A stretch of DNA of 64,000 bases from the NCBI GenBank assembly GCA_002733215.1, contig NVUY01000004.1, positions 1 to 64,000 on the forward strand. Reading direction: 5' to 3'. The notes under the pieces were generated by a model. That model ran no database searches, was not told the origin of the DNA, and was given only the letters and a program-made list of their open reading frames with translations. Position numbers and translations under genes: made by a program. Shown here piece after piece: positions 1-64,000 of this stretch. Within the stretch, counting starts at the first letter, position 1. Every line of letters starts with the position of its first letter. The stretch comes from Sulfurovum sp. (GTDB lineage: Bacteria > Campylobacterota > Campylobacteria > Campylobacterales > Sulfurovaceae).

Positions 1-206
1 CTCGATACTAAGCTCTTATCTGTAAGACTACTTAGGCAGGACTAAACACTTTGAAGTATCGCACCTGCTAGTAAGTGCCGATTTGTCTTGGCACACATGA
101 CGAAATTATACTTGAAAATTAGAAATTAGAAATTAGAAATTAGAATTAATAGTGAATTTCTTTTAATTAGTGTAAAATAATCCAATTATATTTACTAAGG
201 TACAGC
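1..206. other. Intergenic leader before hemB, no gene seen
   Basis: I see no coding frame here. The stretch holds a short hairpin (GTGCC paired with GGCAC, about 75-94) and a tandem 7-mer array, followed by AT-rich DNA that probably carries the hemB promoter. What lies left of the window is unknown, so the first 100 bases could belong to the 3' flank of another gene. Confidence 0.5.
118..145. repeat. Tandem 7-bp repeat, four copies
   Basis: Four perfect copies of ATTAGAA run head to tail about 60 bases before the hemB start. Arrays like this can change length by slippage, and the position in the likely promoter region means a change could alter spacing. That effect is inference. Confidence 0.8.
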
Positions 207-1178
207 ATGTTTGCACGTTTTAGAAGAAAAAGAATCAATCCCGTTTTAAGAGATCTCCTTCAAGAGACCCATTTATCTGTTAATGACTTCATTTATCCGC
301 TTTTTGCCAAAAGCGGTACAGGCATAAAAAAAGAAATAGAGTCTATGCCTGGTGTATTTCAGATGAGTATTGATGAAATAGTCAAAGAGTGCGACACACT
401 TAAAGCGCTGGGCATCAAGTCCATCATCCTTTTTGGCATCCCTGATCTGAAAGATTCAGTTGGCAGCGACGCGATGTGTGAACATGGCATCATGGCACAA
501 ACTGTAAGAGCAGTCAAAGAGGCACACCCCGATATGTTTGTCACTACTGACCTCTGTTTTTGTGAATACACAGACCACGGACACTGTGGTGTCATGGATC
601 CAGTTTTAGAGACTGTTGACAATGACATTACACTTGACAACCTTGCAAAACAAGCTGTGGTGCACGCCAAAGCTGGTGTTGACATGATAGCCCCATCTGG
701 TATGATGGATGGGATGATTACAGCTATTCGTGCAGGACTTGATACTGCAGGGTTTGAAAATATTCCCATCATGTCTTACTCGACTAAATTCTCTTCAGCC
801 TACTATGGCCCTTTCCGTGATGTGGCAGAATCTAGCCCAGGAAAAGGTGACAGAAAAAGCTACCAAATGAACCCAGCCAATAGAAATGAAGCCATTCTAG
901 AAAGTGTAGAAGATGAAAAAGAGGGTGCAGACATCCTCATGGTAAAACCTGCGCTAGCCTACTTAGATATAGTAAGAGATGTGAAAAACAACACTTCTTT
1001 GCCTCTAGCTGTGTACAATGTAAGTGGTGAATACTCCATGCTTAAGATGGCAGCCCGTGCAGGTGTCATAGACTATAATGCGGTGATGATGGAAACCTTG
1101 ATGGCATTTAAACGTGCGGGTGCAGATATCATCATCACTTACCATGCAAAAGAAGCTGCTCTTTTACTTCAGAAATAA
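207..1178 (+). CDS. hemB: Delta-aminolevulinic acid dehydratase (porphobilinogen synthase)
   Basis: Condenses two 5-aminolevulinate molecules to porphobilinogen in cytosolic haem synthesis. At 323 residues it has the usual family length. The metal-binding cysteines are visible at C117, C119 and C127 (motif DLCFCEYTDHGHC). The two active-site lysines are K194 (in YSTKFSSAYYGPF) and K247 (in MVKPALAYLD). The start follows the sequence TAAGGTACAGC, which gives a fair ribosome site. It heads a same-strand run with argF and hemN, and hemN is a later step of the same pathway. Identification is secure. Confidence 0.97.
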   Translation: MFARFRRKRINPVLRDLLQETHLSVNDFIYPLFAKSGTGIKKEIESMPGVFQMSIDEIVKECDTLKALGIKSIILFGIPDLKDSVGSDAMCEHGIMAQTVRAVKEAHPDMFVTTDLCFCEYTDHGHCGVMDPVLETVDNDITLDNLAKQAVVHAKAGVDMIAPSGMMDGMITAIRAGLDTAGFENIPIMSYSTKFSSAYYGPFRDVAESSPGKGDRKSYQMNPANRNEAILESVEDEKEGADILMVKPALAYLDIVRDVKNNTSLPLAVYNVSGEYSMLKMAARAGVIDYNAVMMETLMAFKRAGADIIITYHAKEAALLLQK

Positions 1179-1307
1179 CCTGTAGCGTGGCATTCCATAG
1201 ATATTTTTACAAACCCTATAACTTTCAACCCTTTTATGGTAAAATATTCTCTTTTAAATTTTACATTTATAGTTTTCGTCATATGACGAAACATGAGGAT
1301 AGTCCAC

Positions 1308-2234
1308 ATGAGACACTTTTTAACACTCAAAGATTTTAGCAAAGATGAGATCTTGGAGATGATAACATTGGCACAGAAGATAAAATCGCAAACCGGGCAG
1401 CGCAAGTTTGTTCCGTACATGGAGCACCAGACACTTGGGATGATCTTTGAAAAAAGTTCTACACGTACACGTGTGAGCTTTGAGACGGGTATTTACCAGC
1501 TTGGTGGCATAGGGCTTTTTCTCTCTTCCAATGACATACAGCTAGGTCGCGGTGAGCCTATGAAAGATACCGCACGTGTGATCAGCCGCATGCTTGACAT
1601 GGTCATGATACGTACCTTTGAACACTCTAAGCTTGAAGAGTTTGCACGCTATTCAAAAGTACCGGTGATCAACGGTCTTACAGACTCCTACCACCCGGTA
1701 CAGCTTATGACTGACTACCTCACCATGATAGAGTTCGGTAAAGATAAAGATCCTGTGGTGGCCTATGTAGGTGACGGAAACAACATGACGCACTCATGGC
1801 TGATGCTTGCAGCCAAGCTCAGGTTTGAGCTTAGAGTAGCGACACCCAAAGGGTATGAATGTGATGAAGCCATCGTTGCAGATGCACTTGAAATGGCAAA
1901 AGAGTCAGGTGCAAAGATCACCTTTGGCAATGACCCGAAAGAGGCGGTCAAAGGCTGTGATGTGGTCACAACAGATACCTGGGTCTCCATGGGGCAGGAA
2001 GATGAAAAAGAAGTTCGCATGAAAGCCTTTAACGGGTACATGGTAGATGAGGCTCTCATGAGTTTAGCAAAACCTGATGCCATCTTCTTACACTGCCTCC
2101 CTGCCTACAGAGGCTACGAAGTAAGTGAAGAGACCTTTGAAAAGCATGCAGAGGTCATCTTCTCAGAAGCAGAGAACAGACTGCATGCGCAAAAAGGTAT
2201 TATGGTATGGTTAGATAGCCAAAGAGATAAATAA
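1308..2234 (+). CDS. argF: Ornithine carbamoyltransferase
   Basis: Makes citrulline from ornithine and carbamoyl phosphate in arginine synthesis. The carbamoyl-phosphate motif STRTR is at about residues 51-55, HPVQ at 129-132 and the ornithine-loop HCLP at 262-265. All are intact, and 308 residues is normal. An in-frame ATG exists at 1293, but I prefer 1308: a GAGGA ribosome site lies 7-8 bases before it, and family members begin with a form of MRHFL. The gene is preceded by 129 bases without a gene after hemB, so it may have its own promoter. Confidence 0.96.
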
Positions 2235-2238
2235 AACC

Positions 2239-2299
2239 TGTAGGGGCAGGACCTGTGTGTCTGCCCAAGAGAGGGTACACACATCGATGTACCCCTACA
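2239..2299. repeat. REP-like element folding as a three-way junction
   Basis: The outer arms TGTAGGGG (2239-2246) and CCCCTACA (2292-2299) are perfect inverted repeats. Inside are two further hairpins: GGGCAG with CTGCCC, and GGGTACA with TGTACCC. The element fills most of the argF-hemN gap. It could act as a transcript-end structure or be a non-autonomous mobile repeat. Confidence 0.75.
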
Positions 2300-2322
2300 A
2301 AAGTAAAATATAAAGAGAGAGA

Positions 2323-3690
2323 ATGAGTAACATAGATTTCGAAAAGTTCAGCAAATACTCTAAACCAGGACCAAGATACACCTCTTACCCCACTGCCCTT
2401 GAATTCAATGATGATTTCAAATATGATGACTACATTAGCTACCTTGAGAACTCCGAAGAGAAACTCTCGCTCTATGTACACTTGCCATTTTGCAGATCGG
2501 CCTGTTACTTCTGTGGGTGTAATGTTGTTTTTACTTCAAAAGAAGAGAAACTAAGCCAATACATCGATTACCTCAAAAAAGAGATAGACATCCTGGCACA
2601 ACACATCGACACCTCACGTGAAGTCATACAGTTTCACTTTGGCGGAGGAACGCCCACCTACTACAAAGCCTTTGAACTTGACGAGATAGTCAGCTACATC
2701 AAGTCCAAGTTTCCAAACTGGAGCAAAGAGGCTGAGATCTCTTGTGAGATAGACCCGAGATTTTTTAATGAAGATCAAATGAAAGTCTTCCAAAAGCATG
2801 GCTTTAACCGCATAAGTTTTGGTGTACAGGACCTGGACGATAAAGTGCAAAAAGAGATCCATCGTGTACAGCCTTTGGAACTTACTAAAAATGCTGTTGA
2901 ATTGGCAAGAGAATACGGTATCAAGTCCATTAACACTGACTTCATTTACGGTTTACCTTACCAAACCCTAGAGACCTTCAAAAAAACACTGGAACTCTCT
3001 ACCCACCTCAACCCTGACAGAGTCGCTGTCTTTAACTATGCACATGTGCCATGGCTTATGAAAACACAACGTAAATTTGATGAAACTACCCTGCCGTCAC
3101 CGGAAGTAAAACTGCAAATTTTCCAGTACACTATTGACTTTTTTGAAAGGAATGGATATAAAATGGTAGGTATGGATCATTTCGCTAAACCCGAAGATGA
3201 ACTTTTCGGCGCAATAGAGAAAGGTGAACTCCATAGAAACTTTCAAGGTTACACGACCAAAGGCGGTGCAAACCTTGTAGGTATCGGTCTTACAAGCATT
3301 GGCGAAGGTGCACGTTATTATGTACAGAACAGCAAAGATATGAAAGTCTATGAAGCAGCCTTGGATGCAGGGAGATTACCTTTTGAAAGAGGTGTGAACC
3401 TAAGTGAAGATGACTTCCTTCGTAAAGCAGTCATCATGGAACTCATGGCAAACTTTTCCATAGACATGGGAAGAATAGATAAAGAGCACAACATAGAGTT
3501 TAAAACATACTTTGCTGATGCCTTGGAAGCACTACAGGAGTTCGTAGATACAGGCTTGGTGAGCATCACTGATGATAAAATATCTGTCAGCACCACAGGT
3601 ACCCTGCTCATCAGAAACATTGCGATGCCGTTTGATGCGTATATGAAAAAGTATGGCGGGGATAAAAAGAGTTTTTCAAAGACCGTTTAA
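2323..3690 (+). CDS. hemN: Oxygen-independent coproporphyrinogen III oxidase (radical SAM)
   Basis: Oxidative decarboxylation of coproporphyrinogen III to protoporphyrinogen IX without oxygen, in the cytosol. The radical-SAM cluster motif CxxxCxxC is at C57, C61 and C64, followed by the extra C66 typical of HemN. A GGGTPT motif near residue 107 is the SAM-contact region. The 455-residue length and the early PGPRYTSYPTA stretch match true HemN rather than HemW. A GAGAGAG ribosome site precedes the ATG. It belongs with hemB upstream. Confidence 0.95.
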   Translation: MSNIDFEKFSKYSKPGPRYTSYPTALEFNDDFKYDDYISYLENSEEKLSLYVHLPFCRSACYFCGCNVVFTSKEEKLSQYIDYLKKEIDILAQHIDTSREVIQFHFGGGTPTYYKAFELDEIVSYIKSKFPNWSKEAEISCEIDPRFFNEDQMKVFQKHGFNRISFGVQDLDDKVQKEIHRVQPLELTKNAVELAREYGIKSINTDFIYGLPYQTLETFKKTLELSTHLNPDRVAVFNYAHVPWLMKTQRKFDETTLPSPEVKLQIFQYTIDFFERNGYKMVGMDHFAKPEDELFGAIEKGELHRNFQGYTTKGGANLVGIGLTSIGEGARYYVQNSKDMKVYEAALDAGRLPFERGVNLSEDDFLRKAVIMELMANFSIDMGRIDKEHNIEFKTYFADALEALQEFVDTGLVSITDDKISVSTTGTLLIRNIAMPFDAYMKKYGGDKKSFSKTV

Positions 3691-3745
3691 TAACCTGCTC
3701 TTTTTGTCAATATAAAGTATAATTTACAAAACAAACTCTCGTATG

Positions 3746-3770
3746 CATTCCCACGCAGAGCATGGGAACG
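3746..3770. repeat. REP-type hairpin
   Basis: An inverted repeat TTCCCA (3748-3753) and TGGGAA (3763-3768) sits in the 169-bp gap between hemN and the next gene. The core resembles the widespread CATTCCCACGC...GTGGGAACG class of bacterial REP hairpins. There is no run of T after it, so a terminator role is less likely. Confidence 0.65.
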
Positions 3771-3859
3771 AGAAAAAGATTAAATTGCCAATCATGCAAC
3801 TTGGGATTTGTCGTTTCGTGGTACTAAACCTACAGAAAAAATAGAGAGGAAGATAAATT

Positions 3860-5188
3860 GTGAGCAAACAACTAGAAGAGATTTTCAACTTTACAGAAAC
3901 ATCAGATGACTGTATCAAATGCGGAAAATGTATCCCCGTATGTACTATCCACCAGGTCAACCCGGATGAAACCACATCACCACGTGGCTTCATAGAACTT
4001 TTGGGTGCCTACCAGCAGGGGAATTTGGAACTAGATAAAAATGCCAAAGACATTTTTGAATCTTGTTTTTTATGTACTAACTGTGTAGATGTCTGTCCTA
4101 ACTCGCTGGCTACCGATATGGTCATAGAAGAGGTTCGGGCGGACATTGCAGACAAGTTTGGCATCGCTTTCTTTAAAAAAGCTATATTTTTCATGTTAGA
4201 ACACAGAAAAGTAATGGATATTGTGATGAAGTTTGGCTTTATGTTCAAAACTTGTGCATTAGCCAATGACCCTAAAGATAGAGGTTTAAAAATGCGCTTT
4301 GGTATTCCTCGTATTAAAATGCTTGGTATTCCTATGGTCAAAAAAGATCGGCTTATTGTTTCTTTGGCGAAAACAAGTTTTTTAAATAGCTATCCTGAAA
4401 CTATCCCTGCACAAAAACCTGAAGAAAAAACCAAACGTGTGGCACTTTTCATAGGGTGCTTGGCAAACTACAACTATGTAGGCATAGGTGATAGTTTAGT
4501 AGAAATTTTAAAAGAGTTGAACATAGAGATATTTATCCCAAAGAAACAGCAATGCTGTGGAGCACCTGCATACTTTACGGGTGCTGTAGACTCTGTAGAA
4601 CGTATGACTAAGGCAAACATAGAATATTTTGAAAGTTTTATGGATGAGTGTGATGCCATGCTCATTCCTGAGGCTACCTGTTCTGCAATGATGAAACATG
4701 ATTGGCAAGTATTTTTCAAAAACCATGACATGCCAGAGTGGGAAGAGAGAGCCAAAATCGTAGCAGAAAAAATGCACATGGCAACAGCATGGCTAGATGA
4801 CAATACCCCACTACAACAACTACTCAAAGATAAGGGTAAAAAGTTTGATACTGCTGTTACCTATCATGATCCTTGTCATGCCAGAAAAGTACAAGGCATC
4901 TACAAACAACCACGAAATCTACTGGCTCCAAACTACCCTATGGTAGAGATGAGTGACCCAAACAGATGTTGTGGATTTGGAGGGGTTACCATGCAAACTG
5001 ATAAATTCTATTTGGCTGAGCTTGCAGGCAAACCAAAGGCTGCCATGATAAAAGAAACTAAGGCTCACTACGTGAGTGCTGAGTGCTCTGCTTGTCGTAT
5101 ACAGCTATCAGAAGCGATGAACAATGCAGACGTTGAGACTATCTTTAAAAATCCACTGGAGCTTATCGCAGAGGGGCTTAAAGATTGA
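3860..5188 (+). CDS. GlcF/LutA-like Fe-S oxidoreductase subunit
   Basis: Resembles the iron-sulfur subunit of glycolate or D-lactate oxidase complexes, passing electrons from a flavoprotein to the respiratory chain. Two 4Fe-4S ferredoxin motifs lie at C18/C21/C24/C28 and C69/C72/C75/C79. Two CCG domains follow, with QQCCGAPAYFTG near residue 230 and RCCGFGG near 375. The start is GTG with the ribosome site GAGGA upstream, and no ATG is near. A GlcD-type flavoprotein lies 54 kb away at 59577 and is the plausible partner. The exact substrate (glycolate, D-lactate or another 2-hydroxyacid) cannot be told. Confidence 0.85.
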   Translation: MSKQLEEIFNFTETSDDCIKCGKCIPVCTIHQVNPDETTSPRGFIELLGAYQQGNLELDKNAKDIFESCFLCTNCVDVCPNSLATDMVIEEVRADIADKFGIAFFKKAIFFMLEHRKVMDIVMKFGFMFKTCALANDPKDRGLKMRFGIPRIKMLGIPMVKKDRLIVSLAKTSFLNSYPETIPAQKPEEKTKRVALFIGCLANYNYVGIGDSLVEILKELNIEIFIPKKQQCCGAPAYFTGAVDSVERMTKANIEYFESFMDECDAMLIPEATCSAMMKHDWQVFFKNHDMPEWEERAKIVAEKMHMATAWLDDNTPLQQLLKDKGKKFDTAVTYHDPCHARKVQGIYKQPRNLLAPNYPMVEMSDPNRCCGFGGVTMQTDKFYLAELAGKPKAAMIKETKAHYVSAECSACRIQLSEAMNNADVETIFKNPLELIAEGLKD

Positions 5189-5203
5189 TTTCAAAGACGG
5201 AAT

Positions 5204-6448
5204 CTACGAAAGATTACAGGCTTCTCCAGCCTCGATAATAAATATATTATTCCCATCCTCATATCTGTAGCCCAACTTGCACCCCAGTTTTGCCAAAATA
5301 CTATGTACTATGTAGAGTCCCAATCCAAAACCGGAACTCCGTTTTTCCTCTTGAGAAAAAGGCTCTATATAATACGATAGCGGATGCTGTAGCTCTTCTC
5401 CTTGAGAGATGACCTCCAACCCAAGACCTGTTGATCTCAAGTCTACATGTTTGTTCTTACTGTATTTTATACCATTGTCCAGCAGGTTTTTTAAAGCCAA
5501 AGAAAATAGTTTCACATCTGTCGTCAATGCTCTATTTTCCACATCGGTCGTCACACTCCCTTTCACCGTCATCAAAAGTTCCTGACTTTTCTGTATCACT
5601 TCATCGATCATTACATACTCAAAATTAGGTTCAAAACTCTGTGTGGTAACCCGTTCAAGCTGAGCAAGTTCAGAGATAAGTTCGTTCATACGTTCAAAGG
5701 CACGTACCAGTATCTTCTTGGTACCCTCATCTTCCATCATTTCAACCACAATACGACCTTTGGTAATAGGCGTTTTAAGTTCATGCATTAAGTTACGCAT
5801 AAAAAGGTTTTTGGAAGTACTGAGTTCATTGATATGCAAGATCGCATCATCAAAACTCTTTGCGATCTTACCGATCTCATCATCATAAAGATAGGTAATA
5901 CGTGTCTGCATGTCACCCTGGGCAAATCTCTGGATCTGCCTATGTAAGGTTTTTAAAGGATACAGCTTTCTTAATACCGCAAGATAAAGCAACAGAAGCA
6001 AGGCAATGAGGAAGATACCCAATGTCACAGCTATCTCAAAATAATAATTTTCGGGTCGGTTATCTTCCAGCATAAGATTATGCTCCATACGCTGAACATA
6101 GATATAATGCTTCTCTTCTATCTGAAATACTCGTACACGTCCTAGAGATGAACCACCTGAGAAGATCGTTTTACCCTTGGTTTCTATCTTTTTTTTGATC
6201 CCTGCTATTTTTTCTTCGGAGACAGATCTTACATTCAGATCTTTATAGAGTTTTACAATTTCTTCTTTTGCGGAATTAAATTGCAGATTTGAAAGAAAAG
6301 TAATAGAAATGAGTTGATAACGTTTATACTCTTCGATCTTCTGTCTGTCTTTATCCCAGGAGAGAAAGAGTAAAAACGTAGCGATCAAAATAATGATCGC
6401 TACAGAGAAAAGAATGTGTATAAAGGTGCTTACAGATAGGTTTTTCAT
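5204..6448 (-). CDS. Sensor histidine kinase, ArsS-type
   Basis: Membrane sensor kinase of a two-component system. It has a transmembrane helix near residues 12-29, a periplasmic segment of about 105 residues, a second helix near 137-158, and a HAMP region to about 210. The phospho-accepting H222 is in MHELKTPITKGR. An N-box (NLLDNGIKYS) and a GFGLGLYIV G-box follow. The H-box wording matches the acid-response ArsS family of Campylobacterota. The first glycine box is degenerate (SQGEEL instead of DxGxG), as I recall for this family. It starts 2 bases after the regulator stop, so the two are one operon. Confidence 0.88.
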   Translation of the reverse strand: MKNLSVSTFIHILFSVAIIILIATFLLFLSWDKDRQKIEEYKRYQLISITFLSNLQFNSAKEEIVKLYKDLNVRSVSEEKIAGIKKKIETKGKTIFSGGSSLGRVRVFQIEEKHYIYVQRMEHNLMLEDNRPENYYFEIAVTLGIFLIALLLLLYLAVLRKLYPLKTLHRQIQRFAQGDMQTRITYLYDDEIGKIAKSFDDAILHINELSTSKNLFMRNLMHELKTPITKGRIVVEMMEDEGTKKILVRAFERMNELISELAQLERVTTQSFEPNFEYVMIDEVIQKSQELLMTVKGSVTTDVENRALTTDVKLFSLALKNLLDNGIKYSKNKHVDLRSTGLGLEVISQGEELQHPLSYYIEPFSQEEKRSSGFGLGLYIVHSILAKLGCKLGYRYEDGNNIFIIEAGEACNLS

Positions 6449-6450
6449 TA

Positions 6451-7140
6451 TTATTTTTTATTGGAAATACGGTCAGTTAAAAGGTACCCTACACCGCGGA
6501 TAGGTTTAATATATATATTGTCAGGGTCTACTTTCGCGATCTTCTGTCTGATACGGGAGATGATCACATCAATATTTTTAATAGAGCTGTCATCATCAAT
6601 ATGTTCACTTTCATAGAGAAGCTGTTCCCTTGAAACAGACCCATTTTTATGCTGTAAGAGCATACCCAGTATATCATACTCTGCCGCAGTAAGTTCCAAT
6701 GAATACCCTTTAAACCTGATCTCTCTGGCGTTGGCATCTGCCTCAAAAAGCGCTTCTTCTTCCACTGTCTTCTCTTCAATCGTATGGGTACGTCTCAAGA
6801 TCGTTTTGATACGGCTCACAAGTTCTCTGGGGTCGTAGGGTTTAGGCATATAATCATCTGCCCCGCGTTCCATGCCTATGACCTTGTCGGTAATATCATC
6901 TCTGGCTGAAGAGATAATAATAGGGATATTGCTTATCTCCCGTATTTTCGGTATCACTTCCAGGCCGTCCATACCGGGCAGGGTCAAATCCAGGATGATC
7001 AGATCAAAGTCATGCTGTGTTAAGAGGGAAAGTCCTATGTACGGGTCTTCCGCACCTATGACTTCCATATCGAACTTCGTGAGGTAATTGGTTAAGATGA
7101 GCGCCAGTTCCGGGTCATCTTCTATAATGAGTATTTTTAT
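6451..7140 (-). CDS. OmpR-type response regulator with apparent non-AUG (AUA) start
   Basis: Receiver plus winged-helix DNA-binding regulator, partner of the kinase downstream. The first usable ATG (at 7068) would remove the first strand and the acidic pair. The reading frame stays open further upstream and encodes I-KILIIEDDPELAL, which is the normal receiver start. A stop codon closes the frame 10 codons above that, and no ATG, GTG, TTG or CTG lies in between. I therefore place the start at ATA, 7140. An AAAGGA ribosome site is 9 bases upstream, giving 229 residues. D8/D9 and the phospho-acceptor in LDLTLPGMDG are present. The C-terminal part ends with the RGVGYLL wing. Confidence 0.8.
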   Translation of the reverse strand: MKILIIEDDPELALILTNYLTKFDMEVIGAEDPYIGLSLLTQHDFDLIILDLTLPGMDGLEVIPKIREISNIPIIISSARDDITDKVIGMERGADDYMPKPYDPRELVSRIKTILRRTHTIEEKTVEEEALFEADANAREIRFKGYSLELTAAEYDILGMLLQHKNGSVSREQLLYESEHIDDDSSIKNIDVIISRIRQKIAKVDPDNIYIKPIRGVGYLLTDRISNKK

Positions 7141-7206
7141 GATCTTAAATCCTTTTCTGTCAAAATTATCTTACATTATGTTTAATTGATGGTTAATACA
7201 TCAAGA

Positions 7207-8235
7207 CTATTTTTCATTATAATCCAGATACACCTTGGTAATAGCTATCAAAAATGAAGTGACTGCCGGTCCCAGGATCATTCCCCAGAAACCGTAGGTA
7301 CTCATACCTGCGATGATAGAGAAGAAAATAACGATAGAGTTGATCTGTATCGTACTCTTGAGAAGATCTTCCTTGATCACATTGATGATCATCGGTTTAA
7401 TGAAGGTATCGGCAATGATAGAGATCATGATCACAGAATAACCGGCAATGATAAGCGCCGTCTGGGAATCTATCTTTGTCCAGACATAGAGTGAAACAGG
7501 TGCCCAGACAATGATCCCCCCTACGATAGGAATAAGTGAAGCAAATCCGTAAATGACACCAAAAAATAATCCGTTAAAACCAAAATAACTCATAATAATG
7601 CCAAAGAGAAACCCTTCAAATATCGCAGTGACGATCACAGAGTAAAATACGATTTCCATGGTGGCTGAAACCTCTTCCATCATCTTGACACCTTTGGCAG
7701 GAGAGACAGGCAACAATGCCAGTATCACATCAAAAAAATGACTACCGTAATAGTTGATAAAAAAGTAAAAAACAACCACAAAGAACATATTTTTCATAAA
7801 GCCCAAACCTGCACCGCCGGCAAGAGTCACATAGCCTGTAGACTCTTGAATATAAGAGGTGATCTTTTCATCATTGAGATATTGTTCACTCAGATTGTTT
7901 AAAAAGGGTAAGTCAGCCATCATCGCTTTAAGTGTATGGACCGTATCTTTAATGCCAGCCCTGTCGATCTGGGAAATATACTCTACACCGATCGTTGCCA
8001 GATACACAATAGGCGCAAAAAGAAGAAGCATCAAGAGTGTCGTTGAGATCGCGGCAGACATATGTGCAGAATTGGTATACCCTACCAACGTTTTGGTGAG
8101 GTTGAATGTCGCCATGGTCAGTAACATCGCCACGACCCATGACAGTATAAAAGGTTCATAGACATTGTATGCACCAATGATCGCCAGGAAAAACAGTGCG
8201 GTGATCATTAAATTACTTTTATTCAAACAAACCAT
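7207..8235 (-). CDS. AI-2E family transporter (permease)
   Basis: Integral membrane protein of the AI-2E/TqsA/YdiK family, with about eight hydrophobic segments. It has the central hydrophilic loop and the [23 protein letters not shown] region typical of the family. Family members export or exchange varied small molecules or ions, and the substrate here is unknown. The frame overlaps the 3' end of ruvB by 17 bases. An internal ATG at 8208 ([11 protein letters not shown]) is an equally plausible start. It probably shares a transcript with panB and ruvB. Confidence 0.85.
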
Positions 8236-9226
8236 CCTTCATGCCGCTAAGCTTAAAATGCTCATAACTTTTAGAGGTGGCGATACGTCCGCGTGCGGTT
8301 CTTTCGATGTATCCATTGGCTATAAGATAAGGCTCCAAGACATCTTCGATGGTCCCTTCATCTTCAGAGAGTGCGGCACCGATAGTGCTGAGTCCCATGG
8401 GTTTGTTTTTTGCTGAGACCAGAAGTTTCAAAAGTTGAATATCTTGTTCATCAAATCCAAGATTATTCACACCTAACTCATCGAGCGCATACTTGGCACG
8501 GGAAAGTGTGATCTCCTGTTCGTCTTCCACCTCAGCAAAATCACGTACACGTTTGAGCAGTCTCAAAGCGATTCTTGGCGTGCCCCTACTGCGCTTTGCC
8601 ATTTCAGAAGCAGCATCCAGCTTTGCGACTTTTTCCAACTTATGTGAAGCCTGCATCACAATTTTACATAATTCATCAGCTGTATAGAACTGCATTCTAA
8701 AGTGCATACCAAAACGTTCACGCAAAGGGTTGGAAAGCATCCCTGCTCTTGTAGTCGCACCTATCAGTGTAAAACGCGGCAGATCTATCTTCACTGTCTG
8801 TGCTGCAGGTCCTGAACCGATGATGATATCTAAACGAAAATCTTCCATTGCCGGATAAAGTATCTCTTCTATGGCCGGAGACATACGGTGGATCTCATCT
8901 ATGAACAGGATGTCACCCTCTTCAATGTTTGTAAGCAATGCCGCCAGATCTCCTGCTTTTTCTATCATCGGTGCGGCAGTGGTTTTAATATTCGCTCCCA
9001 TCTCTGTAGAGATGATGTTTGCAATGGTCGTTTTCCCCAAACCCGGAGGTCCGAAAAAGAGAATATGATCAAGCGCTTCTTTTCTTTTTTTACTTGCTTC
9101 TATAAATACTTTTAAATTCTTTTTGATCTTCTCCTGACCTATATATTCATCCCACGAATTGGGACGCAGGGTCACTTCATAAGAGATCTCTTCATCAAAA
9201 CGTTCTATCTCAACCATACGTTCCAT
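8219..9226 (-). CDS. ruvB: Holliday junction branch-migration helicase RuvB
   Basis: Motor of the RuvABC recombination complex. At 335 residues, Walker A is GPPGLGKT near residues 60-67, Walker B is LFIDEIHR near 105, and the sensor region is GATTRAGML near 155. The C-terminal winged helix ends with RTARGRIAT. The ATG overlaps the panB stop by one base, so translation is probably coupled. Identification is secure. Confidence 0.97.
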
Positions 9227-10038
9227 TAATACGTGTACTCATCACTAGGGAATTCACGTGATTTGACTTCATCACGATAGGTCTTAAGCCCTTCACGTAC
9301 CAACTTTGCTCCGTTACCGTACTGTTTGACGAACTTGGGTTTAAATGTTTCAAAGAAACCAAACATATCAGACCAGACCAGCACCTGTCCGTCTGTACTG
9401 TTTCCAGCGCCTATGCCAATGGTCGGGATAGCTATAGCTTGCGTAATGGCTTGGGCTGCTTCACTTTTTACCCCTTCTACCACAATGGCAAATGCGCCTG
9501 CTGCCTCCAATGCTTTGGCATCTTCCACAAGAGAATCTATATCTGTCTGATCCTTTCCTCTTATCTTGTATCCTCCATCAGAACGCAAAAACTGGGGCAT
9601 AAGCCCTATATGCCCCAGTACAGCGATAGAATTTTGAGTCAATGCTTCAACGATGTGTGCTCTCTCTTTTCCGCCTTCTATTTTGACAGCTTGAGCAGAG
9701 GTTTCCTGATACGCTCTGCTTGCATTTTGTAGTGCAACTTCCGCAGAGGTATAAGTTCCAAAAGGCATATCAAGGATGATCAGTGGTAACTTTGCACCAT
9801 TACATACAGCTTGAGTATGATAGATCATCTGATCCATAGTGGCTGACAACGTGTCCTCTTTTCCTAAAAAACTCATATTGAGACTGTCACCTACCAGTAT
9901 CATCTCCACTTCACCATCAAATAACTGTGCGAAAAGTGCATCATACGCCGTCACCATAGTGATAGGTTCTTTGCCTTTCATTTTTGAAATCGTTGCTAAA
10001 GTTACTTTTTTCTCTATTTTAGGGGTATGAATACTCAT
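9226..10038 (-). CDS. panB: 3-methyl-2-oxobutanoate hydroxymethyltransferase
   Basis: First committed step of pantothenate synthesis, transferring a hydroxymethyl group from methylenetetrahydrofolate to ketoisovalerate. The family features [10 protein letters not shown], the metal aspartate in [11 protein letters not shown], the glutamate in [10 protein letters not shown], and the IGIGAG loop near residue 210 are all present. The 270-residue length is normal. It is the first gene of the panB-ruvB-permease run and starts opposite trpA across an 86-bp divergent gap. Confidence 0.96.
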
Positions 10039-10124
10039 AATTTTCTTTTAATCCTAAGCGCTAAATCTATATTTTTACTCATTTTATCATATAATGTTAA
10101 AAATTATCACAAAAAGAGTCTTAT

Positions 10125-10865
10125 TTGAAGAAATTGGTCGCATATATCACCACAGGTTTTCCATCATTAGAGTTTACAGTAGATGCTGCCTTGGCTTTAG
10201 CAGAAGCAGGTGTTGACACCTTAGAACTGGGTATGCCATTCTCCGATCCTGTGGCAGATGGTCCTGTCATCGAAGCTGCCAATCTTAAAGCCCTGCAAAA
10301 TGGTTTTAAACTGGATCACCTTTTTGAAGCCTCTGCAAAAATTGCACCACATATAGATACACTCTGGATGGGTTATTTTAACCCTTTTTACCACAAAGGT
10401 ATGGAAAGGTTTATCGCTGAAGCAAAAAAAGCCGGAGTGAACGGTTTCATCATCCCGGATCTTCCTCTCGAAGAAGCAAAACCGTACAAACCCTCTATAG
10501 AAGCTGCCGGACTGAACCTTATAGACTTCATTGCGCCTACGGACTCCAAAGCGCGTATAGAAGAGATAGTCACAGAGGCACAAAAGTTCATCTACCTTGT
10601 TGCCTATGCAGGGATCACAGGTTCCGGAAAAAGCGAAGATCTGCAGCCTATTATCACTGATATCAAAACATTTACTCAGACACCTGTCTATGTAGGTTTT
10701 GGAGTGGATCAAAATACAGCCAAAGAGAAATCCAAAGGTGTTGACGGTGTCATCGTCGGTTCTGCTTTTGTTAAAGTATTACTGGATGAGAGTTTGAGTC
10801 ATACTCAGAAAATCACTAAGATCTCTGCCATTGCCAGAGAGATAAAAGATAAAATAAACAGCTAG
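10125..10865 (+). CDS. trpA: Tryptophan synthase alpha subunit
   Basis: Cleaves indole-3-glycerol phosphate to indole for the beta subunit. The catalytic glutamate (LELGMPFSDP) and aspartate (PVADGPVIEAAN, IIPDLPLEEA region) are present, with the phosphate-binding GFGV and VGSAFV near the end. The start is TTG at 10125: the family begins MKKLVAYITTGFPS exactly there, and no better ATG exists. At 246 residues it is slightly short but complete. No trpB lies nearby, so the gene is separated from the rest of the pathway in this window. Confidence 0.94.
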   Translation: MKKLVAYITTGFPSLEFTVDAALALAEAGVDTLELGMPFSDPVADGPVIEAANLKALQNGFKLDHLFEASAKIAPHIDTLWMGYFNPFYHKGMERFIAEAKKAGVNGFIIPDLPLEEAKPYKPSIEAAGLNLIDFIAPTDSKARIEEIVTEAQKFIYLVAYAGITGSGKSEDLQPIITDIKTFTQTPVYVGFGVDQNTAKEKSKGVDGVIVGSAFVKVLLDESLSHTQKITKISAIAREIKDKINS

Positions 10866-10917
10866 ATCTTCTCTCCCGAGTAGATCAAAAATACAATTAT
10901 ACTAAGGCTTATCACAC

Positions 10918-11730
10918 ATGGAACACTTACTTTGGAATGTCGATCCCGTACTCTTAAAATTAGGACCTTTGGAACTTCGTTGGTATGGTCTGCTTTTTGT
11001 TGGTTCATTTTTTCTCGGACTGATGATATTGACAAAAATATATAAACGCGAGGGTAAAGATCCCGAAGTACTTGACAGCCTTCTCATCTACATCATGGTG
11101 GGTGCCGTATTGGGTTCACGTTTGGTGCATTGTTTCTTTTATGAGCCGGACTTTTATCTCTCCAATCCTCTGGAGATACTGAAAGTGTGGAAAGGCGGAC
11201 TTGCCAGTCATGGGGGGCTTGCGGGTGTACTGATTGCACTCTATGTCTTTGCAAAGCGCTATCACACACCCTACATGTGGTTACTTGCCCGTGTAGCCAT
11301 ACCCGGCGCACTCACTGCAGCCTTTGTGCGTTTTGGCAACTTCTTCAACTCTGAGATCCTTGGACTTCCAAGCGACGCACCCTGGGCCATCATTTTTCAA
11401 CGTGTGGATATGGTTCCCAGGCACCCCGTACAGCTCTATGAAGCATTTTCCTACCTCTTCATTTTCCTGCTTTTGATCGTCATCTACCGTAAAGTGACTC
11501 CTGCCTTTGCCACAAAGATACTGCCCGGTGTATTTCTGACCACCCTTTTCACGATGCGTTTCTTTCTGGAATATACAAAGACAAGGCAAGCAGCCTACAG
11601 CACTGATCTTCCTTTCACTACAGGACAGATGTTAAGCATACCTTATATAATATTGGGTATCTTATGGATAATATGGGCATTTAAAAGTACTTCAAGGGAC
11701 AGAAAACATGACAAAGCCTCACCTCGCTAA
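10918..11730 (+). CDS. lgt: Prolipoprotein diacylglyceryl transferase
   Basis: Inner-membrane enzyme that adds diacylglycerol to the lipobox cysteine of prolipoproteins. It shows the LRWYGL start region, the GGLASHGG segment with the key histidine, and the Lgt signature around RFGNFFNSEILG near residue 140. HPVQLYEA follows, with seven or so hydrophobic segments. A client in this window is the CAP-domain lipoprotein at 54871. The last 23 bases overlap the next gene, so the pair is probably co-translated. Confidence 0.95.
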   Translation: MEHLLWNVDPVLLKLGPLELRWYGLLFVGSFFLGLMILTKIYKREGKDPEVLDSLLIYIMVGAVLGSRLVHCFFYEPDFYLSNPLEILKVWKGGLASHGGLAGVLIALYVFAKRYHTPYMWLLARVAIPGALTAAFVRFGNFFNSEILGLPSDAPWAIIFQRVDMVPRHPVQLYEAFSYLFIFLLLIVIYRKVTPAFATKILPGVFLTTLFTMRFFLEYTKTRQAAYSTDLPFTTGQMLSIPYIILGILWIIWAFKSTSRDRKHDKASPR

Positions 11731-14700
11731 CTATGCACTGGGTATTGACATTGGTTCAACTACCGTAAAGTACGTACTTTGTGATGAGCACTTCAAGATC
11801 ATTGAAAAAGCCTATACGGCACATGACACCAAACAGGCACCCACTCTTTTAAGACTCCTTCAGGAACTCTCCCTTGCATATCCGGACGCCTACAGTAAAA
11901 TACACAAAGTCTATATCACCGGTTCAGGAGCCTCACGTATCGCTCCTACCATCAACGCACGTTTTGTGCAGGAAGTGAATGCTGTGGTACTTGCCGTTGA
12001 GCAACTACACCCTGATGTACGTGCAGTCATAGAACTCGGCGGTCAAGATGCGAAGATCATCCACTTCAAAGAGAGTGAAGACGGTAAAAGATCTGTACTC
12101 ACTTCTATGAATGATAAATGTGCCTCAGGGACAGGTGCCACCATAGAAAAGTGTACGATGAAAGTCGGCATGGAGAGCGAAGATATTCAAAAACTCACCT
12201 TTGAAACAGACAAACTTCACCATGTTGCTGCCAAATGCGGTGTCTTTGCCGAAACTGACATCGTCAACCTGGTCAAAAGTTCTGTACCCTCTTATGAGAT
12301 CATGAACTCCTTGGCAGATGCCATCGTCATGCAAAACCTTACAGTACTCACACGCGGTAATACACTGATGCCTAAAGTGTTACTTTTAGGTGGTCCCAAT
12401 ACCTACCTGCCCTTCCTCCAAGAGTGTTGGCGTATGCGCATCACTGAACTTTGGGATGAACGTGGCATAGCCTATGACAAAGAAAAAGTAAATGAACTTA
12501 TCATTGTTCCTGACAATGCCCAGTATTATGCCGCTTTGGGTGCTGTCATCTTTGGTGAAGGGGAAGCGAATAATGATAAGACATTTAGCGGACTTATCCA
12601 GCTGAAAACACTGGTCGATACGGGAGGTGTAACCCAAAATGACAATAATGATACCCCTCTTGTCTCCTCTCCCGAAGAGTTAAAAGCATTTAAAGATGCT
12701 TATACCATAAAAGATTTTATACCGCCGGTATTGAAGCAGAAAACCAGATGTTTTTTAGGTATAGACGGAGGCTCAACTTCTTCAAAAGCTGTCTTATGTG
12801 ATGAAAAGGGAGAATTACTTTTAAAAGTCTATCAACTCTCCAAAGGGAACCCCATAGAAGACACCCTTGATCTGCTTAACAAGATCCAGGAACAGGACCC
12901 ACACAATTTTTATGATGTGCAAGGTTTAGGTGTCACCGGTTACGCGGCAGAAGTACTGGGCGGTGCGCTTAATGCTGATGCAAACATCATCGAAACTATC
13001 GCGCATATGAAATCTGCTCAAAAAGCTTTCGGAGAAAGTATCAATGTCATTTGTGACATTGGAGGGCAGGACATTAAAGTACTGTTTATGGAAAATGGTA
13101 TGATGAAGAATTTTCGTCTTTCCAACCAGTGTTCAGCAGGTAACGGTACCCTGCTTCAGAGTATGGCAAAACAGTTTTCTGTGCCCGTAGAAGGTTTTGC
13201 AGACATTGCCTTCGCTGCAAAGAAAGCCCCACTCTTTAATTATGGCTGTGCCGTATTTTTAGACACAGACCGCGTGAACTTCCAAAAAGAAGGTTACAGT
13301 AAAGAAGAACTCTTTGCAGGTATTTCAAAAGTACTGCCCAAAAATATCTGGCAGTATGTGGTTCAAGCACCTAATTTAGCTGCTTTTGGAGAGCATTTTG
13401 TACTTCAGGGAGGCACACAATACAACCAGGCGGCACTCAAAGCTCAGGTAGATTACATCAAAGAGAAAGTACCGCATGCCAGAGTAAATGTACATCCACA
13501 TCCGGGTGAAGCAGGTGCTTATGGCGCAGCCATAGAAGCCAAAGACATGGTACTACAAAGAGGTTATGCCACTTTTGTAGGGATGCAGGAAGCCTTGCAA
13601 ATGACCTACAGATCCAAAACCGATGAAAGTACACGTTGTCACTTCTGCAGCATCAACTGTTCGCGTACCTTCATAGACACAGAGACACCTTCCTCAAAGT
13701 CTGTACGTTACATCGCAGGATTCTCCTGCGAAGAAGGTACGGTGGAGTCACATGAAGCACTCAAAATACTCAAAGAGAGCAGAAGATCCTTACAGCAAAA
13801 CACACCCAATCTTGTTAAAAAAGAGTCTATGTCACTCTTTGCCCCTACTTATGAACTGGAAATGAAACCTACTGCCTCTACACAGATCAAAGAACAACAG
13901 GTCAAAGTCACTCTTGGCGGCTGGGGTCCAACACTTCGTAAAGAAGTCAGCAGAAACTTTAAAGTCAGTGACGACAAGCACAAAACATACAGACAAAACG
14001 TGAAAATAGCCATTCCAAAAGTCCTTAACATTTACTCTTTGGCGCCTTTTTTACGTACCTACCTCGAAGCGCTCGATATTGATCCTATGAATATACAGTT
14101 TTCAGGGTTTTCCAATGAAGATATGTTCCTGGAAGGGGCTAAATATGGTTCTGTAGACTCCTGTTATCCCGCAAAAGTGGCACAGTCTCATGTCTATTCA
14201 CTTATGTACGCTAAAAAGTTTGCCAAAAAACACTTTGATCATCTGTGGTTCCCCGCAGTCACAGAGCTTCCAGGGTACGTCAAACATACCATGGGTCAAA
14301 CCTCTTGTCCTATCATTTCAGGTACACCCAAAGTGGTCTATTCTGCATTTACCAAAGAGAAAGATCTTTTTGAAGAAAAAGGCATAGACTATGTAGAAGA
14401 CCCTCTCAACTTTGATGACCGTGACTTACTGAAAAAACAACTTTTTCATACCTGGGGAGAAAAACTTCGCATCACAGAAGATGAAAACAACTGGGCTGCA
14501 ACACAGGCGTGGAAAGCCTTAGATAAAAATGATGCTGATATTATGCAAGAAGGACGTACCCTCCTGGATGATGCCGTAGCCAATGATGAGATAGTCATCT
14601 TACTTTTAGGACGCCCTTACCATTCAGACCCCGGTATGAACCATGAAGTCCTCGATGAATTTCAGTCTTTAGGCTTTAAAACCATCTCTATGCGTGCGAT

Positions 14701-15109
14701 CCCTAAAGATGAAGCATATCTGATGCAGTATTTTAAAGACGATGTCTCACGTGGACATGTAGAGTCACCCTATGACATACGTGATGTCTGGGCAGAGAAC
14801 TTTTCTACCAACTCTGCACAAAAAGTATGGGCAGCCAAATTTGCAGCACGTCATCCAAATGTGGCAGTACTTGATCTCTCTTCTTTTAAGTGCGGTCATG
14901 ATGCTCCGACCTATTCTATCATTGACAAGATCATAGGCGCAAGCCGTACGCCGCACTTGACCCTGCATGACATAGATGCGAACAAGCCCGGCGGTTCTAT
15001 CAAGATACGGGTGAAGACTTTTGCTTATACTCTGGAGCAGTATAAACAAAGACTCAAAATAGATTATCATAAGGTAGATTTATCCACCAAAGAAAAGGTC
15101 TTTGTATGA
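11708..15109 (+). CDS. Double CoA-dehydratase-activase protein with C-terminal DUF2229-type domain
   Basis: An 1133-residue protein with two tandem BadF/BadG/HgdC-type ASKHA ATPase modules. The first begins near residue 12 (GIDIGSTTVKYVL), with its cluster cysteines in MNDKCASGTGA and AAKCGVFAETD. The second begins near residue 350 (GIDGGSTSSKAVL), with NQCSAGNGT and NYGCAVFLDTDR. From about 640 a cysteine-rich stretch (RCHFCSINCSR) leads into a DUF2229-like region. Known single activases use ATP to send an electron to a partner dehydratase or double-cubane protein. By analogy this is an ATP-driven low-potential electron donor for the gene downstream. The substrate is unknown. Confidence 0.85.
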   Translation: MTKPHLANYALGIDIGSTTVKYVLCDEHFKIIEKAYTAHDTKQAPTLLRLLQELSLAYPDAYSKIHKVYITGSGASRIAPTINARFVQEVNAVVLAVEQLHPDVRAVIELGGQDAKIIHFKESEDGKRSVLTSMNDKCASGTGATIEKCTMKVGMESEDIQKLTFETDKLHHVAAKCGVFAETDIVNLVKSSVPSYEIMNSLADAIVMQNLTVLTRGNTLMPKVLLLGGPNTYLPFLQECWRMRITELWDERGIAYDKEKVNELIIVPDNAQYYAALGAVIFGEGEANNDKTFSGLIQLKTLVDTGGVTQNDNNDTPLVSSPEELKAFKDAYTIKDFIPPVLKQKTRCFLGIDGGSTSSKAVLCDEKGELLLKVYQLSKGNPIEDTLDLLNKIQEQDPHNFYDVQGLGVTGYAAEVLGGALNADANIIETIAHMKSAQKAFGESINVICDIGGQDIKVLFMENGMMKNFRLSNQCSAGNGTLLQSMAKQFSVPVEGFADIAFAAKKAPLFNYGCAVFLDTDRVNFQKEGYSKEELFAGISKVLPKNIWQYVVQAPNLAAFGEHFVLQGGTQYNQAALKAQVDYIKEKVPHARVNVHPHPGEAGAYGAAIEAKDMVLQRGYATFVGMQEALQMTYRSKTDESTRCHFCSINCSRTFIDTETPSSKSVRYIAGFSCEEGTVESHEALKILKESRRSLQQNTPNLVKKESMSLFAPTYELEMKPTASTQIKEQQVKVTLGGWGPTLRKEVSRNFKVSDDKHKTYRQNVKIAIPKVLNIYSLAPFLRTYLEALDIDPMNIQFSGFSNEDMFLEGAKYGSVDSCYPAKVAQSHVYSLMYAKKFAKKHFDHLWFPAVTELPGYVKHTMGQTSCPIISGTPKVVYSAFTKEKDLFEEKGIDYVEDPLNFDDRDLLKKQLFHTWGEKLRITEDENNWAATQAWKALDKNDADIMQEGRTLLDDAVANDEIVILLLGRPYHSDPGMNHEVLDEFQSLGFKTISMRAIPKDEAYLMQYFKDDVSRGHVESPYDIRDVWAENFSTNSAQKVWAAKFAARHPNVAVLDLSSFKCGHDAPTYSIIDKIIGASRTPHLTLHDIDANKPGGSIKIRVKTFAYTLEQYKQRLKIDYHKVDLSTKEKVFV

Positions 15110-15152
15110 AAATAATATATGTTATCAACACCCTACACAATGGAGATTTAAT

Positions 15153-16664
15153 ATGAGCATTACATGCAATTCAATAAAAATGCCCGATAAAAACGGTAAT
15201 CTGAACTTCAGCAATCAAGCACCTTCACAGTGGAGAGATGTCCCGCAAAAAACCATACACTATGCACCCAAAGAAGAGACCATTATGCTCTCTGGCGGTC
15301 TCACTATATTGCAGGACCAACTCATTGAAGCTGCCCTGCAGTCCATGGGTGAAAACTATATTTCCATGCCTAACCCGAATTTTGAATCTTTTCAGACAGG
15401 TAAAGCTTACGGAAACAGAGGACAGTGTAACCCTACGTACTTCACTGTGGGAAACCTAGTCAAATACTTACAGAATCTTCGTGATGAAAAAGGTCTGAGT
15501 AGCGAAGAGATCGTAAAAAAATATGTCTATATCACGGCAGGCGGTTGTGGACCCTGTCGTTTTGGTATGTATATTACGGAGTATAAAAAAGCATTGAGGG
15601 ATGCAGGTTTTGAGGGCTTCCGTATTACCTCTTTTGAACATGACAAAGGTATTTTCCAGGGGGATGACATTGATGACGGGATCTTAAACTTTACGCCTAA
15701 GTTTTTCATTACACTGATCAAAGCAGTCATTATCGGTGATATCATTAACATTCTTGGCTATAAAATGCGTCCTTATGAAGTCGAGGCAGGCTCTGTGGAT
15801 GCTGCCATAGAAAGATGTAGAAACCTTGTCTCCAAAGCATTTTTGGGAAAGAAGAGCCTGATACGCACTTTATGGCAATGCCGTACTGTCCTGAAAAAAG
15901 TGAAACTCAACCGTCTACAGCCTAAAGCCAAAGTGATGGTCATGGGAGAATTCTGGGCAGCCATGACAGAAGGTGACGGAAACTACAACCTGCATCGATT
16001 TTTAGAAGCTGAAGGGGCGGAGTGTATCCCTCAACCTATCATAAACCGTCTCATGTTAAGTCTATGGGAAGCAGAACGTGATGTACTCAAAAGAGAATCC
16101 TTACAGGTAGAGGGTGCAAAAAAAGTGGACTTCTCCTCTGTTAAAACAAGGGCACTCATTAAAATAGGCAAGGTCGTCATTAAAACCCATTTTACACTGT
16201 ATGCCAAGGCCATAGGTCTGCATCACTATGAAATACCGGATATGGACAAACTCGCACGTTTGAGTGAAGCGTATTATACCCTTGACTGTGAAGGAGGAGA
16301 AGGACACCTCGAAGTGGCTCACCTCATCGAATCGGTCAAAGAGAACATCTCACACCTGGTCATCTCAGTGAAACCTTTTGGATGTATGCCCTCTTCTGCC
16401 GTCTCTGACGGTATTCAGTCACTGGTCACAAGCCGTTTTCCCCAAGCCAATTTCCTTGCCATAGAGACTTCAGGAGAAGGTGCAGCAAACTTCTATTCCC
16501 GTGTACAGATGGCACTTTTTAAAGCCAAACAAAGTGCCAAAGAAGAATTTGAAGATTTGGAGTTGCCCGATACGATACCGGACAAAATACACAACTACCT
16601 CTATCAGCCACACAATGCAAAGGCAGGCACAGCCGCTCAATTGATCGAAAGTTTAACCCAGTAG
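15153..16664 (+). CDS. 2-hydroxyacyl-CoA-dehydratase-like partner of the activase
   Basis: A 503-residue protein distantly like the D component of 2-hydroxyglutaryl-CoA dehydratases and activase-associated double-cubane proteins. Candidate cluster ligands are cysteines in RGQCNPTYF, GGCGPCRFGMY, LDCEGGEGH and KPFGCMPSS. An in-frame ATG at 15102 overlaps the upstream gene. I prefer 15153 because a GGAG ribosome site lies just before it. It follows the activase by 43 bases and almost certainly works with it. No acyl-CoA enzymes are nearby, so a reductase acting on an unusual stable substrate is possible. This is inference. Its last 12 bases overlap the opposite-strand sensor gene. Confidence 0.75.
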   Translation: MSITCNSIKMPDKNGNLNFSNQAPSQWRDVPQKTIHYAPKEETIMLSGGLTILQDQLIEAALQSMGENYISMPNPNFESFQTGKAYGNRGQCNPTYFTVGNLVKYLQNLRDEKGLSSEEIVKKYVYITAGGCGPCRFGMYITEYKKALRDAGFEGFRITSFEHDKGIFQGDDIDDGILNFTPKFFITLIKAVIIGDIINILGYKMRPYEVEAGSVDAAIERCRNLVSKAFLGKKSLIRTLWQCRTVLKKVKLNRLQPKAKVMVMGEFWAAMTEGDGNYNLHRFLEAEGAECIPQPIINRLMLSLWEAERDVLKRESLQVEGAKKVDFSSVKTRALIKIGKVVIKTHFTLYAKAIGLHHYEIPDMDKLARLSEAYYTLDCEGGEGHLEVAHLIESVKENISHLVISVKPFGCMPSSAVSDGIQSLVTSRFPQANFLAIETSGEGAANFYSRVQMALFKAKQSAKEEFEDLELPDTIPDKIHNYLYQPHNAKAGTAAQLIESLTQ

Positions 16665-19595
16665 CTCTTTGGATTGTGCCAGAAGCACTGCTCTCATCTC
16701 TTTACTGCTAAGTGCTTTGCTATAATAATAGCCTTGCACATTATGACAGCCATGGGAAAGTAAAAAATCTTTTTGTGCTTTGGTCTCTACACCTTCTGCG
16801 ATCACTTTCAAACGAAGACTCTCTGCAAGTGCTATCATCGTGTTGACAATGACAATGGCATCCTCATTATTGGGGATATCGGTTATGAATGATTTATCGA
16901 TCTTCAGGGTATCAATAGGCAAACGTTTCAAATGGGACAAAGAAGAATACCCTGTGCCGAAATCATCGATCGCAATGGAAATACCCAAAAGATGTAAAGC
17001 CTCCAAGATCCCAATCACTTTTTCAGGATTTTTCATTACTTCGTTTTCTATTATTTCGACTTCAAGCCATTTGGGATCAAGATCATACATTTTAAAATTC
17101 TTTTTTATCTCATCTATAAAACTTGGATATTCCAGCTGTGTCATGCCCACGTTTAATGCTAAAACTCCCGGGTTCAACCCTTCAGCATACCAAACAGAGA
17201 TCTCATGCATCGCTGTTTGCATCACCCAAAGATCTAGTTCATTGATCAAACCGGTTTTTTCTGCCAAAGGGAGGAAGATATCTGGCGACAAAATACCGAC
17301 GACCGGATGCTGCCACCGAACCAATGCTTCCACACCTACGATTTGTTCACTCCGTAAATCGATCTGTGGTTGATAATATACTTCAAAATCTTTATTTTTT
17401 ATCCCTTCACGCAGATCCCTTTCTATCATAACATCTTCATAGGCGATATCTGTCATTTCACTTGCATAGAACTGAAAGTTGTTACCTCCTTCCTCTTTTG
17501 CTTTATACATTGCTGTATCGGCATACTTTAAAAGATTTGAAGCGGAGAGATCATCTACAGGATAACGGCTGATACCTATACTTGCAGTAGAGTACAATGT
17601 ATGCTCAGCAATAGCAATAGGGTCATCAAGGATCTTGAGAATGCGCCCGGCCTCTGCTAAAATATCTTCATACTGTTCGACATTACGCATCATCAGTAAA
17701 AATTCATCTCCCCCCAAGCGGGCGACAATATCCCCTTTGCGTATATTTCTCTTAAGCCGTTCTCCTACAATATGGATCATCTTATCCCCGACATCATGTC
17801 CCAGGGAATCATTGATCTTTTTAAATCGATCCAGATCGATGAAAAAAATGGCCAGCTCTTTCTCCGATTTGGCAGATTCACTCAGCCCTTTCTCCAGCTC
17901 TTTCATAAAGAGTGTACGGTTTGCCAAACCGGTAAGGTCATCATGGTTCGCCTGATAATAGAGTATGTTTTTTTGCCGGGATAGTTCAATTTCCATCTCT
18001 TTTTTCCGGGAAATATCTCTACAGACCACATAAAAAATATCTTGTCCATTCACTTCCATACGTGTAAGCATCACATCTGTCCAAAAGGTGACTCCCGTTG
18101 CTTTTTTAAATACAAATTCAAACTGACAACTCCCTTCTCTTGTGGCTCGCTCTTTCATCTCTTTTAAGTGACGGAAAGAGTGGGATGCATCGGGTTGTCG
18201 TTTTGGAAAAACCTGTAAAGGACTCGCAGTTAAAAAATCTTTTTCTGAATCATAGGCAAACATATCAAGCATTTTTTGATTACACTGGGTAAAGCTGCCA
18301 TATTCTATAAGAACAATGCCATCCGGAGATTTTTCAAACAGTGTTTCAAACCTGACTTGTGCCTGTTGCAGTGCTTCTTGTTCCATGGCTTCATGACTTG
18401 TCATATTGACCAAATGGATCAAAGCATTGATAGGTGTACTGCTCACTTGCGGCTCAGAAAGAATAAGCTCAGGGTTTTGCATAGAGACACTGTCACTTTC
18501 ACTGAGGGAAAGAATGGTCATCGATTGATTAAGCAACTCTTTTTTCCTGGAAGTAAAAAACTCTCCATAGGTGAAAAAGCCTGCTGTGGGAGCGACATTT
18601 TGAAAAGGTAATGTTTCTCTCTCTATCAGATCAGGCATAAAATGCCTACGTGCCATACAGGAGTAGATAAAAATAGTTTCAGAAGGCTTGTTTTTCACAT
18701 TATTCAACATAGTATTTGAATATTTTAATATTTCCACAGGATCACCGTAACCAAACTGTACCTTCTCCCCCAGGCGCAAATTTCCGGCAAAACTTAATGA
18801 ACCATCCTCATGTTTAGACAGGACTGCACGTGCAACCATAACGCCGTCATGGCTTGAGATAAGCGGAAATTCAATACCTATGGCAGGCAGTCCTTCCGCC
18901 ATCTCCTTACCTAAATAATGGATATACGTATCCACTGCTGTTCTATCATCTATCGTATAAACACGATTATTTTCCGCTTTGGTGATCGTCAGTTCTTTCC
19001 CTATACAACGCCAATTGAAACTATAATCATTGTAGACATTCAACTCTCTGCCACTCAGTGCCACAGCAACAGCCCCTTGCGTGATAACAGACTCTTTTGT
19101 AAACACATAGGTTTGGTCAAATGTGGCATGGTCTGCTGCAAGCCCTCCTCCAACAATAACATCTGTATTGACAGAATGTATACCCTCTAAAAATGCCTCT
19201 CCGTTGGTATGCAGTCCATCGGCAAAAGCAATGATGAGTTTGGTATCATCCTGAATCAATGATCTGGCCAGAGACTGTCCGGAAAAAAAACCATCTTTCT
19301 GATGTATAGCAACTTCTGTTTTCAGTCGGGTGTGTTCGAATTTCGTAAAACTTAATACGGTTTTGTCGGTAGAAACCTTGCCATCCATGATCTCACCATC
19401 GGTTGTACTTCCTATGATGATAGCTTTTGGCAGCACAATGCCAAGATGTATTAAAAGTTCTTCTATAAATTGTTTATCATTACGTGCGGTAAATACCTGT
19501 ATTAAAAGTGAAGGTGAGTTTTCTATACTGTGTGCTTGAATGAATGATCGTAACCCTGTTAAGTCAGTATAATATGTATTGATACTTTTCATCAC
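16653..19595 (-). CDS. FIST-PAS-GGDEF-EAL sensor for cyclic-di-GMP
   Basis: 980 residues with four parts. The N-terminal FIST_N and FIST_C sensory regions span about 1-390, with no membrane segment. A PAS domain is around 410-530 (FEKSPDGIVLIEYG). A GGDEF domain near 560-720 has intact RLGGDEFLL. An EAL domain near 730-980 has GVEALVRWQHP and DDFGTGYSSL. Both catalytic signatures look intact, so it could make or break cyclic-di-GMP. FIST domains are proposed to bind small ligands such as amino acids. It stands alone between the activase pair and ssrA, with a convergent 12-bp overlap at its 3' end. Confidence 0.92.
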   Translation of the reverse strand: MMKSINTYYTDLTGLRSFIQAHSIENSPSLLIQVFTARNDKQFIEELLIHLGIVLPKAIIIGSTTDGEIMDGKVSTDKTVLSFTKFEHTRLKTEVAIHQKDGFFSGQSLARSLIQDDTKLIIAFADGLHTNGEAFLEGIHSVNTDVIVGGGLAADHATFDQTYVFTKESVITQGAVAVALSGRELNVYNDYSFNWRCIGKELTITKAENNRVYTIDDRTAVDTYIHYLGKEMAEGLPAIGIEFPLISSHDGVMVARAVLSKHEDGSLSFAGNLRLGEKVQFGYGDPVEILKYSNTMLNNVKNKPSETIFIYSCMARRHFMPDLIERETLPFQNVAPTAGFFTYGEFFTSRKKELLNQSMTILSLSESDSVSMQNPELILSEPQVSSTPINALIHLVNMTSHEAMEQEALQQAQVRFETLFEKSPDGIVLIEYGSFTQCNQKMLDMFAYDSEKDFLTASPLQVFPKRQPDASHSFRHLKEMKERATREGSCQFEFVFKKATGVTFWTDVMLTRMEVNGQDIFYVVCRDISRKKEMEIELSRQKNILYYQANHDDLTGLANRTLFMKELEKGLSESAKSEKELAIFFIDLDRFKKINDSLGHDVGDKMIHIVGERLKRNIRKGDIVARLGGDEFLLMMRNVEQYEDILAEAGRILKILDDPIAIAEHTLYSTASIGISRYPVDDLSASNLLKYADTAMYKAKEEGGNNFQFYASEMTDIAYEDVMIERDLREGIKNKDFEVYYQPQIDLRSEQIVGVEALVRWQHPVVGILSPDIFLPLAEKTGLINELDLWVMQTAMHEISVWYAEGLNPGVLALNVGMTQLEYPSFIDEIKKNFKMYDLDPKWLEVEIIENEVMKNPEKVIGILEALHLLGISIAIDDFGTGYSSLSHLKRLPIDTLKIDKSFITDIPNNEDAIVIVNTMIALAESLRLKVIAEGVETKAQKDFLLSHGCHNVQGYYYSKALSSKEMRAVLLAQSKELLG

Positions 19596-19685
19596 AGGAA
19601 CCTTCGCTTGTCATTCTATATTTATTATATACTAAATAAAGTTAATTTCACTCTCTCTTTCCCCTTTGTCGATCTGATCACCCTA

Positions 19686-19714
19686 TTGACAAAATAACTC
19701 AAAAGTGTTACAAT
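19686..19714 (+). promoter_or_regulatory. Sigma-70-type promoter of tmRNA
   Basis: A TTGACA -35 box (19686-19691) and a TACAAT -10 box (19709-19714) are separated by exactly 17 bases. Transcription would begin near 19721, leaving a leader of about 95 bases before mature tmRNA. Confidence 0.85.
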
Positions 19715-19732
19715 CCGTCACATTTAGTAATT

Positions 19733-19815
19733 GGTGGCAATGCATAGCATTGCAGACAATAACAAATCGTTATTCACTGATCACTAAATATGTCAAAGTA
19801 TACTTTGACATATTT
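19733..19815 (+). repeat. Hairpin-rich tmRNA leader ending in a 30-bp perfect palindrome
   Basis: Between the promoter and the mature tmRNA lie three inverted repeats: GCAATGC/GCATTGC, AATAAC/GTTATT, and a perfect 30-bp palindrome at 19786-19815. The palindrome consists of 15 bases then their exact complement, centred on GTATAC. It abuts the first base of mature tmRNA. In RNA it would form a 5'-leader stem next to the RNase P cut site. Confidence 0.85.
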
Positions 19816-20214
19816 GGGGATGACTTGGTTTCGACTGGAGTAGTCGGGGCTATGTGCATGTCGGACTGAGCACTTCCGTTACGCGGCTCACACGCATTTA
19901 AACGCAAACAATACAGATTACCGTCCAGCTTACGCAGTAGCGTAAGTCATTAACCCCGCTAACGCGGAGGACTGCCCTACCGAGGAGTGTCATCTTAATC
20001 GGATCCCATTTATTTGGGCGTGCTTGCACCTTGGGTATCACATCTGGTGACTATGCTTTGAGGAAGCTATGCCTCATTGTGAGAATTCTAGCTGGTCTGG
20101 CAAAGTTTTGAGTGTAGTACAAAACCAGATGAGAACTAACAACACTGACTAAGCATGTAGAGTCATAGTTCTAGCTATTTTAGGACAGGGGTTCAATTCC
20201 CCTCATCTCCACCA
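19816..20214 (+). ncRNA. ssrA: Transfer-messenger RNA (tmRNA)
   Basis: Rescues stalled ribosomes by trans-translation with SmpB. The 5' end GGGGATGACTTGGTTTCGAC pairs with the 3' end ...CCCTCATCTCCACCA, giving the tRNA-like acceptor with encoded CCA (20212-20214) and a T-arm GGTTCAATTCC. The tag reading frame starts at GCA 19904 and ends at TAA 19943-19945, giving ANNTDYRPAYAVA, a Campylobacterota-type tag. The RNA is one piece, not permuted. Its 3' end is a common integration site, and integrase debris lies just downstream. Confidence 0.97.
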
Positions 20215-20339
20215 AATAATCCTTGGAAAGCCCTATATAAGGGACTTCAAGATTTTAGCTTTTCTTCAAATCTTCAAAAACTTAACTTTCTAACTCCATT
20301 TAGGGAACTTTTTCGGAACTTTTTATTTAGGAAAGTCAA

Positions 20340-20465
20340 ATGAAATATATCTACAAAGATGGAAGCTACTATTTTTTCAAAATAAAAATACCCTATACTA
20401 ACAAAAATTATAGTTTCAGCCTAAGAACCAAAAACTATAATGCTCCCCATTTTTCAGACCACTAA
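20340..20465 (+). pseudogene. N-terminal remnant of a tyrosine integrase
   Basis: A 41-codon frame beginning MKYIYKDGSYYFFKIKI and containing SFSLRTKN looks like the start of phage-type tyrosine integrases found in Campylobacterota islands. These open with a short beta-strand domain of this kind. A TAA ends the frame and no catalytic domain follows. It starts 126 bases after the tmRNA 3' end, exactly where an island integrase should lie. A GGAAAGTCAA ribosome-like site precedes the ATG. The call rests on position and sequence style rather than on a search. Confidence 0.6.
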
Positions 20466-20489
20466 AACAACTTTTCTTATTTCATCTCA

Positions 20490-20732
20490 CTATGACACAT
20501 TTTGTAACTTTTTTTCTCCTTTTGGGACTAAATTATTGGCAGCTTGATAATAGACTTCATTTGGTGTTTTATAATCAATAGCTGAATGTAGTCTTTTTGA
20601 GTTGTACTTAAAGATGTATTTTTCTATAGCTTTTTTTAGAATTTTCATATTTCTGTATTCGTTAAGATAAATTTCTCCATATTTAATTGTTCTCCAGAAT
20701 CCTTCAATACAAATATTATCAGTAGCCCTTAA
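20490..20732 (-). pseudogene. IS3-family transposase C-terminal fragment
   Basis: About 80 residues with the end of an IS3 OrfB integrase core: ATDNICIEGFWRTIKYGEIYL, then YNSKRLHSAIDYKTPNEVY. The upstream catalytic aspartates and all of OrfA are missing. The fragment abuts and slightly overlaps the nucleotidyltransferase 3' end in another frame, so a deletion or insertion joined them. No terminal inverted repeat is apparent. Confidence 0.85.
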
Positions 20733-21174
20733 TTTTTTCCAATTCCAATACATCATATTTATCTTTGGTTCTATTCGTAGAAGTTTTATTTTTGATAAGA
20801 TCATTCATGCCTATAAAGTGAATCTCTTCGCCAAATAGACTATTATTTGTTTTGTTCTTCCATGCCACTGAAAATTCAACACCGTCTATATCTGTCAATA
20901 TATCAATTCTCATAGGTTCTATACCAATTTGCAATACAAGATTATCTGCGTTTAAGTCATTTACTGTAATTTCATAAGGTACAGGGAAGTCATTAAAGGC
21001 TTTTTGAATACTCTTTGCATTCTTTGTAGATTTTTCTATCCATAAATCTATATCTAATGTGTGTCTACTATATCCATAGTTGCCCATTGCATAAGCACCT
21101 ACCACCAAATATTTCACTTCATATTTGTTAAACAGTTGCAACATATCTTTATAATCTTCAAAGTAATCCATCAA
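20719..21174 (-). CDS. Nucleotidyltransferase-fold protein (AbiEii/MNT-like)
   Basis: A 151-residue protein with the minimal nucleotidyltransferase pattern: VVGAYAMGNYGYSRHTLDIDLWI near residues 26-48, with the two metal aspartates D43 and D45 in the DIDLW motif. The C-terminal LIKNKTSTNRTKDKYDVLELEK is also typical. Such proteins occur as toxins of toxin-antitoxin or abortive-infection pairs, or as DUF6036-type partners. It is preceded by a small gene ending two bases before its start, which fits a two-gene module. It lies within the decayed island downstream of ssrA. Whether it is active is unknown. Confidence 0.75.
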   Translation of the reverse strand: MMDYFEDYKDMLQLFNKYEVKYLVVGAYAMGNYGYSRHTLDIDLWIEKSTKNAKSIQKAFNDFPVPYEITVNDLNADNLVLQIGIEPMRIDILTDIDGVEFSVAWKNKTNNSLFGEEIHFIGMNDLIKNKTSTNRTKDKYDVLELEKIKGY

Positions 21175-21176
21175 GA

Positions 21177-21344
21177 TTAAGCCTTTGTGTTTCTAAATGT
21201 AATTTTTGTTTTATCAAGTCGTGGTGGGTACTTTCCATGTATCTCAAAGTAATGTTGTGCTGTCATAGATGTCATCATTTTAAAAAGTTCATCACCACTT
21301 AGCCCAAAAATAAAACTATGGTGTGCTTCATCATGCAAAGACAT
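21177..21344 (-). CDS. Small protein, possible partner of the nucleotidyltransferase
   Basis: 55 residues starting MSLHDEAHHSFIFGLSGDE, with a histidine pair and a basic C-terminus. The frame is open to 21488, but the upstream part looks unlike a protein start. No family is recognised. Position immediately before the nucleotidyltransferase (stop and start 2 bases apart) suggests co-translation and a possible antitoxin role, by analogy only. Confidence 0.5.
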   Translation of the reverse strand: MSLHDEAHHSFIFGLSGDELFKMMTSMTAQHYFEIHGKYPPRLDKTKITFRNTKA

Positions 21345-21535
21345 TTTTTTTAAAGTTATAATTCTTTTTTTCTGCTTCACTACACATCCTTGGTGACTGA
21401 TTTCTATCTTTTTTAGTTGTACTATTGTAACATAAATATATGAATGAAAAATGCTGTAATTGTCAACAAAATTATCAGTAGGAAGCACCCATTATCTACT
21501 AACACTTGTATTTTTAGACTTATTGATAACTCTGA

Positions 21536-21952
21536 AGACACTCACATAAGTTCAAAAAGATCTATGACATTTTAGATTTGAAAGTCATTTTCTCTGGTTC
21601 ATCTGCACTTCAGATAGACCATTCAAAAGCCGACTTGAGTAGAAGAGCCATACTGTATCATGTTTATGGACTCTCTTTTAGAGAGTTTGTGGAACTTTCT
21701 CAGGGCATAGAATTGCCAAGCTATCCTTTAGGTGAGATTCTCTCTAAGCATGTAGATATCGCTTATGAACTGTTGGAAAAGTTTAACTTGACACTGCTTT
21801 TTAGAGCGTACCTCAAGAGTGGGTATTATCCTTTCTACTTTGAAAATAAAGAGAACTATCTTGTAAGACTCAACGAGACGATTAATACTGTGATAGAAGT
21901 AGACATTCCTTCTGTTTTCCCCATAGAGTATGACAGCATATCCGTCGCATAG
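21536..21952 (+). pseudogene. Fragment of an AAA ATPase with DUF4143-type domain
   Basis: The frame reads through the ILDLKVIFSGSSALQI sensor region, then SRRAILYHVYGLSFREF, then a DUF4143-like segment up to VDIPSVFPIEYDSI. Full members are about 380-450 residues. Here the Walker A and B part upstream and the C-terminal winged helix are missing, and a stop closes the frame just after DSI. There is no proper start codon, since the frame opens just after a TGA. It is a decay product, probably of the same island. Confidence 0.85.
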
Positions 21953-22012
21953 CTGTTACTAGCTAAATACTTATGCTGGAAGTTGCGGAAAGGAGGAAGT
22001 ACTTGCTGAAAG

Positions 22013-22984
22013 TTACTTGCTAAGTCTAAATTTAGGAATATTTAAAAAGTCAAACTTATCACACAATAGATTTACATCCTTATCGATTGATTCGCCGATA
22101 AATATCATAATAGAGGGTTCTGTATACGTCTCTAACTCTTCAAATGAGACATTCCCAAATGAGTAGTTAACTACAATAGGATTAGGGACATCTTTTACTT
22201 TTACCACACCTTTTACTCTGTAGATACTTTTAGGAATATTGTTTAATACTTCGTCCACATCATTAAACTCAATATCTTCTTTAAGATAAGCTACTTTTTG
22301 CGTGATCGAATCTTTTGTCGTGTGATCATGATGTTGATAATCTTTTGCCAAACCAATAATCTCATCAATATGGTACACACCCTCAAATACTTCTTTATTT
22401 ACAAGACCCTGCTCTGATTTGTTAATGACATAGTTATTAAATATTGTTTTACCTGTCATCGTGTTTTTGATGTTATACTCTTCTTTGATTTGAATCACAG
22501 TGTTTTTGACAGTTTCAAGCTCATCATCATTCACCAGATCAGTCTTGTTCAGTACGATGATATTGGACCCGCCAATTTGATATTTAGCCGTTGAATTATC
22601 TTTATATGAATCAAAGTTTTTAGAATCAACCACACAAATGATACCCTCAACAGAAATACCAAGGTTTTGTAAAGATAAAAAGATAGGGAAAGGTTCAGAG
22701 GCTCCTGAGGTTTCTACAAATATGATTTCAGGCTTGTATTTCTCTATGATCTCAAGTACACCGCTTTCAAACTCTTCGGCCAATTGGCAACAAATACAGC
22801 CTTCAGATATTTCAAGAACCTCGCTGTATACATTAGAAAGTATATTGCCATCAATACCAATATCTCCAAATTCATTTACTACAATAGCAACTTTTTTATC
22901 AGAAAAGTATTTTTTAACTGTATGGGTGAGCATGGTAGTTTTACCCACACCTAGAAATCCTGTAATAATAAATGATTGTATCAT
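22013..22984 (-). CDS. CobW/YeiR-family G3E GTPase (putative metallochaperone)
   Basis: A 323-residue P-loop GTPase of the G3E class, which delivers metals (zinc, cobalt, nickel or iron) to enzymes. Walker A GFLGVGKT is at residues 9-16, the metal-binding CICC at 63-66, a Walker B-type ETSG near 95, and NKTD near 145. A HHDH cluster lies near residue 210. The frame extends to 23050, but ATG 22984 matches the family start (MIQSFIITGFLG) and has AAGG upstream. It lies downstream of the por-like cluster, past a hairpin, and near the zinc-dependent dabA. A link to DabA metallation is inference. Confidence 0.88.
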   Translation of the reverse strand: MIQSFIITGFLGVGKTTMLTHTVKKYFSDKKVAIVVNEFGDIGIDGNILSNVYSEVLEISEGCICCQLAEEFESGVLEIIEKYKPEIIFVETSGASEPFPIFLSLQNLGISVEGIICVVDSKNFDSYKDNSTAKYQIGGSNIIVLNKTDLVNDDELETVKNTVIQIKEEYNIKNTMTGKTIFNNYVINKSEQGLVNKEVFEGVYHIDEIIGLAKDYQHHDHTTKDSITQKVAYLKEDIEFNDVDEVLNNIPKSIYRVKGVVKVKDVPNPIVVNYSFGNVSFEELETYTEPSIMIFIGESIDKDVNLLCDKFDFLNIPKFRLSK

Positions 22985-23100
22985 GTCTGTGCCTTGAAAA
23001 TGAGATTGTCTTGAGTGGATGTTTGTGAACAAACTACTTTCATAACCCAAAGATGTATAAGGGGTTAGGAAAAGAGTCTACAGGTTGTGTGTAGAGAAAC

Positions 23101-23125
23101 AAAAAAAACCACGCCCAAAGGCGCA
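23101..23125 (-). terminator. Rho-independent terminator of the por-like operon
   Basis: On the minus strand, a short CGCC/GGCG stem with a TTTG loop is followed by eight T residues (A run at 23101-23108 on the plus strand). It lies 10-30 bases after the porG stop. The stem is short, so read-through into the CobW gene is possible. Confidence 0.65.
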
Positions 23126-23134
23126 GTCCTTTGT

Positions 23135-23854
23135 CTATTTAGGGTTACCGTTGTTGTGTTTAGAAGGTTCAAGAATTGGCTCAAGACCAACTTCTTTAGC
23201 CCAAGCTGCAGTTAAATCGTAAGCTGCAGATGCAGTACTAAGGTTTTTCTCAATAAGTTCTTGTTTCTTCTTAAATTTCTTTTCAATAACTGAATCCAGT
23301 GTAGCTGTACCACCTGAAGCTGTATATTTCTTAAGGAATCTATCTTTAATTCCTGCTTCAATAGCAGGCTTTCCGATTGTACCAAGTGCTCCAAAGAGTG
23401 CACCTAACATTGCCATGTTTGTTGCAAGTTCAGTACCAGCCTGCTCGATAGCAAACTTAGTAAAGTCTCTTGTAAGTACTTTAACATTTAAATCATCTAA
23501 GATCTTTTTATCTTTAGCAGTTAAAAGGTCTACATCAGAGTTGATGATCACAAGACCATTTTCTTTGATACCAGCGTAAAAAGGCATAGTGTATGATTTA
23601 CCCATAGTAATAACCTGTGGGTGGAAGATCATAATGATATCCGGGTAAATTACTTCACCTCTATCGTAGATAGGCACTGTACCTATTCTTGCGTAACTTT
23701 CAGATGGAGCCATACGCTTTTCAGCACCAAAGAATGGGTTGGATACTGCGAAGTATCCTTCTGTATCAGCAGCAGTTGCTGCAATATGTGCAGCAGTTAC
23801 TGCCCCTTGACCACCAAGACCCGGAAGTCTTACTTTGATTGAATCTTTAGCCAT
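23135..23854 (-). CDS. porG: 2-oxoacid:ferredoxin oxidoreductase gamma subunit, cluster 1
   Basis: Gamma subunit of a CoA-acylating, ferredoxin-dependent oxidoreductase, used in the reductive direction to fix CO2 onto an acyl-CoA. The family opening VRLPGLGGQGAVTAAHI is at residues 8-24, and EKRMAPSESYARI and ATNMAMLGALFGA follow. It is 239 residues long. The start overlaps the porB stop by one base. It is 10th-order similar in layout to its paralogue at 44477. The por name follows the E-D-A-B-G gene order known from Hydrogenobacter pyruvate:ferredoxin oxidoreductase, but the substrate is not proven by the sequence. Confidence 0.88.
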   Translation of the reverse strand: MAKDSIKVRLPGLGGQGAVTAAHIAATAADTEGYFAVSNPFFGAEKRMAPSESYARIGTVPIYDRGEVIYPDIIMIFHPQVITMGKSYTMPFYAGIKENGLVIINSDVDLLTAKDKKILDDLNVKVLTRDFTKFAIEQAGTELATNMAMLGALFGALGTIGKPAIEAGIKDRFLKKYTASGGTATLDSVIEKKFKKKQELIEKNLSTASAAYDLTAAWAKEVGLEPILEPSKHNNGNPK

Positions 23855-24723
23855 TATATACGTCCCTCTTTTTTACATTTTTTCAAGAACTCTTCTGCTT
23901 CTGGTGAAACATATTTGTAAGATGCAAATCTATCTTTATCTTGATCTTTCATTTCTCCAAGTCCTTCATTGGCACTTAGTCCAATCTCAAGAATACAAGG
24001 TGTATAAATGTTAAGGAATGTTGGTCCGACTTCTCTAGCAACCAAGATTGCTTCTCTTACAGCTTTAGCCACTGCTTTAGGAGCAGAAGCTGTCATGTTT
24101 ACAGAGTAATGACAACCAGAAACTTTTGCAAGTTCCCACATTTTAACTTTTTCAAATTTCTTACCAGTAGGTGCCATTTTAAAAACTTGACCTTTTGGAG
24201 TTGAACCTGATTCTTGTCCACCTGTGTTTGCATATACTTCGTTATCGAAACAGATCGTTGTGATCTTCTCTTGTCTAAAGAAAGACTGTAGTGTATAGTC
24301 AAGACCGATATCAACAGTAGCACCGTCTCCTGCTAGAACAACAACATCTTTTTCAATATCTGGAAATCTCCAGTCTAATACTCTTTTGATACCAGTTGCA
24401 ACAGCATTCTGGTTACCAAAGAGTGAGTGTATTGTATGAAGTGCAATGTGTGGGAACATTAAAGCGGTACAACCTGTTGAGTTAACAATGATCGTATCTT
24501 CAGGTTTAGGCAATGCAGAAAGAACGTATCTCAATGCTGCTGCTTCTGGACAACCTGCACATAAAGAGTGCTCTTCAAGCAACTCTTTTGTTTGAGGAAG
24601 TTCTTTAATACCACGTGGTCTATCCATTTTATGAGACCATGTAGCATTCTCTTCAAGATCAATGATCTCTTGAGGCATAATGTCTCTGAATTCCGGATTG
24701 ATCTTATATATATCAATTGCCAT
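23854..24723 (-). CDS. porB: 2-oxoacid:ferredoxin oxidoreductase beta subunit (TPP-binding), cluster 1
   Basis: Carries thiamine diphosphate and a 4Fe-4S cluster. The TPP/Mg motif GDGATVDIG continues into DNEVYANTGGQ. Cluster cysteines are in LCAGCPEA, STGCTALM and YTPCILEIG. The ATG at 24723 is chosen because an AAGGAG ribosome site precedes it and it follows the porA stop directly. A longer frame from 24756 would overlap porA. The resulting length is 289 residues. Alpha, beta and gamma are separate genes, unlike fused PFOR proteins of heterotrophs. Confidence 0.92.
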   Translation of the reverse strand: MAIDIYKINPEFRDIMPQEIIDLEENATWSHKMDRPRGIKELPQTKELLEEHSLCAGCPEAAALRYVLSALPKPEDTIIVNSTGCTALMFPHIALHTIHSLFGNQNAVATGIKRVLDWRFPDIEKDVVVLAGDGATVDIGLDYTLQSFFRQEKITTICFDNEVYANTGGQESGSTPKGQVFKMAPTGKKFEKVKMWELAKVSGCHYSVNMTASAPKAVAKAVREAILVAREVGPTFLNIYTPCILEIGLSANEGLGEMKDQDKDRFASYKYVSPEAEEFLKKCKKEGRI

Positions 24724-24724
24724 C

Positions 24725-25927
24725 TTATGCTCCTTTTTCAGCGTCAATGTGTTCAAATACTTCTTTAAGAATTGCTTCAGCAGGCATACTCATACCACCA
24801 GCAACTCTAGGTCCGCCAATAATTTCTGCATCAGATTTTCCATAAAGTGCAGTTTTTACTTCTTTTTCCAACCAACCAACAACGTTGAATTCAGGTACAA
24901 ATATTTGTTTTACACCTTCTAGTGCTTCAAGAAGTTCTTCCGTTGGGAATGGTCTAATTGTTCTTAGTTTAATCACTTTCGTTTTTACACCAAGTTTTAT
25001 TAGTTCTCTCTCAGCTTCTTTTGCTTGATTAGAAGCAGTACCACAAGTAACAAATGCGATTTCAGCATCTTCAGTACCAGTCACATGAACAAGTCCTTTA
25101 AGGAAGTGTTTAGCGTATGGACGTGAACGTTCTACTGCTGATCTAACTTCCCACTGCCATGAAGCGTGAGTTGCGTAAGAGATGTAGTTAGACTTCATTA
25201 CAAATGGATCTCTTAAGAAACGGCCCGGAGGTGTTTCTGAATCGATCGGAGGTAATGGAGCCTTATATGGCTCATAAGGGAAAAGAGCGATATCATCAGC
25301 TGGTAACATTACAGACTCACGTGTGTGAGACACAAAGAAACCATCAACAACAGTAACGATCGGCACATGCACATCAGGTTTTTCAGCAACGATGAATGCT
25401 GCAATTGTCATATCAAACAGTTCTTGTACGTTTTCTGCGTACCAGATCATACATCCAGTTTCCAACATAAATGTAACTTCCAAGTTATCTGGTTGGATCG
25501 TAAGTGGTGAGTTAATACCTCTAGCCATCAAGATCAGTTGACAGGCAATTCTTGTACCAGACCATTGTGGAAAGTTTTCCATTGCTCTAAGTGTTCCTGG
25601 TCCTGAAGTGGTTGTAATTGTTCTTGCCCCTGCTGTAGCACAGCCAGAAACTTCGGACATTACACCAAATTCATTTTCCCCTCTAAAGTATACACCTACG
25701 TAACCTTCAGCCCATAGTTCACCGATAAGGTGAGCAGCTTCTGACTGTGGCGTAATAGGATACGATACTGATGCATCAACTGTACATCTTTTTACTGCTT
25801 CTTTAAGCACTTCTGAACCTGTCATAAAGTGTTTTTCTCTTGGAGCTTCAAAAAGGAGCTCATCTGCTGTAACCAGTCTTTGTCCAGACCAGTTATGCGT
25901 GTCTGTCATATCTTTAATTGTACTCAT
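24725..25927 (-). CDS. porA: 2-oxoacid:ferredoxin oxidoreductase alpha subunit, cluster 1
   Basis: 400 residues. It has the pyrimidine-binding domain with SYPITPQSEAAHLIGEL near residue 56 and the TTTSGPGTLRAMEN loop near 107. The domain II region follows (AFVTCGTASNQAKEAE, IRPFPTEELLEAL). The opening APREKHFMTGSEVLKEAVKR is shared almost word for word with the paralogue at 46099. The start ATG has GGAG close upstream. It lies 8 bases after the D subunit stop. Confidence 0.92.
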   Translation of the reverse strand: MSTIKDMTDTHNWSGQRLVTADELLFEAPREKHFMTGSEVLKEAVKRCTVDASVSYPITPQSEAAHLIGELWAEGYVGVYFRGENEFGVMSEVSGCATAGARTITTTSGPGTLRAMENFPQWSGTRIACQLILMARGINSPLTIQPDNLEVTFMLETGCMIWYAENVQELFDMTIAAFIVAEKPDVHVPIVTVVDGFFVSHTRESVMLPADDIALFPYEPYKAPLPPIDSETPPGRFLRDPFVMKSNYISYATHASWQWEVRSAVERSRPYAKHFLKGLVHVTGTEDAEIAFVTCGTASNQAKEAERELIKLGVKTKVIKLRTIRPFPTEELLEALEGVKQIFVPEFNVVGWLEKEVKTALYGKSDAEIIGGPRVAGGMSMPAEAILKEVFEHIDAEKGA

Positions 25928-25935
25928 ATTATCTC

Positions 25936-26505
25936 CTACTTACCAAGCTCAGCTTTTACTTCTTTAGCTATTTTGATGAATTTCTCAAGCTCTGAAGAAT
26001 GCTGGTCTCTTAATGTAGCCATTGCATCTTCATGCCCTGACATACTACAAATTGCGATTGTATAACAATCCGTTTCACAACGTACCATCTTAAGTGCAAC
26101 GTTTGCATAGTGACAGTGTACACCGATAAAGATCGCTGCTTTAATGTTGTTATGCCAAATCGTTAAGTTAGGGTGATTTGGATTGATCTCTACTTCTGCA
26201 TCAATTTTTGGATATTTTGGTCTATAATCGTACATTGGAATCATCTTAGCATTAAGTACTTCTGACATCTCTTTGATCAGTGTAGCTTTCTTCTTTGCTT
26301 CTTCGTTGTAACCATATAATACCTGTGGTCCAGGGAAAATAGTAGCATTTTCACTTGTTAACATCACTCTTGCAACTTCTCTCATTGCAGTTTCTTCATC
26401 TACTACACTCTCTAATAAAAGTGCTTTTCCTTCTGGTGGTGTAATTACACCATCATATAATGCCGCAGGATACGGTGAATAATATGCGGGGCCTTGGTTT
26501 GCCAT
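25936..26505 (-). CDS. porD: Accessory D subunit of five-subunit oxidoreductase, cluster 1
   Basis: 189 residues of a family seen only beside five-subunit 2-oxoacid oxidoreductases of reductive-TCA bacteria. As I recall, it is often annotated as carbon monoxide dehydrogenase beta-subunit family. Two phrases are shared with its paralogue at 47302: ATIFPGPQVL near residue 54, and YRPKYPKIDAEVEINPNHPNLTI near 93. GVHCHYANVALKMVR follows. The conserved His-Cys-His and two further cysteines (RCETDCYTIAIC) could bind metal. A PEGKALL segment opens the protein. The catalytic role is unknown. Confidence 0.82.
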   Translation of the reverse strand: MANQGPAYYSPYPAALYDGVITPPEGKALLLESVVDEETAMREVARVMLTSENATIFPGPQVLYGYNEEAKKKATLIKEMSEVLNAKMIPMYDYRPKYPKIDAEVEINPNHPNLTIWHNNIKAAIFIGVHCHYANVALKMVRCETDCYTIAICSMSGHEDAMATLRDQHSSELEKFIKIAKEVKAELGK

Positions 26506-26551
26506 AAGTTCTCCTCTAAATTTTGTTTATTGTCTGAATTAAAGTTAAATT

Positions 26552-26782
26552 CTAGACTGCTGCTGATGTGTCAGGCATTTCCATCGTAATACAATTACGA
26601 TCTAGCATGTCTGTACATACGTATACACATAGTGCACAACCTTTACATCTATCTTCATCTACCCAAGATGTATTCTTATCTTCATTGAACATCAGCGTGT
26701 TTGCCTCTGGACAATATAGTGTACAGGCGTTACATTTATACTCAGAACACATGTCTGCATCAACTTTTGCTATATAATACAT
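26552..26782 (-). CDS. porE: Ferredoxin-like E (delta) subunit, cluster 1
   Basis: 76 residues. Two 4Fe-4S cluster motifs are visible: CSEYKCNACTLYCP near residues 12-25 and CKGCALCVYVC near 46-56, with a further C near 64. It would carry electrons between external ferredoxin and the beta-subunit cluster. It is the first gene of the operon on this strand and 47 bases before the D subunit. AAGGAG precedes the ATG. In the second cluster the corresponding gene is last instead of first. Confidence 0.88.
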   Translation of the reverse strand: MYYIAKVDADMCSEYKCNACTLYCPEANTLMFNEDKNTSWVDEDRCKGCALCVYVCTDMLDRNCITMEMPDTSAAV

Positions 26783-26941
26783 TTTTTCTCCTTTATGGTT
26801 ATAGTGACTTAAACATATATCAATTATAACTAATTATCTTCAATTATTACAACCGACAGTTAGATACTTGATATCAAACAGAATTTACACCAAAACACCT
26901 TTGATTTCTCTTTAATTTAAGATATAACATCAATTGTGAGA

Positions 26942-27029
26942 GTATCAAATTCGAAATAGTAACATGAAGAACTCTTAAAGTTAAGCTTGCGCACAATTTT
27001 ACTATATAAGTAAATTATATTTAAAAAAT
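26942..27029 (+). repeat. Dispersed regulatory repeat, copy A
   Basis: Contains GTATCAAATTCGAAA, then ACATGAAGAACTCTTAAAGTTAAGCTTGCGCACAAT in two pieces, then TATATTTAAAAAAT. The core TTAAAGTTAAG.TTG.GCACAAT is shared with copy B 220 bases downstream and, with more changes, copy C at 48281. Described as repeat and possible operator; the binding factor is unknown. Confidence 0.7.
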
Positions 27030-27120
27030 TTATCTCTGTACTGGCAATGGTTGAGGATGATATATTATGTTAACAATTTATCAATAGCTGATTAATATAA
27101 GATGCTGCCATATAATTTGT

Positions 27121-27247
27121 TACGTTACTACTCAAAACTGATCTCACATGGGGTATCATCAAGCCTTGAAATTGCACATGAGAAACTGTTAAAGTTAAGT
27201 TTGGGCACAATACCTGTTATTAGTCATAGACTATATTTAAAAAAATA
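27121..27247 (+). repeat. Dispersed regulatory repeat, copy B
   Basis: Contains TTACTACTCAAAACTGATCTC, GTATCATCAAGCCTTGAAATTG, CACATGAGAA and TTAAAGTTAAGTTTGGGCACA, then CTATATTTAAAAAAAT. It shares the left half with copy C (ACTACTCAA, AATCTC, ATATCATCAAGC) and the right half with copy A. It lies 155 bases before dabB. Confidence 0.72.
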
Positions 27248-27402
27248 ATCTATAAATACAAAGGTTTTAGAAGGCAATTGTGATAATCTTAGTTGATCAA
27301 ATTTATTTTGATTCTCTGTTCTGACCATGATCAAAGGCAAATTCTAGCCCCAATGAAATAGAAGTTTTTTATGAAATATTTTATGGATTACAGGAGTTTT
27401 CA

Positions 27403-29013
27403 GTGGAAAAACTAGTTTTATTCATTCCGTTCATACCGATTTTAATTGCTTTTTTAATAGGTATGTTAAATACAAAGATATTAATGCCTAAAGTAAGCCT
27501 ATATTTCTCTTCAGGCGTTGCACTTCTGGCACTCTATGGAACATACTATGTCATGAGTAATGACACCGAGATACATGGTTTTGGTGGACTACTTGTCTTT
27601 AACGAACTCTCCGCCATCCTTGTACCCTATGTGGCCATCTTAGGTCTTGTCATTCGTAAGTATGCTACCAAATACATGTGGGATGAACCTGGCTATAAAA
27701 GATTTTTTATACTTTTAAACTTCATCTTTTCAGCCATTTACTTGCTTGTTATGAGTAACAACCTTATCATTCTCACCATTGCATGGCAACTTATGAGTAT
27801 CAGCCTTTACCTACTCATATCATTTAATGTCGAGTCAACATCTGCCATCAAAAATGGTGGATGGACGATGCTTATACATAAATTAGCAGACCTTTTATTC
27901 ATCATTGCCGTGGTACTGACTTACAAGACCTTTGGCAGCTTCGATTTAACAGAACTTAGCCAAATATGGCTAGAAATGTCCCAAAAAGGGTCTGTTGACG
28001 ACCCTAGGATATACGCCATTGGATTCTTGTTCTTATTTGCTGCGATGATGAAATCTGCTATCATACCTTTTCACCTTTGGCTACCCTATACTTCAGAAGC
28101 GCCTACTCCTGTCTCTGCACTGATGCATGCAGGTGTCGTAAATGTGGGTGGTATTTTACTCAATAAAATGGCTTTCTTATTACTTTTAACACCTGCCGTC
28201 CTTAATGTTGCCTTTGTGATGGGGCTTATCACCGCTATCTTTGCAACACTGCTTATGCTGGCAGTTTCTGATGTCAAACGCTATCTTGGCTATTCAACAG
28301 TGGGTCAAATGGGATACATGATCATGGAAGTTGGACTAGGAGCGTTTAGTCTTGCCATCTATCACCTTATGGTGCATGGTATCTTTAAAGCTACCTTCTT
28401 CCTGGAATCAGGTTCCCTTATTAAGCAAGCAAGAAAAGACCCAAATATCCCTAGACGGCTCACGTATGAACTCTTCTGGGAGGAGAAACCTCAATACAAC
28501 AGTATCAACATGTTCCGACTTATTGCTCTGTTTACAGTAGTGCCTGTCATTGCATTTGTTGGGATCAAGTATCTACTTAGCGAATCTGGATTTGAGTTTA
28601 ATGCTGCCATTATCATTCTTGCTTTTGCTTGGCTCACAGGGACGCAGCTCTTTTTATCGTTCTTTGAAGTGACCAAGGCAAACTCACTCAAAGTGTTGTC
28701 TATTCTCATCTCTTCTTTTGTCATTATTCTCTTTACCTACGAAGCCGTTGGACATGCGCTTGAGCGCTTCTTGTATGGGGAACATGGAAAACTGTTCTAT
28801 GAGGCAGCGACACTTCATGTATCATTTGCTATGACAATCCTTATGCTAATATCCATTATGGTTATTGGATGGTATTTTACCTACAAACAGCACTACGTAA
28901 ATGTACCTATAGGCGAACATACCCCAAGTAAAACCAAATGGCGAATCTACAAGTTGTTAGCAAAAGAAGGCTATATATCAGATATGTATGTCAAATATTT
29001 TAAGATTTTTTAA
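27403..29013 (+). CDS. dabB: DabB-like proton/ion-translocating membrane subunit of the inorganic-carbon pump
   Basis: 536 residues, homologous to NuoL/MrpA-type antiporter subunits. In the Dab system it is thought to use ion flow to drive DabA toward one-way CO2 hydration, giving cytosolic bicarbonate. About 14 hydrophobic segments are visible. Proton_antipo_M features are KSAIIPFHLWLPYTSEAPTPVSALMHAG (in two phrases, near residue 210) and VSDVKRYLGYSTVGQMGYM near 288. The start is GTG with AGGAG upstream. No other nuo genes are near, and dabA is in the same operon, so a DIC role is far more likely than complex I. Confidence 0.9.
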   Translation: MEKLVLFIPFIPILIAFLIGMLNTKILMPKVSLYFSSGVALLALYGTYYVMSNDTEIHGFGGLLVFNELSAILVPYVAILGLVIRKYATKYMWDEPGYKRFFILLNFIFSAIYLLVMSNNLIILTIAWQLMSISLYLLISFNVESTSAIKNGGWTMLIHKLADLLFIIAVVLTYKTFGSFDLTELSQIWLEMSQKGSVDDPRIYAIGFLFLFAAMMKSAIIPFHLWLPYTSEAPTPVSALMHAGVVNVGGILLNKMAFLLLLTPAVLNVAFVMGLITAIFATLLMLAVSDVKRYLGYSTVGQMGYMIMEVGLGAFSLAIYHLMVHGIFKATFFLESGSLIKQARKDPNIPRRLTYELFWEEKPQYNSINMFRLIALFTVVPVIAFVGIKYLLSESGFEFNAAIIILAFAWLTGTQLFLSFFEVTKANSLKVLSILISSFVIILFTYEAVGHALERFLYGEHGKLFYEAATLHVSFAMTILMLISIMVIGWYFTYKQHYVNVPIGEHTPSKTKWRIYKLLAKEGYISDMYVKYFKIF

Positions 29014-29025
29014 AGAGGAATGTGA

Positions 29026-29760
29026 ATGTTGATAGATTTTATTTTATTGTTTTTGTTTGCGGGAGTACCGTACTATGTCTTTTTTGAAAAGACAAAAATC
29101 TTAGGGAAAGAAAAGATATTTCTTCTTTCTGCATTTTTAGTCATTTGTGGAATGATAGTCTCAAGCATGTTTCCACAAGAAAGATGCACACTGGTCATCG
29201 TTGTGGCATTTTTAGCTTCTTGGTTTTCTCTTTACAAAGCGAAGCAAACGACCAACCTCTATAAACTAAGCTACTATGTACTTTTCTTTAATGCGCCTAT
29301 GCTCATTATGTTTGAAACAAAAGAAAGTATCTTGTATGGGATATCTTTACTTGTAACACTCTTTGGTATTTACCTTATGGGGAAATATTATGAGCGTAGT
29401 TATGGAAGTGCCAACTACAGGTCAGTGAGTGGTATCACCCTTGTCACACCTTATGCCGGGCTTTTTTTAACCCTCTACTTAACTACATTAGCACTCTACC
29501 CGCCATTCCCAAATTCCTTGCTATTTTTCAATGCCATACTCTCTACAGACACAAATTCACTATGGTATCTATCTGTGGCAGTGATCTTTTTTGGAAATTT
29601 TCTTATCGCTATGAGAGTGATGGCAAAAACCGTCTTTGGTAAACCCAATGATAATGTACACTACATTGACTTAGCACCTAAAGAAAGATGGTTACATCTA
29701 GCTATATTTGCACTATTACTAGTCCTCAGTGCTGCAGGACTTAAGGAGCTACTTTCATGA
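29026..29760 (+). CDS. Membrane protein between dabB and dabA, NuoM/MrpD-tail-like
   Basis: 244 residues with six or seven hydrophobic segments. The C-terminal stretch, with GNFLIAMRVMAKTVFGKP and DLAPKERWLHLAIFALLL, resembles the end of NuoM/MrpD-type antiporter subunits. The conserved antiporter core with its key lysine and glutamate helices is not evident. It begins 12 bases after dabB and its stop overlaps the dabA start (ATGA), so it is translated with both. The standard Dab system has two genes. This could be a third subunit or a second, shortened antiporter module. Confidence 0.75.
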   Translation: MLIDFILLFLFAGVPYYVFFEKTKILGKEKIFLLSAFLVICGMIVSSMFPQERCTLVIVVAFLASWFSLYKAKQTTNLYKLSYYVLFFNAPMLIMFETKESILYGISLLVTLFGIYLMGKYYERSYGSANYRSVSGITLVTPYAGLFLTLYLTTLALYPPFPNSLLFFNAILSTDTNSLWYLSVAVIFFGNFLIAMRVMAKTVFGKPNDNVHYIDLAPKERWLHLAIFALLLVLSAAGLKELLS

Positions 29761-32636
29761 GTTTACTGGAAAAACTAAATGCGGTGAAAGATACCGTACC
29801 ACACTATTGGCCTATAGGTGCTTTTATCCATCATAATCCTCTAAAAGGTTTTGAACATCTTAACTTTAAAGAAGGACTAATCAAAGCCCAAAACACATTT
29901 GGTGGCAAAGTCTATATGGATCCAGACTATTATATCGCGCTCTACCATAAGGGAAAAGTAAAACCTGAACACCTTGAAAAAAACTTGCTAAGACCTCTAG
30001 AAGAAGCAAAACTTGAGAACTATGCAAGTTCAGCTAAAACATTTATGCTGGAGATAAGTCCACAATGGAACAGTCTGAGAAGCTATGAAGATTTAAAAAT
30101 AAATGACATAGATGAAGAACTACATACGTATCTTGAAGAGAAATCTATCTACCTACACAAAGAGGCATGGATAGAATCACTAACAGAGCATATGACACTC
30201 TATGAAATACATGATGCACTCTTTGGTACAAGTGAAAAAGAACTCATAGAAAAAGATGTCATTGAATACATCGCTCGTTTCCTTGATGAAGCGCAAACCA
30301 CACTTAGTATGGCAGACAGAGACCTTGGTATGTTTAACACCTTTAAACTCTATGAAGATATCGACCATGAGGGTGATTCAGAATCATATGTTGAAAAGGT
30401 TCTAGAAGAATTCAAAGTGCCCAAGAAAGATATAGAAAAGTACTTTTTAACACATATCCTAAAGCTGCATGGATGGGCTGGATTTATCAAATACCGTTCA
30501 GAAGATAAAGAGTACTACCCACAGCAAGTGCATCCCTCATCACTTATGGACTATATGGCTGTCCGATTGCATTTTGGATTAAAATATATGCAAGAAGGAG
30601 AGATCAATGATTTTGATAAACTACACGCTTATATCAAAAACAATACTCCTTATACTATATTAAAACTCTTGCAGTCAAAAGGTAAGCTTACAGGTACTTA
30701 CAATGATGCCATGGAAGAACACCAGGACTATCAAGAAATTTTAGATGCCTATGTAAAAGATGAAATTAATCTGGACTCATTACAAATACAGCTTGCTAAA
30801 AAATCGCTACCTTCGCTTGATATGACACTCATAGAGTTTGCAAATTTTGCAGAACTGCTTAAAAAAGAAGAAGGATTTCTTTGGTTAAAGTCTTTGGAAG
30901 ACAGCTATATATCTGAACATGTAGATGCATTTACATCACCTCATACTTATGAGGAAAAACCTCTTTCTTCCACTATTTTTTGTTTGGATGTAAGGTCGGA
31001 AACCATACGTAGAAAAGTAGAAGAATCTGGACCCTATGAGACCTATGGTGCAGGTGGTTTCCTCGGTATACCTATCAACTTTGTAGAGTTCGATAAGGCA
31101 CATGCATTGGCACTTGCTCCTGCTGTTATAAAACCAAAAAATATTGTTTTTGAAATACCCGTCGAAGTGCATGAAGAATACAATTCAAAAAAAGGTATAA
31201 CAAAAACATACAAAAAAGTTTTAACTGACCTTAAAAATAATCCCTATACCCCTTATATTATGGTAGAAGCTATTGGATGGATGTTTGGTATCAAACTTTT
31301 TGGAAAAACATTTTTTCCGGAAAAAACAGAAAAACTGTTTAATAAGATGAAGCCAAAAAAGCCAAAAACTACTTATACACTTGATAAGCTGACCATTCAA
31401 GAGATTGAAAAATATATCAGAAGACTCCATACAAATATTATCAATGAAGTATTAACTACACAATCTGATACAGTACTTAATAAAGATGAACTCTTCATCT
31501 TGTGGGAACATCTTATTTTTAATAAAGATTTATGTATTAAAATTTCCCCAGATATCATCAACAAATTAAAACATGCTTATCATATTACAGGTATGGATTA
31601 TACACTTCAAAAAGAAAAACTGGGTCAAGTTGGGTTTACCATAGACGAACAAGTTATGTACGTAGAAAACCTTCTAAATATGATAGGTATGGTAAAAGAC
31701 TTCTCTAAATTTGTTATTATCTCTGGACACGGAAGCGTATCTGACAATAATCCATTTGAATCTGCATTAGACTGTGGTGCCTGTGGGGGGAGTATTTCTT
31801 TACCAAATTCAAGGGCACTTTGTATGATTGCGAACAAAGAAGAAGTACGTGAAAAACTCAAAGAAAAAGGGATAGATATCCCTGCAGATGTAAGATTTAT
31901 ACCTGCTATACATACAACAACCACCGATGAAATTACATTTCATGATACAGAGTTACTAAATCAAGAAGAGCTAGAACTTTTTTCTAAAATGGAGCTTGAC
32001 TTTAAAAAAGCATCATTTGAGGCAAGAGAAGAAAGAGCCTTAGACTTGCCTAATACCAATGAACAAAAAGATCTTTTTATTAAAACGATGGATTGGTCTG
32101 AACCTAGACCGGAATGGGGACTTGCCGGCAATATGGGTGTATTCGCGGGACCAAGAGACTCTTGTAGACATATCCCTTTTAAGAACAGACTATTTATGCA
32201 CTCTTATGACTCGACCATCGACAACGAGAACTCAGATCTTCTCACACGTATATTTGATGGCCCACTGGTTGTAGGTGAGTGGATCAACCTTGAGCATTAT
32301 TTTTCTACTGTAGATAACAAGATCTATGGTGCAGGCTCAAAGGTATACCACAATGTCGTCTCTAAAATTGGTGTCTATAATGGTAACTATAGTGATTTAA
32401 AAATTGGTCTTCCTACACAGTCTGTTCTTTTGGAAGGTGAAGCCTATCATGAGCCTGTACGCCTACTCACTTACATGGAAGCACCCCTGGATACAGTAGC
32501 AAAAGCGGTTGAAAACTCAATTGCGAAGGAATTCATCTTAAATGAATGGATACGCCCTATCATCATAGACAAAGCAGCCAAAAAAGTGTACTCCTATGAG
32601 TTTGGAGAGTTCATAGTCATCAAAGAGCTTGCATAG
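29757..32636 (+). CDS. dabA: DabA inorganic-carbon transporter subunit (DUF2309, carbonic-anhydrase-like)
   Basis: 959 residues, soluble-looking, peripheral partner of DabB. It has a zinc site like that of beta-carbonic anhydrases. The expected ligands are visible: C409 and D411 in IFCLDVRSE, H658 in ISGHGS, and C673 in SALDCGACGG (with C676). The motif NNPFESALDCGACGG is a clear family signature. It would convert CO2 to bicarbonate for carboxylating enzymes. The flanking ferredoxin-dependent oxidoreductases fix CO2 itself, while other reductive-TCA carboxylases use bicarbonate. The ATG overlaps the previous stop. Confidence 0.95.
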   Translation: MSLLEKLNAVKDTVPHYWPIGAFIHHNPLKGFEHLNFKEGLIKAQNTFGGKVYMDPDYYIALYHKGKVKPEHLEKNLLRPLEEAKLENYASSAKTFMLEISPQWNSLRSYEDLKINDIDEELHTYLEEKSIYLHKEAWIESLTEHMTLYEIHDALFGTSEKELIEKDVIEYIARFLDEAQTTLSMADRDLGMFNTFKLYEDIDHEGDSESYVEKVLEEFKVPKKDIEKYFLTHILKLHGWAGFIKYRSEDKEYYPQQVHPSSLMDYMAVRLHFGLKYMQEGEINDFDKLHAYIKNNTPYTILKLLQSKGKLTGTYNDAMEEHQDYQEILDAYVKDEINLDSLQIQLAKKSLPSLDMTLIEFANFAELLKKEEGFLWLKSLEDSYISEHVDAFTSPHTYEEKPLSSTIFCLDVRSETIRRKVEESGPYETYGAGGFLGIPINFVEFDKAHALALAPAVIKPKNIVFEIPVEVHEEYNSKKGITKTYKKVLTDLKNNPYTPYIMVEAIGWMFGIKLFGKTFFPEKTEKLFNKMKPKKPKTTYTLDKLTIQEIEKYIRRLHTNIINEVLTTQSDTVLNKDELFILWEHLIFNKDLCIKISPDIINKLKHAYHITGMDYTLQKEKLGQVGFTIDEQVMYVENLLNMIGMVKDFSKFVIISGHGSVSDNNPFESALDCGACGGSISLPNSRALCMIANKEEVREKLKEKGIDIPADVRFIPAIHTTTTDEITFHDTELLNQEELELFSKMELDFKKASFEAREERALDLPNTNEQKDLFIKTMDWSEPRPEWGLAGNMGVFAGPRDSCRHIPFKNRLFMHSYDSTIDNENSDLLTRIFDGPLVVGEWINLEHYFSTVDNKIYGAGSKVYHNVVSKIGVYNGNYSDLKIGLPTQSVLLEGEAYHEPVRLLTYMEAPLDTVAKAVENSIAKEFILNEWIRPIIIDKAAKKVYSYEFGEFIVIKELA

Positions 32637-32688
32637 TTTTAGCTCAATTGTGGTATAAGAGAACGAATTAATATAAAGAGGAAATATA

Positions 32689-33006
32689 ATGTATACAATA
32701 GAAATTGAAAAAGAGTGCAGTTGCGTAAAGAAAAGCGGTATGGAGAAAGTCTTAACGTTTGACTCAAGAGAAGATATGATCAATAAAGCACGGGTTATGG
32801 AGTGTCTTATGAATCAAAATTTTTGTATGACGCACTTTTTTGAAGCTGTAGACTATGGTGAAAAAATAATAATACACAGTACAGTAAGAGAAGTAGATGA
32901 AGAAGATGAAGATGTTGAAGACGCAAGAACACTGGTAGCCAAAAGCTGTGTAACTATTGCATTTGATGGCAGCCAGGAACCTCCAAAAGATAGTGGTTCA
33001 AACTAA
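32689..33006 (+). CDS. Small Cys-motif protein, dab-associated paralogue 1
   Basis: 105 residues, no recognised family. It opens MYTIEIEKECSCVKKSG and has FCMTHFFEA near residue 45. These two phrases match the protein at 48514 (MYTVQIERECGCFKKSE, FCQTHLF). The conserved CxC and Cys-x-x-His suggest metal binding. It follows dabA by 52 bases with its own GAGGAAA ribosome site and is probably the last gene of the dab operon. It ends one base before the convergent gene at 33007. Confidence 0.7.
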   Translation: MYTIEIEKECSCVKKSGMEKVLTFDSREDMINKARVMECLMNQNFCMTHFFEAVDYGEKIIIHSTVREVDEEDEDVEDARTLVAKSCVTIAFDGSQEPPKDSGSN

Positions 33007-33801
33007 TTATTTGACTTTTGTATTCTTTTCTAATTTTATGTTTTCAGGATCAAGGAAACTTTCAAGGTTTGCATTGGTAAATGTTCGCTGCATCAACGCA
33101 CCCTTGTCAAGGTCAAGTGACTCAAAACGGTGATCTTCCAAAAGCTCAACAAATTCAAAGATCTCTTCTGTGATCGCAAATTCACCTTCGGTGACTCTGA
33201 TCTTCTTAAAATACTCCAATAGTGCTTGTGTTGTTTTACTTTCACTTTGTTCTATCTCTAGATTGCCAAATGCAATAATATAAACACCTGCTTGAGAAGC
33301 TGATTCTACAAAATTTTTGATTCTTCTTAAGTCAAATTCTTCTGTTGGAAAGTTTTCTAAATTTATCAGTACCAGATGATACATCTTTTTAAGTTTAGAT
33401 TTTTGATTATGTTCACTTATAGTAGGCCTATTGCAACATAAAAACTCTTGATGACGAGAAATGACAGTCTCTTCAAGTTCCTCAAAAAGCGTTAACATCA
33501 TCTCAGATGTATACGCTGTTTTATAGAGTTGAATATACTGCAAAGGTGAAAGATTATAGAACTTCTTTTTACCAAAATCAAAAAGGTCTACCCTTAAACT
33601 CTCAGGAGGCATTGTTGAGAGTAATTCCAGACAAAGACTCTCCAGTAACTTGTCAGCTTTGGCTTCAGAGACCTTATCATACAATAGGCAAAATCCGCCA
33701 TCATTACTAACCGTATATAAAGGGATCGTGTCATGGCCTTTGCGTAAGTCTCCTATATGAAATCCCCATGGAAATTCATAATTCTCATCTTTTTCTACCA
33801 T
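33007..33801 (-). CDS. Unrecognised protein, FtsK/SpoIIIE-like layout without a P-loop
   Basis: 264 residues. The order of elements recalls FtsK/EccC ATPase domains: GGFCLLYDK, a helix (LLESLCLELL), a strand RVDLFDFG, then a helical hairpin ending SRHQEFLCC. A strand HLVLINLENFP sits at the Walker B place, followed by a segment like SQAGVYIIAFGN. The GxxGxGKS motif is missing, replaced by LYDKVSEAK. I see this only as a layout similarity. Function unknown. It is downstream of the 33882 gene on the same strand. Confidence 0.6.
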   Translation of the reverse strand: MVEKDENYEFPWGFHIGDLRKGHDTIPLYTVSNDGGFCLLYDKVSEAKADKLLESLCLELLSTMPPESLRVDLFDFGKKKFYNLSPLQYIQLYKTAYTSEMMLTLFEELEETVISRHQEFLCCNRPTISEHNQKSKLKKMYHLVLINLENFPTEEFDLRRIKNFVESASQAGVYIIAFGNLEIEQSESKTTQALLEYFKKIRVTEGEFAITEEIFEFVELLEDHRFESLDLDKGALMQRTFTNANLESFLDPENIKLEKNTKVK

Positions 33802-33881
33802 ACTGTTGTACTCACTTATATTTTTGCTGCATTATATCACTATAGATCAGGGAGCTTTCTTCTTTTGTCATTTTTTATTTT

Positions 33882-34223
33882 TTATTTTTCTTCAATACTA
33901 ATATCTGAAGCTATAATATACAGGGGTGCACTCTGAACATGTAACATAGATGTATCACGTCCCAGTGCAAAACCATATAAGTCATTTTCTTTAACAAGAC
34001 TAATACCACCCATCATATCAAGAAATGGAAGTACGCTATTGATCAGTATTTTTGAAGATTTGATATCTTTAAACTCTATAGAAATTATATCCGTATCCTC
34101 ACCCTCATCATCTTGTATGACCATTGTAAGTATTTTTGAAGAATCTGAAGTTGCTTCGATAGAACGAATCTGAGCAGCTCTAAAATAATCATATTTCTCT
34201 AATAAGCTATTTACTTGTTCCAT
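33882..34223 (-). CDS. Hypothetical protein, 113 residues
   Basis: Not recognised. Mixed alpha/beta composition with an acidic patch (DDEGEDTD near residue 38) and an alternating hydrophobic run (LYIIASDISIEEK) at the end. There is no signal peptide or membrane segment. ATG follows AAGGTAAAAT. It is 80 bases upstream of the 264-residue gene and may be co-transcribed with it. Confidence 0.6.
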   Translation of the reverse strand: MEQVNSLLEKYDYFRAAQIRSIEATSDSSKILTMVIQDDEGEDTDIISIEFKDIKSSKILINSVLPFLDMMGGISLVKENDLYGFALGRDTSMLHVQSAPLYIIASDISIEEK

Positions 34224-34454
34224 ATTTTACCTTTATTTAATAATAATGACATCTTAGCGAAAGAAGACTTATTTACACCCTTGTTGGTAGACAGTAGTCT
34301 TTTAGGGGGCTTAAACGGGTAATTATATAAATAAAAAGTATGTTAAACATAAAGGATGATAGATAGATATTAACCATAGATAAATTAGTAATATAATTTT
34401 TTATAAAGTATAATGTGCTATGCTATGCATAAGACTAACAGTAAAGGATTACAG

Positions 34455-34634
34455 ATGAGTAAATTAGATATAGTGCAGAAAGAGACAATATCGCTTAATG
34501 TCAATCAAACACAGCAAGGTCTGCCTCATGTAGATGAGTCGTCTTTGAATCAAGTAAACCAAGACTTACTACAGGCATGGCGTGAAGTATTTGAAGAAGA
34601 CCGAGTTAAAGTAATTGAAGTTTGCTGCTGCTAA
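34455..34634 (+). CDS. 59-residue protein ending in three cysteines
   Basis: Not recognised. It begins MSKLDIVQKETISLN and ends VKVIEVCCC. The final three residues are the only cysteines. An AAAGGA site precedes the ATG at 34455, while the frame could also begin at 34413 with a poorer site. A terminal Cys triplet on a small acidic protein could be a metal or persulfide site, a lipidation-like tag, or the core of a modified peptide. No maturation enzymes lie next to it. Confidence 0.6.
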   Translation: MSKLDIVQKETISLNVNQTQQGLPHVDESSLNQVNQDLLQAWREVFEEDRVKVIEVCCC

Positions 34635-34714
34635 AAGTCTTACACGAACAGTAAGATGGGGGGCGCTCTTCTCACGTATCCGTGAAGTGTTGTAGTTATT
34701 AAAAGCATAAGAGC

Positions 34715-35098
34715 TTAGTGTGCCTCTTCATAAGGATTAAATTCTGCGATAGTCTCCAATGCTTGATCAAATTGCGTTGGATCTAACTCAAAGGCATGAA
34801 TACCAAGGTCAGCGATCCCATAAAGTTTATCACTGTCTTTTGGCGCCACTAACACAAATATGGTTTGTTCCGGTTTCAGGTCTATCAGTTGTTTCATGAA
34901 TGCCACTTCCTCAGGTTTCACAGAGATATCACTAATGACAATATCATAGTGATTACTCTCAAATAACTTTAGCGCCCCTGGTCTGCCTAGCACTTTATCT
35001 ACTTTGTTAAATAGCGCATGGAACATTTTAGTGTCTGAGTCGAACATTGACTTGTCATCTTTGATGAAAAGTACATTCCATTTTTTATTTGTATTCAT
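34715..35098 (-). CDS. Degenerate response-regulator receiver, stand-alone
   Basis: 127 residues with a receiver-like fold order: KWNVLFIKDD at the start, the aspartate strand YDIVISDISV near residue 57, and FVLVAPKDSDK near 90. The usual Thr/Ser and Lys of phosphorylation switching are not found: LVA has Ala at the Thr position, and FELDP replaces the lysine strand. It may therefore be a pseudo-receiver. The start at 35098 has GGGAAG upstream. It lies 35 bases after a truncated globin on the same strand, so the pair may form a sensing unit. Confidence 0.65.
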   Translation of the reverse strand: MNTNKKWNVLFIKDDKSMFDSDTKMFHALFNKVDKVLGRPGALKLFESNHYDIVISDISVKPEEVAFMKQLIDLKPEQTIFVLVAPKDSDKLYGIADLGIHAFELDPTQFDQALETIAEFNPYEEAH

Positions 35099-35133
35099 TA
35101 TCTTCCCTATATACAAAATATCTAAAATTTAAT

Positions 35134-35517
35134 TTAGACTTTTTTCTTACTGTCCATAAATTGTTTTGAAAACTGCAGGCCTTTTTTCTTAAAAAGTTCA
35201 GCGATATCGGGTACATATACTTCATCAGCCGTTACAGAAAAAAGATCCACCCACTGTATGAAACTTTCTTTTTTTATATGAGGCATCTTAACATGCGCAC
35301 CAATAAAACTTCCATAATAAGTGTCTTCCCCTAAAAGTTTAGCCAACCAAAAATCCGCTAAAAGCTCTATGTGATCGATCCACTCTTTAGATGTTATATC
35401 ATCTCCAAGTTCATTTATAAAATAAGGACCAAGTTCTTGATCATCCATAGCTTTCTCATAAAACGAAGTCATCAAGATTCTAAGGTTTTCTCTGGTAATA
35501 CTATGTTGCAGTTCCAT
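35134..35517 (-). CDS. Group III truncated hemoglobin, copy 1
   Basis: 127 residues of the small globin family. Visible marks are the B-helix FYEKAMDDQELGPYF with the B10-type tyrosine, the ELLADFW segment, YYGSFIGAHVKMPHI with the likely proximal histidine, and FIQWVDLF. Group III globins in Campylobacterota (Ctb type) bind O2 and NO and help in nitrosative stress. A second copy is at 42277. Both sit near oxygen-sensitive Fe-S enzymes, so O2 or NO handling is a reasonable guess. Confidence 0.85.
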   Translation of the reverse strand: MELQHSITRENLRILMTSFYEKAMDDQELGPYFINELGDDITSKEWIDHIELLADFWLAKLLGEDTYYGSFIGAHVKMPHIKKESFIQWVDLFSVTADEVYVPDIAELFKKKGLQFSKQFMDSKKKV

Positions 35518-35721
35518 TCTTGATCCTTTTTGTACAAATCATCTATAAACATAAGTCTACTCAGGGGGAAAGATAATTTTTTTTGAAATGGAATTATAGC
35601 AAAATTTTAAAAAATCCGGAACACTCTTTTTCATAAACTTTTTCATCAAACTCCCCTTAAGCAGTATACAAATTTTTTTGATTATACTTGTAAAATATAC
35701 TTAGATTTAGAAAGGTGCAAT

Positions 35722-36033
35722 ATGCCTATTACAATTAAACTGCCCGTTACACTGAAGTCTTACGTGAACAATCAATTCGACAAACCTGAAATGTGCCTCA
35801 TTACTATCATCGATGATAAGCATGTATCATGGGAGTTTTGCATGAAAATACTGACAGAAGTCTTTCATAGAAACTATGAAGATGCAGAAGCCATTGCACA
35901 TGAGATCGTGACAAATGGTGAAGGATTTTGTGGCGGGTACATACAAGAAATAGCAGAAACCAAAGCAGAACTGGTTGAGCAACTGGCTAAAAAAGAGAGG
36001 TTTTCTTTAACCTGTCTGGTTGAAGAAGTTTAA
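35722..36033 (+). CDS. ClpS-like adaptor with altered N-degron pocket
   Basis: 103 residues with the ClpS core in order: ITIIDDKHVSWEFCMKIL, an AEAIAHEI helix, GFCGGYIQEIAETKAELV, and the C-terminal CLVEEV. ClpS hands N-degron substrates to ClpA/ClpC. In ordinary ClpS the pocket has Asn-Asp-Asp, a Met near 62 and a His at 66. Here Asn is Ile30, the loop after D31-D32 is one residue longer, the Met is Ala59 and the His is Val63. It may recognise something else. It is a few kb from a ClpA/B-FtsH fusion protein at 37579. Confidence 0.82.
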   Translation: MPITIKLPVTLKSYVNNQFDKPEMCLITIIDDKHVSWEFCMKILTEVFHRNYEDAEAIAHEIVTNGEGFCGGYIQEIAETKAELVEQLAKKERFSLTCLVEEV

Positions 36034-36127
36034 CTTTTCTCTTCTAAACAGTCACTAAGCGAGTTTACTCTCGCCGGTATCAATACTTTCTTATTTAAAA
36101 ATCATCTTAACAATTGCCTGTTGTGCA

Positions 36128-36550
36128 TCACTTGGCAGCTGCAGAAGCATTAGTAGCTCTTTCTTCTAAAAACAGAGCCAGCATCCTATCCATAGTATCC
36201 GCATGATGAAGTGTCCATGCCGATAGACTACCTTCAATATACGCAGATACTGCTCTTGGATCTTTATGTTTGTCAAAATATTCTATGACAGACCTAAGTT
36301 CACCTAGATGTCTGTCATGTTCTTTTTTATGCGTTTTAAACGTAGGAAAAAGAGTTTCTTCCATCAACGCTTCTTCATCAAAATAATGCAGGCCGGTATG
36401 TTCTAACAATTCTCTTAATATAAGGTACACTTCGTCTATGTCGTTATTAGCAACTGCTACCTCCAGTCTGTTTATGATGAGTGACTCTTCTAAATGTCTG
36501 TCGTTCATACTTGGTACTGCAAGCATAGGTATTTGGTCTAGTGTGATCAT
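36128..36550 (-). CDS. Hemerythrin-domain protein, copy 1
   Basis: 140 residues, four-helix di-iron O2-binding fold. Candidate ligands: H in DRHLEE near residue 19, the HTGLHYFDEE segment with H51/H55 and E59, KTHKKEHDRH near 75, and WTLHHADTMD near 117. Single-domain bacteriohemerythrins store or sense O2, or protect enzymes from it. The fold is read from ligand pattern and length. It is divergent from the hemerythrin at 36675 with a 124-bp gap between. Confidence 0.85.
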   Translation of the reverse strand: MITLDQIPMLAVPSMNDRHLEESLIINRLEVAVANNDIDEVYLILRELLEHTGLHYFDEEALMEETLFPTFKTHKKEHDRHLGELRSVIEYFDKHKDPRAVSAYIEGSLSAWTLHHADTMDRMLALFLEERATNASAAAK

Positions 36551-36674
36551 CTGTGGCTCCTGTATTTATAAATGATAAAGGCTATTATACCTTTAAACTT
36601 CTTGGCATCTGTCAGTAAGTATAAACTTTTTATAGCTATAATAATTTTTTAAAATATTATTTTATGGAGAAAAA

Positions 36675-37067
36675 ATGCTAATACAAGAACATGATGTACA
36701 ACAAGTAGCCAATGCTATGATGAATATGTTACATGAAGATGAGATTGAGCTTATTAATAATTTTTATGATGCTGTTAAAGCGAAAGATATAGAAAAAATT
36801 GATGAACTTTTTAAAGCTCTTTTAGTAGAAGTGGAGGCCCACTTTAAAACAGAAGAAGAGTTGATGGAACAGAGCGCTTATGCAGATATGCAGATGCACA
36901 AAAGTGACCATGATGTCATGCGAAAAAAACTGGCAAAATTTCATAAACGCTGGGAAGTACTTAAAGGGCCAAAAGAACTACAGGGATTTTTAGAAAAAGA
37001 TTTTAAGAAGTGGTATACCGGGCATGTTTCAAAATGGGACTCACAGGCTGCCCCACACATTGCTTAA
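36675..37067 (+). CDS. Hemerythrin-domain protein, copy 2
   Basis: 130 residues. Ligand pattern: H in MLHEDEIE near residue 19, VEAHFKTEEELME near 53-65, MHKSDHDVM near 77-82, and GHVSKWDSQ near 117. The C-terminal GHVSKWDSQAAPHI matches a pseudogene piece at 40468 (LHVARWDSETAMHI), so a third copy once existed. It was probably an O2-binding or O2-sensing protein. GGAGAAA precedes the ATG. Confidence 0.85.
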   Translation: MLIQEHDVQQVANAMMNMLHEDEIELINNFYDAVKAKDIEKIDELFKALLVEVEAHFKTEEELMEQSAYADMQMHKSDHDVMRKKLAKFHKRWEVLKGPKELQGFLEKDFKKWYTGHVSKWDSQAAPHIA

Positions 37068-37097
37068 GATTTAAAGTCTACCAAGGGAAGTACATCG

Positions 37098-37415
37098 CTA
37101 CGTGTTTTTTGCACAACTTGTACAAAACCCTGCTTTAGGCATGATAAGAAGACGATCTAAAGTGATCTCTTCGCCACATCCATTACATAAAAATGTAAAA
37201 TTATTTTTCAACCGGTCTTTAAGGTAAAGTAGTTTTCTTTTTTTCATATAAACCCGTTTGAGTTTTCTTTTATTGACTTCATCTTCACTGGGATTCTCAA
37301 AAGTGATGATGTCACTTAGAGTATTTTCCGGTGAAACAACATGCGTAGTCAATTCCAGTTCTTCTATTTGTGCATTGGCTATACTGATCTCTTTTTCGAG
37401 CTGATCTTTTAACAT
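37098..37415 (-). CDS. DksA/TraR-type zinc-finger protein
   Basis: 105 residues. A coiled-coil-like N-terminal half is followed by a four-cysteine zinc finger, CNGCGEEITLDRLLIMPKAGFCTSC, whose spacing matches DksA/TraR. These proteins reach into the secondary channel of RNA polymerase and tune transcription, some with ppGpp. The DxxDxA tip expected between the helices is not obvious here, so it may be a degenerate or differently acting member. It lies 163 bases after the AAA-protein stop on the same strand. Confidence 0.72.
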   Translation of the reverse strand: MLKDQLEKEISIANAQIEELELTTHVVSPENTLSDIITFENPSEDEVNKRKLKRVYMKKRKLLYLKDRLKNNFTFLCNGCGEEITLDRLLIMPKAGFCTSCAKNT

Positions 37416-37578
37416 AACACTGTCTTTTTCATATATTCATTAGCCTTATTATAATAATACTATTTTATACTTTTTTAGCTCAAAAAAAGCTTTCTTAGGT
37501 ACTTATCTGAGTACTTCTATCTCTTTGATATCTAAACCTGTTATCCATACAATAATTTGGGTTGAGATAAAATATAAA

Positions 37579-40212
37579 TTATATCGCCAGCATCTCATTC
37601 AATTCATCTGCATAAATAATTTCTTTTTCAAGAAGTAGTTTTGATAAGTCTTGTATCCTGTCCCAATGTTCATTAACGAGATCAATAGTACTTTTTTCAC
37701 CTTCAAGCATCCATCTCTCAAGTGCCCTATCGATCTTTTCATGATAATGTTCTGTATCTTTACTAGAGACAGATTTTTCTTTAGCATCCATCACACCATT
37801 GATGTTTATGTACCCTACCTCTTTATCCATGCCATAATACGCGATGGCAGCATACGCATCACGTGTGGCTTGTTGTATGTCATTTGAAGCACCCGTATCC
37901 ATACCTTCTATCTCACCAAAAAGTTTCATTTGCGCTGTTCTTCCCGCCAAAGAGATACATATTTTGTTTTTAAAGTCTTTGATGGTCATATTGTCTTGCA
38001 CATCATTATAATTTTGTGAAATAAAGTGTTCATTGTTATCTTTTGGTGTTAAAGAAATATGTTCAATATGAAGATGCGGCATGAGAACCTTAGAGATCAC
38101 AGCACGCCCTGCTTCATAGATCGCTGTCTCTTCAAACATCTGTTCAGGAGACAGATAGGACTGTTGCTCACCATATTTGATCGCATTGATCTGAGAGATC
38201 AAAATATCTTCTGTGATAGCAGGTAAGCTATGGCGTAAACAATAGAATGATGCTTCTTTACCCATAAGTTCAAGCTCTGCACCCGTCATCCCCGCGGTAT
38301 ACATGAGCAGCTTATTGATGTCAAATGTACCTGAGGTAGGTTTCTTTTCGATGACTTGGTTTAAAAAGTATTTTCTTGCATCTTTATCAAGGTTGTTGAT
38401 CTCGATGTGGATCTCGATTCTTCCTGGTCTGATGATGGCAGCATCTATGTTCTCTTTATAGTTTGTTGCGGCAATGACAAAAACATTTTCACCATTATTG
38501 TCAGAAAAACCATCTATCTCTGATAAAAGTTTATTGATAGGCACTTCCCTGCTGTCTCCGGTACCACGCTTTCCGATAGTATCTATCTCATCTATAAAAA
38601 CAATAGCAGGTGCATACTCTTTTGCTTTGGCAAAGATTTGCTTTGTTTTTTCAGGATCGAGCAGTTCTAAACCCGTGACCGAGATAAAAGGTAACTCAGC
38701 CTCTTTCGCAAATGCTTTAGCCAGCATGGTTTTCCCTGTTCCGGGAGGTCCATAAAGCAGCATACCTTTTGGTGGTGTAATGTTAAAGCTTTCTAGTAAC
38801 TTCGGCTTTTTAAAGAAGTTAATGACCTCATGAAGCCTTTGCTTTGCTTTATGGTGACCTGCGATATCATCAAAAGAGATATTTGGTATATCAAAAACAA
38901 GTCCGTCTTCAGAAAAATCTTTGATTCTTGTTACCTGTTTAAATTTACAACTGTTTACTTTGTAAGTGATGACACCATTTTTATCTGTGAACTTATCCTT
39001 GATATCCAGCGTTACATTTTTTCTAAAAAGTTCTTTTACCAGTATTTTATCTTCTATAAGAGGGTTTACCATCTCATTCAAGTACGTTACACAATCTTTA
39101 GAGAGAGCTACTTTTATCTTGCTAAATTTTTTAGTCGATTTCCCTGAATCCATCATATACTTGGTGATCCTATTAAAGAAAGTCGTAGTTACTTTATCTT
39201 TAATACGTCTTGCATCAAGTTCCGGTGCAAAATTGAGTATCTGTATTTTTAAGAAGTTTTGAAAATTACTTCCCTGCTCAAATTCAATCTCATATCTATC
39301 TTTAAACCCATCTTTATACTTTAAAAATGTTTTCTTTGTGATATTTTCAAAAGCTCCATAATTGAGCTTGTTAAATAAAACGATGTTTGCCTGTGAAAAT
39401 CTCGAAACCAACTCGGGGAGAATGGCTTGTTGTAAACCACCGCTTCTACTGTCTCTTTTTTTCTCTCTTCTAATGGCTTCAAGAATCATCGATTCAGCTT
39501 GGATATAGTCTTCTTTGACAAGCTCTTTAAATCTGTTATCAAGGTAAAGCTCTTTACCTAAACTACTGGTAATAATAAATATAGTTTCTGTAAAGTCTAC
39601 CATATAATGGGCATTTTCATCGCTGTAGATGATATCGGGATCTTCACTACATGCATCATCCGTGATCTTGTCCCAGCCACATCCATCACGCATTTTACCG
39701 CCTTGGAAGATGGAGAGAAGGTTACTTTGAATGTTCGTATCACATTTTTCAAAAGCATCAAGCACGATGATAGCCTTAGGGTTTCTATGCACAAAGCCCG
39801 TTAACTGACCCACACCGTATCCCTTCCAGCCGGCAGGATACCCATAGAGTTCTCCACCATTTTGCTGATGGTATTGTGTCATATCAAAAGTCATGATCTT
39901 ATACTTGGGTATATGTTCACTCATAAGCTCAGAAAGATAAGTCTTACCGGTTGCAGGTGAACCTAAAAAAAGGTAAGTTAACTTAGGTGCTTTTTTATTC
40001 TCTACGATATCGTTTTTCATACTGTTTACAACAGTGTCGATAGCTTCATCTTGTCCAAACAATTCTTTAGAGAGCGCTTCTTTTAATGTATTTACAAAGG
40101 CTATATTTTTTTGCGCTTCACTCTCCGCTGCACTCTCGAGTTCATCTTCATCATCATCTATGTTTTCGTATTTTTCAACTTGTGCTTTGACTAAGGCTTC
40201 TGTTTCTGTCAT
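37579..40212 (-). CDS. ClpA/B-type AAA domain fused to FtsH-type AAA and inactive M41 peptidase domain
   Basis: 877 residues, no membrane segment. AAA-1 (about 45-350) resembles the ClpA/B D2 domain. Walker A GSPATGKT is at 84-91, YGYPAGWKGYGVGQLT follows, and Walker B is VLDAFEKC with A153 in place of the catalytic Glu. AAA-2 (about 445-680) resembles FtsH: Walker A GPPGTGKT at 488-495, DEID at 541-544, and RPGR near 595. It lacks the FVGVG pore loop, with LLDPEKTKQIF in its place. The M41-like tail has YEAGR at 699-703 where FtsH has HEAGH, so zinc cannot be bound normally, though GASND (774-778) remains. It looks like an ATP-driven scaffold or remodeller. Confidence 0.88.
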   Translation of the reverse strand: MTETEALVKAQVEKYENIDDDEDELESAAESEAQKNIAFVNTLKEALSKELFGQDEAIDTVVNSMKNDIVENKKAPKLTYLFLGSPATGKTYLSELMSEHIPKYKIMTFDMTQYHQQNGGELYGYPAGWKGYGVGQLTGFVHRNPKAIIVLDAFEKCDTNIQSNLLSIFQGGKMRDGCGWDKITDDACSEDPDIIYSDENAHYMVDFTETIFIITSSLGKELYLDNRFKELVKEDYIQAESMILEAIRREKKRDSRSGGLQQAILPELVSRFSQANIVLFNKLNYGAFENITKKTFLKYKDGFKDRYEIEFEQGSNFQNFLKIQILNFAPELDARRIKDKVTTTFFNRITKYMMDSGKSTKKFSKIKVALSKDCVTYLNEMVNPLIEDKILVKELFRKNVTLDIKDKFTDKNGVITYKVNSCKFKQVTRIKDFSEDGLVFDIPNISFDDIAGHHKAKQRLHEVINFFKKPKLLESFNITPPKGMLLYGPPGTGKTMLAKAFAKEAELPFISVTGLELLDPEKTKQIFAKAKEYAPAIVFIDEIDTIGKRGTGDSREVPINKLLSEIDGFSDNNGENVFVIAATNYKENIDAAIIRPGRIEIHIEINNLDKDARKYFLNQVIEKKPTSGTFDINKLLMYTAGMTGAELELMGKEASFYCLRHSLPAITEDILISQINAIKYGEQQSYLSPEQMFEETAIYEAGRAVISKVLMPHLHIEHISLTPKDNNEHFISQNYNDVQDNMTIKDFKNKICISLAGRTAQMKLFGEIEGMDTGASNDIQQATRDAYAAIAYYGMDKEVGYININGVMDAKEKSVSSKDTEHYHEKIDRALERWMLEGEKSTIDLVNEHWDRIQDLSKLLLEKEIIYADELNEMLAI

Positions 40213-40467
40213 ATTGTTACTCTTTAATTTTCATTTGTTATTTCTTGTTGCTGCGATCTGCATAAAAGCATAATGCTTCATAGAGAAAAATTATCATTTT
40301 ATATTCATTCAATTATGACATATTACTGGATTTTTCTTGAGCCTAAGCATAAAATCAACAACTCCGAGGCAAGCCTTTTAGCTGAACGCTAAAACTTTTT
40401 CGCAAGCTTAAAGTAGGAGTATGTCAGTAGATTAATCTTTACTGCGATGCAAGCATCGGGGAATTAG
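40213..40467. other. Non-coding stretch before hemerythrin remnant
   Basis: No gene seen. It holds a hairpin CGATGC-AA-GCATCG near 40445-40458 and GC-richer patches unlike the surrounding AT-rich spacers (GAGGCAAGCCTTTTAGCTGA). It may be residue of an insertion that cut the hemerythrin gene following it. No transposase remains. Confidence 0.35.
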
Positions 40468-40626
40468 ACCCATGCAAGATTAAAAAAGTTAAAAGAACAT
40501 TGGCTTACACACAAAGACCCAAAAGAAGTGAAAAGATTTTTAGAAGATGATTTCAAGCATTGGATGGTTTTACATGTTGCAAGATGGGATTCAGAAACTG
40601 CTATGCACATAGGTGATACCAACTAG
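40468..40626 (+). pseudogene. C-terminal remnant of a third hemerythrin
   Basis: After an in-frame TAG, the frame encodes about 52 residues. They include RLKKLKEHW, VKRFLEDDFKHWMVLHVARWD and SETAMHIGD, aligning with the C-terminal third of the hemerythrin at 36675. The first helices and iron ligands are missing and there is no start codon. It shows past duplication and decay within the island. Confidence 0.82.
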
Positions 40627-40655
40627 TCATGAAGTAAGCCGCCTTTTTTAATACT

Positions 40656-41030
40656 TTATCTTGATGCTTTACTTTTGGCAATACGCTCCAGCATTGCATC
40701 AAAACTTCCAGTTGAACGTACCTCTACTACTGCTGTTACCACCGCATGCATTGCAACATATTGCAAATAGCTTGTGAGGTTTTCACAATCACTCTCCTTC
40801 ATCTTTTCTTCTATTTTTGTTTTTTGTGACTCTGTCACTTTAAATCCGAGTTCTACAGATGCCTCCCCCATTGATGCACCTGCGGAGATAAGAGTAAATG
40901 TTTGTGTTTTTAGTGCTATGACTTTTAAATACGCAGAGATGTCATCAAATCCATTTTCTGACATCCTTGACTCTATCGTTTCTTTTTGTGCAGGTGTCAC
41001 GTTAAAACTTATATTGATAGTTCTATGCAT
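40656..41030 (-). CDS. Protein with two tandem ribbon-helix-helix-like repeats
   Basis: 124 residues made of two copies of a roughly 50-residue unit. The first is INISFNVTPAQKETIESRM with a SAYLKVIAL helix. The second is VELGFKVTESQKTKIEEKM with a TSYLQYVAM helix. Strand-helix-helix with xTxxQK is the layout of ribbon-helix-helix DNA-binding proteins and MobC-like relaxosome parts, which normally dimerise from single units. A fused pair could bind DNA as a monomer. It starts 105 bases from the divergent LRV-type gene. Confidence 0.6.
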   Translation of the reverse strand: MHRTINISFNVTPAQKETIESRMSENGFDDISAYLKVIALKTQTFTLISAGASMGEASVELGFKVTESQKTKIEEKMKESDCENLTSYLQYVAMHAVVTAVVEVRSTGSFDAMLERIAKSKASR

Positions 41031-41134
41031 TTACTTTTACCTTTAGGAATTTTTCTGAGCCATCATATTGCATATTCACTTAATTTAAGATATTAAAGCT
41101 ACAATTCGCGTACTTACGATTAAAGGGAATCACT

Positions 41135-41584
41135 ATGACAAGCACAGAAGCCTTCGAACTATTACAAGATGCAAACACATCGGCGGAAATTTTAGCTCAA
41201 TTAAGTACAGATGAGAATCCATTTGTTTGCGTACGTGTAGCTGCACATATGAATACATCAGCAGAAACATTGATGATGTTGAGTAAAAGTGAAACTCCTC
41301 TAGTCAAACAGTTTGTTGCCGAACATATCAATACACCCATGGAAACTTTACTTGAATTAAGTAAAGACAGTGATCTTGCATATTGGATCGCTGGAAATCC
41401 TAAAACACCTGTAGAGATGTTAAATAGCTTTAGTAAACATGAAAATGAAAATATTCGAGCTTCTGTTGCTGTAAATCCAAGTACACCCGCTGAGACACTG
41501 GATAGTTTAATGATAGATGAGAATGAAGATGTCCGGGCAGCTGTTATGAAAAATCCAGTGGTACAAGCTAAAACATCAAAATAA
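41135..41584 (+). CDS. Leucine-rich-repeat-variant (LRV/HEAT-like) repeat protein
   Basis: 149 residues with about five repeats of a 24-26-residue unit whose consensus is NTxxETLxxLSKDExxxVRxxVAxNP. Examples are MNTSAETLMMLSK, INTPMETLLELSK, PKTPVEMLNSFSK and PSTPAETLDSLMI. LRV and related helical repeats give curved protein-binding surfaces. In nitrogen fixers an LRV protein carries a 4Fe-4S cluster near the nif genes, but no cysteine cluster is present here. A scaffold or adaptor role is likely, partner unknown. Confidence 0.78.
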   Translation: MTSTEAFELLQDANTSAEILAQLSTDENPFVCVRVAAHMNTSAETLMMLSKSETPLVKQFVAEHINTPMETLLELSKDSDLAYWIAGNPKTPVEMLNSFSKHENENIRASVAVNPSTPAETLDSLMIDENEDVRAAVMKNPVVQAKTSK

Positions 41585-41758
41585 TTTTCTATCTTTCTTG
41601 CTCTGTGTGCGCAAAAACCACCCTCTTATCTAAACGATGAAAATAAACAATGCAAACATATAATGTTTTTTTATAATTTTATTTTATTTATGATAGAATT
41701 CAGTATAGGCCATGTTAGAGATATCTAAGCTGGTTATATTATTTTAAAAGGAATTATT

Positions 41759-42190
41759 ATGCAAAGAGAAGTTAAAGCCAAATTGGAAGAAATCATAGAA
41801 CTTTTGAATGATCCAGATGAAGTTGTATTAGATAAAGAAGTGAAAGAGAAACTTGAAAAAATTATAGAACATCTGGGTCATCCGGAAGAAGTTACAGCAG
41901 AGAGAGAAGCATTTCAAAAGAAAATGAAAGAAATTAAAGAACTTGTGAGCGATGCAATGATCGACCTTGAAGTTGATGTTTCATATTTTATACCAGGAAC
42001 AGAGGGTTATAATGCAAATTCTACTCCTCATATCTTACTGATATATGCAGAAGATGAATATACTACACGTACACGTAAGGTTAGTTTGGGGAACACAGCT
42101 ATGCAAAGTAGCCCTGAGGACTTCACTAAACATGTTATTCTCGCCATTGAAGAGTTTAAAGATGAGATCGATGATATAAAGATGGGCTAA
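41759..42190 (+). CDS. Coiled-coil protein, island paralogue pair member 1
   Basis: 143 residues, unrecognised. The first half is strongly helical with internal repeats (KEKLEKIIE, DPDEV, HPEEV). The second half is a beta-rich module, with PHILLIYAEDEYTTRTRKVSLGNTA, then a final helix IEEFKDEIDDIKMG. The protein at 50370 has the same plan (PHILVKY, TQPTRKIYLRST, IEEFKGEIDSVEMG). AAGGAA lies before the ATG. The conserved pair flanking the for-like operon suggests a shared role with it. Confidence 0.7.
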   Translation: MQREVKAKLEEIIELLNDPDEVVLDKEVKEKLEKIIEHLGHPEEVTAEREAFQKKMKEIKELVSDAMIDLEVDVSYFIPGTEGYNANSTPHILLIYAEDEYTTRTRKVSLGNTAMQSSPEDFTKHVILAIEEFKDEIDDIKMG

Positions 42191-42204
42191 GCCCCATCTC
42201 TTTG
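42179..42204 (+). terminator. Hairpin at end of the coiled-coil gene
   Basis: AGATGGG and CCCATCT form a 7-bp stem with a short loop over the stop codon, followed by CTTT. It probably ends transcription of the gene at 41759 before the convergent globin gene. Confidence 0.5.
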
Positions 42205-42276
42205 AAAAGTTTTACTTGGTGATGAGTTCTTTACCCGTCCTCTTCACCGGTGATCGCAAGTCTTTTCATAAAATAT

Positions 42277-42675
42277 TTACTCATTTTCCTCTTCATCATT
42301 TATCCCAAGATTATCCATAAAATGTTCTGCTAATATGTCAGCTTTTTTATAAAACTTCGCGGCAATTTCCGGAACAAATAAACGATAAACAACTTCATGA
42401 AAAAGTGCTAACCAACGCTCAAAAGTTTCACGATAAAGTGGGCTTAAAAAGGCATGTGCTGGGAAAGGATTACCCATATAACCTTTTTGCCCAGACATCA
42501 TCAAGCCCCAAAACCTATCTAGTGTGTGTAAATGTTCAGGCCATTTCCCGGAGTTTACATCATCACCTAAAGATTTGATGAAGATAGGACCCAAAATGTC
42601 ATCTTTCAGTATATGGGCATAAAAATCACGCACCATTTCTCTTATGGAATCTATGGTGACTTTGTCATATGGCAT
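42277..42675 (-). CDS. Group III truncated hemoglobin, copy 2
   Basis: 132 residues. Marks: VRDFYAHILKDDILGPIF (B helix with Tyr), LHTLDRFWGLMM, then GNPFPAHAFLSPLYRETFERWLALF in two phrases, with the probable proximal histidine in PAHAF. The last is a close match to Ctb-type group III globins. It is clearly related to the globin at 35134 but not close. Downstream of the trigger-factor-like gene on the same strand, 92 bases away. Confidence 0.9.
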   Translation of the reverse strand: MPYDKVTIDSIREMVRDFYAHILKDDILGPIFIKSLGDDVNSGKWPEHLHTLDRFWGLMMSGQKGYMGNPFPAHAFLSPLYRETFERWLALFHEVVYRLFVPEIAAKFYKKADILAEHFMDNLGINDEEENE

Positions 42676-42766
42676 CGTATCCCCTCATATTAGTCATAGG
42701 CAGCAAGTTAATGCTTCGGGTAACTCTTGATCGTAACATCCCTTATTTAATCTCTTATAGACTCTG

Positions 42767-44023
42767 TTATGCTTTATGGAATCCAAGCATCACACCAAAA
42801 AGTTTATCTTCTGTAAGTCCCATTTTTGCGGATGTCATTAAGTTATTCTCTTGGTAGTATTTAACCAAGGCTTGTGGATCTTGACCTGTCATCGTAGCCT
42901 GATAGCCCAGTGCTGCTATGACTTCTTGTTCATGCACATCAATGCCCTCTTTTTTAGCTAACGTTTCAACAATAAGAGACATCTTTATGCTTTTTCTTGC
43001 CTCCTCACGTACGGATTCTCTAAGTTCTTTAAATTTGCCCTTATCTGCCATATATGACTTATGCTGCTCATCCGTAAATCCTCTTGTCTTTTCACGTACC
43101 TTTGCATCTATTTCCTGCTCTACTATGTTGTTTGGCAGGGTAAAGTCAAATCTCTCAAGTAAGGCTTTTACAATTTTTGGCTTAAGATCACTCATGTAAA
43201 TTTGTGAAAGTTCTTCAGCTGTGACTTGTTCTTTAAATTGTTTCTTCAGTGTATCCACTGTTGCATCTTCTTTTTGAAGTATTTTTTTGGCAAAAGCATC
43301 ATCTATGGTCACTGCTTTTTGTTCTTGGATCTCATGAAGTTTTACAACAAACTTAGCTTCTTTACCCGCAAGATCATCTGCTGAATAATCTTTTGGAAAG
43401 CTTACGGTAACATCTCTTTCTTCACCATATTCCATTCCTATAAGTTGTTCTTCAAATCCGGGGATAAATGAATTAGAACCTACTTTAATGTTAAACTTCT
43501 CCGCAGACCCGCCTTCAAAAGGTTTATCATCTATAAAACCTGTAAAATCGATCACAGCAACATCAGCATTTTCAATCGGCTTTGCTTTTTCTATCTTTGT
43601 GAATGGTGCTTGTTTTTGAGCGAATTCCAGCAGTTTAGCTTCTACCGCTTCCGCACTGGCAGTAGGTTCAGTGTAAGAAGGCACGAACTCCTTATAATCA
43701 ATGTCAACATTTATTTCAGGACTCACAGCTATTTCTACTTCAAAATAAATGCTATCATCTTGCTGCTCATATTTTTTAAGTCCCGGTTGACCTAAAATAT
43801 CTTCAACGTTTAAATTGCCTTCTTTAATGCCGGCATCAACGAAGTCTTTAAAAACTAGACTGGCAGCATTTTGTTCAATATTATCATTTGTTGATTCGTC
43901 ATTTTTTGACTCTTTAGAAGCTTGCTCTTTAAGAGTGACAACCTTTTTTTCAATCACACTGTTCTCAACAGTACCACTCATAATAAAGTTTACATCGTCT
44001 ATTTTTTCTACTGTAATTTTCAC
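42767..44023 (-). CDS. Trigger-factor paralogue lacking the ribosome-docking motif
   Basis: 418 residues with trigger-factor domain order. A PPIase (FKBP-like) domain lies around 145-235, with DVAVIDFTGFIDDKPFEGG and GMEYGEERDVTVSFPKDY. A long helical C-terminal chaperone domain follows. The N-terminal domain starts like Tig (MKITVEKIDDVNF), but the GFRxGKxP loop that docks on ribosomal protein L23 is absent. A polar stretch (SKNDESTNDNIEQNAA) takes its place. It is therefore likely an extra, ribosome-free chaperone, with the canonical tig elsewhere. It sits next to the for-like operon and a globin. Confidence 0.85.
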   Translation of the reverse strand: MKITVEKIDDVNFIMSGTVENSVIEKKVVTLKEQASKESKNDESTNDNIEQNAASLVFKDFVDAGIKEGNLNVEDILGQPGLKKYEQQDDSIYFEVEIAVSPEINVDIDYKEFVPSYTEPTASAEAVEAKLLEFAQKQAPFTKIEKAKPIENADVAVIDFTGFIDDKPFEGGSAEKFNIKVGSNSFIPGFEEQLIGMEYGEERDVTVSFPKDYSADDLAGKEAKFVVKLHEIQEQKAVTIDDAFAKKILQKEDATVDTLKKQFKEQVTAEELSQIYMSDLKPKIVKALLERFDFTLPNNIVEQEIDAKVREKTRGFTDEQHKSYMADKGKFKELRESVREEARKSIKMSLIVETLAKKEGIDVHEQEVIAALGYQATMTGQDPQALVKYYQENNLMTSAKMGLTEDKLFGVMLGFHKA

Positions 44024-44200
44024 TACAATCCTTTTGGTTTAAATTGCGTAATTTTAGCATTATTGTCTAAAATTAAGATGTTAAAAAATTTCACTTCAAT
44101 TAAAAGATACTTCTGTAGTTTTTGAGTTAAGAGTATAAACTTGTTAAAATTTTTGATATGAATATTTTTATTGTTAGATAATAAAAGATATTATCTGATA

Positions 44201-44222
44201 AAGTCACCCAAGAGGGTGACTT
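44201..44222 (-). terminator. Terminator-like hairpin after the for-like operon
   Basis: A perfect 9-bp stem AAGTCACCC / GGGTGACTT with a 4-base loop lies 19 bases beyond the last gene of the oxidoreductase operon. The T tract on this strand is poor, so it may act as a processing or stability hairpin, or serve both directions. Confidence 0.6.
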
Positions 44223-44240
44223 ATTTGTTAAATATTAGAC

Positions 44241-44462
44241 TTAGTCAGGTGTAGACATTGTCATGGTAATACAATCACGGTTAAGCATGTCGCTACATAC
44301 GTATACACAAATTGCACACCCTTTACATCTATCTTCATCAACCCAAGCGTTATTAGCCACAGAGTCAAACATTAGTGTATTTGCCTCTGGACAGTACAAA
44401 GTACAGGTAGTACATTTATACTCAGCACATTTGTCTGCATCTACTTTTGCTACATAATACAT
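44241..44462 (-). CDS. forE: Ferredoxin-like E (delta) subunit, cluster 2
   Basis: 73 residues, 4Fe-4S double-cluster protein. CAEYKCTTCTLYCPEANTLMF near 12-32 and CKGCAICVYVCSDMLNRDC near 46-64 correspond closely to the cluster-1 subunit at 26552. It is the final gene of the operon. It feeds or takes electrons at the beta subunit. The name follows the D-A-B-G-E order of the second five-subunit oxidoreductase of Hydrogenobacter; it should be treated as positional. Confidence 0.85.
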   Translation of the reverse strand: MYYVAKVDADKCAEYKCTTCTLYCPEANTLMFDSVANNAWVDEDRCKGCAICVYVCSDMLNRDCITMTMSTPD

Positions 44463-44476
44463 TTTATTCCTTTCTC

Positions 44477-45187
44477 TTAAACGTCAAACTGAATAATTGT
44501 TTCGTCAGTCGACATATCTACTTCATCTGCCATCGCGAAAGTTGCAGTAATAACTTCCATGTTTTTAGCAAGTAAATCTTCTTTTTTCTTAAACTTTTTC
44601 TCAATAGCAGAATCAAGAGCGGCAGTACCACCAGACGCAACAAATGAGTTTCCTAAGAATCTTTCTCTAACAGCTGCTTCAATATTATCTATATTTACAA
44701 GTTTAGTAAGACCAAGAACCATACCCATCATTGCCATGTTTGTTGCAAGTTCAGTACCGGCAATTTTCAGAGCCAATGCAGTAGCATCAAATTGTACAAC
44801 TGTAGCATTTAAGTTTTTAAGTACTTCAACATCTTCAGGAAAAAGAACATCTCTGTCCGTGTTAATGATGATCAAAGAGTTTGGTTTTAGACCTGTATAA
44901 AAAGGCATTGTGTATGATTTACCATGTGTCACAACTTGTGAATGGTAGATCATAATAATATCAGGGTAAATAACTTCCCCTACTTCATAGATAGGCTGTG
45001 TTGAAGCTCTAACGTACGCTTCAACAGGTGCCATTCTTTTTTCAGAACCAAAAAATGGTACCAATGATGCAAATTTACCTGCATTATCCATTGCCGCACC
45101 AAGAATGTGGGCAGTGGTAACAACACCCTGTCCACCTAGTCCAGAGATTCTAATATTATAACGTTCTATTTTTTTCTTTTCAGCCAT
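44477..45187 (-). CDS. forG: 2-oxoacid:ferredoxin oxidoreductase gamma subunit, cluster 2
   Basis: 236 residues. RISGLGGQGVVTTAHILG is near residue 12, EKRMAPVEAYVRA near 50, and ATNMAMMGMVLG near 140, as in the cluster-1 gamma subunit. The frame extends upstream to 45268, but ATG 45187 has GGAGG just before it, and the longer version would overlap forB by about 80 bases with a lysine-rich, unlikely start. Part of the same CoA-acylating enzyme as the neighbours. Confidence 0.88.
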   Translation of the reverse strand: MAEKKKIERYNIRISGLGGQGVVTTAHILGAAMDNAGKFASLVPFFGSEKRMAPVEAYVRASTQPIYEVGEVIYPDIIMIYHSQVVTHGKSYTMPFYTGLKPNSLIIINTDRDVLFPEDVEVLKNLNATVVQFDATALALKIAGTELATNMAMMGMVLGLTKLVNIDNIEAAVRERFLGNSFVASGGTAALDSAIEKKFKKKEDLLAKNMEVITATFAMADEVDMSTDETIIQFDV

Positions 45188-45188
45188 A

Positions 45189-46085
45189 TTAAGCCTCCAT
45201 TGCTTTTTTAGCTTTTTTAGCTGCTTTTTCTTCAGCTTCAACACGTTCGATGACTTCTTTTGCTGCATCTGTCATGTATTCGTCAAATGTGAAACGATCT
45301 TTTTCTTGTGCTTTAGCATCAGCAAATACATCTTCTGTAGGGATAGAGTATTCAATGTTACATGAAGTATATGCTTGAATAAACGTAGGTCCTACTTCAC
45401 GTGCCACAAAGATCGCTCTTCTGATCACTTTTGCAGCTTTTTTGATGTTAGTTGGAGACATTCTTACAATGTATACACAACCGGCAGCTTTAGCTAAGTC
45501 CGTAGCAGGCATTTTTTCAAAGTCTTTACCCAGTGGAGCCATTTTAAGTACAGCACCTTTAGGAGACATACCAGATGATTGACCACCCGTGTTTCCATAA
45601 ACTTCATTATCAAGCATGATCGTAGTAAATTTCTCACCACGGATCCATGAGTGCATAGTCATAGAGAAACCAATATCCATAGTTCCACCGTCACCGGCGA
45701 TAGTAATAACATCTTTTGTTTTATCCGGGAAACGTAATCTAAATGCACGAGTTAGACCAGAAGCCATGGCATTTTGATCACCGTAGTTACCATAAATAAA
45801 TGGCACTGCAGCTTGAGAGATCGCCAAACGACCACAACCTGCTGTACCTATTGTTACTGTTTCTTCAGGTTTTGGAAGTGAAGCAAAAATCAATCTAATG
45901 TAATATGCCATCCAACAACCAGAACACATTGGGTGCTCTTCCACAAGCTCTTTAAACTGTCCCATGTTACCTGGACCAGCTTCGTCTTGAGTCTTACCAA
46001 ATGGACCGTAGTCAATCAACTCAACATAATCTTTTGGGAGATATCTTTTAAATCTCTCCGAAGGTGTTATATATTTTAAACTCAT
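45189..46085 (-). CDS. forB: 2-oxoacid:ferredoxin oxidoreductase beta subunit (TPP-binding), cluster 2
   Basis: 298 residues. TPP/Mg motif GDGGTMDIGFSM, then LDNEVYGNTGGQSSG. Cluster cysteines in MCSGCWMAYY, GTAGCGRLA and YTSCNIEYS. The C-terminus is lysine- and alanine-rich (AEEKAAKKAKKAMEA), unlike cluster 1. GGGAAT precedes the ATG. Substrate choice between pyruvate and 2-oxoglutarate cannot be read from these motifs. Confidence 0.92.
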   Translation of the reverse strand: MSLKYITPSERFKRYLPKDYVELIDYGPFGKTQDEAGPGNMGQFKELVEEHPMCSGCWMAYYIRLIFASLPKPEETVTIGTAGCGRLAISQAAVPFIYGNYGDQNAMASGLTRAFRLRFPDKTKDVITIAGDGGTMDIGFSMTMHSWIRGEKFTTIMLDNEVYGNTGGQSSGMSPKGAVLKMAPLGKDFEKMPATDLAKAAGCVYIVRMSPTNIKKAAKVIRRAIFVAREVGPTFIQAYTSCNIEYSIPTEDVFADAKAQEKDRFTFDEYMTDAAKEVIERVEAEEKAAKKAKKAMEA

Positions 46086-46098
46086 TTTATTCCCTTTT

Positions 46099-47289
46099 TT
46101 ATAATTGTAGGTCGTATTCTAAACCAAGAGCATCATGAATTTCTTTCATGATCAACTCAACAGGAAGTGTCATACCACCATATACTCTTGGACCTTCTAC
46201 AACAATTCCACCATTTGGAATCGTTGCTTTGATCTCTTTACATAACCAACCAATAATGTTGTGCTCAGGAACGATAAGTGCCTTAGCATTTTTAACAACA
46301 TCTCTGATCTCATCAGCTGGGAATGGTCTGATCGCTTTCACTTTGATAAGCCCAACACTCAAACCATCTTCCTGTGCATATCTCCAAGCTTCTCTTGCCT
46401 GTGCAGCAGCACAACCGGAAGCAACAATAAATACATCAGCTTCAGGGTTTTGAACTTCGATTGGTCCACCAAGGTACTGATAGATATATTTCATCGCACG
46501 TTTGTTTGAATCCCAGATCTCTTGTTGCCATACTGAGTGAATCAGGTAAGACATAAAGTTTGACTTTTGAACAGGAGCATCTCTTTGGATTCTAGCTGGT
46601 GGAGTTTCATTATCCATAGCTGGAACCGGTGAAGCAACTGAGTCAAAGTCCAAATATCCTAGGTCTTCTGACATCATGTCAACGTAACCTTTCGCGTGTG
46701 TTACGAAGAAACCTTCTGTAGCCACTGCAACCGGGATATAAACATCAACTTTTTCTGCAATAGCAAATGCCGCCAGTGTAAAGTCAAATGTATCTTGCTG
46801 GTTTTCAGCATGAAGCATCACAGCACCACAGTGCATCATGTATGCCATTTCAATATTATCAGGCTGGATTGACAACGGTGCATTGATAACACGAGTCAAG
46901 ATTCCCAATACTGCCGGAACTCTGTGTCCTGACCATGAAACAATTGCTTCCAGACCTCTCATGAGTCCTGGTCCTGATGTTGCTGTAAACAGACGAACAC
47001 CTGCTCTTGAAGCACCTGCGATCGCAGACATTGTTCCAAGTTCTTCTTCAGCTCTATAGTACTCTTTAATATGCCCTTGTGCAAAAACATCACCCACAAG
47101 GTGCATTACTTCTGATTGTGGTGTAATAGGATAGGCAATTGCCATATCTACGTTTGCTCTCTTAACAGCTTCTGCCATCGCTTGAGCACCTGTAATAAAG
47201 TGCTTCTCTCTTGGAGCCTCATTTAAAAGGTAATCCATATCTACTAATTTTTTTACCGGTTGTGGTCTTCCATCATCTAAATAACTCAT
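46099..47289 (-). CDS. forA: 2-oxoacid:ferredoxin oxidoreductase alpha subunit, cluster 2
   Basis: 396 residues. NEAPREKHFITGAQAMAEA opens the protein, AYPITPQSEVMHLVGDV is near residue 54, and TATSGPGLMRGLEA near 103. Late motifs are VIASGCAAAQAREAWRYA and IRPFPADEIRDVV. Its domain layout is the same as the alpha subunit at 24725, so the two clusters arose by duplication of a whole set. AAGGAG precedes the ATG. Confidence 0.92.
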   Translation of the reverse strand: MSYLDDGRPQPVKKLVDMDYLLNEAPREKHFITGAQAMAEAVKRANVDMAIAYPITPQSEVMHLVGDVFAQGHIKEYYRAEEELGTMSAIAGASRAGVRLFTATSGPGLMRGLEAIVSWSGHRVPAVLGILTRVINAPLSIQPDNIEMAYMMHCGAVMLHAENQQDTFDFTLAAFAIAEKVDVYIPVAVATEGFFVTHAKGYVDMMSEDLGYLDFDSVASPVPAMDNETPPARIQRDAPVQKSNFMSYLIHSVWQQEIWDSNKRAMKYIYQYLGGPIEVQNPEADVFIVASGCAAAQAREAWRYAQEDGLSVGLIKVKAIRPFPADEIRDVVKNAKALIVPEHNIIGWLCKEIKATIPNGGIVVEGPRVYGGMTLPVELIMKEIHDALGLEYDLQL

Positions 47290-47301
47290 ATCATTTCTCC
47301 T

Positions 47302-48015
47302 TTATTCAACTTCTGCAACGTGTTCGCCTTTTCTAGATATGATGAGACTTCTATACTCGCCATAATCAGCTGGTGATAATGTACTGTTATCCTCTTTTGG
47401 TAAAGATGGATTTTCAGGTGGTAAAGTAGTTTCCCACTTAATGCCTAATTTGTCTCTTTCTTCAATAACGATCTCTTTGAATCTGAGAATATCTGATGCA
47501 TGTAGATCTCTAATTGACGCCATAGCTTCTTCATGTCCCATGTAAGCACATAATGCAACGGTATAACAGTCAGTACCGGCACGGATCATTCTAAGTGTAA
47601 GGTTTGCATAGTGACAGTGTACACCTACAAAAACACAGGCTTTGATCTTATTATCAAGGATTGTTAAGTTCGGGTGGTTAGGATTGATCTCAGCCTTAAC
47701 ATCAATTTTTGGATATTTTGGTCTGTAATCCGGCATTGGAATAATTCTACAATTAGGAATCTCAGATGCAAGATCCAATATTGCGGCAGATTTTTCCGCA
47801 ACATCCTCTTTCCAGTCCCATAAAACTTGTGGTCCAGGGAAAATTGTTGGGTTGTCTTTTGTAAGTAATGCTATAGCAGCATCTCTCATTGCCTCTTCTG
47901 GTGTGACTACATTACCATAGAGTAAAGCTTGACCTTCCGGTGCAAGCTCAACACCCATCATAGGTGCTGAATCAGGCATATAGCCGGCAGGTCCTTCTGT
48001 AACTATCTTCGTCAT
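47302..48015 (-). CDS. forD: Accessory D subunit of five-subunit oxidoreductase, cluster 2
   Basis: 237 residues, first gene of the second cluster. It shares PTIFPGPQVLWDW, DYRPKYPKIDVKAEINPNHP and FVGVHCHYANLTLRMIR with the D subunit at 25936. It has a C-terminal extension of about 45 residues (PPENPSLPKEDNSTLSPAD region) missing from the first. I choose ATG 48015, which has AAGGAG upstream. The frame runs open to 48132, but that part looks non-coding. Confidence 0.82.
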   Translation of the reverse strand: MTKIVTEGPAGYMPDSAPMMGVELAPEGQALLYGNVVTPEEAMRDAAIALLTKDNPTIFPGPQVLWDWKEDVAEKSAAILDLASEIPNCRIIPMPDYRPKYPKIDVKAEINPNHPNLTILDNKIKACVFVGVHCHYANLTLRMIRAGTDCYTVALCAYMGHEEAMASIRDLHASDILRFKEIVIEERDKLGIKWETTLPPENPSLPKEDNSTLSPADYGEYRSLIISRKGEHVAEVE

Positions 48016-48513
48016 AGTTGACTCCTTAATATTAATTAGACATAACGTTTTCCAGATAGAAAGTATCATCTGTACATTCATATCGTTGAAATAATAATAT
48101 CGAATAAAATCTTTATAAATATTGAAATTCAAAGTATCTTATATTAAAGTGTTCATTATAAAAGTGTTTTGGTAACACTTTGCACACTTTAAACATGATA
48201 ACACATTATGTATGTTATTTATTATTCTTAAGCCTTCAAGAAAAGAACAGATTTATATCATTTGTATCTCATATTATTATGCAATATGTTACTTAACTAC
48301 TCAAGGTGAATCTCTTTTGGAATATCATCAAGCTTTAAAATTGTCACACGAGAATATGTTTCAAAGTTAGTTTTGAACACAACTTTGTTAGCAATATAGA
48401 CAGGTAATCATAAATATTTAAGGAAACAACTGATATAAGCTACCCACATTGAATAATAGTGCAGTTACTTTACAATAACTGTATTCAAATAAATAATGAC
48501 CAAGGAACAAATT
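48016..48513. promoter_or_regulatory. Divergent control region between the for-like operon and small Cys gene
   Basis: About 500 bases without a gene. It carries copy C of the dispersed repeat (48281-48420). It separates the minus-strand oxidoreductase operon from the plus-strand small Cys-motif gene, mirroring the por-dab divergent region. Confidence 0.6.
48281..48420 (+). repeat. Dispersed regulatory repeat, copy C
   Basis: Contains GCAATATGTTAC, AACTACTCAAGGTGAATCTC, AATATCATCAAGCTTTAAAATTG, CACACGAGAA and CAAAGTTAGTTTTGAACACAA. It aligns with copy B (27121) over most of its length: shared ACTACTCAA, ATCTC, TATCATCAAGC, CACA-GAGAA and AAAGTTA-TTTG-CACAA. The repeat is placed between the for-like promoter and the small Cys gene, as copies A and B are between por and dab. 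Confidence 0.68.
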
Positions 48514-48792
48514 ATGTATACAGTACAAATCGAACGTGAATGTGGATGTTTTAAAAAAAGTGAATATCAAAGTAAAAAAACATTTGACAATCAGCAAGAT
48601 GCATATAACTATGCAAATATCGTAACAGAATTTATGAATGAGGATTTTTGTCAAACACATCTATTTACTGCATGTAAAACAGAAGATAATCAGTTTGTTA
48701 TTGGCGTAAGCAGCAACCCAAATTCAGGGTCTTGCAGTACAGGTGCTGCGCTTACAGATTCTAGTTGTGCCTCAGGGAGTTGTGGTTGTTAA
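48514..48792 (+). CDS. Small Cys-motif protein, paralogue 2
   Basis: 92 residues. It opens MYTVQIERECGCFKKSE and has NEDFCQTHLF, matching the dab-operon protein at 32689. It ends with an extra cysteine-rich tail (SSCASGSCGC), absent from the other. ATG 48514 is chosen because it aligns with the paralogue and AAGGA precedes it; an in-frame ATG lies 18 bases upstream. Metal or Fe-S handling is suggested by the cysteines but unproven. Confidence 0.7.
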   Translation: MYTVQIERECGCFKKSEYQSKKTFDNQQDAYNYANIVTEFMNEDFCQTHLFTACKTEDNQFVIGVSSNPNSGSCSTGAALTDSSCASGSCGC

Positions 48793-48849
48793 CCACAGTG
48801 TGACTTGTGAGACTTAGGTCTAAATCCCTTTAGACCTAATCATATATCA

Positions 48850-49128
48850 CTATTTTGTAAATAAATCACTTTTTTCTGGATGTTTTTCTTCGTATTTTAC
48901 GATATATGAACATTTAGATACTGCTTTCTTATTTGCTTTTTCAATCTCTTGCAATACATCTTCCAAAAGAGCCCGAGCGAGACCTTTCCCAGCCAATGCT
49001 TCTGGTACTTGTGTTTCCGTTAAATGCATGTTTCCATTTTGATCATCATAGGTAATGTATGCAACATGGCCGTCTATATGGTATTCATATTTACATTCGT
49101 CTTCATTGTGTATTAGTGTATGGGACAT
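48850..49128 (-). CDS. Small GNAT-fold acetyltransferase-like protein (COG2388/YjdJ type)
   Basis: 92 residues. The motif HLTETQVPEALAGKGLARALLEDVL is the acetyl-CoA loop of the short NATD1/YjdJ family, and SKCSYIVKYEEKHPE is its conserved end. Acceptor substrates of this family are not well known. AAGGAAG precedes the ATG. Confidence 0.88.
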   Translation of the reverse strand: MSHTLIHNEDECKYEYHIDGHVAYITYDDQNGNMHLTETQVPEALAGKGLARALLEDVLQEIEKANKKAVSKCSYIVKYEEKHPEKSDLFTK

Positions 49129-49251
49129 ACTATCTTCCTTTTAATTTTGGAGTATTTTACCATTTTTATTTAAAACTTCTACTCTATAACTATGTTTAAC
49201 TTTAAATATGTAGAACAAGATATACTGTCAAGACAGTTAAAAGGAAATAAA

Positions 49252-49611
49252 ATGAGTGAACAAGCAAAAATATTGGCAGAGTTGCAAGAGATCATTATGA
49301 GCGTTATAAGCAGTGGTTCTGCCTCTGAGACAGAAGGTGACAGGATTGATGCACTTGAAGCCTTACTACATCAGCAAAAGTGCTATAAAGAGATCGATCA
49401 CAAAGAGTACGCTTATCAAGGTGAAGAAATAGCAGACCTTTTTTCTACTGATCACACTATGGAAGCGATAGACAAAATGTGTGAGTGTCAGATCACACCT
49501 GATGATTTCTTTGGGTTTATAGCATATCATGATGAAGAAGAAGAGTTCACAGGAATGTTTACAAAGACGTTTATCGAAGAGGTAAATAAGCTCTATCGAT
49601 CGAAATGTTGA
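49252..49611 (+). CDS. Hypothetical protein, 119 residues
   Basis: Not recognised. Mostly helical and acidic, with FFGFIAYHDEEEEFTGMFTKTFIEEVNKLY at the C-terminal end (two phrases) and three scattered cysteines (QKCYKE, MCECQI). ATG 49252 has AAAGGAAA upstream; a longer frame to 49192 lacks this. It is followed 71 bases later by another unknown gene on the same strand. Confidence 0.6.
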   Translation: MSEQAKILAELQEIIMSVISSGSASETEGDRIDALEALLHQQKCYKEIDHKEYAYQGEEIADLFSTDHTMEAIDKMCECQITPDDFFGFIAYHDEEEEFTGMFTKTFIEEVNKLYRSKC

Positions 49612-49682
49612 TCTTATTGGTTTAATTATACATTAAACAAGTCATGCTAATATAAAAAAAATCATTATGAGGGATCAATAAT

Positions 49683-50279
49683 ATGGCTAAAGATGAAAAA
49701 AAACTTTATTTAGAGTTACAAATGGACGAACTTAAAGGTGCTTTGCTGGAAGAAGACGAGAACCCTACTCCAGAAAAGAAAAAAACCAATAATGCCCGAA
49801 ATCCTAAAAATGCTGAAATTGCAAAACTCTATGAAGATGCAGCAGAGTATGAAGAAGACTTAAAAGGTTTTGAAGAAGAATTGGAGATTGTAAATGCCAA
49901 TGCACTTAAAGATATAGCTGCAGCATTAACCCATAATTTTCCAGATGAAGAGAGAAATTATGCAGAAGAGCTAGATACTATATTGGTAGTTGGTTGGACA
50001 CACTATATAGAAGTTGAAAAAACACATCCAAAAGAGCAATTAGCGCTTATTAAAGAAACAGATTTTACTGATATTGTAGAGAAATTATCTGCTGCATACC
50101 CTGACCATAATGCTGACTTTGAAAAAGATGTGAGAGGACTTTTAGTGAAAAGATGGGAAAATCTGGTCGCCATTAAAAAAGAGCATATCAAACAGGAATA
50201 TGATGAGATCAAAACTTCAGGACTCAAGCCAAAATATGCGAAAAGAGTTTATGAACAATATCATGGAATTATTAAATAA
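49683..50279 (+). CDS. Hypothetical helical protein, 198 residues
   Basis: Not recognised. Very charged, mostly helical, no membrane segment. It seems to hold two related blocks of about 50 residues: IAAALTHNFPDEERNYAEELDTILVVGW and IVEKLSAAYPDHNADFEKDVRGLLVKRW (each seen as A-x-x-P-D-x-x-x-x-[YF]-x-x-[ED]). This points to an internal duplication. GAGGGATCAAT precedes the ATG. Island context only. Confidence 0.62.
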   Translation: MAKDEKKLYLELQMDELKGALLEEDENPTPEKKKTNNARNPKNAEIAKLYEDAAEYEEDLKGFEEELEIVNANALKDIAAALTHNFPDEERNYAEELDTILVVGWTHYIEVEKTHPKEQLALIKETDFTDIVEKLSAAYPDHNADFEKDVRGLLVKRWENLVAIKKEHIKQEYDEIKTSGLKPKYAKRVYEQYHGIIK

Positions 50280-50369
50280 GTGATCTAAGGGAAGACTAAA
50301 AAACAATTATATTTACATAGAAACATAAAAGCTTTTTAGCCTGCATAAAACCTCCTGAGGAGAGGCTGT

Positions 50370-50789
50370 TTAGCCCATCTCTACAGAATCTATCTCACCT
50401 TTAAACTCTTCAATCGAGAAAGTGATCTGATTGGCTAAGTCTTCAGCTGTATTTCTTCGAAGGGTTGTACTTCTCAAATATATCTTACGTGTAGGTTGAG
50501 TATATTCACTTACGATATATTTTACTAAAATATGAGGATCATCCGATCCATCAGCCGCACAATATTCAGTTTCTATATCAGGATCTACACTTGCATTACC
50601 CACAAGTGTCACAACTTTTTCTAGTTTCTCTTTAAGCTCTTTTCTTTCTGCTGCACTTTCTTCCGGATCCTGCACAAGTGCTAGAATTTTCTCCAGTTTC
50701 TCTTCAACTTCTTTTGCGATTACAGTTGCTTCTGTATCATTCATAAGCGCTACAAGTTCTTCCAGTTTTTCTTTAATTTCTTTATCCAT
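50370..50789 (-). CDS. Coiled-coil protein, island paralogue pair member 2
   Basis: 139 residues with the same architecture as the protein at 41759: a repeated helical first half (KEKLEELVALMND, EEKLEKILALVQD, KEKLEKVVTLV), then PHILVKYIVSEYTQPTRKIYLRST, then IEEFKGEIDSVEMG. Each helical repeat is about 25 residues, and the number of repeats is the same in both. GGAGAAA lies before the ATG. The role is unknown. Confidence 0.7.
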   Translation of the reverse strand: MDKEIKEKLEELVALMNDTEATVIAKEVEEKLEKILALVQDPEESAAERKELKEKLEKVVTLVGNASVDPDIETEYCAADGSDDPHILVKYIVSEYTQPTRKIYLRSTTLRRNTAEDLANQITFSIEEFKGEIDSVEMG

Positions 50790-51045
50790 AATGATTTCTC
50801 CTAAATAATATAGCTGATCATTTTTAATGAAGAGCCTGAAGTCATATTAATATTAAGCTTAAAGCCCTCTATTGCGACCTCGTACCACAGTATATCACAA
50901 TAAAAGGGAAGTGCCTAAAAAAATGTTAAGAATTATTCTAAAAAGAGTAAGGTGTGAATATAACAGTTTGATAGAAAGTCTTAAGATGAATTGTGATAAC
51001 GACTAAACAAGTGTTTATCTCACAATTCAATCTTATTTACAGTCC
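50790..51045. other. AT-rich spacer, nothing recognised
   Basis: 256 bases without a gene between two minus-strand genes. It probably contains the promoter for the coiled-coil gene at 50370. I see no strong hairpin. Confidence 0.4.
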
Positions 51046-51516
51046 CTATTTAATTGCCTGAAAGGGAATTTCATCTAAAGAAAAGTTTTCTAGTTTATTC
51101 TTTATCCAGTCAAGTACGCCGGAGTTTTCATTAAAATAAAAATAAATAGCTCCGCCATCCTCATCATTTTGAACAAGTATACTATGGTTATTATCTAATT
51201 CCCATGCAGCTAAAGACTCATATTCTACATACTCTTTTTGCATCACATAGCTTTGTAAGGTTATCTCTTTTTCCAGAGAATAAAAAAGAAATCTTTTGGA
51301 AGCAATATCATCTATCTTTACTGGAGTAGAAGAGCTTAAGTTATGGAGTTGGCACTCATAGTTTTCTAAAAGTTCAGCTACAAACTCTTTGATCCAGGAA
51401 AGCACTTGCTTCATACACTTTTTAGTTGCCGGATCCATATTGTCTCTGTCTAAATATGATGTATTATAGTCTGTACAGATATTACTGTAATCTATGCCGA
51501 TACCTATTTTTTTCAT
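51046..51516 (-). CDS. Hypothetical protein, 156 residues
   Basis: Not recognised. Starts MKKIGIGIDYSNICTDYNTS, then a basic helix (PATKKCMKQVLSWIKEFVAELL) and a mostly beta second half. The start lies just after the stop of the MOSC-type gene with a one-base gap, so the two genes are translated together. Three cysteines are spread through the N-terminal half. Confidence 0.65.
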   Translation of the reverse strand: MKKIGIGIDYSNICTDYNTSYLDRDNMDPATKKCMKQVLSWIKEFVAELLENYECQLHNLSSSTPVKIDDIASKRFLFYSLEKEITLQSYVMQKEYVEYESLAAWELDNNHSILVQNDEDGGAIYFYFNENSGVLDWIKNKLENFSLDEIPFQAIK

Positions 51517-51517
51517 G

Positions 51518-51967
51518 TTAAGCTTCTTTTATCACCTTGACTTCATTGCCAACTGCGATTCCTCCATAATCTAAAGGAGATATAAAAAGACCACGGTTTC
51601 CATGAATGAGTTCAGGAAGTTCAGGTGCAAATGCATACAGGTAACGATAATCCTCGCATGGTCCAGTCACTTCAAAGAGCACTTCCCCTATCTCGATGAC
51701 CGATCCTTTTTTAAGATGATAAAGGTCAACATCTACATAAATATCTTCCATCAACAGACCTCTTTCAAAAACCAGTTCTGCCTCTTCTATGATGTCATAA
51801 CTCTTTTTTGAAACCAGAACCATAGGATGTTCTTTACCATTTTCATAGTCTCTGCTACCCATGATACCATTTTCGTCCAAGTCCATATCTTCAACCTTCA
51901 TACGGTGACCCGCACGCATCATATCGGGCATGATCATATATAACGATAATACTTTTCCGCTTGTCAT
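51518..51967 (-). CDS. MOSC-domain protein
   Basis: 149 residues matching the beta-strand order of the MOSC domain, a fold used to bind a sulfur carrier (on a cysteine) or pterin molybdenum cofactor. Seen are GIMGSRDYEN near 31, MVLVSKKSYDIIEEA, EDIYVDVDLYHLKKGSVIEIGEVLFEV in two phrases, the cysteine in TGPCEDYRY, and GNRGLFISPLDYGGIAVGNEV. ATG 51967 has AAGGAG upstream. It could hold a sulfur or Mo-cofactor step for a neighbour. Confidence 0.8.
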   Translation of the reverse strand: MTSGKVLSLYMIMPDMMRAGHRMKVEDMDLDENGIMGSRDYENGKEHPMVLVSKKSYDIIEEAELVFERGLLMEDIYVDVDLYHLKKGSVIEIGEVLFEVTGPCEDYRYLYAFAPELPELIHGNRGLFISPLDYGGIAVGNEVKVIKEA

Positions 51968-51991
51968 TAGTTCTCCTTTATTATCATACAA

Positions 51992-52312
51992 ATTTTAGAT
52001 GATACTAGCATAATTTATCTGTAGTCTGATTAGTTTTTGGATTAGCCGTCATTAATAAAAATAAGGTAGAATAGAAAAATAGCAGCCAGAACATTAATTT
52101 CCTAAAGATTTTTAATGTGTTACATTCTTTTCCCTAAGCTTTGGTTGCTATATCTCAATACGGTGCAAGTACAAAAATTCTATCTTTAATACAATATTTA
52201 AATTCACCCGTTTCTTTCATAATTTAAGGAGAGAAGTATACAATAAATACTTCATAGTGTATTTGGAGTATATTTGTCCTATACCCAAAAATAAAAGTAA
52301 AAAGTAAAAATA
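51992..52312. other. AT-rich spacer, nothing recognised
   Basis: About 320 bases between divergent genes, without a gene or a clear repeat. It should hold promoters for both sides. Confidence 0.4.
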
Positions 52313-52807
52313 TTGAAACCACAACAAGATAAATTTGTCAAAGATAAACTTCTTAATGAAATATTTCAAGAGATCGCTGATGAAAATACTGCAACAGATG
52401 AGACTCCCTATCAGGAAGAGAAAAGTACAGACGACAGTAAAGAATTGTCCAAGAAAAGAAAATTACAGACCATAAGACTTAGGATAATTATTGTTCTGCT
52501 GGTGTTACTGATCCTTTATGTTCTGTTTAACCCCAAGGAGGAGACAGATACACTTAACCTTCAAGATCCCAAAGAAAATATTTACAGTATCCCCATAGCC
52601 AATCAAATACCTACAGTGGAAGAATTAAGAGAAGAAGCATTAGCTAAAAAAGAACCCCTCATAAAAATATCTGAAAAAGAAATGATCATAAATACAAAAA
52701 TCATTCCGGAAGCAGAGATAAAGAATACACAAACTTTAAATATACAAGAGCCTAAAGCAGTAAGAGAAAAAGCCAAAAACCAACTGATGCAACAAATGCA
52801 GAATTAA
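52313..52807 (+). CDS. Single-pass membrane protein, 164 residues
   Basis: Not recognised. A charged N-terminal cytosolic segment of about 58 residues is followed by one membrane helix (IIIVLLVLLILYVLF near 60-74) and a low-complexity, lysine/glutamate-rich outer segment. The start is TTG at 52313 with no ATG nearby and a poor ribosome site. It could be part of an envelope machine such as a pilus or division complex. It marks the end of the island and faces alr convergently. Confidence 0.55.
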   Translation: MKPQQDKFVKDKLLNEIFQEIADENTATDETPYQEEKSTDDSKELSKKRKLQTIRLRIIIVLLVLLILYVLFNPKEETDTLNLQDPKENIYSIPIANQIPTVEELREEALAKKEPLIKISEKEMIINTKIIPEAEIKNTQTLNIQEPKAVREKAKNQLMQQMQN

Positions 52808-52819
52808 TTCGACAGACTC

Positions 52820-53824
52820 CTAGACCAGCTGTTTGGGTATGCTATCAGATAAGGAAGTTGTCACTTCATAAGAAATAGTAGCAAACTGTTTCGCCGCTGC
52901 CTGGGCATCGTTCATGACACACACTTCCTCTTTCTCTGACTCAAGTGCGATGAAGTCCATCGAAACACGGCCGAGTATCGCTAAGCCTTCACTTGTCATA
53001 TAAGGTTGTCTGCTGTCACCTCTGCACCAGCCATCACCATAGCCCAGATCATAAGTCGAAACAGTCATCGATGAAGGAGTGATGAAGTCACCGCCATAGC
53101 CTATGCGTTCCCCCTCTTTTAAAACTCTTGTAGAGACTTTTTTGGCATACAGGGACATGACAGGTTTTAACACGGTTTTATCAAAAGGAACTGGCAGTTC
53201 ATTGTACCCATAGGCGCCTATACCTACACGCAGCAACTCTTCATCAAAACTTTTGCTACGCAATATGGCTGCTGAGTTATGAGAGTGGAACCTTAGCCCG
53301 CTAAACCCTGATTTCAGCACTTTATGTTTCACTGTTTCAAACTGTTTTTGCTGCCAAAAGAGTTCTGAGCTGAGTTCATCAGCAGCACGGTAATGCGTCA
53401 TCACGCCTACAAGATCCAAGCCTTGTGCTTTGATCAGGTCCAGTGCCATATCAAGCTCATCCAGAGCGATGCCGTTACGATGCATACCCGTATCAACTTT
53501 GAGTTCTACTTTTGCACCTTTGTCTGCTTCTTTGATATCATCTAAAGTGTTGATAGCAAAGGAACATACCTCATCTTGTATGATCCTGTCACCCAATACA
53601 AGTATGGTTTGAAAGAACGCTTTGATCTGTTCAGCTTCTGCCATATTTCTCACCACCGCATGATGAATGCCAAACTCAGAGGCAAGTCTTGCCATAAGTA
53701 TTAATCCGTGACCATAAGCATTGTCTTTCAGGACAATAGCGATCTTCTCCACTGAGCCGGTCTTTAGTGCAATTTGGTTAAGATTATGATAGAAATTTTG
53801 TTTATTTATTTTAATAAATGCCAT
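52820..53824 (-). CDS. alr: Alanine racemase
   Basis: Interconverts L- and D-alanine for peptidoglycan, with pyridoxal phosphate. The PLP lysine is in [11 protein letters not shown] near residue 33, the catalytic tyrosine in [10 protein letters not shown] near 245, and RVSMDFIAL follows. At 334 residues it is a little short of the usual 355-370. The PLP motif has Asp (KDNAYGHG) where many have Ala. Both features are seen in Campylobacterota homologues as I recall. Confidence 0.94.
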
Positions 53825-53860
53825 GAGAGATTATACCAAAATCCATAATAAAAAAGGAAT

Positions 53861-54877
53861 ATGATGATTAGGATGCCGGCTGAATGGGAAAAACAACAAT
53901 ATGTTTTAATGTCATTCCCGCATGAAGAGACCGATTGGCATGATCCCGATAATGAGAGTGAACTTGAAGGATCCCTCTCACCTTTTATTCGTATTGCCCA
54001 GGCTATTGCTTATGCTGAAGCAGTTTACATTATCTGTAAAGACAAAGAAAAAATATCGTCTATGTTCTGCTCCACACGTAATATGACATTTATAGAGATC
54101 CCTACCAATGATACATGGATACGGGACTATGGGTATATCTCTATCAAAGAAGAGGGAGAGAATAAACTCCTTGACTTTAGATTTGACGGTTGGGGCGGCA
54201 AATTTGAAGCGGGACTTGACAACACTGTCAATCAACATTTACATCAAAAAGGATATATGGGTGTCACTCCTCTTGAAAAGATAAACTTTGTACTTGAAGG
54301 TGGATCCATTGAGAGTGACGGGGAAGGGACTATTCTTACTACCACTGCATGCCTCTGTAACCCAAATAGGAATGCCGGTCTGTCAAAAAAAGAAGTGGAA
54401 GCAACCCTACATCATACCCTCGGTGCCCAAAGGGTTCTATGGCTTGACCATGGTTACCTGGCGGGAGATGATACAGACAGCCATGTAGATACCCTGGCTC
54501 GTTTTGTCAACAAAGAGACCATAGCCTATGTCAAGTGTGATGACAAAGAAGATGAACATTATGAAGCACTGCAAAAAATGCAAGCCCAACTCAAAATTTT
54601 TACACAAGAGAATGGCCGAGCATACAAACTGATAGCACTGCCTATGACAGATGCTATTTATTCTGAGGATGGCGAGAGACTGCCTGCTACCTACGTCAAT
54701 TTTCTCATCACTAATGATGCCCTCATCTACCCTACCTATAGTGATAAAAATGATAAAAAGGTTGGAGAAATATTTAAAGCGCTGTTTCCGGATAAAGAGA
54801 TCATCCCTGTCAACTGTTTGAAACTCATAGAACAGGGAGGATCACTGCATTGTTCTACGATGCAGATAGCTTACTGA
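53861..54877 (+). CDS. aguA: Agmatine deiminase
   Basis: Hydrolyses agmatine to N-carbamoylputrescine, a route to putrescine. The family motifs are WIRDYGYI near residue 85, VLEGGSIESDGEGT near 144, SHVDTLARF near 207, and the catalytic cysteine in GGSLHCSTMQ close to the end. At 338 residues it is complete. The partner enzyme aguB lies at 55541, just past a lipoprotein gene on the other strand. AAGGAAT precedes tandem ATGs at 53861 and 53864. Confidence 0.95.
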   Translation: MMIRMPAEWEKQQYVLMSFPHEETDWHDPDNESELEGSLSPFIRIAQAIAYAEAVYIICKDKEKISSMFCSTRNMTFIEIPTNDTWIRDYGYISIKEEGENKLLDFRFDGWGGKFEAGLDNTVNQHLHQKGYMGVTPLEKINFVLEGGSIESDGEGTILTTTACLCNPNRNAGLSKKEVEATLHHTLGAQRVLWLDHGYLAGDDTDSHVDTLARFVNKETIAYVKCDDKEDEHYEALQKMQAQLKIFTQENGRAYKLIALPMTDAIYSEDGERLPATYVNFLITNDALIYPTYSDKNDKKVGEIFKALFPDKEIIPVNCLKLIEQGGSLHCSTMQIAY

Positions 54878-55443
54878 TGCGCAGCAAAGTTCTGTGTCCA
54901 GAAAGTATTGACTTCTGCCATACCGACATCTGTCAGTATAGGGTTCATAATGTTGGCACAATGTTTATCTGAAGATAACCAGCCGGCCATGACCTGCTCT
55001 GCAGTATAAGATCCCATAGCAATATTTTCTGCTACATATTTCCACTTTGTATAACCGTTATTCTCCATACGCTCCCTAAAACTGCTGCCTCCGGGTAAGG
55101 CTTGGGCATTGGCAGTCCAGTCAAAAGTGCCATGAGACCCTCGATGAGAAAATGTTTTATTTTTCATCATATCGTGACTGTGTTCATACGCTGCTCTGTA
55201 CAGTACATCACTCCATCTCAATGCAGGTGCTGCAGAAAAATACCCGGCATCCCCACAATTTCTTCCCTGACTGCGTACCGTGTTGATCTCTCTCAAATAC
55301 ACTTGTTTTACACGCGCATCGATCTTTGGTGCATGGTAGGGTTTAGAGTTTATCGTACTTTGTTTATAGACTTTGTGAGAACCGCATCCTGTAAAAGCTA
55401 CGATAGCTACAGCTAAGATCATTGAGGTTTTAAGTACAAACAT
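54871..55443 (-). CDS. CAP/SCP-domain (CRISP-like) lipoprotein
   Basis: 190 residues with a signal peptide and lipobox (VAFTGC, Cys at about 20), so it is likely anchored in a membrane facing the periplasm. The CAP domain includes LRWSDVLYRAAYEHSHDM with its conserved histidine, NKTFSHRGSHG, GENIA-like VAENIAMGSYT, and WLSSDKHCANIMNP with the second histidine. Function in bacteria is unclear. Its 3' end overlaps aguA by 7 bases convergently. Confidence 0.85.
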   Translation of the reverse strand: MFVLKTSMILAVAIVAFTGCGSHKVYKQSTINSKPYHAPKIDARVKQVYLREINTVRSQGRNCGDAGYFSAAPALRWSDVLYRAAYEHSHDMMKNKTFSHRGSHGTFDWTANAQALPGGSSFRERMENNGYTKWKYVAENIAMGSYTAEQVMAGWLSSDKHCANIMNPILTDVGMAEVNTFWTQNFAAHQ

Positions 55444-55540
55444 TATCTTCCTTTTTTAAATGAACTCTCTAAATAACCTAGTTACTCATTATGGGTTATT
55501 CAAAGAGTTCAATTATATACTTTTATGCTAAAATGACAGT

Positions 55541-56416
55541 ATGAAAACAGCACTTATTCAACAAAAATATCATCATAGCAAAGAGGCAATGCTTCTTCAG
55601 ACAGTAGCACACATAAGCAAAGCAGCAGAAAATGGTGCAGAACTGATCGTGTTACAGGAGCTTCACCAGAGCGAATACTTTTGTCAGAGTGAAGATACAG
55701 CATTTTTCTCTTACGCCAACAGCTTTGAAAAAGATGTAGCATACTGGTCTCAGGTCGCAAAAGAAAACGCGATAGTGCTTGTGACTTCTTTGTTTGAAAA
55801 GCGAACTGCCGGACTTTATCACAATACTGCCGTTGTCTTTGACAAAGATGGAAGCATTGCAGGTAAATACCGTAAAATGCACATCCCTGATGATCCTGGG
55901 TTTTATGAAAAATTTTACTTTACTCCCGGAGATCTGGGGTTTGAGCCTATTCAAACTTCTATAGGGAAACTGGGTGTACTCATCTGCTGGGACCAATGGT
56001 ATCCGGAAGCGGCACGCATCATGACACTTAAAGGTGCTGAAGTTCTCATCTACCCTACGGCCATAGGTTGGTTTGATGCAGACAGTGAGGAAGAGAAAGC
56101 CAGACAACTTGACAGCTGGATCACCATACAACGTTCTCACGCCATTGCCAATGGGATCCCTGTACTAAGCTGTAACCGCGTAGGTTTTGAAGCAGACTCT
56201 GCGGGAGTCATGGCAGGCACACGTTTTTGGGGACACTCTTTTGTCTGTGGTCCACAGGGAGAGATGCTTGTTCAGGCAGACGATGAAAAAGAGACCATAC
56301 TCTATGCGGATATCCAGCATGAACGTACAAAAGAGGTACGTGACATTTGGCCATTTTTACGTGACAGACGTATAGAAGCCTATGATTGCCTCTTAAAAAG
56401 ATATTGTGATGAATAA
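55541..56416 (+). CDS. aguB: N-carbamoylputrescine amidase
   Basis: Nitrilase-family enzyme that hydrolyses N-carbamoylputrescine to putrescine, CO2 and ammonia. The triad is visible: Glu in LQELHQSEYF near residue 41, Lys in YRKMHIPDD near 111, and Cys in LICWDQWYPE near 147. At 291 residues it is normal. It completes the two-step agmatine route with aguA, even though the two are separated by a gene on the opposite strand. Confidence 0.94.
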   Translation: MKTALIQQKYHHSKEAMLLQTVAHISKAAENGAELIVLQELHQSEYFCQSEDTAFFSYANSFEKDVAYWSQVAKENAIVLVTSLFEKRTAGLYHNTAVVFDKDGSIAGKYRKMHIPDDPGFYEKFYFTPGDLGFEPIQTSIGKLGVLICWDQWYPEAARIMTLKGAEVLIYPTAIGWFDADSEEEKARQLDSWITIQRSHAIANGIPVLSCNRVGFEADSAGVMAGTRFWGHSFVCGPQGEMLVQADDEKETILYADIQHERTKEVRDIWPFLRDRRIEAYDCLLKRYCDE

Positions 56417-56438
56417 AGCACATTGTTATACGCAAGAA

Positions 56439-56480
56439 GTAGGGACTTCAGTCCCGTTATTCTGGGACTAAAGTCCCTAC
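56439..56480. repeat. REP-like inverted repeat
   Basis: GTAGGGACTTCAGTCCC and GGGACTAAAGTCCCTAC form a long hairpin with one or two mismatches and an 8-base loop. It lies in the 88-bp gap between convergent aguB and the Nudix gene and may end transcription from both. The following CTTAACTTAATGG is shared with the repeat at 63107. Confidence 0.75.
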
Positions 56481-56504
56481 TCCAAAAAAAGATTTACTCT
56501 TAAC

Positions 56505-57089
56505 TTAATGGCGGAGGAAGTCCCCTTTATATCTTTCAAAGTACCACATAAAAGCAAACATCAATCCTGGTGTTTTTGCAATACTTTCATCATAGATAAA
56601 CGCTTTGGCTTCTTTTAAAGGAAGAGTGACCACTTCTATTTGTTCATGATCCACACCTCCACCCTCACTCACTTTCATACCTTCATGCACTTGGGCAAAG
56701 TAAAGTGTCTGCTTACTTCCTGCAAAGCCGACTGACGTATGAAACGAGGTGATTCTTTCTATCGTTTCAATCGGGACAGCGTAGCCGCACTCCTCATCTA
56801 TCTCTTCCTGTGCTATTTGGACCAAAGAGAGTTTCTTATCTACGATACCTGCACACAGTTCAACGGTCATACCCTCTTCATTGTTTAAGTAGACAGCAGG
56901 GCGGAACTGCTTCACAAGTATAAATGCCTCTTTTTCTTGATGATAGATCAGTATGGCCACAGAGTCATGTGCCTGAACGATCTCCCATGATTTTTGAATA
57001 CCCTCTTGTTCATAGGTAGCCAGTGACGTTGCTATGAACTTGGCATTGACCAAAGGCTGAAGCTTAAAGTGTTTGATTAGATTGTTCAT
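56505..57089 (-). CDS. Nudix hydrolase, ADP-ribose/UDP-sugar type
   Basis: 194 residues. The Nudix box is GIVDKKLSLVQIAQEEIDEECGY near residues 80-102. The catalytic EExG end is intact, while the usual Arg before it is Glu. A long strand region (VKQFRPAVYL, VELCAG) fits ADP-ribose or UDP-sugar diphosphatases. The final QIEVVTLPLKEAKAFI is also typical. It overlaps the end of the M23 gene by 26 bases. Confidence 0.85.
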   Translation of the reverse strand: MNNLIKHFKLQPLVNAKFIATSLATYEQEGIQKSWEIVQAHDSVAILIYHQEKEAFILVKQFRPAVYLNNEEGMTVELCAGIVDKKLSLVQIAQEEIDEECGYAVPIETIERITSFHTSVGFAGSKQTLYFAQVHEGMKVSEGGGVDHEQIEVVTLPLKEAKAFIYDESIAKTPGLMFAFMWYFERYKGDFLRH

Positions 57090-58359
57090 CTTTTACCTTC
57101 ATACTTGCCTGCATGTAGTCGTCCCAGACAAATGCTCTGTTTTCCTGTTTCATATAATTTAAAAGTTTGACTTTATTCTCTTTTGCATTTTTGATCTCTA
57201 CTTTTTTATATTTGGTTGTTGTCACATCTTTATACTTTGTAAACTTTTTCAAGATAGATGTTTTGATAGATTTCTTACGCAAAACACGCATAGGGTTTAT
57301 CCATCTTCCATTTTTCTTCATTCCCAAATGCAAATGAGGCCCTGTACTTCGGCCTGTACTTCCTACATAACCGATGATCTGACCTTTTTTAACATGTTGC
57401 CCTCTTTTAACACGTATACGGCTTTGATGTGCATACAGTGACTCATATCCGCCGGCATGCTTGAGCTTCACTACTTTACCGTACCCACCCTGACGGCCGG
57501 CAAACGTCACCTTACCGGAATTCACTGCCAAAAGAGGTGTACCTCTTTTGGCACCAAAATCTGTACCGTGATGCGGACGATAGCGCTTCAGTATAGGATG
57601 GTATCTTCTATAGGAAAAAGAAGATGTCACCCGTACATGACGTAAAGGCATCCCAAAACGGGACGCTTTCTTGCTTACCGGTACCCTGCGCGTATAGGTT
57701 ACTTTTTTCTTTCCCGTAACAGTATACGCTTGTGACTTTTTATCACTTTTATAACCATAACCGTCTTCATCTGCATAAATAAACTGCTGTTTACCTTTGG
57801 ATTCAAGCACTGCTATTTTGATAGATGGTCTATAGTAAGGTTTACCCATTCTTGTTTTCTGCGTATAAATAAAAGAGACTTTATCTCCTTTTTTAAACTT
57901 TTTTGCATTCACCGTACCTTTAAAGAGTTGACCCATTTTATCTGCAAGTACCGGATGCTTCAGTGACGTAGAGATATCTGTATGAAGGTTGTTCTCTATA
58001 CTGATGGTAGCAGCATATTCTTCTTCTTTGTACTCTATGGGGATGATCTCAAAACTATAGGTATGACTATAATGCGCTTTAGCCAGCCTTATCTGCATCT
58101 CTTCACCTATAGGGATCAATGCTTGTTCAAGTGTGCCTTCTTTGTCTTTTAATTCATAAAACAGTTGTTGACCCTGAATTTCAGAAAGGAATTTAATATC
58201 TGCTCTGGAGATAGACTGAAGCAAGTCTCTTGAAATATCTCTGGACGCTAAATACTCAGAAAATGTTTCACCTTCTTTCCAATGTTCAGAAGATACTTTT
58301 GCTCCAAATAATGAACTTGCGATCAAAGTCCAGATCACTATACTTTTAAGACTTCCCAT
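57064..58359 (-). CDS. M23 peptidoglycan endopeptidase (Csd3/HdpA-like)
   Basis: 431 residues. An N-terminal hydrophobic signal (IVIWTLIASSLFGA) is followed by about 200 residues of domains with a LysM-like or inhibitory role. The LytM/M23 domain is near 255-355: RPHHGTDFGAKRGTPLLAV with the first zinc ligands, YESLYAHQSRI, and TGPHLHLGM. The plan (helical N-terminus, then M23) resembles the Csd3/HdpA cell-shape enzyme of Helicobacter, which cuts crosslinks. It is secreted to the periplasm. It and the Nudix gene share a strand and overlap by 26 bases. Confidence 0.88.
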   Translation of the reverse strand: MGSLKSIVIWTLIASSLFGAKVSSEHWKEGETFSEYLASRDISRDLLQSISRADIKFLSEIQGQQLFYELKDKEGTLEQALIPIGEEMQIRLAKAHYSHTYSFEIIPIEYKEEEYAATISIENNLHTDISTSLKHPVLADKMGQLFKGTVNAKKFKKGDKVSFIYTQKTRMGKPYYRPSIKIAVLESKGKQQFIYADEDGYGYKSDKKSQAYTVTGKKKVTYTRRVPVSKKASRFGMPLRHVRVTSSFSYRRYHPILKRYRPHHGTDFGAKRGTPLLAVNSGKVTFAGRQGGYGKVVKLKHAGGYESLYAHQSRIRVKRGQHVKKGQIIGYVGSTGRSTGPHLHLGMKKNGRWINPMRVLRKKSIKTSILKKFTKYKDVTTTKYKKVEIKNAKENKVKLLNYMKQENRAFVWDDYMQASMKVKDEQSNQTL

Positions 58360-58376
58360 TCTTCACCATTGTCCTC

Positions 58377-58645
58377 TAGGGAACCTCTAGTAATAGGTAA
58401 TACTCACAACAGTGTCAGCTTTTGTCTAGGCTAGGCACTCTTTACAGACCTAGCCATAGCTAAGTCGAAAAAGAGTAACGACGTATAGGCAAAAGCTGGC
58501 ACTGCCCGCAGGGTGGGTTTTGCAAACGCAATCTTGCACAAGATATTTACTTCGTCTTAGCTAAGGCTAGGACTTGAAAATCTCTTACACAACCTTACAT
58601 TTGCAAAACCCATTGTGAGTGTTACCTATTATTAGAGATCCCCTC
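58377..58645. mobile_element. 269-bp MITE-like element with terminal inverted repeats and nested hairpins
   Basis: The ends are 33-base inverted repeats (58377-58409 and 58613-58645) that match at 28 of 33 positions. Inside are two further perfect or near-perfect stems: CAGCTTTTG (58416-58424) with CAAAAGCTG (58490-58498), and a 13-bp stem 58514-58526 with 58600-58612. There is no coding frame. It fills the gap between the M23 and PgbA-like genes. Flanking target duplications are not clear. Confidence 0.72.
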
Positions 58646-58770
58646 TATTTAATTGGGAATTATTATAACTTAAATAGGTTAATATGAACGCTAGTATGAA
58701 GACATCAATAGACTTTTACTATATTGCTTGTATAATCAATACAATATATTTTCACAACCAAAGGATGGCT

Positions 58771-59454
58771 ATGTACAAAATAGCACTGTTTATTTTATTT
58801 TCTTTACCCCTCTTTGCAGGTTTCTTCCCCCAGACAGTACACACTTCTGTCAAATCTGTCAAAGGTAATACCATCACACTCAACTCAAGATTCCCTGTCA
58901 ACGGCATGAGTGGTGTGATCGTTCACAACTATGGAAGTGGTCTTACAGCCATCACCAGCCGCATGACACAAGTTTCATCTGGCGGAGATGCCTCACTGCT
59001 AAGTGCAGATGTGATAGATCATGATTCTCTTCCTACCATTAAAACAGCTGTTAGAGCAGGAGACAAGGTCATCGGGGGATACCTTTACAATAATATTCTT
59101 GTCCTTGCACCGGATGCTGACACCTATGCCAGGATCACATCTGCAAATAATAAAAAATGGATACATCCAGACCTTTTTGCGCTCTATCTTTCTGTTCAGG
59201 GTGACGACAGGCCAACAAGAGAAAATCTTGCTAATTTTTCAAAAAAGTTTCAAATAGGTCTTGTCTATATTGTACGTAGAAACGCTGCTGTACTTTTCGA
59301 CCCGATTTCAGGAAAAATTGTTGGACAGAAAAACATGAGCGGTCTGCCTAAAGAAGGGGCATATCCATTCTTTATGCGTTTTGAGCAACTTGATTCAGGT
59401 TGGTTTGGCAGTGACGTAAAAGGCAATTACTACAGCATGGTAGAGTCCATTTAA
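58771..59454 (+). CDS. PgbA/PgbB-like secreted protein (plasminogen-binding-type)
   Basis: 227 residues. A signal peptide (YKIALFILFSLPLFAGFF) leads into a beta-rich domain, with VHTSVKSVKGNTITLNSRFP and GMSGVIVHNYG. This is like the plasminogen-binding PgbA/PgbB family of Campylobacterota, named from Helicobacter but widespread in free-living relatives, where its role is unknown. ATG 58771 is chosen since AAAGG lies upstream and the signal peptide then starts properly. A longer frame to 58684 exists. Confidence 0.75.
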   Translation: MYKIALFILFSLPLFAGFFPQTVHTSVKSVKGNTITLNSRFPVNGMSGVIVHNYGSGLTAITSRMTQVSSGGDASLLSADVIDHDSLPTIKTAVRAGDKVIGGYLYNNILVLAPDADTYARITSANNKKWIHPDLFALYLSVQGDDRPTRENLANFSKKFQIGLVYIVRRNAAVLFDPISGKIVGQKNMSGLPKEGAYPFFMRFEQLDSGWFGSDVKGNYYSMVESI

Positions 59455-59576
59455 GATGCTAGATAAAAAATATATTATTAATATAACACCTTTTAGTCAA
59501 AGCCAAAAAAACTACGTTGTCACTATGACAACTTCAGCAGTTTGCTTATGCAAGCAGTTTCATTCATGGAGAAATA

Positions 59577-60968
59577 ATGCTAGATAAAAAACATATAAAA
59601 TATTTTGAAGAACTTGTAGGTAAAGAGAACGTTTACAGCGACAAAGCACACCTCATCGCATACTCTTATGATGCGACACGTACACGATATGAACCAGAAG
59701 CTGTCCTTTTTCCAAGAGATGAACAAGATATTTCTGACATACTGAAGTACTGTGATAAACATCTCATAGTCATTACGCCTAGAGGTGCAGGTTCAGGCTT
59801 TACGGGTGGTGCTTTACCAACCAATGGTGGCATCATCCTTGGTTTAGAAAAGCATATGAACAAGATCCTGGAGATAGACATGGAAAATATGGTGGCCGTT
59901 GTCCAACCTGGTGTCATCAACATGGATTTACAACGTGCAGCTGAAGAAGTAGGTCTTATGTACCCACCAGATCCAGCCAGTGAAGAGTACTCAACACTGG
60001 GTGGAAATGTCTCTGAAAATGCTGGAGGCATGAGAGCTGCAAAGTATGGCATCACAAAAGACTACGTCATGGCACTTCGTGCAGTACGAGCGAACGGTGA
60101 CATCATAAGGGCAGGAAAACGTACCATTAAAGATGTTGCAGGCTACAACACGGCAGGTATACTTATAGCCTCGGAAGGTACACTGGCAGTCCTTAGTGAA
60201 CTGACACTCAAACTCATACCTAAACCTAAGTACACAAAAGGGTATATGGGTATTTTTCCTTCCGTAGATGATGCGATGAATGCTGTTTTTAAATCTTTAG
60301 CCGCGGGGGCAAACCCAGTAGCCATGGAGTTCATGGATGCGCTGGTCGTGCAAGCACTCAAAGAGAAACTTGGCGTGGAACTCCCTGAAGATGCAGGCGC
60401 ATTACTCATTGGCGATGTAGATGGAAATGTACCTGAAGAAGTAGCCTTTCAACTAAAAACCCTGGAGGCTTCTTTTAAAGAAAATAATGCCCAAGAGTTT
60501 ATCATCGCCCATGATGATGAACATCGTAATAAACTTTGGTATGCCAGACGCAATGCCTCACCTTCCATTACTATTTTTGGTAACAAAAAACTCAATGAAG
60601 ACATTTCTGTACCACGATCAATGCTTCCAAAGGCACTCAATGCCATCTATGCCATAGGAGACAAATATGGTTTCAAAGTACCCTGTTTCGGGCATGCAGG
60701 TGATGGGAACATACATGTAAACGTCATGGTTGTAGATGGAAAAGATGAAGAAGAATTACAGCGGGGTCATCAAGCCATAAAAGAGATATTTCAAATGGTA
60801 GTAGACATGGGTGGGACACTTTCCGGTGAACATGGCATAGGTACTTCCAAAGCACCATTTATGGGTATTGCATTTAATGACATGGAAATACAACTGTTTA
60901 AAGATATTAAAAAATCGTTTGATCCTAACAATATTTTAAATCCGGGGAAAATGGGCTTACCGAATTAA
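59577..60968 (+). CDS. glcD: GlcD-like FAD-linked 2-hydroxyacid oxidase
   Basis: 463 residues, FAD-binding PCMH (VAO-type) fold. The FAD loop is TPRGAGSGFTGGALP near residues 63-77, then DPASEEYSTLGGNVSENAGGMRAAKYG in two phrases. The C-terminal part has FGHAGDGNIHVNVMV and GTLSGEHGIGTSKAP. It would oxidise glycolate, D-lactate or a related acid and pass electrons to a GlcF-type Fe-S subunit, for which 3860-5188 is the candidate. The substrate is not certain. Confidence 0.9.
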   Translation: MLDKKHIKYFEELVGKENVYSDKAHLIAYSYDATRTRYEPEAVLFPRDEQDISDILKYCDKHLIVITPRGAGSGFTGGALPTNGGIILGLEKHMNKILEIDMENMVAVVQPGVINMDLQRAAEEVGLMYPPDPASEEYSTLGGNVSENAGGMRAAKYGITKDYVMALRAVRANGDIIRAGKRTIKDVAGYNTAGILIASEGTLAVLSELTLKLIPKPKYTKGYMGIFPSVDDAMNAVFKSLAAGANPVAMEFMDALVVQALKEKLGVELPEDAGALLIGDVDGNVPEEVAFQLKTLEASFKENNAQEFIIAHDDEHRNKLWYARRNASPSITIFGNKKLNEDISVPRSMLPKALNAIYAIGDKYGFKVPCFGHAGDGNIHVNVMVVDGKDEEELQRGHQAIKEIFQMVVDMGGTLSGEHGIGTSKAPFMGIAFNDMEIQLFKDIKKSFDPNNILNPGKMGLPN

Positions 60969-61003
60969 TGTGTCCGAAATAAGATGGCACAGGGGGAAAA
61001 GCA

Positions 61004-61825
61004 GTGATCACTAAGTCCATTTTAAAACACTATTACATTTTTTTACGTGACTTTTTCTCTGATCTTTTTGATGATAAAATAGGGCACTACGCTTCAAGCC
61101 TGAGTTGGAGTACACTCTTTTCCATCATCCCCCTGCTTGTCATATTTCTCTGGGTCTTTACTACCTTGCCGATCTTTGCTTCCGTCCATGAGAAGATAGA
61201 AGCCCTCATCTTCTCGAACCTTCTTCCTACGGAATCTGAAGATGTCATGGAACACATTAAAACTTTTATGCAAAACTCTGATAAGTTAGGATATATTGGT
61301 ATCGGCTATGTGGTCTTTGCCGCTATTCTGTTTTTTAAGAACTATGATTATATTGTCAATGATATCTTTTCTGTACCAAGCCGTAGTGTTTTGGGTGCTT
61401 TAAAAACCTATCTTTTTCTCCTCATTGTCATCCCGACAATGATGGCTCTGTCATTTTATATTTCAACATTGATCCAGGGATATTTGGACAGTAACCGTAT
61501 CACAAGCGGTATCCATCTTTTCTTTTTTCTACCATATCTCGTCGTCTGGATGGTCTTTTATGTACTTTACCAATTCTCTGCCAATACCCGCATCACTGTC
61601 TCAGCCGCTATGATCTCTTCTTTTATCACTTCACTGGTATGGTATCTTTCAAAATCTGCCTTTGTCTTCTATGCGGTGCACAACAATACCTATGCAAGTA
61701 TCTATGGAAGTATTTCTATTCTGCTCTTTCTCTTCTTGTGGATCTACATTTCATGGGCCATCTTTTTACATGGTTTGAAGTTTTGTGACCTGTTAAACAA
61801 AGGTAAAGAGATAGACCATATATAA
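61004..61825 (+). CDS. YihY/BrkB-family inner-membrane protein
   Basis: 273 residues with six membrane helices. The family plan is seen: GHYASSLSWSTLFSIIPLLVIF near 26-47, GYVVFAAILFFKNYDYIVND near 105, and the C-terminal YGSISILLFLFLWIYISWAIFLHG in two phrases. The family was once misnamed RNase BN and its role is unknown. The start is GTG, with AGGGGGAAAAGC upstream. Its last 33 bases overlap the end of comEC on the other strand. Confidence 0.85.
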   Translation: MITKSILKHYYIFLRDFFSDLFDDKIGHYASSLSWSTLFSIIPLLVIFLWVFTTLPIFASVHEKIEALIFSNLLPTESEDVMEHIKTFMQNSDKLGYIGIGYVVFAAILFFKNYDYIVNDIFSVPSRSVLGALKTYLFLLIVIPTMMALSFYISTLIQGYLDSNRITSGIHLFFFLPYLVVWMVFYVLYQFSANTRITVSAAMISSFITSLVWYLSKSAFVFYAVHNNTYASIYGSISILLFLFLWIYISWAIFLHGLKFCDLLNKGKEIDHI

Positions 61826-63055
61826 CGTGGCCGCTCCCAATAACAGCCAAAATATTTTCCTGCTCCAGACAGCCCCTAAAGACAAAGCAAGATAAGCATA
61901 CATAAGCCAAGCGGGAAGCAGACTCTCTGCATTCTCTTCAGGCAAAGCAAATAACCATAATAACACTGTGTCAAACAAACCTCCCAACCCAAGCAAATGC
62001 AAAAGCATCACCAGAGGATAAAAAGGCACAAAAAGAAGTGAGAGCAGTGGCGATAAAAGCTGATACCCGCTTGTCACACCAAATACAGTATGCACGATAG
62101 GCAGCATTAAGATAAAGATACCAAAAGGTATAGTGACCAATGAAATGATCCAGGTCTTCACTCCTTGGCTGTATTGCAAAAGAAGAAAGATGTAAAAGAC
62201 ACCTGCCGCGGAGAGTTGAAAGGCAAGTGAGACAAGTAAAGAGGGGAAGAGTGCGACCAGTATCAGCAGTACCGTTGACAGAAAGGTGAAACTCAACAGT
62301 TCCATACCAAGCAGGAGAACAGCCCAACCTAGTAAAACCATCGCATAAGAACGCACTAAAGATGGAGGAAAATCTACAAACCACACATAGATCCCTAAAA
62401 ACAGCACGACTGCCAATCCCACATCAAAAAGTGCATGACGGTAAGGAAAGAAATGTTGCTGAAAAGGTCTATAAAGTAACAAAAGCAAACCATACAGCAA
62501 TCCCCATAAGATCCCTATATGAAACCCGCTCAGTGCCACAAGATGACTGACACCCAGCATACTTATTTTTTCTCTTAAGTCTCTCTCTAAAGGGGTAGCA
62601 AAAAATATGGCATTGTAAAATGATTGCAAAGCACTGTCTGCATGTTGTGCAGATACTTTTTTCAATAGATCATCTTTAAACGTAAAGGGGAGTGATTCCT
62701 CCTCTTTAATACGACTCTTTACATAAAAAGTCCCTAAATAATCTTTAAATGAAATGCTCTTATTGGGAAAGATCTGTAAACGCAAACGCTTATGTCTATA
62801 TTCATCTTTACGATGACTGGTAGTATAGAAAGTAAAGCCCTGGTCACTACGTAATTTCAACACTTTGTAGCGTTTACCGCCTTTGGTTTTTTCATAGCTG
62901 GAAAGCACATCTGCATAAGTATAATAAAAAGGTTTTGTGATGAAATTTTGATAAGACTGATACTCGATGAAGAGCCGTATAGTAATGATAAGGAATAAAA
63001 CTGCTATGATCCCTATAAAACTTTTATTCGTGTCAAAAAGTTTAGGTTTTTCCAT
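61793..63055 (-). CDS. comEC: ComEC/Rec2-family DNA-uptake channel protein
   Basis: 420 residues, shorter than full ComEC of about 700, lacking the C-terminal metallo-beta-lactamase domain, as in several Campylobacterota. An N-terminal OB-fold-like segment is followed by the competence core (LGVSHLVALSGFHIGILWGLLYG near residue 170), and then many membrane helices. It moves single-stranded DNA across the inner membrane in natural transformation. It overlaps the YihY gene convergently by 33 bases. Confidence 0.9.
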   Translation of the reverse strand: MEKPKLFDTNKSFIGIIAVLFLIITIRLFIEYQSYQNFITKPFYYTYADVLSSYEKTKGGKRYKVLKLRSDQGFTFYTTSHRKDEYRHKRLRLQIFPNKSISFKDYLGTFYVKSRIKEEESLPFTFKDDLLKKVSAQHADSALQSFYNAIFFATPLERDLREKISMLGVSHLVALSGFHIGILWGLLYGLLLLLYRPFQQHFFPYRHALFDVGLAVVLFLGIYVWFVDFPPSLVRSYAMVLLGWAVLLLGMELLSFTFLSTVLLILVALFPSLLVSLAFQLSAAGVFYIFLLLQYSQGVKTWIISLVTIPFGIFILMLPIVHTVFGVTSGYQLLSPLLSLLFVPFYPLVMLLHLLGLGGLFDTVLLWLFALPEENAESLLPAWLMYAYLALSLGAVWSRKIFWLLLGAATLYMVYLFTFV

Positions 63056-63106
63056 GAATATTTATCCCCCGTACAATGTCATCAAGTTAAAACAATAATG
63101 TAATAA

Positions 63107-63172
63107 GGGGATGCGACTTCAGTCGCATGTCAGCGACTTCAGTCGCATGTCAGCGACTGTAGTCGCTGCTCC
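63107..63172. repeat. REP-like tandem hairpin array
   Basis: Repeated units of (T)GCGACTTCAGTCGC(ATGTCA), three times with one variant (GCGACTGTAGTCGC). Each is itself a hairpin, so the stretch is a nested inverted and direct repeat. Between comEC and dnaB on the opposite side. It is followed by CTTAACTTAATGG, also after the 56439 repeat. Confidence 0.78.
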
Positions 63173-63224
63173 AAAAGTGCTTAACTTAATGGTGTTGCCC
63201 CTGTTTGGCACGGCCAACTCTACC

Positions 63225-64000
63225 TTAGATCGTCGGCAAGTCTATATTGATCGTTGCTTCCTGCATCGGGATATCTGCATCTTCATACTCAATCTCAAAT
63301 GCCGGTGAGATAGAAGCATCGACAAAACGTGTAAAGTTTTTTTGGAAAACCAGATCTACCGTACCCGTAGGACCATTTCTCTGTTTTCCTATGATGATCT
63401 CTGCTGCTTCTTCAGATTTTTTTCTAAAGTCAGAAGTATATTCTTTCCCTTCTGCTTTCGCTTTCATTTCTTTTTCTTTCTCCATCGCTTCACGATACAC
63501 ATCATCACGGTAGACAAAGAGGATGATGTCGGCATCCTGCTCTATGGCACCTGATTCACGCAAGTCTGAAAGCATAGGACGTTTATTGTCTCTACTCTCC
63601 ACTCCACGGTTAAGCTGGGAAAGTGCCACGATAGGGATCTGCAACTCTCTGGCCAACTGCTTAAGCCCTCTGGATATCTCAGAAACTTCCTGCTGTCTGC
63701 CTTCTTTTCCTTCCCCGGACATCAGTTGCAGGTAATCGATGATGGCCATGGAGATCTCAGGATGCTGTCCTTTAAGTTTACGCAATTTGCTTCGTACATG
63801 ATGAATGGTCGCATACCCGCCATCATCGACAAAAAGTTTTTTCTCAGAGAGTTCCTGGGTAGCTGCGGAAAGCTGACTCCACTGTTCATCCCTAAGATCA
63901 CCTATCCTGAGAGCCTGGAGAGGAATGGAAGTTTTTGCAGAAAGCATTCTAAGCATGAGCTGTTCAGCCGGCATTTCCAGTGAGAAAAAAGCCACGCCTT
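63225..64000 (-). CDS. dnaB: Replicative DNA helicase DnaB, C-terminal part (truncated by window edge)
   Basis: The frame continues off the window, encoding G-V-A-F-F-S-L-E-M as it enters. This is the DnaB RecA-like domain just after Walker A. Visible are IIDYLQLM with Walker B, LSQLNRGVESR, DLRESGAIEQDADIILFVYRDD in two phrases, and the C-terminal RNGPTGTVDLVF. A GTG at 63995 is not the start. The protein ends 52 bases beyond the repeat array. Confidence 0.96.
   Translation of the reverse strand, partial: GVAFFSLEMPAEQLMLRMLSAKTSIPLQALRIGDLRDEQWSQLSAATQELSEKKLFVDDGGYATIHHVRSKLRKLKGQHPEISMAIIDYLQLMSGEGKEGRQQEVSEISRGLKQLARELQIPIVALSQLNRGVESRDNKRPMLSDLRESGAIEQDADIILFVYRDDVYREAMEKEKEMKAKAEGKEYTSDFRKKSEEAAEIIIGKQRNGPTGTVDLVFQKNFTRFVDASISPAFEIEYEDADIPMQEATINIDLPTI

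Follow-up and report, generated by a model that had tools for sequence, protein, structure and literature searches.

The window, meaning the whole stretch of 64,000 nucleotides analyzed here, carries on its reverse strand a gene (37579..40212, ATG start) whose 877-residue product, P0001, was classified from the open reading frame, domain search, and alignment as a Clp-FtsH pseudo-protease, hereafter type A. Directly upstream and in the same direction lies the gene of a 124-aa duplicated NikA-like small protein (40656..41030, reverse strand), an arrangement found in nine group 1 loci. At higher coordinates follow a leucine-rich-repeat-variant protein (41135-41584), a 143-aa protein with no Pfam match (41759-42190) whose relatives are paired just downstream of type A in group 2, and TF2 (42767..44023, reverse strand), identified by sequence comparison as a paralogue of trigger factor in which GFRKGKVP, the motif for docking on the ribosome, is missing. 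The window also holds a five-subunit 2-oxoacid:ferredoxin oxidoreductase operon at 44244..48132 (PF02552 subunit 47302-48132) and a second oxidoreductase operon at 22013..26505 (PF02552 subunit 25936-26505, alpha subunit 24725-25927), both on the reverse strand, and a DabA inorganic-carbon transporter subunit on the forward strand at 29757..32636. A 264-aa open reading frame at 33007-33801 has no Pfam match and no counterpart at related loci.

Three Pfam domains scored well clear of their cut-offs in P0001, namely AAA_2 (residues 76-273), AAA (484-606), and Peptidase_M41 (694-873), in agreement with a first-pass annotation that had read a Clp-type AAA, an FtsH-type AAA, and an M41 domain in one 877-aa chain. 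The first module, D1 (residues 37-345; 39178..40104, reverse strand, as are all features of the gene given below), is a ClpA/ClpB-D2-type AAA domain by Pfam AAA_2, by NCBIfam ClpA/ClpB D2, and by the structure model. Motif alignment identified its Walker A as GSPATGKT (residues 84-91; 39940..39963), and its Walker B reads IIVLD-A153-FEK, so that the loss of the catalytic Glu noted in the first pass is confirmed; the codon of A153 (39754..39756) encodes Ala or Ser in the readable type A sequences and Glu in the intact members of the family described below. The arginine finger PELVSR and the sensor 2 motif DARR are present. The earlier annotation had missed the aromatic, ClpB-like pore loop GWKGY (residues 128-132; 39817..39831), which is kept as GW[KS]GY in all type A members. 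The D2 domain of ClpB has a GYVG pore loop, and GWKGY resembles it. Predicted secondary structure assigned residues 346-440 (38893..39177) to the end of the D1 small domain and a beta-hairpin linker. The second module, D2 (residues 441-690; 38143..38892), is an FtsH-type AAA domain by domain searches and alignment; its Walker A (GPPGTGKT, 488-495), Walker B (FIDEID), sensor 1 (AATN), and arginine finger (RPGR, 595-598) are intact, and a six-residue gap stands in place of the FVGVG(A) pore loop of FtsH, much as the first pass had described. In the M41 domain (residues 691-877; 37582..38142; Pfam Peptidase_M41), YEAGR (residues 699-703; 38104..38118) replaces HEXXH by motif alignment, again as first annotated, while the third zinc ligand, D778, is retained. 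A Kyte-Doolittle scan for transmembrane segments in P0001 found none, with a maximum over 19 residues of 0.89 against 2.65-2.96 for three membrane FtsHs of the same genome, so that the absence of the FtsH membrane helices was upheld and P0001 is, as predicted from its sequence, a soluble protein.

D2 and the M41 domain are homologous to FtsH (MEROPS M41; TIGR01241) and share its Walker A and B, sensor 1, and arginine fingers, whereas P0001 has no transmembrane or periplasmic part, no HEXXH, and a deleted pore loop, and carries an extra Clp-type AAA domain; its score against TIGR01241 was 306.8 bits, below the 600-bit equivalog cut-off. With the D2 of ClpA/ClpB (Hsp100), D1 shares the AAA_2 fold, the arginine finger, sensor 2, and an aromatic pore loop, but P0001 has a single Clp-type AAA (no Clp D1 partner), has lost the catalytic Glu, and is fused to an FtsH AAA and M41. 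The proposed analogy with the chloroplast FtsHi and Ycf2-FtsHi motor (PMC8197885; PDB 8xku, 8xqw) holds only insofar as an active FtsH-type ATPase is joined to a dead M41 domain, a fusion believed in the chloroplast case to serve as a motor; it does not extend to the membrane-bound, heteromeric state of the chloroplast proteins, which are without a Clp-type AAA, whereas P0001 is bacterial, has no transmembrane segment, and has no consistent FtsH-like partner. The MoxR-vWA FtsH ternary conflict systems (PMC7159879) also hold a double AAA protein whose first ATPase is inactive and whose second, of FtsH type, is active, but there both AAA domains are FtsH-type and no M41 is described, while D1 of P0001 is Clp-type with its P-loop kept; having a different architecture, these systems were rejected as a prior description of the hybrid. 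The literature searched contained no account of a protein that joins Clp, FtsH, and M41 domains, which leaves in place the first-pass remark that no described family has this domain order.

An AlphaFold2 monomer model of P0001 built from 39 sequences was of moderate confidence (pLDDT 78, pTM 0.60), with low confidence in the pore loops and the M41 surface. Modelled D1 matched the ClpB C-terminal domain (Z 22.5 over 297 residues, rmsd 3.6), modelled D2 plus M41 matched FtsH, with solved FtsH chains at 30-34% identity, and the Ycf2-FtsHi motor was among the structure matches.

Of 150 Sulfurimonadaceae genomes, 16 contain a full-length homologue of P0001, its own genome (G000) counted among them, and so do seven named Sulfurimonas records. 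The closest named relatives (74-77% identity) are Sulfurimonas records, which assigns the genome of P0001 to Sulfurimonas. A scan of genome contigs with the single P0001 query, which reaches close relatives only, returned full-length relatives only in Sulfurimonas. A search of a plasmid collection gave no match covering 80% of P0001, and so yielded no named full-length homologue outside GTDB-type collections. The first zinc-binding His is absent from all 24 type A sequences, where Y, R, or K stands instead, and no H[EQ]xxH, the finding that the first-pass annotation had named as contrary evidence, occurs anywhere in P0001 or its 23 homologues. The D1 catalytic Glu is Ala or Ser wherever it can be read, one sequence having ambiguous bases, and GW[KS]GY and the D2 catalytic residues are retained across the 24. 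By these motifs the protease is judged dead throughout the type A clade. Between close type A pairs, dN/dS was 0.027-0.047 over the whole chain, 0.02-0.04 in the AAA domains, and 0.05-0.10 in M41; because the motif losses are shared and purifying selection is strong, the motif state is a maintained one and neither an error nor a pseudogene. The loss of catalytic residues at two of three sites is what a decaying or non-functional protease remnant would also present, but that reading is refuted by the purifying selection (dN/dS of about 0.03-0.05), by conservation over deep divergence, and by transfer between families followed by retention, and we regard it as exceedingly improbable.

When the family alignment was searched against 397 Campylobacterota genomes, the hybrid family was present in 39, of which 32 held the full domain order and seven a short form only. 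The first-pass reading of the domain order was thus correct for the single protein but too narrow, as the Clp-FtsH hybrid is, from its sequences, a phylum-level family of Campylobacterota with intact, ATPase-dead, and protease-dead branches. Five intact members (L080/L081, 925 aa; L101, 1092 aa; L170/L171, 914 aa) have the domain order and D2 gap of type A and carry D1 DEIEK, D2 DEID/DEFD, and HEAGH, that is, all three active sites. By motif class, type A has a dead protease, a D1 dead for hydrolysis, and an intact D2; type C (~800 aa; L055-L075, L022) keeps HEA[AG]H with a degenerate D1, and its D2 is degenerate in most members, the Walker motifs looking intact in the f8 members L065-L069; and type B (~450 aa) has no D1, a degenerate D2, and HEA[ASG]H kept. 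All four kinds share the gap at the D2 pore loop. Type C is widespread in several Campylobacterota families and type B is common in Sulfurimonas. The genome of P0001 itself encodes a soluble type B protein of 448 aa (L003; G000:C40:36782-38125) that keeps HEASH and the third ligand but whose Walker B, sensor 1, and arginine finger have degenerated. The third FtsH of this genome (L005; G000:C38, about 63759-64061), which is membrane-anchored with an intact AAA and YQASK in place of HEXXH, is a second pseudo-protease.

A maximum-likelihood tree of D2 plus M41, midpoint-rooted, with long FtsH outgroup branches and built without L170/L171, separated the hybrid family from the canonical FtsHs of the same genome (support 100/100), grouped type A as one clade (100/100) and types B and C as another (100/100), and placed L080/L081 as the first branch. 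P0001 thus belongs to the family defined as soluble chains of AAA_2, FtsH AAA, and M41 with the D2 gap, monophyletic relative to canonical FtsH. The best explanation of these relationships is that type A derives from a fully active Clp-FtsH hybrid protease through loss of the protease, and that its sister clade retained HEXXH and mostly lost its ATPases. The resulting series runs from an intact hybrid AAA+ protease to two sister branches, one of which would have retained a motor without the protease, and the other the protease motif while mostly losing the motors; it lends itself to testing how the two functions, ATPase and protease, separate.

The reciprocal motif losses of paralogues A and B in one genome, both soluble and both with the same D2 pore-loop deletion, are what would be expected of a mixed hexamer in which type A supplies the ATPase and the 448-aa mini-FtsH of type B the protease, as in FtsH/FtsHi or m-AAA heteromers. 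Type B, however, occurred in 6 of 16 genomes with type A and in 25 of 134 without it (p=0.10 overall, 0.75 within genus, a distribution that also served as a negative control for the associations below), so that no association was seen and neither needs the other; type B also lacks the D2 arginine finger that a neighboring A subunit would need, and we consider a mixed hexamer unlikely.

L101, L102, L103, and L176, representing four of the five intact members, lie beside DUF4062-STAND genes on the same strand; the DUF4062 calls were made by Pfam or cluster membership at L101, L102, and L103 and by sequence resemblance at L176. A TIR protein is also encoded at L102 and L103 and a membrane protein of TrkA_N type, whole or in fragments, at L101, L102, and L103, while no DUF4062 gene was in view at L177. 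Since a recent preprint describes DUF4062 as a TIR-like NADase that takes part in antiphage defense (PMC13174449) and the intact members adjoin DUF4062 and TIR genes, the ancestral setting of the hybrid family may have been a conflict system, as gene neighbors in three bacterial families suggest. That type A itself is an anti-phage or conflict-system ATPase would follow from the same clusters, but the type A loci examined showed no DUF4062 or TIR neighbor, and type A instead accompanies genes of carbon fixation and of chaperones, making this role very unlikely. The clusters of intact Clp-FtsH, DUF4062-STAND, TIR, and TrkA_N genes are a possible uncharacterized defense system in their own right. 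PADLOC returned generic AAA matches only, and these were discarded as evidence of a defense system.

Recurrent neighbors of type A are TF2, DabAB, hemerythrin genes, and truncated-globin-like genes, the last assigned by sequence resemblance, with no match in Pfam or NCBIfam. In every copy of TF2 an unrelated, variable segment replaces GFRKGKVP, which the ordinary trigger factors sampled keep; an ordinary trigger factor was not found in the genome of P0001, which is 85% complete. In G130 and G132, the two type A genomes without TF2, type A lies directly behind cbpA (DnaJ-like) and hspR, the hspR of L091 matching the HspR equivalog above cut-off, and a HAIR-like operator stands 46-60 bases upstream of cbpA with one mismatch at L095 and three at L091. 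Type A is therefore found beside protein-folding genes in two settings. Other HAIR-like matches in a HAIR/CIRCE scan of all loci were many, weak, and at chance level, and none is claimed for the window. At L090, L092, and L097, a gene for a 543-567-aa phosphatase-kinase-fusion-like protein lies between TF2 and type A and adjoins genes resembling those of nitrate assimilation.

The first-pass annotation had proposed checking for co-occurrence with por/for and dab clusters, and the association proved very strong. Among 150 Sulfurimonadaceae genomes (16 with and 134 without type A, many incomplete), PF02552 was present in 16/16 against 1/134, the lone match being a 46-position fragment, DabA in 15/16 against 0/134, and TF2 in 14/16 against 0/134; Fisher p-values were 1e-17 to 1e-20, but as the genomes are not independent, these overstate the association, the effective independence being perhaps three lineages; from the spread over two genera and one other family, independent co-gains are judged to number at least three. 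Type A and DabA lie on separate contigs in six genomes, so their association is unexplained by linkage, and no conserved operon links type A to the oxidoreductase genes. The sole type A genome outside Sulfurimonadaceae in the phylum sample, G398 (Sulfurovum-like, its genus inferred), also carries TF2, DabA, and a pair of PF02552 genes, its type A gene lying on a different contig, and PF02552 was found in none of 31 other Campylobacterota genomes tested, 30 of which have type C or intact members. For Sulfurimonas pluma, a species adapted to oxygen, Molari et al. 2023 (PMC10066037) described five-subunit 2-oxoglutarate and pyruvate oxidoreductases (OOR and POR) of Aquificales affinity, together with hemerythrins, as an adaptation to oxygen; the main text of that paper makes no mention of an FtsH-like protein, trigger factor, or DabA. 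Operon content here and in that study suggests that PF02552 marks the fifth oxidoreductase subunit. A common niche (oxygen, low CO2), and not direct interaction, may account for the co-inheritance. Type A and TF2 are two uncharacterized genes, putatively for chaperones, whose distribution in Campylobacterota follows that of oxygen-tolerant carbon fixation.

Judging from sequence and context together, type A is probably a proteolytically dead AAA+ remodelling ATPase, soluble and built of two rings, that belongs to oxygen-adapted Campylobacterota with a reverse TCA cycle and leaves its clients uncleaved. The first-pass suggestion of a remodelling ATPase rather than a protease gains from the finding that the protease is dead clade-wide while the D2 catalytic residues are intact. 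Six chains would form stacked rings, in which D1, by its natural E->A/S replacement, would hold ATP unhydrolyzed and grip the polypeptide through the GWxGY pore loops, and D2, without the FtsH pore loop, would hydrolyze ATP and drive movement; the dead M41 domains would form the base and exit of the hexamer, so that a client would be released unfolded or rebuilt, and uncut. Type A would act within a chaperone network that includes the ribosome-free trigger factor in most genomes and the CbpA/HspR operon in one lineage, in Campylobacterota whose reverse TCA cycle relies on five-subunit oxidoreductases that tolerate oxygen. The hexamer, the unfoldase activity, the division of labor between the rings, and the identity of the client are drawn from these comparisons, and the D2 pore-loop deletion together with a hydrolysis-dead D1 makes threading harder to explain. 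Those same two features would suit a regulator or scaffold in which ATP cycling by D2 switches binding, as in an adaptor or sensor, with no unfolding; yet D1 strictly conserves its aromatic pore loop, for which a pure switch would have no need, and the genes around type A are those of chaperones, so a switch appears rather unlikely.

For the remodelling ATPase, a specific client can be named only tentatively. Its clients may be proteins of the carbon-fixation apparatus that are exposed to oxygen. A doubtful possibility is that type A, with TF2, would be a dedicated, activase-like AAA+ chaperone of CO2-fixing reverse-TCA enzymes, serving the assembly, activation, or repair of the oxygen-tolerant five-subunit pyruvate/2-oxoglutarate:ferredoxin oxidoreductases, and derived from a switched-off conflict-system protease; alternatively, type A may serve general proteostasis under oxygen. 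Through these two genes one can ask how the enzymes of the reverse TCA cycle, sensitive as they are to oxygen, keep working in oxygenated sea water.

In the genome of P0001, type A and TF2 have their nearest counterparts in Sulfurimonas, unlike DabA, which has 78-79% identity to the DabA of another genus against 63-64%. The DabAB genes of the window (28027-32633) are closest to those of another genus (70-82%), unlike their neighboring genes, and an allele replacement is the likely origin of this pair, as far as its sequences indicate.
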